Made by a program: the position numbers and the translations under genes. From Odiellus spinosus (lineage: Eukaryota; Arthropoda; Arachnida; Opiliones; Phalangiidae), in contig OY987237.1 of NCBI GenBank assembly GCA_963920705.1, positions 10,508,601 through 10,572,600 of the forward strand: a stretch of DNA of 64,000 nucleotides, written 5' to 3'. Shown piece after piece: positions 1-64,000 of the stretch; within the stretch, counting starts at the first letter, position 1; each line of letters opens with the position of its first letter. The notes beneath the pieces are model-generated. The model worked only from the letters and a program-made list of their open reading frames with translations, did not search any database and had not been told where the DNA came from.

Positions 1-37
1 ATAAGCCTAAGTATATGGTGCAAACTCAAAATCGAAT

Positions 38-1484
38 CCAAACAGAACCAAGACAGAATTCTAATCTAAACAGAACCAAGACAGAATTCTAATCTAAACA
101 GAACCAAGACAGAATTCTAATCTAAACAGAACCAAGACAGAATTCTAATCTAAACAGAACCAAGACAGAATTCTAATCTAAACAGAACCAAGACAGAATT
201 CTAATCTAAACAGAACCAAGACAGAATTCTAATCTAAACAGAACCAAGACAGAATTCTAATCTAAACAGAACCAAGACAGAATTCTAATCTAAACAGAAC
301 CAAGACAGAATTCTAATCTAAACAGGGCCAAGACAGAATTCTAATCTAAACAGGGCCAAGACAGAATTCTAATCTAAACAGGGCCAAGACAGAATTCTAA
401 TCTAAACAGGGCCAAGACAGAATTCTAATCCAAACAGGGCCAAGACAGAATTCTAATCCAAACAGGGCCAAGACAGAATTCTAATCTAAACAGGGCCAAG
501 ACAGAATTCTAATCTAAACAGGGCCAAGACAGAATTCTAATCTAAACAGGGCCAAGACAGAATTCTAATCTAAACAGGGCCAAGACAGAATTCTAATCTA
601 AACAGGGCCAAGACAGAATTCTAATCTAAACAGGGCCAAGACAGAATTCTAATCTAAACAGGGCCAAGACAGAATTCTAATCTAAACAGGGCCAAGACAG
701 AATTCTAATCTAAACAGGGCCAAGACAGAATTCTAATCTAAACAGGGCCAAGACAGAATTCTAATCTAAACAGGGCCAAGACAGAATTCTAATCTAAACA
801 GGGCCAAGACAGAATTCTAATCTAAACAGGGCCAAGACAGAATTCTAATCTAAACAGGGCCAAGACAGAATTCTAATCTAAACAGGGCCAAGACAGAATT
901 CTAATCTAAACAGGGCCAAGACAGAATTCTAATCTAAATAGGGCCAAGACAGAATTCTAATCTAAATAGGGCCAAGACAGAATTCTAATCTAAATAGGGC
1001 CAAGACAGAATTCTAATCTAAATAGGGCCAAGACAGAATTCTAATCTAAATAGGGCCAAGACAAATTTAATCTAAATAGGGCCAAGACAAATTTAATCTA
1101 AACAGGGCCAAGACAAATTTAATCTAAACAGGGCAAAGACAAATTTAATCTAAACAGGGCAAAGACAAATTTAATCTAAACAGGGCAAAGACAAATTTAA
1201 TATAAAATTGCAAAGACAAATTTAATATAAAATTGCAAAGACAAATTTAATATAAAATTGCAAAGACAAATTTAATATAAAATTGCAAAGACAAATTTAA
1301 TATAAAATTGCAAAGACAAATTTAATATAAAATTGCAAAGACAAATTTAATATAAAATTGCAAAGACAAATTTAATATAAAATTGCAAAGACAAATTTAA
1401 TATAAAATTGCAAAGACAAATTTAATATAAAATTGCAAAGACAAATTTAATATAAAATTGCAAAGACAAATTTAATATAAATTT
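38..1484. repeat. Graded minisatellite, 28 to 26 to 25 bp unit
   Basis: Head-to-tail array of about 50 units. Up to about 1065 the unit is 28 bp (core CAAGACAGAATTCTAATC), so each unit carries an EcoRI site. From about 1065 to 1200 the unit is 26 bp, after loss of part of the GAATTC segment. From about 1200 to 1484 it is 25 bp with the start changed to TAAAATTGCAAAG. Inside the 28-bp part the variants are zoned: GAACC to about 320, GGGCC to about 935, then AATAGGGCC. Sequence 1-37 is outside the array. The array has no coding role that I can see. Confidence 0.97.
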
Positions 1485-2321
1485 AACCGATACCTTGGCC
1501 AAAATTTATTATAAACAAGATGGGCGTGGGGCCACTGTAGTTACGCTTAAGTAATGTCGCGGTCCATTTTATTAGCAAGTGGGTTTTCAAAAAGAATTTA
1601 GAATATGAATGGACCTAATCGAGGTGGTTCAATGACAACTCTACTAGAGCGCCTAAATAGTATAAAAAAACTAAAAATATAATCCATAAGATTCGAAAAA
1701 AAATTGCTACAGCCTCACTTTAATCATTTTTCAAAAATGCATTTAGCTTAAACTAATTAGAACCAAAATCGTCTACTTTTATTCATTCAATAGATAAACA
1801 GAAAATTTAATTAACTTTTTTGATTTATATATATTATTATGTCATTATCTATTTTGCAACAACTTTCTCGAGAGAGAGAAAGAGAGAGAGAGAGATCTCT
1901 TTCAGAGTGAGAGTTCTCACTAATAAGAAGCAAATGTCGCTAACGGGGCTGCCGGATAATAGTCTTTAGTTTCAGATCGCTGCTTCAGAATCCAAAATTC
2001 CTTGGAACGCGGGGAATTGTAAGTAGTATATAACTTTTTTCTGATTTGTCACTTGGTATATATAGCCCATTACAATTGTTAATTTTTATTTTGGGGTTTT
2101 AACTCGCTCGGTTTTCTCAAAGCAATGCAGATATTGTATAGTAAAATATTGATATTGTATAATAATAAAAAAAATAAATAGACTTAAGGCGGCGGGCACA
2201 GTTTGAAAAGCGTAAACGTGAAATCACAACAATGAAACGAAGTAACTTAAACCCGATTTATGACGTTACAGACGCTTTTCAAAAATAATCCGTTGACTTT
2301 AATATAACAACAGGATTGGAT
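1485..2321. other. Non-coding stretch with a GA microsatellite
   Basis: A GA-rich microsatellite lies at 1870-1895. The rest is AT-rich sequence without a recognisable gene or repeat end. Confidence 0.7.
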
Positions 2322-2329
2322 TCCAGCAT

Positions 2330-2591
2330 CAGGGCCGGATTTATGGGTGGGGACCAGACTGGGCATCCGCCCACGGGCGCTAGCCATATGGGGGCGCCAA
2401 AGAAATCTGGTGATACTTTTAGAAAATCTTGACGTTATTGAATTTGAAATTTTTCTGGGCGCGAATCTATTGAGGGGGCGCGATGAATTCAAGTCTTTCC
2501 CCCGAGTGAAGGCGTGATGAATGATGGACTTTTAAATTTGGAGGCGCGTATAATTTTTGCCCCGGGCACCAAATCGATTAATCCGGCCCTG
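2330..2591. mobile_element. hAT-like non-autonomous element (262 bp)
   Basis: The ends are inverted: CAGGGCCGGATTTAT at the left and the complement of that pattern (AATCCGGCCCTG) at the right. An exact 8-bp target duplication, TCCAGCAT, flanks it at 2322-2329 and 2592-2599. CAG/CTG ends, a CGG-rich terminal repeat and an 8-bp duplication are hallmarks of hAT elements. There is no transposase, so it depends on a copy elsewhere. The intact duplication suggests a fairly recent insertion. Confidence 0.88.
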
Positions 2592-2599
2592 TCCAGCAT

Positions 2600-3216
2600 A
2601 GGAACTACAGCATAAAAATTATGCTTCAGGGTCAAGTTCTAAAGTGATAAAATACCGTCAATACGCCTTTGAAGTATATACATAGTTTTCAGTAAAGGGG
2701 CAAAAGAAAATTCCACCAATCTTACCGGCCCAGCTTTGATTTCATTGCCAGGTTGCCAGTTCAGAACAGATCAGTTTCAAAACTGAACTGCTAGCCTTTC
2801 CCTCTGCACTCACAAGTGGTTGGCAACAAGGGGGGAACGGTACTTACCCCTTTAGTGAAAATTATGTATAGGATATAAATCCACGTTAGCCTCTCAATTT
2901 AAAATTCCCAGGGCTCTCAATTTAAAACTGACCTATCATATAAACGGGTGGACTAGCGTATGGCTGTTATTCGCCGCGTTCGCATTAGAGTAATTGGTGC
3001 CGCGTCGAAAATTATGTATCTTCATATTTTCTTAAATGAAATTCGCTTCATTTTCATAACTTATTACAAGAAGGGTATTTACACTTTACAAAGTAATAAC
3101 GAATATTAAGTAAATTAGAAACATATTGTTTGCAAATAAAAAAAAAAACCTATAGAACAATGTTTTAAATTCAATTAGAAATTTTTAAATAGGCTTTTCC
3201 TTTCAGTCATGCTCTG
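2600..3216. other. Non-coding stretch
   Basis: AT-rich with a slightly GC-richer patch around 2690-2850. I see no gene, element end or tandem repeat. Confidence 0.6.
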
Positions 3217-3219
3217 TAA

Positions 3220-3397
3220 AGGCCCGTTTACAAAAGAGCGGAAAGCTTAAGCGTAAGCCGATGCATGGAACAATAACAAGAGGAGGCATAGGTTCCAAAA
3301 TCTCATTTTTAAACGATGTATGAACCTATGCCTCCTGTTGTTATTGCTCCATGCATCAGATTACGCTTCAGCTTTACACTCTTTTGTAAATGGACCT
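3220..3397. mobile_element. Palindromic PIF/Harbinger-like MITE (178 bp)
   Basis: Nearly the whole element folds into one hairpin: arms of about 78 nt around a short loop near 3305. The ends are AGGCCCGTTTAC and the complement of AGGTCCATTTAC. It is flanked by TAA at 3217-3219 and 3398-3400, the TWA target duplication expected of PIF/Harbinger. No coding capacity. The superfamily is inferred from ends and duplication only. Confidence 0.75.
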
Positions 3398-3754
3398 TAA
3401 ATGTTATTACACTTGAAGTTACAACGATAAAATAATCATATAATATAGTTGGAAGCATTAGTAAAGCTATAACTTTCCTTTTCGTTATCTATGTGGTTTT
3501 ACTTAGATATGTAAAATGATCAATAGAATACAAAACTTCGTTTTCGAAGGAAATTGGATACTCGTAAAGTATAGTTAAATAAAAGAAAAACATATTCTGA
3601 GATTTACTATTTAATCGTGATATTTCCACGCGTAAGTGATACGTACTCAGAATATTCAAGATGAACGAAACAATCTACAATTTGACAGCAGTTTTCATAA
3701 ATGTGAGAAAATTTACAAAACTCGCGTTTAATTGAAGGCATTAAAGTTTATTAA

Positions 3755-4242
3755 ATTTAAACTTGGAGTTAAAAATGGAACAGCTTTTGAATTTATTTTC
3801 GGAATCACCGTACCAACTAACGTATTAGAGAATTTTTTCACAATTTCTAGACACTTTTTTCGTGTTTAAATTTATTTCTAAAGTTGGGTTAAGTTTTAAT
3901 GTAAGTAAATATAAACTCAGTCCAAGTATATTATTTCAGCCTTCAACAGTGCTTGTTATATCCTAACGTTAAAATGGCGTTTGACTCCCAAGGTCTTGAG
4001 CATCAAACAACAGAGTATTCTTTTAATGTTAGGTCATTACAAGCGCCGTTGAAGGCTGAAATAATATGATTGGCCCGAATTTATATTTTTTTTTTTTTTT
4101 CAAATTTTACGAAACTTAAGAAATCAATTTAAATACCAAAAAAGTGTCTAATATTGTTGGAAAATACTCTAATAAGTTTTTAGGCACGGTAATTCCGAAA
4201 ATAAATTCAAAAGTTGTTCCATTTTTAGCTCCAAGATTCACT
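3755..4242. mobile_element. Family A foldback MITE, copy 1 (TTAA-flanked)
   Basis: Long inverted repeat whose arms share the segments ACTTGGAG, GAATTTATTTTCGGAAT and CCTTCAAC. TTAA lies at both borders (3751-3754 and 4243-4246). The terminal AGGG of other copies is mutated here. The arms extend into the middle, so most of the 488 bp can form a stem. Other copies lie at 33859, 36701, 36792 and 58670. piggyBac and Kolobok transposases both use TTAA; the sequence does not decide between them. Confidence 0.85.
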
Positions 4243-4803
4243 TTAAGCGACGAAAATGAATGTTAAAACGACTTTTTTTCGCAGAAAACTGCCGCACCTT
4301 GGGAGCAACCCTTTTACGCGTTTGACAGAATGAGTTATTACATTTTTGAAAACCACAAACGTCTCAGGTATGAACTTAGTGGAAATACAAAAAGTTCCCA
4401 CTCGTTCGAAATTCCATTTGTAGCGCTTGAAACCTTGGTTGGCGCAAAAAAATGTTTTTTTCAACCATGTAGTAGTCTCGGAAATTTAATTTAATAGTAT
4501 TATAAATGAATTAACACGATCAATAAGGTTTGTGTAAAGATATCACTATTCCGAGCTGAAAATTTGGTTGAAAATTTGCATTTCCTTTCAACAATAACTA
4601 AACTTGCATAATTTTTTGTATTTTAAAGATTGATCATTATGAAAGAGGATGGGGTAAATCTTTAAAATGATAATGGAGACGAGTGACGTGTTATTTTTAA
4701 TCGATTAGAAGAGTAGATATATATATTGAAACAGTAATAAACGTCTAGGATCAGACCTTGCCTCTACCAGTAGAAAACACTTTCTTAAAGACAAGTGATA
4801 TAG

Positions 4804-4979
4804 CTAGCCTTAAAATATATTCATTTTTATTGGCCAACGAAAAAAGGTTTCGGTTTAGAAGGAAAGGGTGTTCTATCGTTTTTGCTTTTAGCTACTCTAC
4901 TGAGCGCTGTATCCGAGTTAGATAAAGCTGGTTTTTCACTGGGCGGAAAATCCGCAAAATTTTGTCATTCACGAGAGAT
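4804..4979 (+). pseudogene. Possible relic of an IR last exon (M4-like frame)
   Basis: An open frame follows a TAG at 4801 and ends at TAA 4977-4979. It contains KKGFG and then a hydrophobic run GVLSFLLLATLLSAVSE. The last exon of the receptor gene just downstream has KGFG directly before its last membrane helix and a Glu at the helix end, so this could be the tail of a decayed tandem copy. I found no matching upstream exons, and a frame of this length is expected by chance in this DNA. It could equally be random sequence. Confidence 0.2.
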
Positions 4980-5279
4980 ATAATTTTTTTACAGGTTAGG
5001 CGCTAATCGCGTTTTAAAATTTATCCAGGCTTTAATTACGAGTGTTTCTCAGAAATCAATTTTGATATAAATTGGAATTTTACTCTATTTTTAAGATTAT
5101 GAGCAACATTTCACCGCCATGGCGGTTTTAAAAATTTTTTCACGCTTATTTTCTTGAACCGTTTTCCACTAACGCGATTTTGACAAAAATAAATTACAGT
5201 GATAATTCAGCTTAATAACGTTACGAAGTTTCGCTACAGGGGTCGCGGGCAGCAAGAAATGTTGTTGATATATTTCTAG

Positions 5280-5498
5280 TACCCCCACACGCTCAATCAT
5301 AATGGAGATATCAACACATATTTAGTTTCTTATGGCAACGATGCAGAGTTATTAAATAAACATAATATACCAATCGCCAATATTACCTACTCAACAACGG
5401 CGATGTTTTCGTTTCACGCAATTGTATCTGCTAAAAAGGAAAAGGTTGCTTACGAATCACCAGGAGCTTTTGAAGAATTTCAAAATTTACCCTACCAA
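5280..5498 (+). CDS. IR-like gene, exon encoding the end of S1
   Basis: 73 codons in phase 0. The acceptor follows a pyrimidine-rich TATTTCTAG ending at 5279, and the same frame is closed by that TAG, so the exon must start by splicing. The donor is CAA|GTAAGT at 5499. It ends PYQ, followed directly by the Ile-Trp that opens M1 in the next exon, as in IRs where S1 runs into M1. Confidence 0.78.
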
Positions 5499-7560
5499 GT
5501 AAGTTTTATTCGGGGGTTAATCACTTTCGTAAAATTTGTACCTCGACTACGCGATTACGTAACTGACTACAGCTAATGGCAATCAATTATCAGTTTTATC
5601 CGAAGAGTAAATGACACCCTTTCCTAAAAGCTATGGTATAAAATGCTAGATACACGAATTCGCATCCGTGTTCGAGAAGAACGGGGTTGGGATGTAGAAA
5701 TATTTCAGGAATTGGAATTTTGTACTCTAGCCCCGGGTTGGATGGAGAGAATAAGTCATACGGGTCGACGGGCCAATACCAAGCTCCGGTTACTATCGAT
5801 ATAGTTACAGTTTTCACCCAACTTTTAAAGTCTACGGGGAGGGTGCAAACTTTTGAGGATATTGGTCGCTGTAAAGACGCCTTCGTGTGAAAACAGTCAT
5901 TTCTACAAAATATATTTAGGGGTGTGTTTATAAGGCAACTTTTATTATTTCGAGAAAGAGCATTCATAATTTCTTTAAATATTTGCAGATTTGGATAATG
6001 ATATTCGTTTCTTATCTTTTATTAACAACAATTGGAATTATCGAAAAAAGAATGAATGGAATTCCGAACAATGTTTTTGTTTGTGCCTCTAAAAACCTGT
6101 TTCTTTACTTCGGAACCATCTTGGGAAAAGGTAATAATAAAAAACTGCTCGCATATTTCTCTTGAAGAAGAGAACAGCCATCGCAATGCATAATCCAGGC
6201 CTATTAATAATGGACACTTGGAGGCTCTAAGACTCGCCAGACGCCAGCGCGTTTTTGTTAGTTACTACTAATTTAAGCCCCAATTTCAATCAACGTTTTT
6301 CAAGCTTTTGCTTTCGCCTTTCCGAGGGAAGCTTATATTAAATTAATTTTGATACACATCAAATTCATTTTGCTATTCATAATTCTCTGTCACTTGAAGC
6401 CTGTTAACGTGTGATAAACGAAACGCTTCATTTAACCTTTAACTTTAACACTTGATTCTTAAGCCTAAAACTATTTAGACAATGCTCATGAAAGTCTGAT
6501 TTCCTTGTTTCTCTCGCCTTATTGCGATAAAGGTCCATTGCTAAGTTACAGATTATTTTAAAAAGTCAAAACTTGACGAAAGTAGTTCTGCCACTGTATG
6601 AAAAAGTAGTTTTTTCTTCCGCAAAGGTTTCAATATTCCATCATTGAGTGCTATCAGAATCTGCGTGGGTGTCTGGCTTCTGCAACTCGTGGTTCTCTTA
6701 AACTTGTTTAGCGGGGTCATGAAAGCCAATCAAATCAATCAAGGGACAACTAATATCAACTCCATAGAAGATTTTTTACGAACCCGAAATCTTGTCGTGG
6801 TTCATTTGTTTACGAAGGAATTTTGTCGATCGGTAAAAAAAATTTGAAAACTAACGACTGATTAAATCAGAAAATTATTGGGCATTTGGTTATAGAATTT
6901 TCTTCATTTGGGCAATTTTATTTCAGAGTGAAAAAAAGGTCACACATTTCTGCAAAAGATTTTGTCCGAATAACGAGCCAAAGAACCGTAAATTTGTCTA
7001 TTTCGTGAATACTGCCTTTGCAATAATTTTCCATTTGACTGCAAAAGAGTATAACTTCATTAAAGATTTTCACTTCGGTTCCAGCAAATACAATTATAAA
7101 CCAGCGGTGTACATGATCAAGAACACCGTTCATCCCGAAGCTCTTAAACTCATTAATAAAAGGTTGGGATTTTCAGACTGAAAGACGAATATTTTCCTTA
7201 AAACGAGAGTGTCACTAGAAATCACTGACAATAATATTTAATTACAATTTTTAATGGAGCTAGTAACTAAGTAAATTAGGCTTGAACTAACAATCGCGTT
7301 CTAATATAACATTTTATCGCCATTGCAGAGTTGCTTCTTTTTTCGAAACAAGTCAATTTATCCCTACGTTTCGTTACGTTGAAATGTTATTTGAGGCCGA
7401 TTCCGAAAATACCAAAATGGAAAAAGAATTTCGAAAAATTGAAATGAAAGGATTTGGAACCATGTTCGCCTTGTGGTCCGCCCTTCTCAGCGTTATTTCT
7501 GTCGTAACCATTGTTGAAATAATTATTAACCGCGATTTATACGATACATCAATCGTCTAA
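5280..7560 (+). CDS. Ionotropic receptor (IR)-like channel, C-terminal five exons
   Basis: Five exons (5280-5498, 5989-6130, 6627-6832, 6927-7162, 7329-7560) join in one uninterrupted frame of 344 codons plus stop, with GT-AG introns in phases 0, 1, 0 and 2. The product matches the ionotropic-receptor channel core of protostomes. Residues 1-73 are the end of ligand lobe S1. Helix M1 is at 74-92, a pore-loop-like stretch LFLYFGTILGKG at 110-121, M3 at about 130-154 (starts IRICVGVWLL, then LFSG), ligand lobe S2 at about 155-311, and M4 at 312-334 ending in a conserved-looking Glu. Such receptors sit in the plasma membrane, usually of chemosensory neurons, and conduct cations when bound by ligand. 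The 5' exons (signal peptide and most of S1) are not identified; a start codon is missing. No exact subfamily or ligand can be given. Confidence 0.85.
5596..5967 (-). other. Unexplained antisense open frame inside the first visible IR intron
   Basis: 123 codons are open on the minus strand, entirely within the 5499-5988 intron. The stretch 5650-5890 is GC-richer than its surroundings, and a + strand frame is open there too. The peptide (for example NPGLEYKIPIPE) is not recognised. It may be an exon of a nested gene, a captured fragment or chance. Confidence 0.25.
5989..6130 (+). CDS. IR-like gene, M1 and pore exon
   Basis: The acceptor is TTTGCAG ending at 5988 and the donor AAAAG|GTAATA. 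It encodes M1 (IWIMIFVSYLLLTTIGIIE) and the pore-loop start. The last codon is split after one base and completes to Gly with the next exon, giving LGKGFN, close to the usual LLGQG-type IR pore segment. Confidence 0.85.
6627..6832 (+). CDS. IR-like gene, M3 exon
   Basis: The acceptor is CCGCAAAG ending at 6626 and the donor TCG|GTAAAA. It encodes RICVGVWLLQLVVLLNLFSG (M3). The canonical SYTANLAAF of glutamate receptors is replaced by NLFSGVMKA, which is typical of divergent IRs. The S2 start INSIEDFL follows, matching the common pattern of M3 followed by an 'I.siedL' segment. Confidence 0.85.
6927..7162 (+). CDS. IR-like gene, S2 exon
   Basis: The acceptor is TTTATTTCAG ending at 6926. The donor AG|GTTGGG at 7163 is weaker, but it is the one that keeps frame and completes an Arg codon with the last exon. 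It encodes much of the second ligand-binding lobe, including KPAVYMIKNTVHPEALKLI. If unspliced, the frame would stop at TGA 7179-7181. Confidence 0.75.
7329..7560 (+). CDS. IR-like gene, last exon with M4
   Basis: The acceptor is CATTGCAG ending at 7328; the stop is TAA 7558-7560. It encodes the end of S2 and M4 (GTMFALWSALLSVISVVTIV), with a short 10-residue cytoplasmic tail. The short tail after M4 is usual in IRs. Confidence 0.85.
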
Positions 7561-7612
7561 ACCATATATTTGACATTCAGGCTTAACTTAACTGTAAAGT
7601 ATCCAATTATCT

Positions 7613-7618
7613 AATAAA
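7613..7618 (+). promoter_or_regulatory. Probable polyadenylation signal of the IR-like gene
   Basis: Canonical AATAAA 53 nt after the stop codon. The spacing suits a short 3' UTR. No other hexamer lies closer to the stop. Confidence 0.5.
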
Positions 7619-10427
7619 TACCAATCTGCTCAAATACGTTTCATTTATGAAAATCAATGTAGGTAGTTACACTTTCCCAAAAAGCGAAATTACGAATATC
7701 AAGAGAAGTAATTTTCGGGGTCAAAATACTTCTTTGGTCGTTTATTACTCCTTTAAAGGATTGCATAAGCGTCTAAAAACATAAACCCAATTGTGGTTAA
7801 ATTGAGTAACATAACGGGAAAATTAAGGGGAAATTAAATGAATTAAATTACGTTTTTATATTTTTAAAGTTATGCCCAAGATTTATTAACAAGTTTAAGC
7901 AATTCCGGGTAGTACCAATGACCTAAACAAATTTTTCCGCTCATTTTAAAGTCGATCGTTTGGCATAAAGCGAAAATTCAATGGTATAATTTTAATATGA
8001 TATTTTACCCCATAAAAACTGAGTTTTTATCTATTCCACTCTGCGTATATAGCAAGGTTTCAGAAATATGGGATTTATACAGGCATTTAAATCCAGCACC
8101 TCTTTCGACTTTCGCCCCGCCACGTCAAACGGATCGAACCTAAAGGGACTAAAAGCGCGCAACATGATTGATCATTTATATTTCTCGCGAAGTATACTTT
8201 GCGCTATTTAATGTGGACGAGAAGGAAAAATATTACAATTTTGGATCAGAATTACTATTATAATAATACCATATAAAGTGTTTCTTGAAACTACGTACAA
8301 ATAATATTGCATTAAATTTCAATCGTAGCTACAAAATGAGACAAGTTACGTCGAAATCGGCCATATTACGCCCACTTTTCAATCATGAATTTTGGGCAAA
8401 AAAATCTATTTTTCGTCGTAAGATTTTCTAACGAACTTCAAATTTATACTTTCGTAAGATATTTTTCATTTTTATGAGACAAATTTATTTAATCAATAAA
8501 ATAAACGTACGTACGTAACGTTATATCAAAAATTTCTAATTGCCAACTTTTTCCCCGATCTGAAACTGACAGCGCGAAGAAGTCTTAAAACCTTCATTAC
8601 GTTCCTTTACAGCAATAATAAATCTATAGATTCGAACAAAACCTCTTTCAAAGACGTAGAAGGAGACCAAATTCTTCCGGAGGGGCGCGTTACAAGCAGT
8701 TGGTCTCATCATTCCCCCTCCCAAACTCGTCTTCACGCACCTTCCCAATTCCCGGTATACCGTTCTCTCCCCAGCTTATATTCTTATATCCTCCACAAAT
8801 TTTTACCGGTAAAGTGGACATCAGCGCTCATCTCGTGCGTAAGAGAGCGTCTTTCCCGTCATAACTTTCATCCCTGGCCGCTTTCCCTCCTTCTCTCGCT
8901 ATATCTTCACATACATCCCAGATAAGAGACTCGGATAGAGCTAGGCAACGTCAACGCTAGCTACGCCTAACCTCATTCCAGCTTCATCTATAGGAGGATA
9001 TACAGAGGGAGAAACTAGACTAAAAGGATATCAGTATACCGAGAAGGGAAAAAAGGGAAAGGAAAAGGGGAAAGACTAAAATTTTTAAGACGAAAAGTAA
9101 GCATTGGCGGGGATCTAATCCAAACCCAGAAATATCCTACCCTATACCTCGACGAAGATGAGTTTTCACATATTTTAATCAAAAATTCGTAACTTATTGA
9201 ATAAAACCAAATATGGCGTGCGGAACCGTTGATTTACAGACACTCAAGCTGCTATATCAAAATAAAAAGTTCAAACTCTTCGAAAATTTCTTTAGTAGGG
9301 AGGGAGCCTACGAAGCGGTTTGAAAGTGTCTATAATTATTTAACGTAGGTCAATTATACTGAAGCGCCATGAAAACGCTGCTTAACGCTATAAAAACGAT
9401 TGCTTTTGAAAAAAAGACTTATTCACACGCTATTTCCTTACTCTCTATATCCCTCTCGTCACCACTACAATATCTAGGTCTTTTTCGTCCATTCTGGGAT
9501 TTAAATAAGGCGACGCTCGAGTTAATTTACGAATACGACCGTATTATAAAAGTGGATTCCCGCGCAAATTAGATAAGGGCCTGGTGTTCCCCCAAATCCC
9601 TTAAAATGGCAAGTTTCTAGATTTTTCCAATTTTAATAAAATTAAAATTTAAAAAAATCTTTTATTATTTGAACGTGGCAAAAATGGACGAGATTATCAG
9701 GGGAGATTTATAATATCGACAGCGTGTTTTATGAAGCAATTTAACAAGGTAATTTTTAAGTATATTATATATCATAAAAGCTGGCTATGGGCTCTTTCAA
9801 AGTGCAAGCGTTTATCCATTATCTTGGTCCGCATATAAAATAAATCATTGATAAAGGCTATTACTCGAAAAGACTCGATTGTTTTGGAAATTGAGTGAAA
9901 TTTTTATAAAAATGATTTTGAGCCAATTCGAAATGTACCACTGCGTTTAAATTTAATCATTAGATAATTACGATGATAAAGTTTAAGATTAATCGCCAAA
10001 TAGTAGTCAGGTTGGTCAAAAATCTTGAGAAATTGAATTATAATGGCTTAAATTTTCTTTAAATTTTTGTATTCTAAGCAAAGGTTTTTGGACTTATTTG
10101 AAAAGTTCCAATTTACGTATAAAAATATTGCATACCGGATTAAAAACCGGATTAAGAACCAGATTATGTATATTAAGCTTGAAGAAAATAATAAAATAAT
10201 AGTGGTCCTTTCAATATTAATTATTTTTGAAAAGTTAAATTTGGGGTTTAGATATCCATAGAAGACTATTTGCGGTCTAAAAATCTAGTGCCCAACTTAA
10301 TATTTCTTTATTTTCTAAAATGGGAGATTTTTGATACTAAGTTGTGGTTAAAAGGCATTTATAGTTTTCTAATTACATTAACAGGGTAGTTGAAAATTGT
10401 CACGACCAGCAAACAACGATGCGTCCA

Positions 10428-10463
<36 letters not shown>

Positions 10464-10934
10464 AAGGGTAAAATGAATAGGTCAGACTAAGAATGTTCAG
10501 TCCATTGTAATTAACGGCACGATTTCCTTCAGCAGAAATAAAGTTATCGCGCGGGTTTTAAGTAAAGATACGCGTGACGTCACGTAACCCCTATTACCCG
10601 TGTTATCAAAGATACGTGAATGTGTTTAAATTAGAGGATAATTTTTTCCCCAACAAAGCAAAAGATTCGCTGGGGAAAATTCTTTCGTTATAGGCTTATA
10701 GAGTGTTAATTTTTATGGTCGTTACCATGGAGATTTTCTTCTAAGAGATTAAAAATGCGGTTAACGCCGTTGGCAATTACCTATATACAAGTTATAATGT
10801 TATACATTTTTACAACATTTCTTAGTAGAAACAAGTAAAGGCAACTCTGAGGGATTATTCAATACACCTGAAATAAAATTAAGAATTTTCTAAGAGCGTA
10901 ATAATTAATATTAGCTCATTTCGTGTCAGGCGGT
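7619..10934. other. Non-coding stretch with a 33-nt poly(A) run
   Basis: AT-rich and without a recognised gene. A run of 33 A lies at 10429-10461. It could be a retroposon tail, but I find no target duplication or body for one. A 67-codon frame at 9369-9572 has no recognisable features. Confidence 0.5.
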
Positions 10935-10938
10935 TGAA

Positions 10939-11358
10939 AGGGAGAATGCAAACCTAACAAAAGATTTTGTATCGATTCCTTATTATTTAAATATGCCTAT
11001 TCCACGAACAAATATTAAACTAGAAATAAATTTAAAACTTACCCGGAAAATAGGTTTAGCGAGATTCATGAAGATCCTGATTTCCTCGCGTATAGTCTAG
11101 CGACCAATCGAACGTGATTGTAAGTCTTGTGGAGATTTCGCGTGAACGACTGGCCTTTGCTCATTGGTCGCTAGACCTAGCTTACAAGGAGGCAATTCAG
11201 GATCTCCATGAATCCCGCTAAGCCTATTTCCCGGGTAAGTTTTAAATTTATTTCTAGTTTAATATTTGTTTTTTAAAATTTTTATTGGTGGATTAGGCCT
11301 ATTTTAAACGATAAAGAATCGATAAAAAAATCACTTGTTATTAGGTTGCATTCTCCCT
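10939..11358. mobile_element. Family B palindromic MITE, copy 1 (420 bp)
   Basis: The ends are AGGGAGAATGCAA and its complement; the left flank is TGAA and the right flank TTAA, so the left target copy is mutated by one base. The arms share CTAGAAATAAATTTAAAACT and GGTCGCTAGAC and make almost the whole element one hairpin. The short centre, which includes CGCGTGAACGAC, is not palindromic and shows orientation. Confidence 0.88.
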
Positions 11359-11362
11359 TTAA

Positions 11363-14178
11363 TAGGCCTAATCTTAAAACTGTTGTCACATCCTCACATA
11401 AAGGTCATGATATGGGTCACATTAGTCTATTATAATGTCAATTATAGGCGAAACACACATGCTCATGATCTTCAAAGTTTCCCAAACATATAAAAATGTG
11501 GAAAACGTTGAACAACTGACGGGAAGATTATTTTACATTGTTCAATTCCAAACGGATACAAATAAAAAGAACTAACTTTTATAGGTTCATCAGTTGAGAA
11601 ATGTACCGAAATTTTCTTACTAGAGGTAAACTTTGCCCGTTTAGTAAAAACTCGAAATATTTTAGTCAAACAAATTTCCACGAAGTCATTTGTTTTGAGC
11701 GATTTTACGTGCGGACAAGCCCGAGGGGTCCTTATAGTCGTTAGGCTTAGAGAAAGCCGGAGCCCCACGAAAATAACGGAGCTCTGGAAAAGATAATTCC
11801 AGGCTACTTTTGACAAACGATACATTTTTAACGGGTTTATACGTTAAGGAGAGGAAGAAGAAGAACAAGAAAAAACGCGCATTCTCAAGAACAAGAAGAA
11901 AATGCAAGAACACACACCCCGCCACTCCGGCACGCTTAATAGAATTTTATGTCAGCCCCTTCTTATCATAAACTGGAAGAAACCCTTTCTTACTTAAGAT
12001 GCCTTTACACATGCGTTTAATCACTGATAGAACGTTCAAAAATGAATGCCAAAAGCTGATTTACATATCGAAAGATATTCAGTGTGGGTTTAAAGGCGAT
12101 AAAATCTGCGAAACCAATTTCATAGATTAGTTTTATTTCTGGGCTCAAGATTTTCGTTAATGACAATTAAAAGATTTAACATAAAATAAAGAACAACTTA
12201 AGATTTTAATGCAAAAATGTTAAGACTAAAGAATGACTAAAGATTAAAATAATGAGAAATATCTTGTTCAAACGCCAACCTCTTATATGTTTTGAATTAT
12301 ACTTGTCATATTACATTACTTTATAGAGCCAATAACTTTAAAGAATTCCCATCTAAGCTAGGTTATCTAGCCATCTTTGACACGCATTGCAAATGTTAAG
12401 GCACCTTTGCGCTTCTTCAAGAGGCGTACGCATAATGCAGAGAGGCAAAAAAAGAAAAAAAAATGAAAAATTCAAACTTCTCTTTTTGTTTCCGGGTTTG
12501 AATTTTTTTTACGTTTTATAAGTTTAGAGACGTTGAAAAACGAACGGTAGAAATATGAAAACCTAAACCCAGTGATGCATAACGCAAACCGTATTTTTTC
12601 CTGCAACTTTCTATTGGGGGGTCAAAGGCGTGAAACTATAGGTAAGTTTTCACTGAGAAAAATACGTTTTAAAAATTGTACCAATTGCTAGTACAGGAAT
12701 GGTTTGAATCACTTGTATGTTATCGAGAGTATACACGCTCTTTTTCTACGTAGCTAACGAGGTGAATGTTCAACTACGTTGTTAAAAATTCATTATATTA
12801 ACTGGATTGAAAGAATGTGTTTGCTCGAAGGATTCCTCAAAAAAATTCTCATTAAATATAAAAACTTAAATAATGCTGGATATATTATTGAATACGTTTA
12901 ATTATTTAGCTGTTTTTTTTTAAGAAAAACAAAGCTCTTGAAAAAAAAATTGATTTTATCATTGAATATACGTTTATTAATGTACGGACACGATTAATTT
13001 CGTAACTCTTAAACGGCGCACCGTACGACAAAACGTCATAGAACATTTTCGTCTTAAAATGTCCCATAGAACCCTATAGCTCGGTCCTACCACTTCGAAA
13101 CACACTGTATATTTACTTGAAAATCAAATTACCCTATCTTTGCGCGTCATGTCTACACGCTACCTGAAACTGTAATAGACTTCCCGTTTAAGTTCTTACT
13201 TTCCAACTAAAAGCCAATTTAGTCTGGCGTTCTTAACCAGTGAAAAATCAACTTCAATGCTTTAAGTTCGTCGGCGTGAAAAGGTTGCATGCAAAAGAAG
13301 AAATATCTATAAAGGCATATAGTGATAGCGCGTAATCTAGTATCCGAATCTAAATGACGTAAAAATGTTACAATAAATTACCGCTAGGGGGATCTAAAAA
13401 GGAGGGGAAGGGGGGAAAAGGTCTCCGAGTGGCGAGTAACGCGTAAGCGAGAAGAACTTGATGGAATAACATCGATTTTCTAGGTTTTAGAAGCCCAAAA
13501 AGGAGGAAAATATATACAGTATTCGTCCAGTATACTTGGTGGATAGAAACAGTGATCAATCTTACGTGAGAAAAAAAAAAAAGACTTTCCCTCCCACTCG
13601 CTACTACTCTACTAGTTTTTGGTTCCCGCCAAGAAAACAAAAAAGTAAAAGAATATAAAAGCGCGGGAAATTCGATAGCTAGAGCCTTTGATTTGCCAAC
13701 ACGCGCTATCCGTTTAACAAAGACTCCCCTTCAAATTTTAATTAGAAGAAGAACGAAGTTTCTAGACCACATAGTGAGTTCCTTAAATAGGAAGGATATG
13801 TCAAGCAGTTTCAAACATTGCAGCTAGGTGCCAAGAGTTTAAAAAAATCACGACCTTGAATATAATTCGTTTTCTTGATTTATTTTAAATACATTTTAAC
13901 AGCAAGCCTAAATTAGTAGCAACAATAATTTTGAATTATAATAGTTTTCATTTGTATTACAATAATATCTCATAATGAAAAAACTTATGGACCGCCATTT
14001 CATAATTTGACTTTACGCTTAGAAGATAGAAATATGAATCAATCAGGAAATTTACAATTTTATTTGTGGTCATCGGTTTTTAAAACAACGTTTCCCGTTT
14101 CAACGTGTGTCAGAGAAGTTTTTTCTATTAAAAAACTAACCTAACCCTGTCTCATGATAACGCGTATAGAAACTTCCA
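11363..14178. other. Non-coding stretch
   Basis: Low-complexity A/T tracts at about 12450-12500 and 12910-12950, and a pyrimidine/purine-rich segment at 13370-13640. No gene recognised. Confidence 0.5.
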
Positions 14179-14182
14179 TTAA

Positions 14183-14618
14183 AGGGAGGATGCAACCTAA
14201 CAACAAGTGATTTTTTTATCGATTCCTTATTGTTTAAATAGGCCTAATCCACTATTTAAAAAATTTACAAACAAATATTAAACTAGAAATAAATTTAAAA
14301 CTTACCCTGAAAATAGGCTTAGTGGGATTCATGGAGCTCCTGATTTCCTCGCGTGTAAGGTCTAGCGACCAATCGCGCGCGACGTAAGTCTCGTGGAGAT
14401 CTCGCGTGAACGACGGGCCTTTGCTCATTGGTCGCTAGACCTTACACGGACGCGATTCAGGATCTCCATGAATCCCGCTAAGAATATTTTCAAGGTAAGT
14501 TTTAAATTCATTTCTAGTTTAATATTTGTATTGTAAACTTTTTATCGGTGGATTAGGCCTATTTAAACGATAAGGAATCGATAAAAAAAATCACTTGTAA
14601 TTAGGTTGCATTCTCCCT
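14183..14618. mobile_element. Family B MITE, copy 2
   Basis: The best preserved copy: AGGGAGGATGCAACC at the left, the matching complement at the right, and exact TTAA on both sides (14179-14182 and 14619-14622). Same loop orientation as copy 1. Confidence 0.9.
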
Positions 14619-14996
14619 TTAAAGCGCTCTTATACCTACATACCTAAATGATAAGGTATGTCCCGCACCTTCGCAAAAATTAATGAAATCTAGATACGAA
14701 AATTCAAGCGATTTGCTAGAATTCCGAGGAAGACTCCAATAAAAGCCTATAAAATTTATAAATGCGCTAACACTCCGAATATACCTATATTACTAATGTA
14801 CCAAAACTAAATTATATAAAATCATCACTCATTTACTCTGTAGGGAGAGTTATGGCTGGAATCAAAACGGAAAAACTTAGGCCTGAAATATAATAGAACA
14901 AACTGAAGAGATAAAGGAGTACTTTTACGAGTATACTTTTAGAGACCAGAATATGTTACACTAGGCATACAAGAACAAAACCGCGAGTGGGTGAAG

Positions 14997-15279
14997 CCAA
15001 GGAGGATTAGACAAGGAGAAGAAATGTGGGGACGGCGCGGTTCCTACTCCGTCGGCCTAAACTCCCACTCTGGGAGAACGGGGGTAGAGACGTTTCGTGG
15101 TAAAATGTTGTCGCGTGGGTAAAACGAATCCTTTATGAGACGCGCTAGCTAGCGACCACGTGACAACAGTTTACCTCGAGAATTTCCTATCCCCCCTTTC
15201 CACCCGAGTGGGAGGTTGGCTCTTCTCTCTCTAACTCAACGCAGCCCCACATTTCCTCTCCTTGTCTAATCCTCCTTGG
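14997..15279. mobile_element. Single-copy inverted-repeat element with 5-bp duplication
   Basis: The terminal repeats start CCAAGGAGGATTAGACAAGG and the right end is its complement. TGAAG flanks it at 14992-14996 and 15280-15284. The interior is an imperfect hairpin and is GC-richer than the flanks. A 5-bp duplication is used by Transib, but the ends do not look like CACWATG, so I leave the family open. Confidence 0.7.
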
Positions 15280-15867
15280 TGAAGCGTAGGAATTTTGAGG
15301 CTTAAGTGCCACAAGCCCGCCTTTTTCTAATTGGAGTGTCTAATTAATTAAATACATGTAAAGCGGTTAATGTATATTCAGGACTCTCTAACGGGTGAAC
15401 TACTATAGAAAAATAACAACTAGCACGTCAAGGGAAGGGATACGTTGAGGACACTTAAAAAAGGAGGAATTTCCTTTCTTTACAAATTTAATAAAACCGT
15501 GAACCCTACCTCTCTAGCCAGTGCAGAGCCAACGTTTAATAATAAAGATAATTAATATAAATACAATTATTCAAAATCAGTTTGCAATGCATCGAAAGGC
15601 ATGGCGAAATTACAAATAATATTAAACCGCATAGGATGTAAGCTAGTTCTTGCAAATAATTATTGAACAAGTCAGGCAACAACTCACTTCATTATCGCCG
15701 AAGATTAAAACACACTTTAAAACCCTAGACTGACTCTTTTGTTTTTATAGTTTATACACCTAATATCCAGCAAAAAAGGGGATATCAACCGTTTCCGGGT
15801 ACTGAAATTAATCCGTAAAAGACTTAACGAGACACGGTTTAACAGAGATTAGTATCATAATCACTAA

Positions 15868-16103
15868 AGCTACGGTCACACTAGGATTCAAATCGCCAGG
15901 AATCGTTTCAAGGGTAACGTGATCACGCATTATCTTTATAAACTGATTTATTGTAGCTTAACCTGTATGAAACTGGTTCCCGAAGCAGTTTCGAAAAATC
16001 GAATCAAATCGACTCGAGAAAAGACGGTTTCCTGTTCACACGACTCCAGCGAAACGTTTTGAAACGGCTTAAATCGATTCAAAGGTCTAGTACGAACGCA
16101 GCT
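15868..16103. mobile_element. PIF/Harbinger-like MITE (236 bp)
   Basis: The left end AGCTACGGTCACACTAG matches the complement of the right end (AGCTGCGTTCGTACTAG). TAA lies on both sides (15865-15867 and 16104-16106). Inner segments GATTCAAATCG and CGATTCAAAGG are also inverted. A half copy appears at 42932-43003. Confidence 0.65.
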
Positions 16104-16106
16104 TAA

Positions 16107-18861
16107 GTAGATTCAACTGTAATCACGCAACTATTATTATTCGTCCGCTTTATGATCGGTATTAATTTTGGATTCCCTAACCCTTTATGTTGCATACTGA
16201 TATACCAATGACGGTGACTAAATTCCTCAGTCAAATAAAGTTGAATGTTAGTTCAAAAACCAAGTATTGTACTGTACACCCAGCTAATAGTAGTTTAACC
16301 CTATTATAATCATGTCTAAGAGACCGTTTACGTATACTATTTTTATCCGTACGAGATTTAATATTGCTTATCCCCACGATTTAGCATTGATTATTTTGAA
16401 AACTAAACTAAATTAAACAAGAGTATATAGACAGCAAATTTTCCTAATCACTTTTCGCAAGACACTCGGCTCCTTCTGACTGTTCCCCCTTCGTTTCTGA
16501 AAACTCCCCAAGACGAAAGAGATAAGTTTATATAGGAAGAGGACGAGGGAATTGGACCCTACAGCTACGATTCACTCCTAAAGCGTAGAACATATATAGG
16601 CAGGGAGTAATACGCTTGTCTAGACTTTTACTAACTCGTTCTTGAAGCGTGATTGGTGCTAGGAGAGCCAAGGGTCTCGTCCATCATTTTGCCTAAAGAG
16701 AGAGCAACTTTCAAGGTACCTCGACAACTGAGAGGATCGGAAAAAAAAGGAGATAAGGCTGAAATACCATATGTAACGCAATGAAACCAAATACCGGGAA
16801 TGTACAAAGATAATGATGTCACGTTTCCAAAGTCATTATTTTTGAAGATTATACAATTACTATCACCATTTTACTTTCTCACACGGGTTGAGTGACAATT
16901 ATATAGCGCTTTCAGTTGATTTTCGTGCTTTCAGGGAAGTCATAAAGGGGGGTTAATTATTTTCAGTAGGTTAAAAACGCGTCCAAACCAGGGTTGCAAA
17001 AAGCTAGTGGATTTTATGGGATTACTCCAGACTTTTTATTTCGTTTCCGATTTTACGTGAAGCTAGATTTCATTTGTACAGTCCACATACAATAAGTCTC
17101 TCACTTAATCCTGCTACGATTGGCCTTTGCGATTTAGGAAGTTACAGTCTATCCGTGACCCTTAATATAAAAAGGCCTAAGATAAAGAGATATATTCACG
17201 TGAACGCGAAATAATTTCATGTCTTGCCCTTGTGAAGGTACCTTGAAGCAGGACGGAATATTTCAAGGAGAAATAAATAGGAGGCCGAGTTGGATAAGCG
17301 GGTAGAAGGTGGGGATGAAATCCTTTTGTTTGTTTAACAATATCTTTAAACAAATTATCTCTGGCAGATATTCTGTATGAATTCACGGCGGGACAAAGGA
17401 TATCTTTCTCTTCGGTAAACTCGGGCGACTTCGGCGCGTATCGGCGAGGGCCCTTCCTTTTCAATTATCATTCGGCTAAAATCTATATAATCGTCCCTTT
17501 GAATAACTAAAGTTAGTAGTGTCACTAAAGCCAAAGCGAGTTCGCCGAGCCCGAGAAATATATTTACGCGAGAACGCCACCGACTTATTATATAGAAGGT
17601 TTCAAAATTTAACAATGCCGCGCGAGTTTTCCAGGAAGTTTCAACAGGAATGATGATGCTATGTTGCGCTGAAGTTATCATTAAGATAAATAATGGCCGC
17701 GTTCAGCGACGAATACTACCGAAGCCTGTCGCGTTGCTGAATGTTCCTTATTTTTTGCTAAACCCAAATGATACTAGTCCTCGTCGAGCCAATCGCTTTG
17801 ATATGTACCAAAGATTGAAAGGGAAGTGAACCTATTCGTTCAGCGACTTCGGTAGCTTTCCCGCTTAGTCTTAGATAAGTCTGGGGTTGTACATACAGTT
17901 TATTAATTTATAATAAAGGTGATTACGAAAATATGATTTCACGAAGTGAAAAGGTCAGTGTGACTGTAGAAGCCAAGATACCGGAGTTACATTCCCAACG
18001 GAACTAGGCTAGAGATATTTTTGGTTCTTAATTTTTAATGAGCATTAATTATTAATTGATGTATCAAAATTGTTAAATTTGTTTCTTCCAAATTCAATAA
18101 ATAAATATTTCAATAATTTGCCACTTTTTAAATTTATTTAGAATTATCGCACGTTCGTGAAAATCAACTCAATAACACTTTCGGTGCCAAAACTTTGAAA
18201 TGAATTGAACTATATACTTTAGTTAAGGGAATTTTAAGAAATATAGCGAAAAATGTAGCGGACGAATACACGATGATAAACCTCAAATGAAACAAAAATA
18301 GTCAATGAGAACTTCACTCGATCACGAGTGCTGGGGAGTACGTCAATAGAGTAAAGATCATGAGACGTTGGGTATAGCCTGTAGGAGGTGTAACACAATA
18401 TCCCTTTTCATAAACCGAACTGCCTTTCACTCATAGGAACACGGGCTGACACTTCATGCGCGATAAAAGGGTGGTGTGAAAGTACATACTTAGATACAAG
18501 ACTATTATCACCTATCTGCAAAGGATAAGTCTAATTTAAAATGGCAATATTGATAAACAAGACATTCTAGTTAAATTCAATGAGAGCTTCCAAAATTTTA
18601 TTATGAAAGTTATATAGCTAAGCCTAAATACGTTTCGAAGACTGAGAAAAATATCGTATAAAAATTGCGAGAGAATCAATTTGACTCAAAGTTTAAAGAC
18701 GAACTCTCATTGGCATCAGCAATTGTCTTATTCGGAAAAAAAAATTTAAACTTACATCTAGCCTAATTTTGCAGTAACCATAAATTACTACGAAGCCCTT
18801 AGCCTTGAGCAAGTTTTGATAACGTTCACAGCCATGTTTAAAGAGTTCTCCTTTATTTCAG
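16107..18861. other. Stretch without a supported gene
   Basis: A GC-richer patch at 17100-17880 contains overlapping minus-strand frames (up to 108 codons, 17355-17681) with one hydrophobic segment, but no family is recognisable. Similar CAGCGAC and TACCGAAG words occur at 17705-17730, with CGGTAGC near 17850, forming a weak inverted repeat. Confidence 0.4.
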
Positions 18862-19096
18862 AAGCAACGAGTCCAAGTTCGAGGATGAAAAAGGAACACC
18901 CGTTTATGCCAAGCATCTGCCAAATTTTTGTCTTACGAAGGGAATTCAAGGCCATTAAGCCGCGGACTTGAAAAATCTCAACATTTCACAAACATCTCGA
19001 CGAACAGAAAAAGGGCCAGAGACTAACTGCTCCGAGGGGCTTCCCGAATGGAATGTGACCATGAAACTAGGGTCGTATGAAAATAAGTTGTATTAG
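18862..19096 (+). other. Candidate terminal exon with an in-frame TAA
   Basis: A good acceptor (CCTTTATTTCAG) precedes 31 codons beginning SNESKFEDEKGTPVYAKH up to TAA 18956-18958. The same frame then stays open for 45 more codons to TAG 19094-19096. Either the first stop is real and this is a last exon, or it is a decayed gene piece. The length alone is not significant in this base composition and I recognise no family. Confidence 0.2.
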
Positions 19097-19656
19097 CTCC
19101 TCGCTCCACCAACGAAACGTCCTTAGTGAGACACATATTGGAGATCGATCCATAAATATTACCCGCTTTGGCATAATTGAAAATTATCCATTTTACCCTT
19201 CTTCGTTCTCAATTTAGGCATTTATTGATCTCTTCTTAAGGCTTTCAGTGATTATCTTGAAGGCAAAAATTAAAATCGAGAAGGAGACGGTGGAGACCTG
19301 TACTTTAAACATATACCACCCTGTTCCAAGCGCGTGCGGTTAAAGTATAGATTGGAAAAGGTATATGGTTGAGAAACCTCGTGTTTTAACGACTATAGTT
19401 TGCATGAGAGCTAGCCTTTTAGAATATACGCAGCATTGTAGTTCAGTATTATAATTTAAACATAAGAATGTATTACGAGAGTGATCCGATTATACGCTTG
19501 CGGTGGGCCTTGTGCATTACGTGGTTCGCGATAATTGGATGAATGTAATTCCCCAAGAATTTTAGGTGTAGTATCAAAGACCTTTCACACAAGAAATAAT
19601 TTAAAGAAGCTTAAAAGTAGAAAAGACCTCGGAGTTAGGAGGCGCTAAAGGCTTAA

Positions 19657-20083
19657 AGGGAGAATGCAACCTGATTTTTTTAATCGATTCCCCATCCTTT
19701 AAATAGCCCTAAACCACTGGTGAAAAGATTTACGAACAAATATTAAACTAGAAATAAATTTAAAACTTACCAGGAAAATAGGCTTAGCGGGATTCATGGA
19801 GATCTTAATTTATTCGTGTAGAAGGTCTAGCGACCAATCGATCTTGATTGTAAGTCTCGTGGAGATCTCGCGTGAACGACGGGCCTTTGCTCATTGCTCG
19901 CTAGACCTAAAACGGAGGCAATTCAGGATCTCCATGAATCCGGCTAAGCCTATTTTCAGGGTAAGTTTTAAATTTATTTCTAGTTAAATATTTGTTTTAC
20001 AAACTTATTGTTGGTGGATAAGGCCTATTTAAACGATAAGGAATCGATAAAAAAATCATTTGTTATTAGGTTGCATTCTGCCT
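19657..20083. mobile_element. Family B MITE, copy 3
   Basis: TTAA lies on both sides (19653-19656 and 20084-20087). The left end is AGGGAGAATGCAACC and the right end has one change (CTGCCT). Part of the left arm is deleted after GCAACC. Loop orientation is as in copies 1 and 2. Confidence 0.88.
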
Positions 20084-20087
20084 TTAA

Positions 20088-22757
20088 AGTTAGAAAAGTA
20101 CTCAAATTGGAATTAACCAAAGTAGGAATAAGGCTAATTATAAACCCTTTCTATGAATCGGTTGTGTTGGAATAATTGTAGTAGATGAGATTCGATTAAG
20201 ACGAGCAATGAAAAACAGTCACTAATAGAACTGGCCTAAGAAGAAATATGACTAAAAACCCTTTCTAGCAGTTTGTGCTCCAGGTTTGTATGAACCTTAC
20301 ATTTTCTTCCCACTATGTTGTTTTAAATTTTAGGACTCCGCCAAGAGATATATAGTCTATGCATCTCTATTTTAATAATTTTCTCTTGTATCCTCTTTTA
20401 ATTAACTCCTGAAACTGTTAATATAAGCTCGTCCCTGACTTAGAAGGAATTTTGAGCTAATAAATATGCATTCTATCATATATTCGAAATGGCGTACCTT
20501 AGAAAAGGCAATATGAAGCCAAAACCTCAAATAAAAATACGTCACTCATAAGTTGAACTAGCAACGCGTTAAACTTCCGAGATAACATCAAAATTAGGTT
20601 TTTAATATTTTTCCTTTCATCCCAAATGGGGAGTGAAAATAAAAGAAGAAAAATGGCGAAAAAATGGCAGGGTAAATTTTGGGTGTAGCCCTAACGAGAT
20701 TATAGTTTTAATTACCCGTGATTGAAGGCCGCCATAAACGGTGGCGTGACCAATAATACTTAATAAGAAATTCTATTTCCTCATCCACCCCCTTCTTTAT
20801 TCCTCTCACTAGCTGCGTTGGACTAACAAAAAAACATACTAGATGAACACCGCGAAACTCGGAAACTGCCAATTTAGTGCAGACTATACAGTTTCCCCAA
20901 AATCCCCTCTTTTAAAGTACGAGTCTTACGAAATACAATAAAACTAACTGAAAATTTTAGTATAACCGTATTTACTTTTGTGTTTATATTAAAAAGTACC
21001 ATAAGCGACACATTTTAAAATGACAAGATCATAAATAAACAAAGGTCTAAATCATATTTAACCGAGGTTTAATTGAACTGAGAAGGCGAAGTACGTAAAC
21101 TTAAGTTAAACATGATTAAACCGGCTAATTACGCCTCGTCTGAAGAGGGTATAAGGGTCACGTTTTTTGTTTAAAGCGTCGATATTATATAAAGAAATAA
21201 AGGACTAAATTAACGATTGTTCACTACAGTCTTGCCCTTTAACGTAAGCCATCGATGTTAGTAGGCTTAGTAGGTAGCACGTGTGCAAGATTAGAGTCCT
21301 TACACGAACTTTAAGCTCAATTAATGAATGCGCGTTAGGGATGAAAGCGAAAAATGGTACGAGAGCGATTGGGAAATCACCCGCACTCGAGTCTTCTACT
21401 ACATTGAGCCTCTTCGCGTGGATATAGATTAGTATAGCAAGTGAGTTAAAGCTATAATGGGAGGCCGTACCTCAATGGAGAGATGTTATAGGCCTCGTGG
21501 TCAGTACAAATTTATAGCCTTAGACGTCGTTTTATGGAAAGGAATGCCAGTATAAGTTCTCGGCCATCAGGAGTACAATGACTTCTCTATAATATATTAA
21601 GCCGTAAAACAACGGAAGGACGGGGATTTTAATAATATACTTTAACTATTATATATCGACAATTATCAGAGGTTTATGAGCATTAGTTTGATTTCATGAG
21701 TATAATCAAGCTCGAAATCAATCTTAGATTATTGGTTGTTTAGGAAAAGATATTAATTCATCCGATAAATACATTTTTAATTATTAGAATTCTAGCTACG
21801 CCTATACTTTCCGAAATCTACACCTTATCAGAACGAACATAGGAGTAAAATGTCTTGACAAAAACATGGTGCCTCTAGAAAGGCTAGAGGGATAGGCGCG
21901 CTTGGGGTTTACCCTAGATGCGCAGTTGTGTAGGCGCAAATTATCCCTAATGCTTACTCGATAGGACGCCTACGGAATTAGAATTTTGAAAGGGTATCGT
22001 TAGTTTAAATCGGTCAATCTCGGATAATTCTGGAACAGGAAAGGATGACAGAATAAAAGGTGTGAAAGCCGACTCGAGCCAGTTTTACCATGACGTAAAT
22101 ACTTAAGTTTCCTGACAGAGTTACGCTACTTTTCAAGAAGAAATTATGAGCTTTTGATAATATACGACCAATATAATTTTATCGAGAAAAAATCGAACGA
22201 ATATAAATTAAAAATACACAGTATGTTATTATTTTTCAGTTACCCCTTTTGACAATGGAATTAAACTTTCCCGCTGGCTATTATCCTTGATAAAACTAAT
22301 TATAGGTAAAACTTCTCGGAATCTTTATCCCTTCTCGGGGGGTTATATAGCGTAAAACTTTTGGATTGCTTTTAAAAACTATACAAGGCCAGCGTTCCAT
22401 TTGAAAGCAATCGTTGAGGCCCCGCGTCACGCGCCCTTTAATTTATTGGCGGCAGGGAGCAATTTATTATCCGAAATTGAATCAAACGTTTGTTCCCCTT
22501 GTACTTCTCCTACAGCTATACTATTGCATTATTCCTTCGGAGTCAAGGCGAGAGAAGAGGGGAACGGTTTTGGGTCCGATATCGGATAAAGGGTCAAGCC
22601 ACCTTTTTCTTTCGTTTCCCGGGATAACAGATCTCAAAACCAACCACTCCCTAAATAATAGCCTTCATACAAAGGTTTCTTGTACTTTTTGGGTCACTAA
22701 TCGCGTATTGTTAGTTATATAGTAAATATTGGTTTCAAATATGAGTAACTAATTTTA
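20088..22757. other. Non-coding stretch
   Basis: No recognisable exon, element end or tandem repeat. Overlapping + frames at 22401-22722 are not family-like. Confidence 0.5.
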
Positions 22758-22810
22758 AAACATTATAGAATATACAGTATAATCCCTTCAAAATGTATAG
22801 GATATTATAA

Positions 22811-23590
22811 AATGTCCCTCAAAGTCACAGAATACAATACAATGCCCCTCAAAGTCACAGGATACTATACAATGCCCCTCAAAGTCACAGGATACTATAC
22901 AATGCCCCTCAAAGTCACAGGATACTATACAATGCCCCTCAAAGTCACAGGATACTATACAATGCCCCTCAAAGTCACAGGATACTATACAATGCCCCTC
23001 AAAGTCACAGGATACTATACAATGCCCCTCAAAGTCACAGGATACTATACAATGCCCCTCAAAGTCACAGGATACTATACAATGCCCCTCAAAGTCACAG
23101 GATACTATACAATGCCCCTCAAAGTCACAGGATACTATACAAGGCCCCTCAAAGTCACAGGATACTATACAATGCCCCTCAAAGTCACAGGATACTATAC
23201 AATGCCCCTCAAAGTCACAGGATACTATACAATGCCCCTCAAAGTCACAGGATACTATACAATGCCCCTCAAAGTCACAGGATACTATACAATGCCCCTC
23301 AAAGTCACAGGATACTATACAATGCCCCTCAAAGTCACAGGATACTATACAATGCCCCTCAAAGTCACAGGATACTATACAATGCCCCTCAAAGTCACAG
23401 GATACTATACAATGCCCCTCAAAGTCACAGGATACTATACAATGCCCCTCAAAGTCACAGGATACTATACAATGCCCCTCAAAGTCACAGGATACTATAC
23501 AATGCCCCTCAAAGTCACAGGATACTATACAATGCCCCTCAAAGTCACAAGATACTATACAATTATCCTCAAAGTCACAAGATACTATAC
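22811..23590. repeat. 30-bp minisatellite, 26 units
   Basis: The unit CCCCTCAAAGTCACAGGATA plus CTATACAATG is repeated with almost no variation (first and last units diverged; one AAGG variant at 23141). Because 30 divides by three, a frame with a decapeptide repeat (MPLKVTGYYT) stays open for 275 codons. It is best read as a by-product: no splice or start context, and the rest of the array shows no codon-type conservation. Confidence 0.97.
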
Positions 23591-23592
23591 AC

Positions 23593-24144
23593 GTTATAAA
23601 ATCCCCTCAAAGTCACGTTATAAAATCCCCTCAAAGTAACGTTATAAAATCCCCTCAAAGTCACGTTATAAAATCCCCTCAAAGTCACGTTATAAAATCC
23701 CCTCAAAGTCACGTTATAAAATCCCCTCAAAGTCACGTTATAAAATCCCCTCAAAGTCACGTTATAAAATCCCCTCAAAGTCACGTTATAAAATCCCCTC
23801 AAAGTCACGTTATAAAATCCCCTCAAAGTCACGTTATAAAATCCCCTCAAAGTCACGTTATAAAATCCCCTCAAAGTCACGTTATAAAATCCCCTCAAAG
23901 TCACGTTATAAAATCCCCTCAAAGTCACGTTATAAAATCCCCTCAAAGTCACGTTATAAAATCCCCTCAAAGTCACGTTATAAAATCCCCTCAAAGTCAC
24001 GTTATAAAATCCCCTCAAAGTCACGTTATAAAATCCCCTCAAAGTCACGTTATAAAATCCCCTCAAAGTCACGTTATAAAATCCCCTCAAAGTCACGTTA
24101 TAAAATCCCCTCAAAGTCACGTTATAAAATCCCTTCAAAGTCAC
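23593..24144. repeat. 24-bp minisatellite, exactly 23 units
   Basis: The unit GTTATAAAATCCCCTCAAAG plus TCAC shares the 14-mer CCCCTCAAAGTCAC with the neighbouring 30-bp array. It is nearly invariant (one AGTAAC variant, last unit CCCTTC). A minus-strand frame with an octapeptide repeat (VTLRGFYN) results from the unit length. Confidence 0.97.
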
Positions 24145-24179
24145 TGGATATTATCACCTCAAAATTGTTGGATAATATA

Positions 24180-27160
24180 TAAAAATGATCAATATGTATA
24201 TCGGATTTTGTGTTCGATCCCTCGACTAGAAGTTTCTATACCTTCGCGGTATTTTTAAAGTCACACATATCATTCGTTGTACTTATCATTACAGTTCCAT
24301 ATACTATTAAGAAATAGCTTTCCTGAATTTTTTAGTAAGCAATATTCTTGGAATTAGTCTAAAATACTACGAAGTGGTTGGTCTGTGAGCGGACATATCG
24401 CTGTACAGCGCGGGTAGAAGGAAACAGAGGGATGTCCGAATCCAAATTAATTTCCTAGCCGTGTCATGGCAGGGGCGCGTTTGTCCGATTCCTATTCAAT
24501 ACAAGCTAGGGGTTCTAGTTAGCCTGACCAGGGCGGACTAGACCTGCGTCAAATAGTGTACGATATATAGCCTGATGCGTGGTTCTACAAGGTATTATTG
24601 AATACTTCCTATATGTTGGGGAGAAAAACTGTGGGTTTGTACCCTGATTAAGGGGTTGGTTTCCGTCGTATCAAGACTACTTTCTATAGTTATTTTTACC
24701 CATAGTAAGGTTGTTATATTTTACGTAACACAAAAATGGTCCTTCATCTAGAGTTGTACTTGATAAGAGGCAATACAATACAGTCAAGAAGATAGGAAAA
24801 TGGATGCTCAAAAAAGGTGATTCTAATCTGATATCATCCGAAAAAACTTCAATTTTAAGCTCCAGCTTATAAAAGGGCCCTTCTTTTCGACGTCACGAAT
24901 ATTTTAGAAGTCTTGCTTAATAAATTAAAAATAAATCTGGTGCTTCATAATTTAAATTTTAAGTCCAATAATCTAAATAATATAGTAAAATTTATCGGAG
25001 GGGTTTACAGGAAGTCGAGGGGTTAGCCGCGCGATTACGTAGACTTTGGTCATGTACTCAGTTTACCCAATTCAATTTTGCAGACTCGTACACCGATTAC
25101 GTGGAACTATCAGCCCATCGGACGAGGTTAGTTCTAGAAATATTTTCAGTTCTTCTTAGATTGCTAACTGTAGTATATATTTCTAAAATAAGTAGAAATT
25201 TCAGTGGGCACAAAGCTTCACTCCCTGTTGAACTATGACTATTGGCTTAGAAATAGAGTGAAACGTAGCTTCGTCAAGATTGATATCTTTCACTGACTCC
25301 CATTATTTATAAATATAGGTATTGGCGTGGCCCCATTTGATATTTTTCAAGGTTCTTCCGCTAGAGTAGAGCGCGACGGAAGTGCTAAGCATTTCAAATG
25401 GAATCGCTAAACACCGGAAACGGCTCCTTTAAACGCTCCCTATTTTATTGGGTGTAACTTCCGCTATTTATAACTTAATGCTTATAAAATCTAGGTTTGC
25501 CATTCGGTTTCGATTATGTCGCGGTTGATTTTGGGGATATTTCTGACACGTTGAAATTGTTTTACGATGAAAGAAATTTTTCTAATTGATGTATCTTTGA
25601 ATAGAATTTCATTATAAGGAAATTAAAGGGCATTAAAATAATCTGGTAATACTTAATTGAGGTCGAGGTTGATGAAATTATAATTCGTTCGCGCAGGGCG
25701 AGATGCCAAATAAATTCGGGCGTTTAAATCACTCCCCATGTGTACTATGATAAAGAAACTTAAGTATACAGTACCAAAGCCAAAAGGGGCGCACCCAGAG
25801 TATTTTCCTTGGCCGATAACTAAACACTACATGCTTAATAATTAAATGTTTTGTTTCCAAATTATCTCGTGATAAAGCTATTTAAGGTAACCATGTTCAA
25901 AGTTAATTCCCTCCATCGGTTCAATTTAGAATGTCATATACAATACCTCGAATGAAAAATATTTAAACAAGAGGGTGTGAACATAAACTACAAGGTGGAA
26001 AATCGAGGCTAAAGAAGGTCGTAGTTGAAGGGTCAAAACTCCAAATCTTCCGCCTCTCTTTTTCCTTCTATACTATCCTAGATATCAACTAAGAGAGTTC
26101 TCCGCGCGATGGGCGTGTTAGTCAATGCTCTCGGCGTGTTGTTGGACATGACAATCGCTGGCCAAAAATCGTTAATCAAACGGAGCTTCTTCTGAGAAGG
26201 GCAGTTGCAATCACAAATGTCCGACTTCGAACGGAATGGTCAAATTGGCCCTTTTGTTTAATTGTACACTCGCGAAAAGGAACTTCCCGAGCGTTAAGAT
26301 TGAACCTTTTACGACCTCCATCTTAAACTCCCTTCTGTGTGTATATATATATTTATATATTGCTTTTGAAGAGAAGTTTGCCATACTACTTTACCTTCTA
26401 TGAGGTTTAACATTCGGTGCTAATATACGCATTGAATTTTCCTAATTTCTAAAACTCATCTTGAAAGTACAGTCAGCATTAACTTAAGCGAGATTGTAAA
26501 AATCACCCTAAATGTACTAGAAGTTCAGGATTAACCCAAATAAAAACTGTCCCCCCTTAAAAGTAGCAGCTGCCTTAATACCTTCAAAATTTCCACTTCA
26601 GTAGCAAGATTTAACACTTAAAATATTCCTACTCAAAATACAGTACAGTAAAGTCGCACTTTCAAAATTTACCTCGTACAACGCGTTTTACACGAGTAAT
26701 GGTAACTAACCACTTCAAACACTCCTCAAAAAACAAAAGTATGCCCTTTCATAAATTCATAGTATTTTCAAAAACGGAGAAACGTTTTTGATCAAAAACA
26801 CAAAAAGAAAAAAAAAGGACTCACACGTATCTGCGATGTTAAATCCAATATCCAAGAATGTGCCGCAATCTTGATATCCACATCCTAAATCACATGACAT
26901 CCGGATTCAAAGTACGCAAATGAGAATCTACACTGTAATCGTTTTTGACGCATTGGCCTCGTATGCAGGCTTCCCGAGACTCTCTCGTGTTAGGCCGCTC
27001 CAATGACGTCGGTCACTAGTAGACCTATCCTCGACGATATCACCATATCACCCGCAATTCCAAGTTTCTGTTTGGAAGAGTTGAAAAAAATAAATAAACC
27101 TCATTAAAAATAAGTTAAAGAGTGGAATTTATCACACACCTAAAAGCAGATTAGTTTTCA
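24180..27160. other. Stretch apart from the candidate at 25.1-25.6 kb
   Basis: A short imperfect hairpin lies at 25333-25412 (arms near CCATTTGAT and TTTCAAATGG). Otherwise no gene or element is seen. Confidence 0.45.
25084..25589 (+). other. Candidate two-exon gene end (unrecognised)
   Basis: A 43-nt exon (25084-25126; acceptor TTTTGCAG, donor GAG|GTTAGT) and a second exon 25495-25589 (acceptor AAATCTAG, stop TGA 25587-25589) join in frame. The second part reads LPFGFDYVAVDFGDISDTLK. The splice sites are plausible and phases agree, but the coding length is only 45 codons and another phase choice for the first exon is possible. No family recognised. Confidence 0.25.
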
Positions 27161-27164
27161 TGGA

Positions 27165-27540
27165 CAATGTAATCTTACAACAAGTGATTTTTTATCAATT
27201 CATAGGCTTAAATAGGCCTTTGCCTAATCCAATATTAAAAAAATTACAAACAAACATTGAACTAGAGATAAATTTAAAACTTTACAGAAAAATAGGCTTA
27301 GGAGGTCCCTAATTTCGTCGCATTGATGGGTCATTTACCAATGAGCATAGGCCAGTCGTTAAGGCGAGACTTCCACTAACATTCGATTGGTCGATGACCC
27401 TTCAATGCGAAGAAATTCAGAATCTCCATATATTCAGCTAAGCTTATTTTTCCGTCAAGTTTTAAATTTATTTCTAGTTTAATATTGGTTTGTAATTTTT
27501 TTACTGGTGGACTAGGCATATTTAGACGATAAAAGAAATG
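27165..27540. mobile_element. Family B MITE, copy 4 (eroded ends)
   Basis: Diverged copy lacking the terminal AGGG at both ends. The diagnostic segments AACAAGTGATTTTT, CTAGAGATAAATTTAAAACT and TTTATTTCTAGTTTAATATT remain. The centre is in the opposite orientation to copies 1-3. An A-rich tract with interspersed T follows at 27580-27620. Confidence 0.8.
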
Positions 27541-27943
27541 TACTATTTCAGCAGGACCAAGGGTAAGCCTTGCTTAACAAAAAAAAAAAAAAATAAAAAA
27601 AAAATAAAAAAAAATAAAAACACATTGTTCCCACTCTTAAACCTTCTCCTTACTAAAATTGTTTTATAAATTCTTATCAATAAATTTTTATCTTATTTCA
27701 TACAAATAAATATCAGTACCATAACGTACTTTGTTAAAAGTACAGGTTTTAAAAAAACTCAACACAATACAGAAATAAACAACGGTCTTCCCCAACAGGG
27801 CCCCTCTACCTCTAAAACCCGCGAAGTTAGGCTTAACGTTCTCCCTATAAGGCTCTACCACGTTAGTTCTAAATACATGGCTCTACCCGTACGTATTTAT
27901 TTTACAGCCGCCGTAGACGACAAGAAATTAAACATCAAGGCAA

Positions 27944-28262
27944 ATTATTAACTCACCAAATTAGTAAAGCAATAATGAAAGATTTTTAATCCCTATTAGT
28001 TTAGACATCTACTGATCACAGATTTCGAGCATTAACTACATTTAAAACGCTAATTAAATCGCTTTCATTCTCAACACTTAACGATGCGTGTACCCAATGA
28101 GCGCCATTTTCTTACTGTAGTCTCAGTCTCATCGGCGGCGCCGCGGCGGGGAAGAAGGCAGGATCAGCGCATGCGCGCGCGCGCCAGGAGTTATGGGTAG
28201 GAAAAGATTCAAATTAATGTAAAAGGCGGGAAATTTGATATTGCGGAAAAAATAAAATTGGA
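27944..28262 (-). promoter_or_regulatory. Promoter-like block P1 with an NRF-1-type palindrome
   Basis: A GC-rich island contains GCGCATGCGC at 28167-28176, the core of the NRF-1 site. On the minus strand, about 210 nt further on, is a good donor G|GTGAGTTAATA (exon edge 27957). A diverged copy with the same order lies at 45919-46222, including ATGTAAAAGGCGGGAAATTT. I infer a minus-strand promoter with a 5' exon. No downstream exon was identified, so the gene it serves is unknown. Confidence 0.4.
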
Positions 28263-28649
28263 TATTTTATTGAGAAGGAGTTTTAAAATTTTCAATTTTG
28301 GTTTTAAGAGGGTCGGCCAGACTCACAATTGTCAGTCTTGAATTCGTTCAACATCTGAATTACCCCAGTTTTGCTTTGATACATTACATTGAGTTCAGCT
28401 TGGTATGCAAATAGTTCAAAACATTCTGCACCCAAGTTCACAAGTGCCTCTATCTACTTGATTTTTTAAGTTTTATTTCAGTGAATAAAATCTAATATGT
28501 TTCCATATTTTTAGAAATTAAAACAAATGCTTCTTGCACTCCTATACAGCTAGGTTTAACTGTATAATTGTGTATGTTGTAAAGTGAGCTTAACAAGTTG
28601 TCAAATTGACACAGACATGTTGATAAGCCTAATTCGGGACTAATTCCGT

Positions 28650-28895
28650 TTAAAAATAAAGATTGTTAGAGTCTATAATTTCGTTAAATATATATATTTT
28701 TGGCAGGTAAGAGAGTCCTTTAAAGACTGAAAGACTGACAGTTTTGAAAGGTCTAGGCAAAATATTCAGGGTTTCTAGTTGAGGAAGTTCCCTCAAATTA
28801 GTGATGTCATGGGGGGGGGGGGGGACTTGATTGGCACCTGATGTTTTCGGTGGTTTTAAAGTTTCAAGCCCTAAATTAACAATCCCCTCAATCAA
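28650..28895 (-). other. Weak leucine-rich frame with a 14-G tract
   Basis: 81 open codons include NLRELPQLETLNI and VFKGLSYLPKIYI, which resemble leucine-rich repeat spacing. A run of 14 G (28811-28824) would encode a Pro stretch and is an unstable thing to find in an exon. It may be a chance frame or an LRR relic. Confidence 0.15.
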
Positions 28896-30230
28896 TTAAT
28901 TGCCAAACTTTTGAACATTCCCACTTCTTCGAAGCTTTAAAAGGTCAAAATCGTAGTTTTTAGGTTTGAACTTAAAGTATTTACGACGCTAAAGAATATT
29001 TTATCATTAACCGCTTTGGAAAGAGTTAGAAAATATTCAATCCTAAAGAGTTCGTAGTAGTTTCTCTAGCGTTACTGAAACGAAGACCCAACAAGGATGG
29101 CTATGAGAGTTCGACTTTGGTACCGCCTAGTTTTACCAAAGACTGTAACAGTCCAAAAATCCTCCACCTTATTCTTAAAAGGATCAATTACAATGGTTCG
29201 AAGTCGATGTGAACCAAGCAAAAAGGGGAGGCTCTAATTCCTGTAACGGAGATCAAAATTACTAATGGATTTTTAGTTCTTTCTGAGAATGAGATCATAA
29301 TATAGAAATATAAATCGGAAAAGAGGGAAATCAACTTTATATAGATAAAGATCTTCGTAGTTGGGACGATCCGAAGACCGAGGGAGCGAGAAAACGCCCC
29401 TTACCAACTAGAAGATACGGACAACCTCAACCATATGAGTTTTCATCACGAAGAAAGATAGCCCTAACTCTCATCCATCTCATCTTAGTTCTTAAAGATA
29501 ACCGAGAGTTGAACTTCGAAAGATCCTATTCCAAATCCAATAATAACTGAAACGGGAGTTCGCGAATCTTCGTACTATTGCGTACCAAGGCTTAACTGGG
29601 TAGATTTTGTAATCGTGAACTCGCACCCAAATCTTCTCCTTTCTTCCTTTTCTACGAGGTTTAGCTTCATTGACTCATTTAAGCGTGAACCTAACTATAA
29701 AACGATACGACCAATTCCGCGGAACCCCCAAATTTTCCCCAACTGCTCGCTATCAAAACTTTGGACGAATTTAAAGTTTCGACGTATATGTACACCACGC
29801 TATAGTGGGAGGAACTTCATAATGGCTCTGTTCGATTTGTAATTTCTATTCTAGCTCTGGCTCCAACGATTTTGACTCCGTAATTATCTGTGGCGCCTAA
29901 ATAACGGTTTCGGGTCCAAACTATACCAATCTAGGTCTCTCCGGTCGCCCTTACTAGAATTTCTACCGCTTTATTACAAAGTTTTGCGAGTAAAAGGAAA
30001 GAGTTTTGAGACTGGTTAAAGGGAAGATGACATTATTGGAAAATTATTCCGAATCGATTCCTACGTAATTAGAGCCAATTTTCATTTCGTGTAAAGATAA
30101 TGTAATTTTGAAGGCCAATTTCAAAGCAGAATGGGTTTTAGTTCAACTAAAAAGAGTACATTTGAATTTAGTACACTGCACGTGTAGTCATTAAGCCGCC
30201 TAAAATCTTATAACAACGGTTTCATTTTGA
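28896..30230. other. Stretch without a supported gene
   Basis: Ordinary AT-rich sequence; no element ends or convincing exons. Confidence 0.5.
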
Positions 30231-30232
30231 CC

Positions 30233-30995
30233 GTGGGTTTCAGTTCTCTTAGAATAGTGTCCGTGGTATCAGTTCGAATTGAATATTCCCAGTGGGTTTT
30301 CAGTTCAAATAGACTAATCCACGTGGGTTTTCAGTTCGAATAGACTAATACTCGTGGGTTTTCAGTTCGAATAGACTAATACTCGTGGGTTTTCAGTTCG
30401 AATAGACTAATACTCGTGGGTTTTCAGTTCAAATAGACTAATACTCGTGGGTTTTCAGTTCGAATAGACTAATACTCGTGGGTTTTCAGTTCGAATAGAC
30501 TAATACTCGTGGGTTTTCAGTTCGAATAGACTAATACTCGTGGGTTTTCAGTTCGAATAGACTAATACTCGTGGGTTTTCAGTTCAAATAGACTAATACT
30601 CGTGGGTTTTCAGTTCAAATAGACTAATACTCGTGGGTTTTCAGTTCGAATAGACTAATACTTGTGGGTTTTCAGTTCGAATAGACTAATACTCATGGGT
30701 TTTCAGTTCGAATAGACTAATACTCGTGGGTTTTCAGTTCGAATAGACTAATCCCCGTGGGTTTTCAGTTCGAATAGACTAATCCCCGTGGGTTTTCAGT
30801 TCGAATAGACTAATACTTGTGGGTTTTCAGTTCGAATAGACTAATACTCATGGGTTTTCAGTTCGAATAGACTAATACTCGTGGGTTTTCAGTTCGAATA
30901 GACTAATCCCCGTGGGTTTTCAGTTCGAATAGACTAATCCCCGTGGGTTTTCAGTTCGAATAGACTAATCCCCGTGGGTTTCAGTTCGATGAACG
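30233..30995. repeat. 31-bp minisatellite with higher-order structure
   Basis: About 24 units of GTGGGTTTTCAGTTCGAATA plus GACTAATACTC. Unit variants differ at the last four bases and the last G/A. A five-unit pattern (CTTG, CTCA, CTCG, CCCC, CCCC) occurs twice in a row from about 30660 to 30955, a 155-bp higher-order repeat. The left border units are degenerate. Confidence 0.96.
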
Positions 30996-31979
30996 TAAAA
31001 AGGGGTTTTACTTTTTTACTTTTCAGAATCTGTCATGAACATCCGTGGTTCGTTGCTTATACCGAATTTTTCAAGGAAACTGAAATTTATACGAAGCTTT
31101 ATAGTAATTAACTTACGGATAAGTAAAATCAACGAATAAAAATAAACTTGACATTATATTTCACCCTTCCTTGATAAGAATGGGTGTGTTTCCGGAAAGA
31201 GTGAAAATAACCCGTTAATCCTCTAGGACATAGTTCGGAAATGCAAAGCAGATTTCGCATCTTCCTATTTACGCTTAGATTAGTCTTTTAGCCCGATTTT
31301 AATTTCGTCGAGTGTGTATGTTATCAGGCTAGTAGGAGAGAAAGAGTTAGACGATGCGAAATGCAACAGTCCAATAGCCATATTCAATGTGGTAGACAAG
31401 GATTTAATCATCAAATGGAACATTGAGCTTCTGCTCGAGTTCCTTGGCTGAACCTTCGGTTTAGTTCTAAATTAAAATGATTTTGTTCTATCAAGGATTT
31501 ATTTATAGAAGGTAGAGAGATTTTAGATCCGTTTTTAGTGTTATTTCCAGTCCAAACGTAGTTCGATCATTTACACTATATTATTCCATTTTGAATTAAT
31601 GAAAAATTGAGGGCAGTCTCACTTTGATTAGTTATTACACAGAAACTATTGTGTAAAAAAATAAATTGAATTGTAAATATTTTTAAATTTTAAAACCATT
31701 TTGGATAGCGGTAAATATTCGGTACAATAACTTTCCGAAAGATTTTAGTTTGAATTAAACTTTTTTATATTTAATTCCATGAAGTATCTGATCTCATTAA
31801 GTTTAAGTAACTTTACTTTAATTTTAACTTTTAGGTCTACGTTAGGTTTTTACAAAATGTACTTAACCATCTAAAGTAATCTTCCCAATTACTGATTGAT
31901 GGGTTCCCATATCCTTAAAAAGCATCATGATACCAGTTCTATCCAATTTCCAACACTTTTTTCCTGGGATCTCGGGTGT

Positions 31980-31992
31980 GTTGCTTAGCAAC
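31980..31992. promoter_or_regulatory. X-box (RFX-type) motif
   Basis: GTTGCTTAGCAAC fits GTTRCY-N-RGYAAC, the RFX factor site found upstream of ciliary and sensory-neuron genes. No gene start is recognisable beside it, so this is a motif match only. Confidence 0.3.
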
Positions 31993-32449
31993 CATGATCC
32001 CTTATATGATGTCGCGACCCTCGATATATATTTTTCGAAACAACCCAATTCCCTTCTCATCACTAGCACTAATGACATACGCTCTCTCTCCCTTTTTCCA
32101 TCACTATTTCAAGCTGCAAAAATTCTCCTCGTGTTCGGATTGAAGCGAAACTGAGGGGATCTGAAAAACCTTTTTGGAATCGAGACACGCCGTTGTAGAT
32201 TTCTCCTTTTCAGAAAAGAAACCAAGAACGAAAGAGAGCTAAACTAGAAATCAAGGGGAGTTGACAACGACTAGATCTTGTCCCTATGAGGTTTGGGTTC
32301 TTAATCCCAAGCGATTGACAAGGGTTCAGTTGTTTAATCCCAAATGATCGTCTAGCTGTTCCAATTAATTGGAAATATATTTATAGGTTCCAGGTTAAAT
32401 CAGGTTTACCACGTCCGATGAATAGAGGACAGAAGTTTGAACAATTAAG

Positions 32450-32785
32450 GTGTTATGTTTATTCATAAGGGAAGATTATCCGTATAGAGATTCTATGATA
32501 AATCCAATTAAGAATAAATTAATTGATTATACAACTTTCGGTGGATTATTTCGTCCGGAAAAATTACTTGTCGATGTGGAAACTTTAGATTATACCTTAA
32601 CAGGATCAGAGGTATGTATTGCCGAAAATTATTTGACTTTGTCAACAAACTCTGTTAGTTTTACTATTCAGAAAATTTACTTGGCAATTGTGAAACTAGA
32701 CAAACTTAGGTGGCATTCTGTTTACCGCCTCCAAGATTGCATCTTGAGCAACTATATACTTGGCATCGTGGAAAAGCAATTTTAG
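32450..32785 (+). other. Unrecognised 111-codon open frame
   Basis: Open from TTG/ATG context to TAG, with a possible donor at GAG|GTATGT after GSE at 32610. Residues such as GGLFRPEKLLVDVETLDYTL look protein-like, but no family is recognised and neighbouring exons are not seen. Confidence 0.18.
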
Positions 32786-33858
32786 ACAAAATCGTTTTAG
32801 TTCATTTTCAACGGACACAAGTTTGTTATCGAGCGTGTCGATTACTTATGGTTGGTTTCAACACAGAATCGTTGACGAATTAAAAAGATGTTTATCGTGC
32901 CCCAGATACAACCTTGGATGAGATAAGAAGAGTCTAACTTATTTTGTCCACAAGGACAAGTAATTGTAAACGAATCACATTTTGATCATTCCGGAATCGA
33001 CCAAATACTTTTCAATCGTCTGGAATTCAATCAAATGAACATAAATGTAAAGGTTTAACATTAGATAAATCCGCCTGGTATTTTCTCTTTTTGCCAACTC
33101 CCCTTGAACACAGACGCCCTTGAAAAAAAAAATAGGGAAAATTCTTCTACCATGCTGGATATATTCATTCGTGTCACGCGCGTCAATTTCGCAGTTGCTC
33201 GCTTAAAACGAGAAGGCAACATATGTATATAACCCGGTACCAATTTCACCCGATACAGTTTACAAAGGCGGAGAGTAATACGGTTCATACAAGTCTTCAT
33301 TGTTAGTTTCGAGTTGAAAAGGGATCTTTCGGCTATTCTCTTCCGCCGCCGAGTTATACATATATATGTATATTTCAAGATATCTGAAGGCTTCTCTTAT
33401 TGACTCTATCAAACCAGGCGTTGAAAAGGCTTCTTTTACACGCTCGGCACACAAGCCCATCTCTTTCGATTTTGGCATTCATCTAAGTTTTGTAAATCAG
33501 CACGAGCTAACCCCCTATACGTAACCTCCCGTAGCAACCAACATTTATATTCTTGAGTAATGCTTTATTTGAAAAAGAACATAGGGCGGGGAAAATATAT
33601 ATGTACCATCTCTATTTCTATACCATTTTGGAGGGACAAGTGGGATATATGATATTCCAGCTCGATGGATATGCAATGACACGATGAACGGTTCGAAATT
33701 TCAGTGTCTGATCAAAAGTTTAAATTGGAGTAAAAATATTAAGATCACAGACAATCTAGCGTTCCCCACGGACAGACCTATATAATTCATTATTTTGTAT
33801 GGAAATATTCTAAATTATATTCATAGGCTATTCCATTTTTGGCTGTAGTTTCCATTAA

Positions 33859-34328
33859 AGGAAAACTTGGAGCTAAATTTATTTTTCGAATCACCATGCC
33901 AACAAAACATATTCGATAATTTTTTTCAATTTTTAGACACGTTTTTTGAGTTTAAATTAATTTCTAAAGTTTGGTAGACTTTGGATAAAAGTAGATATAA
34001 ATTCGGGCCAATCATATTATTTCAGCATTCAATAGCGCTTGTAAAATCCTAAAATTTAAAGAATAGGCTGGGGTTAGACGCCTATGGTCTTGACCATGTA
34101 ACGCAGACCTATTCTCTTAATGTTACGACATTACAAGCGCTGTTGAAGGCTGAAATAATATGATTGGTCCGAATTTATATATCCTAAAATTCGAAATACC
34201 AAACTTGATAAATTTAAACACCAAAAAGGTGCCAAAATATTGTGAAAAAATTCTCGAATACGTTTTTAGGCATGGTGATTCCGAACATAAATTCAAAAGT
34301 CGTTCCATTTTTAGCTTAAAGTTTCTCT
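33859..34328. mobile_element. Family A foldback MITE, copy 2
   Basis: TTAA lies at 33855-33858 and 34329-34332. The left end is AGGAAAACTTGGAGC; the right end is eroded by an insertion near AGCTTAAAG. Long inverted arms carry the GGCTGAAATAATATGATTGG segment also present in copies 1 and 3. Confidence 0.85.
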
Positions 34329-34332
34329 TTAA

Positions 34333-35621
34333 GCTTTGTTTCGATAATAATATTTATCTAAATAAACTAAAAATTAATTATGTGACCATTGCATTATCCC
34401 TTTAATTCATTTATTCTAGGCAAACGAAGTTTTATAGTCGAAAAGTTTTTTTTTTTTTTTTTTTTTTTTGCTTTTCTTTTCGCACTCTCTTATTCTCTTT
34501 CTTCTCCAAAGGGGGTTGGGAATTTGAGTAAATTAATGGGAATGGTTTCATTCGACAGATGGTGGCTCCCCTAGTCTATTCTACATACATTTCGCCGTTG
34601 ATTTTTGTTTAGCCAGTTAGCTAGGAGTAAGGAAAAAAAAAAAATATACTTCTCTAAAGTTAGAGATAAAATTTAACTTCCCAACCCTTTGCCTCGTATT
34701 CAGGTAAATGAAGTTGAGAGAGGGTACTTGAACCTTAAATTGGAAAATTCGGGGTTACTTATTAAACTTTTCTCCTTTCAAATTGAAATAACTTTTCCCA
34801 ATTTTAAATTCAATCTTATTTATATATATTCTGGTCTTGAATTGGATAAGCCCGGTAACCCTAATTAAAAAATAAAATTTTATTAGTAGATAATTAGGTA
34901 TTCTCGAATCGGAAAAGGTCCGAGTTAGGCTAAATGGACTTTGGCATAAAGTTTAGGAATTAACCGAGCCGCGCTCGCTTAAGAGTAATTAATTAACCAA
35001 TTCTAAGGGAAGGGGATGTTAGAAGAGGGCGTGGTTCTTCCAAATTAATGCTTGGATTATTCAAATCTTTGGTGCACCGTTTTCAAAACTTTAAAGGATT
35101 AGTTACATCAAAATGGTTACCAGTTTGACTCCCCAATTTGAGAAAAAGACGGGCAAAAGTAGACAAAATTTGCCAATTTACCGTAGTAAATATATCTCTG
35201 AAATATTACTGAAACTCTAATTTAAAAGTGAACAAATTGGTTTTGTGGTCAAAGTTTAATGTTTTTAAATTAAATAGTTATTAATATTTGGTGTGGTAAT
35301 GAGTTAATATCATTTTCCATGTATGAATGACTTTGATTGGTCGAGATCATCGTGAAAAAATATTTCATTTTGTCAGAAATAAAAAATTTAAACGTTTGAA
35401 AGATTCAAAATCAAATAAAATCATACGTAAACTTCGGTAAATTAGCGTGAGACTGTAACTAAAGATGTAATTACCACGTAATTTTCAGATTTCTCAAATT
35501 ACGATAATTTTAGAACTCTGGGAAAAAGGTGGAAAAAACGTTAAATGGTTGAAAATATTTGGGTTTAAAAGGTTTTTCTTAACTATTTTTCCGAATATGC
35601 TTATCGAATTACATATGGTTA
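34333..35621. other. Non-coding stretch
   Basis: A T run lies at about 34446-34469. Otherwise AT-rich sequence without recognisable genes. Confidence 0.5.
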
Positions 35622-35625
35622 TTAA

Positions 35626-36050
35626 AATAACAATGCAACAAGTGATTTTTCATTGATTCCTTATCGTTTAAATAGGCCTAATACACCAATAAAAAGTTTA
35701 CAAAACAAATATTAAACTAGAAATTTAAAACTTACCCGGAAATAGGATTAGTGGGATTCATGGAGATCCTGAATATCCTCCGTGTAAGGTCTAGCGACCA
35801 ATGAGCAAAGGCTCGTCGTTTACGCGAGATCTCCACGAGACTTACAATCGCGTTCGATTGGTCGCTAAACTTTATACGAGAGGAAATCAGGATCTCCATG
35901 AATCCCGCTAAGCCAATTTTCCGGGTAAGTTTTAAATTTATTTCTAGTTTAATATTTGTTCGTAATGTTTTTCACTATATAGTGGATTAGGCATATTTAA
36001 ACAATAAGGAATCGATAAAAAAATACTAGTTGTTAGATTGCATTGTCCCT
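35626..36050. mobile_element. Family B MITE, copy 5 (reverse orientation)
   Basis: TTAA lies at 35622-35625 and 36051-36054. The left terminus is eroded (AATAACAATGCAAC); the right ends GTCCCT. The non-palindromic centre is the reverse complement of that in copies 1-3, so the element is inserted in the other orientation. Confidence 0.85.
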
Positions 36051-36700
36051 TTAAGAGATTTGGGTGATAAGTCTCAAGCGAACAAGAATTACGTTTCCAA
36101 TCAAGAATTTTTTGGAAGAAAGAATCGAAGAGAAAGCTTAAATCAAGTTTTTCGTTTAACCCACGTGATCAGGCTTCAATTGACAGAGAAGGCAATACCT
36201 AAATGAAGTTGATATAAGCTCTCTTGGAAAAATGAAAGTCAAAGTTTTTACAAGCAAAATAAGTTACAGCCTCACTTTAATTAGAAGAGTTATAAATGTA
36301 TAATTTGCACAAATGAAGGATCCTCCTTTGAAACTTGGCGTAAGATAAATTAATTGTGACTTTAAAACCTTATAAAGTCTCATCGTTCATCGTAGTTAAT
36401 TATGAAAATGAGACTAATGAGTAGGATAAATTAATTGAGATTTTAAAACCGTACCACGAATATTTAATAAATTTCCACTTTACAGATGCAGTAAAGATAT
36501 TAAGGGGTAATGAAGTATGACAAATATTTTGTATAATTGTGGCGTTTTAATTTTAAAGTTGCTTAAAGTAAACAGAATTTTAACTGGCGACTTTAATCGT
36601 TAGAAAATTCCATGACGCTAATAATAATAATGAAAGAAATATGCTAACCCAACCCAATGGAGAAAAATTTAATAATTTGGTCGAAAGTGGTTCAAATTAA

Positions 36701-36779
36701 AGAGAAACTTGAAGCTATTCGTTTAATGTTAGAACATTACAAGCACTGTTGAAGGCTGAAATAAGCTCCAAGTTTCCCT
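36701..36779. mobile_element. Family A MITE, copy 4 (79-bp deletion derivative)
   Basis: TTAA at 36697-36700 and 36780-36783 encloses only the two termini (AGAGAAACTTGAAGC; GCTCCAAGTTTCCCT) and part of one arm with GTTGAAGGCTGAAATAA. The remainder has been deleted, leaving a minimal element. Confidence 0.75.
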
Positions 36780-36791
36780 TTAATTTTTTAA

Positions 36792-36850
36792 AGGGAAACT
36801 TGGAGCTTAAAATGAAACAGCTTTCTGAATTCGACTATAAATATCAAATG
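36792..36850. mobile_element. Family A MITE, copy 5 (left end only)
   Basis: A second terminus, AGGGAAACTTGGAGC after TTAA at 36788-36791, abuts copy 4 head to head, only 4 bp of T between the two TTAA sites. The similarity to family A ends after about GCTTTCTGAATT. Confidence 0.7.
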
Positions 36851-36865
36851 AAAAAAATGCGCTAA

Positions 36866-37045
36866 AATAGAAAATGCATTTTTGTTGATTCCAGGTTTTT
36901 TATTTGTTCTATTAATTAGTTCTATTAATTTTCTAATTCGGACCATTTTTGAACAAAATAGTTTTTCTTCATTAGGTAAGTAGATTTCTTTCGTTATTCT
37001 ATGGAAGCATATTGAAATAAAAAGTAAAACCGACGTCACACTAGA
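36866..37045 (-). repeat. Dispersed repeat J, copy 1
   Basis: Read on the minus strand it begins GTGACGTCGGTTTTACTTTT and matches 62768-62935 (+) at roughly three quarters of positions over about 80 bp. The full extent and class are unknown. It adjoins a family A terminus. Confidence 0.6.
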
Positions 37046-39117
37046 GGTAAAAACGAGGGATCAGAATTGAATTGGTTGTACACCTGAGTTCAGCTTTGAC
37101 AGTGTATTTATTTCGAACTATAATGAACTCTAATTTCAGCTTTAATAGTGCAAAGAGTTAAAAAAAAATGTGTACATCTGAGTTCGCGAGTGTCTGCCCC
37201 CTTGGGTAAAATTTCTAAAGATTATATTCGAAAGGTTTACGCGAGATGAATTTGAAGAGGCCCCGATCGAGTCATGTTGCGAGTCTCCCCAAAGAAGTAA
37301 AACTTTGTATATAGGTTTTTAAGCTATGAAAAAGTTAAAAACTAAACCATATAAACCTTCGATATTAAATAGTGAAAACATAACTTTAATTAAAGTAATT
37401 AAAAATTACGTTACTAGCTCTTTAAATAGAAATATTTTAGGGCGGAAGGAGACTTAGAGTTTCTCTTCTGGCAGGATTAGCGAGAATAGCTATAGGCCCG
37501 CGTCTCCTTCGCTATGATCTGGCGTTTCCTAACATTATCCTGATTTATGGCTCTATACCGCTTTAGGACATTTGTTTCCGAGCAATTGTTTGAAGAATCT
37601 CTACTCTTAATCAAACGTTAAATCAGATTTGCCGCCAACTATAATAAACCATATAAGCCTATAAGGGCAAGAGTGTAGTATATACGATTATCACGTGATC
37701 TTTCCCATATTTCCGCCTTTGGTAAGATTATATATATTATATATTATCATTCGGAGATTTGGGAGCTTACAATGCGTGTAAATTTCAGGTTAATCGATGC
37801 TGAATCAGTTGTATTAAAGTGAAGCTAAAGGCTACGCGTAATATTTAAAAGTCATTTCTAGAGTTCTTAAAGCTCGGAATTCGTATAATTTTTATTAATT
37901 GGATAAAATCTAAAATTGACTATTTTTCATTCGAAGATAAAGTAAAAAACATAATCCATATCCGTTTTTATCCAAAAACTTATCTTACAATATTATCCGC
38001 GTTATACGTTCGGATAAAAAAAAAATATTTTCGTGAAAAATAATGAATAAAAATATGATTTAAAATCTTAGTTTCGTAGTTTTATTTATATTCTTCAAAT
38101 TAAAAGTTAATTTGAAATTTTTCCTTATATTTTAGACTAATTCTGGAAATGTGAATTTTCTTATCCATCGTTATACGTTTGAAAACGAGTAATTTGTTCG
38201 TAGATAAATCGCCAAATGCTCATCTTCGGGTAAACCTTACACATTTAACAATTATACGAATATACAAATTTTATTATTTTAGTTACAAACAACTTATCCG
38301 AAAATAAAATAGCTGAAAATATACGAATAACAGAAGATAATGGATATCCGATTCCGAGCAGTAATTTTGGAAATTGGTAATATATCATCTCACGGTAATT
38401 AACCGAAATTCATTAATTTTTCTATTTCTTAATATTAAATTCGCGAGCTTGGTGTTTGGCCATAATAGAGTCAATTTTCCTAGTTCTAAGTTCTTTCTGT
38501 ATAAATTGTTTTATCACTTCTCTAGAATTTATCCAAACCAGCTTTCCAGTAAATTTCGTCAAAAATTTCCAGTTATTTTTTACAACATTCAAAAGCCAGG
38601 TTTATAGGATTCCATCAATATTTTAAACAAGTTTAAAAAACATCATCAAATGTCATCAATTTTCAGGCGTAGTCAGCCTTTCTTAATGTAATTAAAAGCG
38701 GTTAAAAACCCTGTCGAGTCGCGACACGAGATAGTTTAAGATAAGTTTACAAAATGGGAGAAACTTGAGGTGGACTAATACTCAGTGTTAAAAATAATTG
38801 AAATAAAAGTAGTATTTGCAAAACTTCGCGAATTCGACTATTTATATGTAGTGTAAGATTTCCCCAGGCAAAAGCGCCAAGCGCGTGCGAGGGATAAAAC
38901 TATGAAACTAAAGCGAACAAAACTTAATGAACGGTGATCTTTCTTGATTTTTAGTCGCACCCAAGCTCAGTTATTGACATGGCTTCTATATTAATGCATA
39001 GAGCTCGAAATTAGTATCATTTTTATTTATTGGATAAAATCTACTAAATTCTTATGTATATTATCTGTTTGCAAAAAATAGGCTATTTTCATTCGAGTTA
39101 TCTTATAATCCATATAC
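37046..39117. other. Non-coding stretch
   Basis: AT-rich with many TTTATCC/GGATAA-like words around 37900-38400 and 39000-39120; no gene or clear element end. Confidence 0.45.
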
Positions 39118-39124
39118 GTTTTAT

Positions 39125-39465
39125 CAGAAGCCGATGAAACCCTCCTTTGAAGTCTACTACTCTAATGTTCCATATAGCGCTCCTCTCTGTATATGGGTAA
39201 AATTCCCAATTTTACGAGATCGGAGGGGTCCTACTTCACACCCCCCCTGTCTGCGGAAAATTGGAAATTCTCTCTCTCCACAAACGACGACGTTTTTTTG
39301 ACGAACTCCAAGGCTGCTAGAGATATTCGCTCGACTAACTCCCGCTCCGAAAATATCTACCGTTAGGAGGCGTACGAATCGCGCTTTTTGAAACTAACCC
39401 ATACAGAGAGGGGTAGACAAGCCCCGGGAGTAATAGACTTCAAAGGAGGGTTTCATCGGCTTCTG
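39125..39465. mobile_element. Family C element, copy 1 (341 bp)
   Basis: The terminal inverted repeats of about 37 bp start CAGAAGCCGATGAAACCCTC. Internal parts include CTCCAAGGCTGCTAGAGATA and CGTTAGGAGGCGTACGAATC. Unlike copies 2 and 3 there is no matching 7-bp direct flank: the left flank GTTTTAT and right flank ATAAAGT are close to inverted. Confidence 0.88.
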
Positions 39466-40073
39466 ATAAAGTGTATACGGAATTTCAAATCCCCCCTAAT
39501 TTTGAAATTCATATGGTATGCCTAGTACACGCATTATACCTTTAAAACTTAAATTAAAACCAGGCTAATATCGATCATAATTTATTCAATCTCTTCGAGT
39601 CTAAATCAATTTTTGGTAGTCCACCTTCGAAATGGCAGAATAGATATACAAAAAACAACCATCTTGTTATCTTTCCCCTAACACGCCTTCATTGTCTCGC
39701 TTTCGACGAACTGATAAGAACCTTACAAGGGCTTTCGCGAGCGTGTGGTGTTGGCGAGGAAACTCCCAGGCGTACCATTAAAAATTCAAAGAGTCTGTCG
39801 TGGCTGTTAACGAAATAACAAGTGTACCCAATTGTCGACACATACACTCGAGGCGCTATAGTACGGCTCTGATTAATGCCACTCCGAAAGCCCCGGCTAT
39901 ATATATGTACCCGCGAATCCCCAGCTCGCTCGACCTCGCTAGAACCACGGTTTTACTTATTTTAAGAAAATTAAAACGAAAGAGCCACAACCATGAACCT
40001 TTTTTACGCATCTACAAAGAGTACACACCGTGTATTTACTGAAGAGGAACTGCAGAAATAAAGTTTATTTTAA

Positions 40074-40473
40074 AGGTAGAATGCAACCTAACAACAAGTG
40101 ATTTTTATCGACTCCTTATCGTTTAAAAAGGTGTAATCCAACAGTAAAAAAATTGCAAACAAATATTAAACCAGAAATGAATTTAAAATTAACCCGGGAA
40201 ATAGGCTTAACGGGATTCACGGATATCCTGATTTCCTCGCGTATAAGGTTTAGCGACCAATCGAATGCGATTGAAAGTCTCGTGGAGATCTCGCGTGAAC
40301 GACGGGCCTTCGCTCATTGGTCGCTAAATCTTACACGGAGGCAATTCAGGATCTCCATGAATCACGCTAAGCCTATTTTCCGGTTAAGTTTTAAATTTAT
40401 TTCTAGTTTAATATTTGATTTGTAAACTTATTGGTGAATTAGGCCTATTTAAAAGATAAGGAATCGGATACAA
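40074..40473. mobile_element. Family B MITE, copy 6 (right end truncated)
   Basis: TTAA lies at 40070-40073, and the left end is AGGTAGAATGCAACC. The copy is collinear with copies 1-3, but it stops after AAGGAATCGGATA, lacking the last 20 or so bp and the right TTAA. Confidence 0.85.
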
Positions 40474-41168
40474 AATTTTGAATGAGTTTCTAATGTTCAG
40501 TAAGATTTTTTTTGTTATATCCAACAACATGTACTATGTTGAGTAGATAACCAATATATTATGTACTCATGGTAATTAAATATATAATCTAAGATTCATC
40601 TCGTTGTAATTGTGGGCCACAATAATGTCTTGTAAGAAAGTTTTACAAAAAAAAAATAATAATAAAAAAGAGTAGACGTTATTAAAATTCTGTGGTGAAC
40701 GAAAGCTTAAAATGCTGAAGAAAAAAATACGCAATCCAAAGATAACAGACGCTTAAAAAAATTTAAACGTTGGAACTATATCGACAAGCTTTTTAATTAA
40801 AAACCTGTCCATTTTTTTTATCCAGAGATGGAGAGCAAAGATTCCTAAGAGTGTATGGAGGATATAATCTTGTAGGAACTAGAGAGGGATTTAAAGACTA
40901 ACAGTTCTAGAATATAGACGTAAGAGTAACGCCAACTTAATACTGAAACAGTCGGCGAATCCTCTATATTTCCTCCAAGATATAATTTATGCTACATAAA
41001 CAACCTAGTTTCGGAAATTTATTCCGTGAGATATTAAAAAAAAAAAAAAAATTAATAGTATATTTGAAAAATTAGACTTCACGATCAAAATTAAAACCCA
41101 GGGTACCACTATTTTTTTTTTTTTTTTTTTTAAGTGACGCTGTAACCATTTTGTTAGTAATATTTTCA
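40474..41168. other. Non-coding stretch
   Basis: Two homopolymer-rich tracts (A near 41037-41050, T near 41112-41130). No gene seen. Confidence 0.5.
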
Positions 41169-41175
41169 GTTTTTG

Positions 41176-41506
41176 CAGAAGCCGATGAAACCCTCCTTTG
41201 AAGTCTATTACTCCCGGGTCTTGTCTACCCCTCTCTGTATGGGTTTGTTTCAAAAAGCGCGATTCGTACGTCTCCTAACGGTAGATATTTTCGGAGCGGG
41301 ATTTCGTCGAGCGAATATTTCTAGCAGCCTTGGAGTTCGTCAAAAAACGTCGTCGTTCGTGGAGAGAGAGAATTTCCAATTTTCCGTAGACAGAGGCGTA
41401 TGAAGTAGGACCCCTCCGATCTCGTAAAATTGTCAATTTTACCCATACAGAGAGGAGCGCTATATGGAACACTAGAGACTTCAAAGGAGGGTTTCATCGG
41501 CTTCTG
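41176..41506. mobile_element. Family C element, copy 2 (331 bp, inverted)
   Basis: The same termini as copy 1. The 7-bp direct duplication GTTTTTG lies at 41169-41175 and 41507-41513. The body is in reverse orientation relative to copies 1 and 3. Confidence 0.9.
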
Positions 41507-41644
41507 GTTTTTGTTTCTATCCTATTAAAACATCAAAATTCTACTCCTCTGGGTTGACTAAAAATAAACAATTAAGATTAAAAGTCCTAAACAAGACCGG
41601 CATTCCTTCTCTGATCGTAAAATAAAAAAACTCCTTGTTCGTTA

Positions 41645-41724
41645 ATTTTTTCACTATTGGATTAGGCCTATTTAAACAATAAGGGATAGATAAAAAACAC
41701 TCGTTGTTAGGTTGCATTCTTCCT
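41645..41724. mobile_element. Family B fragment, copy 7 (one terminus)
   Basis: Only the right terminus remains: GGATTAGGCCTATTTAAACA through GGTTGCATTCTTCCT, followed by TTAA at 41725-41728. Confidence 0.8.
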
Positions 41725-41889
41725 TTAAGACGGGTGGTACTGGAAAGATGGTAATGGGTATACCAACTTATACCAAGAATATTTACTTTGTTAAAGTGGT
41801 TCAGTCATTAAAAGTAACGGAGGCAAAATAGCTAGTTTCAAAAATGGGTTGCAGGTATATATTTAAAACATATCTATGTATATTTTCAA

Positions 41890-42499
41890 AGGGATACTAC
41901 CACAATTTGGTCAAACTTTAATCAGGACACATCAAGAATCCATTCAGGTTCCATAAGAATATGGGAGGGCCGAGATTCAATAACCATCCTCCCAAACTTT
42001 GTAGCAAACGTTCGTCCTCTTCGAATCGATTTTTCAAGTAAATCGCTCCTGACATTATATTATTAACCCGCGCCACTAACGACCTTGACACAATATTTTG
42101 GGTAATAAAAATGGAGCCGACCGAAAAAAGATGTAAGCGTACAAATGTTGCGAAAATTGCAGACGAACTTTTGTTACAAATTTTGGGAGGATGGTACCAG
42201 AGGCTAAAGCTATGCTCCCATATTCTTATGGAATCTGAATGGATTCTTGGTTGAAACGGGACTAATTTCATAATATTATAAGTTATTCTACACGGAAAAT
42301 ATATATTCAATTTTGCGTAAAGGATGATAGGTATCACTTTCTATTTGTTCATCCAACAAATATAAATTAATTTCAACATCACCTCGTATTTTTGAAACTA
42401 ACTTTTAGTCCCCTTATTTGAAATTTTGAAGACACATTTAATAACTTGATGTAAATAAACAAAAACTATATTTAACTGAAATAATAAAATACTATCCCT
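41890..42499. mobile_element. Possible TTAA-type element L hosting a family D copy
   Basis: The left AGGGATACTA and right complement of AGGGATAGTA could be termini, with TCAA at the left and TTAA (42500-42503) at the right. Family D copy 1 lies inside. The evidence is short terminal similarity only. Confidence 0.3.
41929..42255. mobile_element. Family D foldback element, copy 1
   Basis: The ends are inverted: CAAGAATCCATTCAGGTTCC at the left and its complement at the right. The next segment, CATAAGAATATGGGAG, is also inverted, as is CCATCCTCCCAAA. The centre is unique. A frame starting ATGGAGCCGACCGAAAAAAG is conserved in both copies. No target duplication is seen. Confidence 0.75.
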
Positions 42500-42931
42500 T
42501 TAAAGTAGTTTACTCGTAAACTTAAGCTCATTCCCACCTTCCATAAAACAAGTATACTTTAAAATCACTTAGAGGTTACTGCAGTAAATAGAACAAGTTC
42601 CCATCCAAGTATCAAACTCAACAGTGTTGAACTAGTAGCTTACCGCGTACTGAAACATCAAACTGACTTCTACTATACAGGTCAAAGGGTAGGGAATAAC
42701 GGGGTCAACTCGGGTCATAAAGTAGATTTAAGTCGTTAAGGATTTAATATTAATCCTTAATAGAGTATATAATAATAAAAACCATAATAGGATGAGATTA
42801 TCACAAAATGGCGAAAATGTTTGGTTTAGGTCTGAAGTTAAAAGTGAAGATGTCACTATTGCGTAATATTTAAAATGTTTTCATACTATTAAAAACCCAT
42901 TTGGCACTTTCATCAAAAAATCCAATTAAGA

Positions 42932-43003
42932 TCTCGAAGAGTCGATTTGAACATTCGAAACGGTTTGAAAACGGTTTGAAAGAGTCAAGTGTGAACGTGG
43001 CTT
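42932..43003. mobile_element. Half copy of the 15.9-kb PIF/Harbinger-like MITE
   Basis: Contains GGTTTGAAAACGG and ends GTGTGAACGTGGCTT, matching one arm of the element at 15868-16103. The other arm is absent. Confidence 0.45.
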
Positions 43004-43218
43004 AAGTTTTCTTTGCCATATTTCCGAAATGCTTCTCAAACTTCATTTGGATAGAAATTTAGAACTTTCAAAAATTTCGTGACAACCTCACTTTCAGTTT
43101 TAGTGTTTGGGCTTTGAAGGAAATGCGTGGAAATAATACAACCTTAGACTTTTCGCGAAGCTATGGGGGTGGTAATTAAATAATTTGGTGTAAAATATAG
43201 GCATAATACGTAATTTTA

Positions 43219-43787
43219 CAGGGTTGCCACAGATTTTTTCATAACAAAATTCCCTGACTTTTTCAGGTTTTCTCTGACCATCTACACCGTTTTTTATTGA
43301 CCAATTTAAAGGTTTAAATTAGTAGTAATTTGCAATTTCAAGTGTAAAACATTTTTCATTCTTCAATAACTATTCTTGAAGACTATATACATCACTTATT
43401 GTGTTGTATGGGAACTCCAAGGTTGCTAGAGATTCGCGTGGGAGCTTTTCCTTGCGTGAATCATCACCTCTCCCCAAAAATAGGTCTTCTGTGAGAAAGT
43501 ATTCATAAAAAAACCTGCCTTTTCTCAATAGGGACTTTCCATAAATGTTTTGAAGGCTCTGATCCAATATAATAAATTTTTACTCATATTTATGGAAGCC
43601 TCCCTGGTCTAACTGAATCCATACCTATAAGATTCCACTATTTTATTTTTGGATAATATGAAAATTCTCTGCCTTTTTCCCTGATCTTTCGAAAATTTTA
43701 AAATTCCCTGACTTAATTTTAGACCAATTTTGAAACCCCCCTGACTTTTCCAAGTTTTCCAGGTTTTCCAGGTCTGTGGCAACCCCG
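43219..43787. mobile_element. Inverted-repeat element with CCCTGACTTT motifs (569 bp)
   Basis: The termini are CAGGGTTGCCACAG and the complement CTGTGGCAACCCCG. Subterminal copies of CCCTGACTT occur near both ends, in the way transposase-binding repeats do. The interior holds GAACTCCAAGGTTGCTAGAG, also present in family C. No clear target duplication (flanks TAATTTTA and GTAAAAAA), so the hAT-like assignment is tentative. Confidence 0.6.
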
Positions 43788-44804
43788 GTAAAAAACTAAC
43801 TGTAGGGGTCCAATTTTCGGTAAACTGTTAAGCTAGCAGCGGCTTTTTTAATTAAAATTTTCTAAAAATAATACGCCTCGAAACCCTTTCTTTTAAAACG
43901 TATTATTTAATAAGTTTAATATTTGTTATTCATATTTTTCTGTTAAATATTACTTCTATATTTATCTATTATTTCCTCTAAAACATTTATTTTCACGGTG
44001 TTTCAATTTAAAAATGAAATTAAAATTACGCTTTATTATCACTTAACGATTTCTATCAGTGTGTCAGAATAATTAAGAAACCTAAATAATGATAATTAAC
44101 GTTGCAGTTCAATCGTTTAATTTATTTGATCTTATTTCTAGCGTAAAACTAAAGCAAAATGAGAACCAGGACCTAAAAATTAATCTCGAAAAGGAAAGGA
44201 AAAGAAAGATGGGGATAGAGATAGGAAGGTGGTGTCTTTAGGTCTCTTTTTCACGGGTGCCGCTTCGGTCGTTAGCGGTTGGAATTAAATTATCCATCCT
44301 TCCCTCCTCTAAACCTTCATCTTCCGCTACTGCCTATAGGTGTTATCACAAAATGCACTAACTCTCAGCTACCTTTGGTTTTTCCTAGAGAAGGCCAACT
44401 TATGCAAATTACGATTTACGCCTCTCTTATTTACTTACCTTTATAGCCGAGGCTTACTGGCTCTAAGGTTTTGAAATTTAATTTCTACTACCACCCGTGT
44501 TTTTAAGAAACCTACGTAATCTGGAGTTTAAACCTATTTAAGAATGTAATTTCTTACTTAGCTTAAATGTTAAATATAATGTATGTAATAATACTGCCTT
44601 TGTCTTCAATTTCAAAATATATGAACGTGTTTTAGTCAAGCTAGCAAAACTACGTGACTGTTCATAATCTGGGCTAGAATTTCCAGAGCGTGGCAATTTA
44701 AAAGTTTACTGACATTCAATAGATGGCACCAGTTTAATTATTATAAATGTTTCGTTTAGGATTGGAGTGCCGGCTACGGATTTTTCGCAATCCTATTAAA
44801 CTAA
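43788..44804. other. Non-coding stretch
   Basis: Purine- and pyrimidine-rich segments at 44190-44330; no gene or element ends. Confidence 0.5.
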
Positions 44805-44805
44805 T

Positions 44806-45533
44806 TTTAATAAAATATCCCCATAATTATGTTAATTTTTATAAAAATATCCTCATTATTCAGTTTATTTTTATAAAAATATCCTCATATTTAAGTTAAT
44901 TTTTATAAAAATATCCCCTCATAAGTTATTTTTATAAAAATATCCCCTCATAAGTTAATTTTTATAAAAATATCCTCATAATTAAGTTAATTTTTATAAA
45001 AATATCCTCATAATTCTGTTAATTTTTATAAAAATATCCTCATAATTAAGTTAATTTTTTTAAAAAATATCCTCTTAATTAAGTTAATTTTTATCAAAAT
45101 ATCCCCATAATTAAGTTAATTTTTATAAAAATATCCTCATAATTCAGTTAATTTTTATAAAAATATCCCTCATAATTAAGTTAATTTTTATAAAAATATC
45201 CTCATAATTCAGTTAATTTTTATAAAAATATCCTCATAATTCAGTTAATTTTTATAAAAATATCCTCATAATTCAGTTAATTTTTATAAAAATATCCTCA
45301 TAATTCAGTTAATTTTTATAAAAATATCCTCATAATTCAGTTAATTTTTATAAAAATATCCTCATAATTCAGTTAATTTTTATAAAAATATCCTCATAAT
45401 TCAGTTAATTTTTATAAAAATATCCTCATTATTCAGTTAATTTTTATAAAAATATCCCTCATAATTCAGTTAATTTTTATAAAAATATCCTCATAATTCA
45501 GTTAATTTTTATAAAAATATCCTCATAATTAAA
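44806..45533. repeat. 32-bp AT-rich minisatellite, about 23 units
   Basis: Unit CAGTTAATTTTTATAAAAAT plus ATCCTCATAATT. The units at the left are degenerate in length and sequence; from about 45180 rightwards they are nearly uniform. This suggests the right part expanded last. Confidence 0.95.
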
Positions 45534-45918
45534 ATAAGTTCCGGTTATTAAAGTAATTTTTAAACCCAATAAAATAATTTAAAATCACACTGAACTAAAC
45601 TTACTTCATCTATTAATATTTTATAGAATTAAACCAACTTATTTTATATATACAAACCAAGGCTATCATTAAACCCAAATGTATTTGGTTAAAATTCCCT
45701 GTTAAAGCTATGATAAAACATCTACACAACATCCCCAACGGACGGGCGCCATTTCTATACTTAATGTCTTTCTCCCTTCCCTCTCGCTCCCCGAATTGCT
45801 AGGCCTAAATTCAGCCGGCCTAAAGTTCTCCCTAGCCCGCTTTACCCGTAGCCATTTAACGTCGCTAGACCTTTATCAATCACGGCGAGATCAAAAACGA
45901 CAAATAATAAAACATTAT

Positions 45919-46222
45919 ATTATTAACTCACCGTATTTGAAGAACCAAAATGTTAAAGCATGTCTAATTCCTGTTATATTAGTCATTGATTGTTCATGAA
46001 TTCCGCACATTAACTCGATTTTAAACGCAAAACAAACCGATTTAATTTTTATTAATAATTATCGCCGCGTGTTAACGACATTGACGGTCATCGCTTCACC
46101 GCGCTCTAAAATCGGGGACGGGGAAGAAAGCGGAATCTGCGCATGCGCGCGACAGGGATAGGGGGTAGAGACATTAGCCAATTATGTAAAAAGGCGGGAC
46201 ATTTGTTTTGGCGCAAAAAAAA
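45919..46222 (-). promoter_or_regulatory. Promoter-like block P2, related to P1
   Basis: Carries TGCGCATGCGC at 46138-46148 (NRF-1 type), GGGGAAGAAAGCGG, ATGTAAAAAGGCGGGACATTT on one side, and on the minus strand a donor G|GTGAGTTAATA with exon edge 45932. Order, spacing and orientation match P1 at 27944-28262. The gene to its left is not identified. Confidence 0.4.
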
Positions 46223-46382
46223 TTAAAATTTTAAATCTAGAGAAGTGGCCTTACAAACGATTTCAAATCAATTTTGATTAAACTCATATTTCAAGAATTT
46301 TCTACAATACTTCTTACATTCCACCAACACTAGAAGAAATTTCACAGTTTTGTGGAACGTTATTGTAATCATTTAATGATGG

Positions 46383-46516
46383 ATTCACACGTAGGGGTAG
46401 CGGAAAGGAACATGGAGCATTAACTACGTTCTTGAACAGCCATCTTGAATAATGTAAATATCTACATCTACCCTAGTTATTTGTCCATGTTCCGTTCCGA
46501 AAAGGATTTGTGTGAA
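46383..46516. repeat. Inverted repeat (hairpin 1)
   Basis: The arms start ATTCACAC and end GTGTGAA, with GGAAAGGAACATGGA opposed by TCCATGTTCCGTTCC. It may be a MITE; no target duplication is visible. Confidence 0.6.
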
Positions 46517-46530
46517 GGCTTTTTTCCGAA

Positions 46531-46624
46531 GGAGCAGACGAGCGAACGTGGAGCAATAATTACGGGAGAACTTAAAAGATCTCCCGTATAGTTATTGCTC
46601 TACGATCGCTCGTAAAATAGCTCC
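46531..46624. repeat. Inverted repeat (hairpin 2)
   Basis: The arms GAGCAATAATTACGGGAGA and TCTCCCGTATAGTTATTGCTC surround a 10-nt loop, extended by GACGAGCG and CGCTCGT. It adjoins hairpin 1. Confidence 0.65.
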
Positions 46625-46639
46625 GTCTGGTTTTTGAAG

Positions 46640-49600
46640 TGATTTCCTCAGAATGAAATATAGACTGAGTGGGGAAAAGGACCACGTGATCGTATCACGT
46701 GTTTGTTTTAGTTCTGGGTACTGTTTTTCACCATGTGGATCGAATGATTATCCCGGTTAAGCCTCGCAGACCCAACCGTTTACCCCCTCTGAAGATTAGT
46801 TCGAGAAACATTCTAACTAGCGTGATGATATCTCATCACGTGACCAGGCGTAAACATTTTGTACTTTTCCTTGTCTTTAAAAAGTTGGATTCAAATATCT
46901 ATTCGAAAAGCAAATTGCAGAATGATTTTTGACTGACCTGAAAATGTGTTTCAGCGTCGCACTTGCTGGTACACCAAAATCCAATTGATTACAGTAGGAG
47001 AGTGATACGTTTCAGGATCTAGACAGGCTTCTCCATCAATACGTTTCACTACCAAGCTATAGACACTACAGTGTTATTGCGAAAGTGTTCCAGAGTTGTT
47101 TAGCTACGCATGCACTATACATTGTCAATTACTCAATGTTTTTCTTTTGCCTATATGGAAAGGAAAAATTTAGAAACAATTCATGTACTTGGACTCGCAA
47201 GGTTATTAAAAATCAGGTTTTGCCACAGGGATGGGTTACGAGACGATGACGTCAAACTGCGCGCGCATAGATTGAAAGTAAACGTCACTGTATTCTAGGT
47301 CCTGTTATAGTTCGGATTTCCAATTGGTGCTTCATATAAGAGTCGTATACAATGACCAAGATATTTAAATTACGCTACACTTGGAAATCAGCATTTCCTG
47401 TTCAGAGTGTGTCGAATTTATGAACCGCGCAGGTACCTTCCCGTGTCAAAAACCGATTTTTAATAACGTTGGGATATGCTAAATTACATCAGACACTAAA
47501 AAGGTCACCCCAAGTTCACAATCTAAACAATTTCCGCCCTTGGCCTGTACAAAATGTCGATAGTGGGGCTAATTGTGGGCTTAAATACCTAGTCCCTTTT
47601 TACAATAAAATTAACATTGAAAATTCGGTTGACCAATTCAAATTTGGGTACCATATGTTGTTTACTTTTGTAAATGAGCATATCAGATAATAATTTGTAA
47701 AGAGTTATAGTTTGTTAAACAGTTAGTACAATTGCTTGGCGTATGAGGTAAGTATAAGTAATAATTATTATAGCTAATGAGTCTTGGGTGCTAGATAAAC
47801 GTAGTATAACCGTTCTCGTATACCAGCCGAGGCTTAGCAACTTTTCTCAATAAATCAAAAATATGCTTAACCTAACGATGAAGATTCAATATCATTTAAC
47901 ACGCTTAATTAAGTAACGAGGAAAAATTTATGAGAACGGTACATGTACACATTTAAAACTGTAAATCTTAAGTACGTGTTAATCCTAGGTTACACCTCAT
48001 GGTGTTCAAGTTCTGTGTAAATTGAGAGTGCAATGAAGAGGTATAGATAATAGATTCGAAGAAAAAAACCTCGTCGGGCTAGATTCTCTAGCGTGGAAAA
48101 AGATGCCAAGGACTTTTAAAGAGGTCCTTCCTTTAGAACCGTAGGGCCGCAACCCTTCTTTCTACTTCCAAGATACCTTACAGGAAGGGAAAATTGAGCC
48201 GCCATTATTGCGCCACTTGTCCCTCTACACTGCAGGGTGCTATACCACCCCATCCTTCGAAATGTCTCCTTAATGGCACCACCCGCATGCCCCACCCCCT
48301 ATCGCCCATTTACTTCCAGGAATCTTGTGTTTTAAGGATAAAGAAGGCAGGGTGGAAAATCATTTTCTTATTCTAAACCCTCGAGTTATTTTTTTCTTCT
48401 TCCTTTTGCTTCTCGAGAACTAAGGAAGGAAGAAAGGAAGCGTGCTTAAAAAGCTTCCACTATTCAAAGTTACCCATGAGAGAATTAGCAAATGGTCCAA
48501 TTAAAACCGCTGGAAAGACAATTTGAATTCGAACGAAAACTTTTCTCTTTTCACGAATTGAAAAAAACCATACAGGGTGTTAGTAATTCAAGTTAGTTCC
48601 ATTTCTATATAAGGGCTGTGTATAAGATACTTAAGATGACTTAACTTCTTCAGTCAGCTAGAGCTCATAGTTTTGTCAATTACTAATGACGTGTGAATAT
48701 AAGTTGGATTAGTTAAGTTATCAAAAATATTGGTCTTGGATACGTGATATTGAGCTGGGCAAGAATAGATCAAATCCTCCCCCTGTTCAAGTCAGTGTAC
48801 ATTCAAAAGTCGATCAAGGGGCTTTGCTTTCATTCACATCGATCATTGATCACTTGGGGCTAAGTATCCTCGCTTCCAGGAATTCTGGATTTTATTAGCA
48901 ACCTGTACACTTTTTATTTTCAATAAGACCTTTCTTTTACTTTTCCTTTTGAATGCAAATCAAATAGGCACTTCGATTATTTTAAATATGTGAAGCTGCG
49001 TGGGTTAAAAAAAAAAAAAAAAAAAATAAGGCCGAATGAATTAAATTAAAGGAAATTATTCATCTGATTTTTTTGTTAAATAGAACGGGGTATTTTTGTG
49101 TGTCTTTTAATTGTTGGAAATATTGGCAACCATTTCTTTTAAACGTATACAAACAAAGTTTGTCGGGGAGTATAATTATGATTATAATGTACGTTTTACG
49201 CGCGTTTTTTTGAATTTTTATGGAACATTGTACAATTATTTTTGTTCGATCGTGTTTAAATCTTAATTTTAGAATTATTATTGAATTATAAAAAAATTAC
49301 CGCCCGCACTAATTAAGTTTATTACCGTTTAATTATTATTAATTTTATTTTTATTTATTTTTTTTGATATGGAGATTGTCATATATTGCTGGGAAAGTTG
49401 GTTAAGATTTTAATTATTTAGTTTTTGTAGCGTTAACTAAAAATTGTATTTTTTATTTTATTTTCAAAAACTAAACTCGCATTTTTTTAATTTGAGCACT
49501 GTTTATTTTTTTTTTTTTTTTTTTTTTCATTAATTTTTAAATCTAATTTTACTAAAAACTCGAAAATTATAAAATACTGAATACGAACAAGACCAGACAT

Positions 49601-50860
49601 CCGGGTTTTTCGGTCACCTGATTAAACCACAAAAGCACCGATAGCGTCACGTGATTATAAAAACCACCATAGTCGCGTTCGCACGCGCGCACCAATTCTG
49701 TTATTGCACCTTTTCACGTCCACCTTTTTCACGCAATCACGCACCACAACATGAAATTGTTTTCTTATTAAATTTGAAAATAAATTATCTTTGTTGGTTT
49801 TTTTTCCTTATTTATTTATTTATTATTATTTTTTTTTTTTTTTATTTGTAAAGTTGATATTAGGGTTTAATTGACACTATATTTATTATAACACTATGAA
49901 AAGGGGGTAACTATTGATTCGGGAATATTTATTTTGGTTTGGCAGATAGGTTTGTTTTTGTAGAGAATATTTCGGAGTATCGTTTTGGAAGAGAACAGTT
50001 TCATTGTGTTTTTTTATTGGATATGTAAATCCAAATAACTTAAAATGTCACATACAGAAAAGGCACCTCTGTTGGAAAATATAACACGTGTATTTTTTTA
50101 GGGGAATTCAAGGAGACACACTGAAATACCTTTTATTCGGTTCGTTATAAATAGAGATATAACAATGGACACCTTTCTTAATAATAACAAAACTTAGTGT
50201 TCATTACCGGCCTCTAACGGCAAAAAGTGGCAAAAGTAGGAACTAACAAAATTAAATGCGCGTCTGCCTAATATCTATATATATCAGAATCTCCCACGCA
50301 ATATTTACTAATCAAAATCACTAAAAACCACTTAAACCTATTTTAATTTCAAATCTACCAATAAAACCGAGTTATTTAAAGATTCTCCCACCATCACAAT
50401 GCAACTATGGCAACGCTCGCGGCAAAAGAGAGTGCCTCCAACGTTCATTACTTTCAAACGGAATTTGGCCCGAATTAGGCTTAGCATAAAATCCACCAGA
50501 AAGATCTTTCCTGGGTGTAAAAGTTAATCATTTTTTTGGTAACAGCTAAAATAATATAGTTTCTGCTTCGAAGAGTCGTTTTATTGTAGTTATTGTTTAT
50601 TTATAATTAAATATCTAGAAATTAAACGGTCAAAAATGACCCTTTGATAACTCTTTAAGTTCACGTGCTAATTCTGTTAAGTGATTGGCTATTGAATTGC
50701 TTTTCAAAATTACCAAAATTGATACATCGTTTACGGTATTTTCTGCTCTAAAATTCGAAATTATCGAACTAAAATTTCCTTGTCCCTTTATGGAATCGAA
50801 TAAAAGGTTTTTCTATATGTATTGAGATGAAATCTAATCTAAACAACATAGATTTAATAA
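46640..50860. other. Stretch without a supported gene
   Basis: Three successive + frames (46699-46932, 47110-47298, 47469-47690) show no family signature. From 49000 to 49860 the sequence is extremely AT-rich, with long T and A runs. If the CARP gene has further 3' exons they would be expected somewhere here on the minus strand. Confidence 0.4.
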
Positions 50861-50866
50861 TATTAC

Positions 50867-50887
50867 CTGTTTGACAGGCATATTGCC
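50867..50887 (-). CDS. Possible 21-nt CARP microexon
   Basis: TATATACAG | 21 nt | GTAATA keeps frame and would add GNMPVKQ after the NIDFTRQE of the preceding exon. This would suit a divergent CARP tail. The only support is splice signals and phase, and a continuing exon is not found. Confidence 0.2.
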
Positions 50888-51305
50888 CTGTATATATGGA
50901 AATAAAAAGTTATCCCTACATTTTTCTTCAACGTACCATTTTCATTAATTGTTCATTTAAAAATTAAATACCGGTACTTTTGAATTACTCACTTTTCCAA
51001 ACGGAAGCGTGATGAGTGTTAATTGAAATTGTTAGTTTGTTATAAATGTAAGAAAGCGAGAGTTGAAATATTAACTAAATGTTACACTTACTATTAGTGC
51101 GCTAAGGTAGCTTTCCCCACGAGTTCACTAAAGATTTAAAATTACTTTGGTTTTAAATTGAAATTTAATTATTTAAATTAACTTTTAATTTATACCTTGA
51201 TAGTTTGGATTGTTTTCCATGGTAGGACATCCCTTACCCTTTAAATTAAAATGTATTATATGAATTAATAAAATATGTTTATAGGTTTCTTTAAAATATT
51301 CTAAC

Positions 51306-51437
51306 CTCTTGTCTGGTGAAATCGATATTAGTTCGAACAACTCGATTGTTGATTGGCTGGGTTGGACGGAAGTTGTTCTCTATTGGGGCCTTCTGATTGG
51401 TCGAATCACCTTGCATCAGTTTACGTAAGACGAAAAG
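51306..51437 (-). CDS. CARP exon with RPTQPINNRVVRTNIDF
   Basis: 132 nt, 44 codons in phase 0. The acceptor is AAAATTTAG and the donor GAG|GTTAGA; without that donor the frame stops five codons later. Encodes RKLMQGDSTNQKAPIENNF followed by RPTQPINNRVVRTNIDF. Confidence 0.92.
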
Positions 51438-54400
51438 CTAAATTTTAAACATCATATGTAGTCTCATTATCAATTATATATTAGGCCTAACTATCACTCT
51501 TAAGGAAGTCAAACAAATCAAGGAGTAGTATACAATACAGATATGTTAATTTAAAAGAGTAAACGAGAGTACGACAGAATGGCAGTTCAGTTCAGATCGA
51601 CGTAGTAAATAGAAAGATTGAAATTCAGACTAATAATACAACAAGAATGCGTCGCAAATATCGATGGATTAATCACTTCTGGAAACTCTGTACATCGAAA
51701 ACTCGATGAAGTAACTAATTACAGACTTTAAGAATACTAAATAAGCAATAAGGTAAGTAATCACGTAAATACAGTCAAGGATACGAGCTTTTTCATCGAT
51801 TACATGTAGTGATCAACCCTTCGCCATATTTACAGAGATATTCAGGTAATCCCGGTAATCCCACAATATCCTTTGGTATATTCTTAAGCATAGAAACTGA
51901 TTGGGGAAACAAACCTGCTGCTTGGTGATGTAAATGGGGCGATTCATGACCATCCACGTGACTGTTTCGTAACAACCGGGATAAGTAACCGAACCGTCGT
52001 AAGTCATGTAAAATGGAGTGCCGGGCAACAGCTCCGTCACTGATACGTGCTTCAAACGAGCCGATTGACCTAGGGACGAACAAAGAGAAAGGTCATCCGG
52101 GGTGAGATATAAAATCAAAAACAATTTATCATTCTGAAAACGAAGATATATACGGTATTAGTGAAAGAGTCTAGCCTGCTGGACACCGTATAGACTCTCA
52201 AAATGAAAATTCTTTCGCGACAAAGGAAAAACGGCCCGATATATAAGCTAGCAAAAGACCAATAAAAATAAAAAATAAACCCTTTTCGCCCCCATACACA
52301 CAAACTTTGAAAAACCAGCGAATAAAATGGACTATAAAAAGAATATAAAAAATATATAAAGCCCCCAAAAAAAGGGTAGCCATGGTCAATCTAACAGAAT
52401 GAACAAGATGGTAATACCCATTAAATTTATAACTTCACCCTCTAAATTCGGTGAAATAAACAGACTTGAAAAATAACTGAAGGAATTTTCATGAACATAC
52501 CGTTAAATGAGGTACTATTTGTGGTTGTTCGCGCAAACAGCCGTCTGCTATAGCATCAATCTTTTGTTTACAACTTTACACGTGAGTAAACGTAGCAATT
52601 GCTCCAAATATTTGTCAGAAATAATCAGTAGAAGTTTTTGTAATCTAAACTAGTCTTTTGGGAAACTTCAATGAATAACTTTATGATATATCTCTTGGTT
52701 AACTGTAAGGCATATGCCTGGGACAACGTCAAGGCATATGCCTGGGACAACGTCAAGGCATATTCCTGGGACAACGTCAAGGCATATGCCTGGGACAACG
52801 TCAAGGAATATGCCTGGGACAACGTCAAGGAATATGCCTGGGACAACGTCAAGGCATATGCCTGGGACAACGTCAAGGCATATGCCTGGGACAACGTCAA
52901 GGCATATGCCTGGGACAACGTCAAGGCATATGCCTGGGACAACGTCAAGGCATATGCCTGGGACAACGTCAAGGCATATATGCCTGGGACAACGTCAAGG
53001 CATATTCCTGGGACAACTTCAAGGCATATGCCTGGGACAACTTCAAGGCATACGACGGTCACTTGAATTTCTATAACCACACCATTTTGAGGAACGAAAG
53101 AATTATGCCGGGGCTGAGAGGATTTGAACGACTTTTCAGGTGTTACCACGCGTTTACTCTCCCGTGTGGATTATTTAGTTCGACCATGAGGTGCGCTGAG
53201 TACTTCGTTTTAATATCTTACGCTTCTGTGTACACGTATACATTCACATCACCTACACCAAGGTAAAAATATACTTCACTCCACCATTACAAATTTGGAG
53301 TTGTCACTAAAAGAAAAGCGACATTTCGGGGTGGAAATTTCCCTTTCTACGAGATTTTGGGGCCAAATAAAATTCGAAACAAACAGTGGGAAAAATTTAC
53401 GATATAAAACAAGAAATTCCTCGGTCTTGCTCATGGATGAAATAAAGAGAGAAATCTAAAGAAAAGGGGGTTAGACTAAAAGTTTTTTCTTCCTTATCGT
53501 TTCTTCTATAACTTTTCTTGGGTTTTTCGTTGCGGTTTTATCACAATAGTATGTCCTATATCGCACCCACGAGTATAGACATTCCTACAGTTCATCCACA
53601 GTCTTTGAAACAATTGAGTGAAAAGAACGAAGAATGAAATAGACTCAATGATGTCATTAGTTTTATCTTTCGTGGCTTACCTTTCACTCAGTTGCTTCTA
53701 AACTATCGCGCGGATAATGAATTTTTTCCTATTTTTAAAGCGGGAGCAAAACTTCGGCGCCATTAATACAAATTCTATAGATACGTGTTCCTTAACTAGC
53801 TTTGCAAGTGGTGTCAAATTAAGATGAAACAAGACATTGTTTAGTTTTTTTATTTCAATAGAGTTCTAAGGGACCTCGTTCTGAGCAGGGTAGAGAATTT
53901 GGCTGGCGGGGTCGCGCGATTGGGGATGGTATAAGGGTATGGTTTATTGCTAGCTCAGAAACAACGATTTTCCCGTGTTATCAGCTGAAAAAAGAATAGT
54001 TTCGAAGATTGAGTCATACTATATAGGGTCGGATAAGCTCTTTTCAGGGGCCACCTAATCCCCTTGTAAAGCCAACGGAGTGAAGAAAAGGATGACCTCG
54101 GAATTCTTAGCCTATCTTCTTCCTCTTTGGTTTTGGGCCCGGGTCGGGCTTTGGTGAGCTAAATTCCCACCAAAATGTTATAAGGAAAAAAACTATTTGG
54201 AGTTCAGGAAAAAAAGGTACCTATATAACTACCTTTAAGATAACTTCACATTATAACGATTGTTATTGTAACCGAAAAAAACCCTAAAGGAGTTTTAAAA
54301 ATCTATCTCAGGTAAGGTTTATAATATGATTTTTCTAATATTACATTCTTTCCAGGGTATTACAGAGGTTTACTGACCTTATGGAATTAGATTTAATAAT

Positions 54401-57400
54401 CTCTCGTTGGAAATGAAAATGTTTATTGAAATCCTAAGGGCGAATGAGATTTTTATCAGTTTATATGGGTTTAAAGATTTCAAGGGTCAAAACAGTGAAA
54501 CATTTCTGAAAGCGGTTAAAGAGTTTTTATTAAGTTCGGTCAAAGAGTTTAAAAAGTTAAAAGTTGAGAAACGGTTAAAAAGTTTAGAGAAAAATTTAAA
54601 TGACAACTCAAGTTGGCAGCACTCGCAAATCAAAGAAAATGCCCAGGGGCTTTTTTTTTTCTTCAAATTTTTGAATAATCCACGATTAGATTGGATTCCC
54701 CACCTGATAGGTCTTAGAGCACGGATGACGCATAAGAGAAATTGATGATATGCCTGATTAGCCCAAAGATTGGCGACTCCAATCAGATCACTCGATCCAG
54801 CTCTGCCCGTCTTAAAATTGAATCCCATCAACGCTATCTAATTGGAGATCGCCGTATCATCATTAAAAGATTTTGCACGCTTCTGAATAAGTTTAAATAT
54901 CCTGTCAAAATCATAAATGAAATATCTACTTAAGAACTTTTGCTAAAACACTACATTCATAGTAAAATAATTGGTATTAAAACTTTTGGGAGAACTCTTC
55001 TAAGCAATCTAATTTGGATATCATACTCAACCATTAGCTATTAGAACTCTCTGTAGTCAATATTTTCCGTAAACAGGTCACAAATGGAGCCACAAACATT
55101 TTGCCGAGACGATTCCCGAATAGAGTCACGAACGCGACAAAGGCGAAAGAAAATCCTTCATAATTGGCTAGACTTCAGTCAGCGGGGACTGCTCTCGGTA
55201 TTCCCGAGTTGTTCCCATAGTTCCCTCCTTAATACAATTATGTATCAGCGCAGCCTTCCTCCCAGCCACCGGCGTTAAATTCTTCAATTAAGCCGTTCGT
55301 AGCTTGGAATCTATACTATACACGCATCGCGTTCGCGCACCACTCCGATGAGAGACAAAAGACCCCGAAGGCCTTACCAAATCTCTCTTTCTCCCATCAG
55401 ACCTTAATTCCATCAGAGGCCTTAAATATTATAGGATAACAACGTCATCATAGAAAATACTAAGGCTTATATGACAGCCAAGGGTTAGTCGCGTGTCATT
55501 CTTTTCTTATTTTCTTATCAGTATAGACATTGAATGTTTGAACTCTTTGTTACTCCGATTTCAGGAGCTGGAATTATTTTATCATATTTATTTGACTGTA
55601 CAATAAGTCGCGACTGGGGAAAATCCAACGAAACACGCGTCTAAAAAGAGTTGGTAATTTGGCCACCAAGTCGCTTTACCACCATAGACCAGGTACAAAT
55701 AAAAATTGCTTTCGTATCTCAAAATAATAAGACTTAAAATTGAAAATAGGCTAAGCCTTGGCTATAGCACAAGCGATTATGTCTCATAGCAAGGACTAAC
55801 TATATTAGTCCATAATACAAGTGAATGTCTAGCTCTAAAAACATCGCCTCTAACGCGGATTCCTGAGAAAGCTACTTTTCACAGATAAATATTCTCAGGT
55901 ATATCTTCTACAATGAAATTCAAAACTTATCTATGATACATTAGAGATATCCACAATATGATAATGCAGTATTGGCAGGTAAACGCTAGATACTGACGTC
56001 CCTAGAGTATATCTAAGATAACAACATGAAATACGAATATGTACGAATATCATGTATATGCAGAAGGTAATGTTTATACCATACCATACGCTCCAAAGCA
56101 ATCATAATATGCAGTGACGAATCGCTTTTAGCCGATCTATGCCTAGTAAATTTCTAAAACTTAAGATGATACCCCGTATATCTTCTCGGCACGCGTTGCA
56201 TAATCCAACTGGAACTAAGATCAAAAAGTCAAGGCGCCTTATTTTTTTTTTTCCTTTTAAATTGGGGGCAAAAAAATACACTCTAGTTTCTTTTAGAAAT
56301 TCTAAACCCACGTCCATTTCACAGAAAAGAAAAAAAAAGAAAAAATAAAAAAACTGCGGCCATGCAGCTATTTGTAACACAAATACGCGTTCCAGTCTGC
56401 ATTTCTTCCACACACACACACACATAACCTAACATAAAGGACACAAACAAGACGTTACCCTTAGTTCCTAAGCCTAACTCGATCCAATCTCAACTACAAG
56501 CTTAAAGGGACGGTTTAAAGGAAAATCCCACATTTTTTTATTTTGTATATTAATTTATTATGTCTATATAGGCCTACTTAAATGCTACCACATTTCTTCC
56601 GGAAATATCTCGTTGGCGTTGTTAGTCTAAAATACTTTTAAATCGACCCCTAATAATAGTTGCTATCATAAAAGAGGAGGAGCTTACGTCATCAGCTACG
56701 TAATAGCTTGTAAAGCTCATAGCGCTCGTGAGCACCGAGAATTTCTTAAGCTTATTTTTTCTATAATCATTCGGATTATTTCTGTGATTTCAGAAATATT
56801 ATCGGTGATTTCCGACCAAATAATTTTTGACTGATTTCTCGCGATTCTTGTGGTTATCGGTAATCGATTTCTCGCGATTCTTGTGATTATCGGTAATCGA
56901 TTTCTTGCGATTACCCGTGATCGATTCCTCGCGATTAACAGTAATCTAATTCTTAGGATTATCGGATATTTCTGGCGATTCCTCCCAAGATATTCTAGGG
57001 TTCATTTTGGAAACACAATTAAAGTGAGCGGAATCAATTAAAAAATATTTCTATTTTCAAGAGATCAAGCCTCCCTTTAAAGGACAGACATCATTCGGAG
57101 CGTTACTAAAATGCTCAAACGCTCTTCAAACTTAAAATCCCGTCCCCCTTTTTATCCAGAATAGCTTGTTTTGTATTCCACGTCAGCTACCATGCATTAT
57201 GTTGCCCAAAACTACTTTATCCCACCGTCCAACGAATAAAGGTTCGTCCAACCTATTCCAACAAGGGTGGAATAGTTAAGTTTTTTTTAAATCATTCTAC
57301 CCTACATGTCTGTTTCTCCCAACATCACTTCAATATCTTAAAAAAAGAAAAGAAGAAAAAAAAGTTAAATGGAATATGAAATAGGAGCAAACCATTTTAT

Positions 57401-60400
57401 AAAGTAAGTTCAATTAAAATGTCAAATATACCAACATAAAACGGTCTTAATTGTCCGCAATTAAAATATAGTGATAGTGCACGGAATCACATAAGTAATA
57501 TTTTTGTATTCAATTAAAAAAGTTATTATACAAGACTAAGAAATTGGTCGTTACGACGTTTAATTCTTGTCATTCTTGCAAAAAATTTACCATAAAAAGT
57601 TAAAACCCCAGGCTTCCAGCATGCTTAGCTCTGATGTCTACTGTCTCGAGTCTCTCTCTATACTATGGTACTTTCTTCTGAGTTTTACTTTCTCCAACAA
57701 TTCCCTAGTCACAATAATAACTTCATTCTTTGTACGATAATATTTGGACTATATTAACAAATTTGGTATATATACCAATTATCCATTCAGATTCCATAAG
57801 AATATGGGAGGGCCGCGATTCAATAACCATCCTCCCAAACTTTGTAGCAAAAGTTCGTCCGCTTCGAATCGATTTTTCAAGTAAATCGCTCCTGACAATA
57901 TATTACTAACCCGCGCCACTAACGACCTTGACATAATATTTTGGGTAATTAAAATGGAGCCGACCGAAAAAAGATCTAAGCGTACAAATGTTGCGAAAAT
58001 TGCAGATGAACTTTTGTTACAAAGTTTGGGAGGATGGTACCAGAGGCTAAAGCTATGCTCCCATATTCTTATGGACCCTGAATGGATTCTTGACTATACA
58101 TATTTCTTCTTTCCATATTTTAAAAATGTAAGTTTTACCTAAATTCCAAGGAGAGGGCATAGAGTTCAAGGGGGGGGGGGGGGGCAATTGGACTAATATT
58201 TCAGATAGATTATTAGGAATGAATAAATTCTACCAAGATCCTAATAATCAAAAGGAAAACACTCAACACCGAAAGCTGAAGCTAATGAAAACGCCGTGTT
58301 AAATCTCGTAGAAATAAAAGATTGTTTTTGTCAACCTTTCTCGAAATGGCCATAACTTTCTAATACTGGCTTTTAGCGTCAAGAGTCACGGAGTATACCG
58401 TATATGAAACATTCGTTTAATTTTTTCCTTCTCTAGCTGGTCGTCCCTTGCTTAAATTAATTTAATGTTCCCCTAAAATTTCTTAAACCAACGGAAAGAT
58501 CTATCTAAGGGACGAAGTGTAGCGCGAGACGGGTCTAGAATACTAATTTATTTAAATTTTTCAGCGAGGGAAAACTTTATTTCGAAGAGAAAACACTCCG
58601 AAGAACATAAATTGGAAGTTTGTTTCTTTCTTCTGAAGAAATTGAGTCGATAAACAAAATTTTACTTAAAGGAAAACTTGGAGATAAAAATGAAACAGCT
58701 TATTAATTTATTTTCGGAATCAGCATGCCAAAAAATGTATTTGAGATTTTTTTTCAGAATTTTTAGACACATTTTCGGTGTTTTAATTAATTTCTGAAGT
58801 TTGGTAAAATTTGAAAACAAAAGTAACTATAAATTTAGGCCAATCATATTATTTTAGCCTTCGACATCTTGCAAGCGCTCTTGAAAGCTGAAATAATATG
58901 ATTGGCCTGAATTTATATTTTTCGAGTTTTACCAAAAACGTGTCTAAAAATTACGAAAAATACGTTTTTTGGACATGGTGATTCCGAAAATAAATTCCAA
59001 AGAACATTCCATTTTTAGCTCTAAGTTTCCCTTTAACGAAATACGTGGATCTATTATTGCCTACTTTGGTTAGGCGCTCAAAGATAGAATAAGAAATATA
59101 TTTTGGGGATTTTTTGTTATGAAATAGTTCGAGCAATACGATTGTTTAAACGGGCTAAAGGCGTAAATAATTAATCTCTAGAATATCTTTAAATACATGG
59201 ATAATATTACGCAAATATGTGTTAGAAACCATGTTAATCATTTTCAAAGTCCAAATATAGTATATTACCACATTTACACGATCCCAAAAAAAGTCTCGCG
59301 CGAGGAGATTTCGCGCGAAAGTTGAAAAGGTATGTGTTTTTTTTTTTTGGTAAAACGGAGTAAATGTTTGACGTATTCTTCGTTCGACGTGTTCTCCAAG
59401 CTCCATTTTTTTTTGGTTAGAAAAAAAGGCACTGAGAGTTATTGATGGGAACTACGTATGTCTAACCCCTTTTTCTTTCGCGCTCCTTCGCTCTCGCTCC
59501 AAACTAAATCATCCCACTGGCTTGTTCTTTTGATCGTTCATCGATTTGGTAGCGAGTTCCTGTTTCCCCCCTTGGACGAAACCAATTATTGGATGTCCCT
59601 AACTTCTTTTACGCGATACATTACTGACCTCGCGTGTAACCGAGAGAATACCCGCCGCATTCGCCGCGAGATCGACGAATAAAACAAGTTTTCTTATTAA
59701 TATTGAATGCCTCGAATAAGCCTTTCATCCAATATCACGGAAGAATAATCGTTTTCGGAATCCATATAATCAAATTTACTTGCTTTTACAAGTTTCTACG
59801 TATGCATCTAAAAGCATTTTCTCTGAGCAATTATACTTTGTAGTTCACTAAAACATAATCCCAAAACTATAAGATTAATTTTAATCAATTTAAGTTTTAC
59901 AGTACAAGAACAATAAAAAAAACTAATATCGTGGCCTTGTAAAGTTGCCTTTAACGTTACAAAATGACGTTCGCACCCCTAGGCAGTTATATTACGAAAA
60001 CTAGCCCAAACTAATAAATTTTTGCTCATCGACTACTCGAAAAATAAAGTTGTTCACGGATTTGCCATCCTGGATAGCCAAATCTCAATCGGACCATTAA
60101 TCTTTAAATTTTGTTTTTGACGAAAAAAATGTATTCGCAAGGTGAAAATAAGATGAAATTCCCAACAGAGAGAGAGCTCTAGACTTTAAACTGTGCAGGA
60201 TATTGCTTTGTTAGGTTAAAATTAGGCAAATAATAAAAAAAAACAATTTCAATTTTGGTGAGACTCATCCTTTAAACGAATTAAATTGACACTACGGGAT
60301 AAACGGGGCGGGATAATAGCGATGACGGTTCGTTTTCCGAATGAAGCCCATACTATTCGGTCTCTCTCTCTATACTCTCTCGCCACGAAAATCGATTTTG

Positions 60401-63400
60401 AGCCGAAGAATTTAGAAGAGTTTGATGGTATAAACGACAATCACTGGAGAAATTCCCTTCGCTAATGTTTCGGATGGAAGAGTTTTTTTTTTTATTCCTC
60501 TTCATCTTCTTTCATTCTCCCTTTTTCTTTTCATTCTTTTTTTATCCTTTGGCTTTTCTTTTCTTAAGAAGTAGTTCTTAAAAGCTTTCAAAGGGGGCGC
60601 TTCTAAGCTTTACTCGATCAAGCTTTAAGGCTTACCATGGACAAATTATACAGAATAGAGGGACCTACAGGGACGTCGGAAGAATTCCCGGACTTTCGAT
60701 CCGAGATCATCTAGTTTGTCCAACATTGAGGATTCGTTTCCCATCGTCTCTAAGCTTTACTTAACACGACGATCGCGCCATCTCGTAAGCGTCCTACAGC
60801 AAAACTAAATTTTAACCGGGAATTCCTATTTCTCAAGGAAAATTCAAGTCGGTTACGACATCATTGTTGGTCCCTTTACGGATACAATTGGTCCATGGTT
60901 TGCCTTAAATTCAACGGTTATCGAGAGACGTTGATAAACTGGAAAAGATTGAGGTTGAATGATACATAATGTTCACCTTCATAGGAGTAAAAGTAGTCTT
61001 AACCAACTTCAATACGAAACATACATTAAATCACTTGTTTACCAAAAACCTTTGCCGAAATGTTAAAGAGTTTGATGGAAGTATTTCTTGGAAAACTCGT
61101 GTATAGTATGAGAAAAGGAGGTATATGTATCTATACTACAGTACATTATCAGTTTATCTAGAACTACTTTTATTTCCTATGAGGTTTAATATTATTTACA
61201 AATACGCATAAGCTTAAGTTAGTTTACATACTACACTTGCGCGAGATTTAAATAACAAGAGCAGCTACAGTCCCAGAGGACGAAAGAGAAGTACATGATC
61301 TAAGAATTTCCTTGGCAAGCTTTATCGGAGTTAAGACTTAATTTGATCTCATACCGTCGCATATATCAGAAGCCGATGAAACCCTCCTTTGAAGTCTACT
61401 ACTCCAATGTTCCATATAGCGCTCCTCTCTGTATGGGTAAAATTCCCAATTTTACGAGTTAGAAGGGGTCCTACTTCATCCCCCCTGTCTACGGAAAATT
61501 GGAAATTCTCTCTCTCCACAAACGACGACGTTTTTTGGACGAACTCCAAGGCTGCTAGAGATATTCGCTCGACGAGCTCCCGCTCCGAAAACATCTACCG
61601 TTAGGAGGCGTACGAATCGCGCCTTTTGAGAATAACCCATACAGAGAGGGGTAGACAAGACCCGGGAGTAATAGACTTCAAAGGATGGTTTCATCGGCTT
61701 CTGCATATATGGATGCCATGATGATGCGTTTATCGTATTAAAATTGAAATTATGGGTAAAAATAAAACTGTTCGGTAATTTTATAGACTGTGTACTATAC
61801 ACCATTTGAAAATATCTTTTAGACTAAAATGAAATTGAAGTTGAAAAATGGATTTCTAGCTAGTTTTTAAAATAATAGAGGGTTAATCTCATTGAATCGA
61901 TAGAGTATCTCTTTGCATTTTCCCTTTAAATAAAGGAAATAATAAACCTTCGGAAGTAGAATAGACCCCGTTTGGATTGATTGGAAGAGCAATCGCCTGA
62001 AGATTATATAGTTTCTATAGGCAAAACCTATTTTTAATCATCAAATAAATAGACTTAACATTGAAATAAATCTCTACGTGGCGCTATCCCTTTAAGCGTA
62101 TAGCTATAGTTTCAAACTTTAGCGACACATATTAAATGAAGATAATTTAAGAGGGTACCGAGAACACGAGGAAATTTAACGTCATTGGTATTACATAAGA
62201 GAATGCGCGTTCTTGGACTCTCGACTAGCGATTCGTAACCCGGGGAAGCGGGTCTCGCGACTGATAAATTAGTCCAGGGTCGCCCGGAAATATATATTTT
62301 TCTATTTCAAGTTGATAAGGGGATTGTATATATAGTCAAACATTCCACCTCGAATTGTCAGCGCTTGTAAGCTTTGATATACGCATTATTCATATTATTT
62401 ATTATCTTAGAAATAAATGATTATATATTTTCCTGCGTTGACGACTTGATAAAACCAGAATTAGTTGAAGGTTTCACAAATTCGTAAGGTACAAACCCAA
62501 ACCATACATATCATATAATATGTTGAATCTTTGTTCCATGGTTCCTATAATTAATATATCATGGCTATATAGTATATTACCATATTCAATGGAGTAACAG
62601 ATAGCGGACAACTACATGGGCGACGCTTTTCTCTAAGAGAAAATTGATGAAGCGCCATCTATTGGTAAAAGGTTAAAGTAGACTCAATTCTGGCCTATTC
62701 AAATTGATCTCGCGCCAAACACGCAAATTTCATTTTCAAACAATGAAAAAATTCCAGAAGCTGTTTTACACGCTCGTGACGTCGGTTTTACTTTTCAATT
62801 CAATGTGCTCACATCGAACAGCGAAAGAAATAGGCTTTACCAATCAGGAGAAAATCTTGAAATTTGGTCAAAAATTGTCCAAATTTTAAATTTCAAATCA
62901 ACCAAATGAAATAACCTGAATTCAACAAAAAGTGGAGCTAAATTTTAAACTCAAAGATTGTGTTCATGAGGGACAACTCGTCTCTGGATAGATAGGGTCC
63001 GAGAAATAATCTTCGTTTCCCCCTATATATATCTATATATAGAAAATGTTCTAGGCACTTGTACTTAAAATCGAAACGCCTTGTCCAGTATATGTTTAGT
63101 ATCCGAAAGCTAGATGGAGTGCAAAGCAAACTATAGAGGATGATAAGCGCTTTTCGGGCCGTTTTTCTCATTCGTCGATCCCGAGAGAAGTCTATGCCGC
63201 TTATCAAAGCGCGTATCTCTTCTCACGCGAGGCGAGCGCGCCAACTTTAGCCCTTGTTTAAGCGGCAGAGTGAAGGATTTTGGATTATAGATCTCGGATT
63301 TAGGAGTAGGACACGGAAGGAAACTCTGTTGGGAAGAGCTGATCGGCTTACCTCGATAGTTAATCCGGTGCAATTGGCTCGTGAGGATCCTCAGATCCGA

Positions 63401-63418
63401 ATTTGATAAGTCACCCAT
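51306..63418 (-). CDS. Carbonic anhydrase-related protein (CA10/CA11-like CARP), partial
   Basis: Three minus-strand exons (63352-63418, 51915-52069, 51306-51437) splice into 118 codons in one frame. They match the C-terminal half of the alpha-carbonic-anhydrase fold. The signature GSVTYPGCYETVTW corresponds to GSLTTPPCxExVxW of the family. RPTQPINNRVVRTNIDF corresponds to the RPxQPLxxRxVRTNI segment. RKLMQG and YITKQQ are typical of the CARP X/XI group rather than of active enzymes. CARPs usually lack zinc-binding histidines and are secreted or cell-surface proteins of the nervous system; those residues lie in exons beyond the right edge, so inactivity is inferred. The large first visible intron (52070-63351) contains a minisatellite and several MITEs. 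N-terminal exons are off the window, and the last exon(s) are unresolved. Confidence 0.9.
51915..52069 (-). CDS. CARP exon with the GSVT..C.E.V.W signature
   Basis: 155 nt. The acceptor is GTCCCTAG and the donor CAGCAG|GTTTGT. It encodes SVTELLPGTPFYMTYDGSVT and then YPGCYETVTWMVMNRPIYIT, the most diagnostic part of the gene. Confidence 0.93.
52707..53050. repeat. 24-bp minisatellite with a palindromic core, about 14 units
   Basis: Unit AAGGCATATGCCTGGGACAA plus CGTC; most units carry the 10-bp palindrome GGCATATGCC. It lies in the large CARP intron. Several frames on both strands stay open through it (for example AWDNVKAY repeats) purely because 24 divides by three; one unit has a 2-bp TA insertion that would shift them. 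The last units change CGTC to CTTC. Confidence 0.95.
53060..56500. other. CARP intron sequence without recognised features
   Basis: A CA dinucleotide run lies at 56409-56424. The 112-codon + frame at 54407-54745 is Lys/Phe-rich, repeats AVKEF/SVKEF and is not recognised. Confidence 0.5.
56506..57076. mobile_element. Possible TTAA-type element K
   Basis: TTAA-AGGGACGG at the left (TTAA 56502-56505) and CCTCCCT-TTAA at the right (57077-57080). Only about 5 bp of the termini match, so the pairing may be fortuitous. Confidence 0.3.
56836..56965. repeat. Short tandem repeat of about 33 bp, 3-4 units
   Basis: Imperfect units containing ATCGGTAATCGATTTCTCGC and GATTCTTGTG, decaying to the right. 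Lies within possible element K. Confidence 0.8.
57780..58095. mobile_element. Family D foldback element, copy 2
   Basis: Over 90% of positions match copy 1 by eye, including the ATGGAGCCGACCGAAAAAAG frame, which here runs 62 codons. The left terminus begins at TCCATTCAG and so lacks the first six bases of copy 1. A 15-G run follows at 58170-58184. Confidence 0.78.
58670..59032. mobile_element. Family A foldback MITE, copy 3 (363 bp)
   Basis: TTAA lies at 58666-58669 and 59033-59036. The left end is AGGAAAACTTGGAG; the right ends AAGTTTCCCT. The middle is shorter than in copies 1 and 2. It is in the CARP intron. Confidence 0.88.
59040..61359. other. CARP intron sequence without recognised features
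   Basis: A repeated TCGCGCGA word lies at 59296-59320. T-rich and CT-rich tracts occur at 60350-60550. No exon is required here because the flanking exons join in frame. Confidence 0.5.
61367..61703. mobile_element. Family C element, copy 3 (337 bp)
   Basis: The termini are CAGAAGCCGATGAAACCCTC and its complement (one change in the right repeat, GGATGG). An exact 7-bp duplication, CATATAT, lies at 61360-61366 and 61704-61710. Same orientation as copy 1. Confidence 0.92.
61711..62767. other. CARP intron sequence
   Basis: A TTAA-proximal CTATCCCT at 62084-62091 could be a lone element terminus; GCGCCATCTATTGG at 62652 resembles a word near 44715. Nothing firm. Confidence 0.4.
62768..62935 (+). 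repeat. Dispersed repeat J, copy 2
   Basis: GTGACGTCGGTTTTACTTTT and the following about 80 bp match copy 1 at 36866-37045 in the opposite strand. In the CARP intron. Confidence 0.6.
63352..63418 (-). CDS. CARP exon with GDLSNSDLRILTSQL
   Basis: 67 nt. The acceptor TTATTTTCAG lies just before ATGGGTGAC; that Met is probably internal, because the family extends well upstream. The donor is CGAG|GTAAGC. The peptide GDLSNSDLRILTSQLHRINY aligns with the family segment just before the ELLP strand. The last base completes a Gly with the next exon. Confidence 0.85.
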
Positions 63419-64000
63419 CTGAAAATAACGCGAAGGAATTAAGAAAGGAAAAAAAAGATGAAAGAAGAAAGAAGAAGTTTCATCGGAGAGTTTTCCGGCA
63501 CCGTGAAAATATAACTACAAATATTGCTTAAGATTCGAGGTTGCAACATTTGGCTTAGCGCGCCTGGTCTACGAGCCGGTCATAGCGCCGGGCTTCAAAG
63601 ATTCGATCGCTCTCTATACGCGAATAACATAGCTTATCAGATTCGTTATAAACTATACACTTTGTAACAACCTAACAAGTGAACATAATTCTCATAGAAA
63701 AACCTGTTTAATAAATGAAAGTATCCTCCCCGGGGTTGTAAGAGAAATTCATTTTCTATTTATTTTTTAGTTTGAGCCTGGTGGGTCGCTTCTTCGAACA
63801 CTTAGGTGTACGTAGCCCGAAACATTTCTACAGGCGCTCGTAGGAAATGCATTACTTTTTCTAACCCTGGTAGTACGCTTACTTCGAGTGTTTGTGAGAT
63901 TAATAATTAAATTGGAAATAATTATTAATTAATATTTTAAATAAATAACAGAGGGGCTGATTACTCGATGTAATTGGTGTACAAGCCTGTAACTTTGACT
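63419..64000. other. CARP intron up to the window edge
   Basis: No exon of the N-terminal half is recognisable here. A tRNA-like word pair near 63555-63625 does not fold well. Confidence 0.55.

Follow-up and report, generated by a model that had tools for sequence, protein, structure and literature searches.

Does the segment between positions 5280 and 7560 of the analysed window (the whole 64,000-nucleotide stretch of DNA) encode a receptor, and to which branch of the glutamate receptor fold would it belong? Ionotropic receptors (IRs) form the branch of the ionotropic glutamate receptor (iGluR) fold that serves chemosensation in insects, and most of them, IR8a and IR25a being exceptions, lack the large amino-terminal domain. 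A preliminary description had read the segment as a divergent IR gene assembled from short exons. We consider this identity likely, with the qualification that the region would represent the 3' part of such a gene.

Gene model and chance control

Five plus-strand exons, named A to E here, join in frame with phases 0, 1, 0 and 2, as the preliminary description had proposed. All of them lie at the proposed place with GT/AG borders throughout, and the spliced sequence of 1035 nt comprises 344 codons followed by a TAA stop, free of internal stops and frameshifts. Exon A (5280..5498) encodes residues 1-73, assigned by position to the second half of S1 and the segment preceding M1; it contains no arginine, and its residues 54-73 align with the AMPA receptor GluA2 ahead of M1. 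Exon B (5989..6130) carries M1 and the pore loop, and exon C (6627..6832) M3 and the start of S2. Exon D (6927..7162) is attributed to S2 by position and has no match of its own. Exon E (7329..7560) holds the end of S2 (again by position), a hydrophobic stretch taken as M4, and the stop codon at 7558-7560, shortly 3' of which lies a possible polyadenylation signal, AATAAA (7613..7618, plus strand).

The introns measure 490, 496, 94 and 166 nt. Their donors read GTAAGT, GTAATA, GTAAAA and GTTGGG, and the acceptors of exons A to E end in TTTCTAG, TTTGCAG, CGCAAAG, TTTCAG and TTGCAG. By eye, three of the four donors and four of the five acceptors are near consensus, the weak ones being GTTGGG at 7163 and CGCAAAG before 6627. 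Hydrophobic stretches of the joined product occupy residues 70-94 (M1), 121-154 (M3) and 308-339 (M4), in the expected order. Base composition carries little weight for or against coding (GC of 0.383, 0.310 and 0.380 by codon position versus 0.356 in the introns).

How far would such an open chain arise by chance? Positions 5260-7600 were dinucleotide-shuffled 200 times; with a limit of five exons per chain, the longest open GT/AG chain averaged 788 nt (s.d. 111). Chains of at least 1035 nt, the length of the gene model, occurred in seven of the 200 shuffles, while the best real chain in the same interval, 1173 nt, was matched by one. The open five-exon chain alone is therefore modest evidence, only slightly beyond chance. 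Read as a fortuitous chain of open exons in the absence of any gene, the segment would be in keeping with these seven shuffles; what raises the gene model above chance is homology (the Lig_chan and GluA2 matches together with empty controls) and not the length of the chain.

Homology of the joined product

The preliminary description had suggested searching the joined product against protein sequences and the Pfam models Lig_chan and Lig_chan-Glu_bd. Residues 73-290 of the 344-residue product match Lig_chan (PF00060) on profile positions 3-114 of 146 with E=3e-6 and 27.6 bits, which is significant although it falls short of the curated cut-off of 30.8 bits. Lig_chan-Glu_bd gave no match; of the ligand-binding domain, the second half of S1 is found and S2 is placed by position. 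In the PDB set, 79 distinct sequences have matches with E <= 10. The best 60 of these 79 all bear glutamate-receptor names, with AMPA type given wherever a number is included; the names speak for an iGluR, in a set that may hold no insect IR. Five matches reach E <= 0.01, three to GluA2 and two to AMPA-receptor mixes. The best one, to GluA2 (E=5.8e-5), covers residues 54-199 from the pre-M1 segment through M3 into S2 and spans three of the four exon junctions. Neither the reversed product (n=1) nor shuffled ones (n=3) matched any Pfam family.

The search against Lig_chan and protein sequences thus returned a glutamate-receptor match with clean controls, and the Lig_chan match to the channel core, with GluA2 in support, places the product in the iGluR superfamily. 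With homology at this level, a chance chain of exons becomes extremely improbable; it would demand E-values wrong by several orders of magnitude.

The signal of the receptor gene is distributed over its exons. Among the five single-exon ORFs, exon C with M3 is the only one to match Lig_chan by itself (16.5 bits, E=0.0076). The score rises to 22.4 bits for exons B and C (22.3 for A to C) and to 27.6 for all five, a growth on joining that is as expected for a true gene. Exons A and B alone, and likewise exons D and E alone, match no Pfam family. Against the PDB set, exons A and B match an unrelated leucine-rich-repeat protein (E=0.38) better than GluA2 (E=0.67), and the S2/M4 half draws three matches (E 1.2-1.8), none of them to a receptor. 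Two weak unrelated families are also drawn by exons B and C (E=0.037 and 0.039), and one of these by exons A to C (0.089).

In the alignment, the core of pre-M1 segment, M1, pore and M3 is homologous to GluA2. The complete channel core of M1, pore loop, M3, S2 and M4 that had been described accordingly holds in its first half, while the S2/M4 half is assigned by position and hydrophobicity only, that is by its place in the product, the hydrophobic segment 308-339 and the intact reading frame. On this combined footing, M1, the re-entrant pore loop, M3 and M4 follow one another in the order of the channel topology.

Missing 5' part and surroundings of the gene

The gene model is partial and lacks its 5' part, a point absent from the preliminary description. 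At the acceptor of exon A, the TAG forms an in-frame stop, and methionine first appears in frame at residue 42, well inside S1; upstream exons are therefore required. A start codon and the first half of S1 were not found in the window, which begins only 5.3 kb upstream. None of the 47 plus-strand ORFs of at least 24 aa in 1561-5279, an interval that leaves out the satellite at 35-1481, resembles an S1 or N-terminal exon (Pfam up to E=1); they draw five families, the best at E=0.013 and none of receptor kind. A candidate exon at about 4285-4367 has a good acceptor and donor by eye, but with its phase 2 end in the open frame it could not join exon A directly. Upstream of exon A lie a palindromic repeat (3743-4248), a foldback (3219-3398) and the tandem array at 35-1481 with a unit of 28 bases. 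Given these repeats, the first exons may be located outside the window or have been lost.

The second of these outcomes leads to the main rival reading: a 5'-truncated remnant, left by an IR gene that lost its first exons or had them moved elsewhere, and from which no working receptor is made. It would account for the lack of a start codon and of an S1 exon upstream, for the palindromic repeat and foldback on that side, and for the weakness of one donor and one acceptor. However, decay would have spoiled the 344 codons early, and they run over five exons without stop or frameshift; the stop codon and the AATAAA are intact as well. Moreover, divergence can hide the N-terminal exons of receptor genes from detection, as stated for odorant receptors (PMC11302349), and only 5.3 kb of upstream sequence are at hand. 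We regard the remnant as rather unlikely, and favour a gene whose first exons lie further upstream.

Further receptor pieces were not recognised in the window. A possible paralogue at 10198-10290 (SIEDYLRSKNLV versus SIEDFLRTRNLV, tblastn E=0.23) was dismissed as chance, since 65 other 800-base chunks of the window give DNA-level scores up to 26, a range that includes its 25; the other tblastn matches that lie outside the gene all have E >= 1.8. The Pfam scan covered 150 ORFs, the five receptor exons and ten more, out of 179 ORFs of at least 58 aa outside tandem arrays. Lig_chan was not matched by any of the 150 at E up to 0.05, and of the 11 families that they drew, ten appear once each and weakly (E=0.006-0.043), which we ascribe to chance. 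The ten further ORFs, including all seven that overlap the gene on the other strand or in its introns, gave no match at E up to 1. NCBIfam yielded a single match (E=0.17), likewise taken as chance, and Rfam none at gathering scores. On the minus strand, the ORF at 51816-52157 matches the Pfam model Carb_anhydrase (E=1.7e-14, 54.5 bits) in a carbonic-anhydrase-type stretch and probably represents a single exon of a longer gene; in its sequence it may resemble the carbonic-anhydrase-related proteins.

The window is also populated by repeats. The long palindromic (foldback) repeat at 3743-4248 recurs in related form at 33876-34334 and 58657-59036, with a similarity of about 67-81% in the longer matches. 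A second dispersed palindromic family, with matches in both orientations and about 70-85% alike, is found at 10930-11365, 14178-14627, 19652-20089, 27148-27533, 35632-36057 and 40062-40479. Further tandem arrays are located at 22799-24144 (units of 30, then 24 bases), 30269-30989 (31 bases), 44795-45530 (32 bases) and 52707-53052 (24 bases). In the arrays near 22.8-24.2 kb and 52.7-53.1 kb several frames stay open for more than 100 and up to nearly 500 codons, apparently a side effect of units whose length is a multiple of three.

Probable kinship with divergent ionotropic receptors

The key residues bear on the kind of receptor encoded. In the GluA2 alignment, the gate motif SYTANLAA is represented by LFSGVMKA, with one of eight positions identical and a gap at the ninth. 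The replacement of SYTANLAAF noted in the preliminary description is thereby borne out, although its register is not: the counterpart given there, NLFSGVMKA, is off by one residue, the aligned one being LFSGVMKA plus the gap. At the pore tip, GKG stands in place of QQG. Beyond a gap of three residues, TKEF is retained where S2 begins. Glutamate receptors require an arginine in S1. Its GluA2 equivalent, R485, would presumably be expected near residues 33-34, counting back about 20 residues from the aligned stretch; the S1 piece found (residues 1-73) has no arginine, and the first half of S1 is absent from the model. Glutamate is thus unlikely as the ligand, judging by the S1 piece at hand. Loss of this glutamate-binding arginine is common, though not universal, among IRs. 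Among the IRs of one weevil, the residue is described as not well conserved (PMC4722740).

A conventional, synaptic-type iGluR subunit would agree with the names of the best 60 of the 79 PDB matches, drawn from a set in which insect IRs may be missing. However, most metazoan iGluRs are described as conserving SYTANLAAF well, with weaker conservation in one subfamily and some members of one class (PMC6307864), and here a single residue of SYTANLAA is kept. Together with the arginine-free S1 piece and the Lig_chan score under the cut-off, this makes such a subunit very improbable. The product remains alignable with GluA2 over the pre-M1 segment, M1, pore and M3 into S2, but differs from it in gate, pore tip and S1 piece. 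It is this divergence that makes an IR most likely in preference to an iGluR, and the gene would probably be chemosensory in role.

As far as it could be tested, the reading as a divergent IR is supported by the Lig_chan and GluA2 matches, and a score of 27.6 bits against a cut-off of 30.8 fits the term 'divergent'; it would also let automatic annotation miss the gene. Divergent IRs are characterised by Croset et al. 2010 (PMC2924276) as largely species-specific candidate gustatory receptors with identities down to 8.5%, and those of four ants are reported to comprise 13 subfamilies (PMC3431598). With insect divergent IRs the present product shares the iGluR-type order S1-M1-pore-M3-S2-M4 (S2 and M4 by position here), low similarity to known relatives, and an S1 piece lacking the arginine that varies among the IRs of the weevil. 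In contrast to them, its 5' part is not found, and its 3' part alone has at least four introns. In D. melanogaster most of the corresponding genes are described as single-exon, their few introns lying preferentially near the 5' end (PMC2924276); for one beetle, 0-3 introns are given (PMC11302349). The intron count is a mild mismatch and perhaps a matter of lineage.

We would picture the receptor as follows. The start and the remainder of S1 would come from further exons upstream, perhaps beyond the window. The protein may reside in the membrane of a sensory neurone as a tuning subunit, paired with IR25a, IR76b or a similar co-receptor, where a small water-soluble ligand bound between S1 and S2 would open a cation pore. 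Given the altered gate (LFSGVMKA) and pore tip (GKG), a member of an intron-rich divergent IR lineage might instead serve a receptor complex as a non-conducting or modulating subunit rather than form a cation channel of its own, which we think quite unlikely.

The result is of use to annotators of the genome concerned, and we see no wider consequence. It took the joined product, and not the single exons, to see the receptor (27.6 versus 16.5 bits). As a probable divergent IR, the locus would contribute a further, partial gene to a large and rapidly evolving receptor family, of which members are already known in large numbers.
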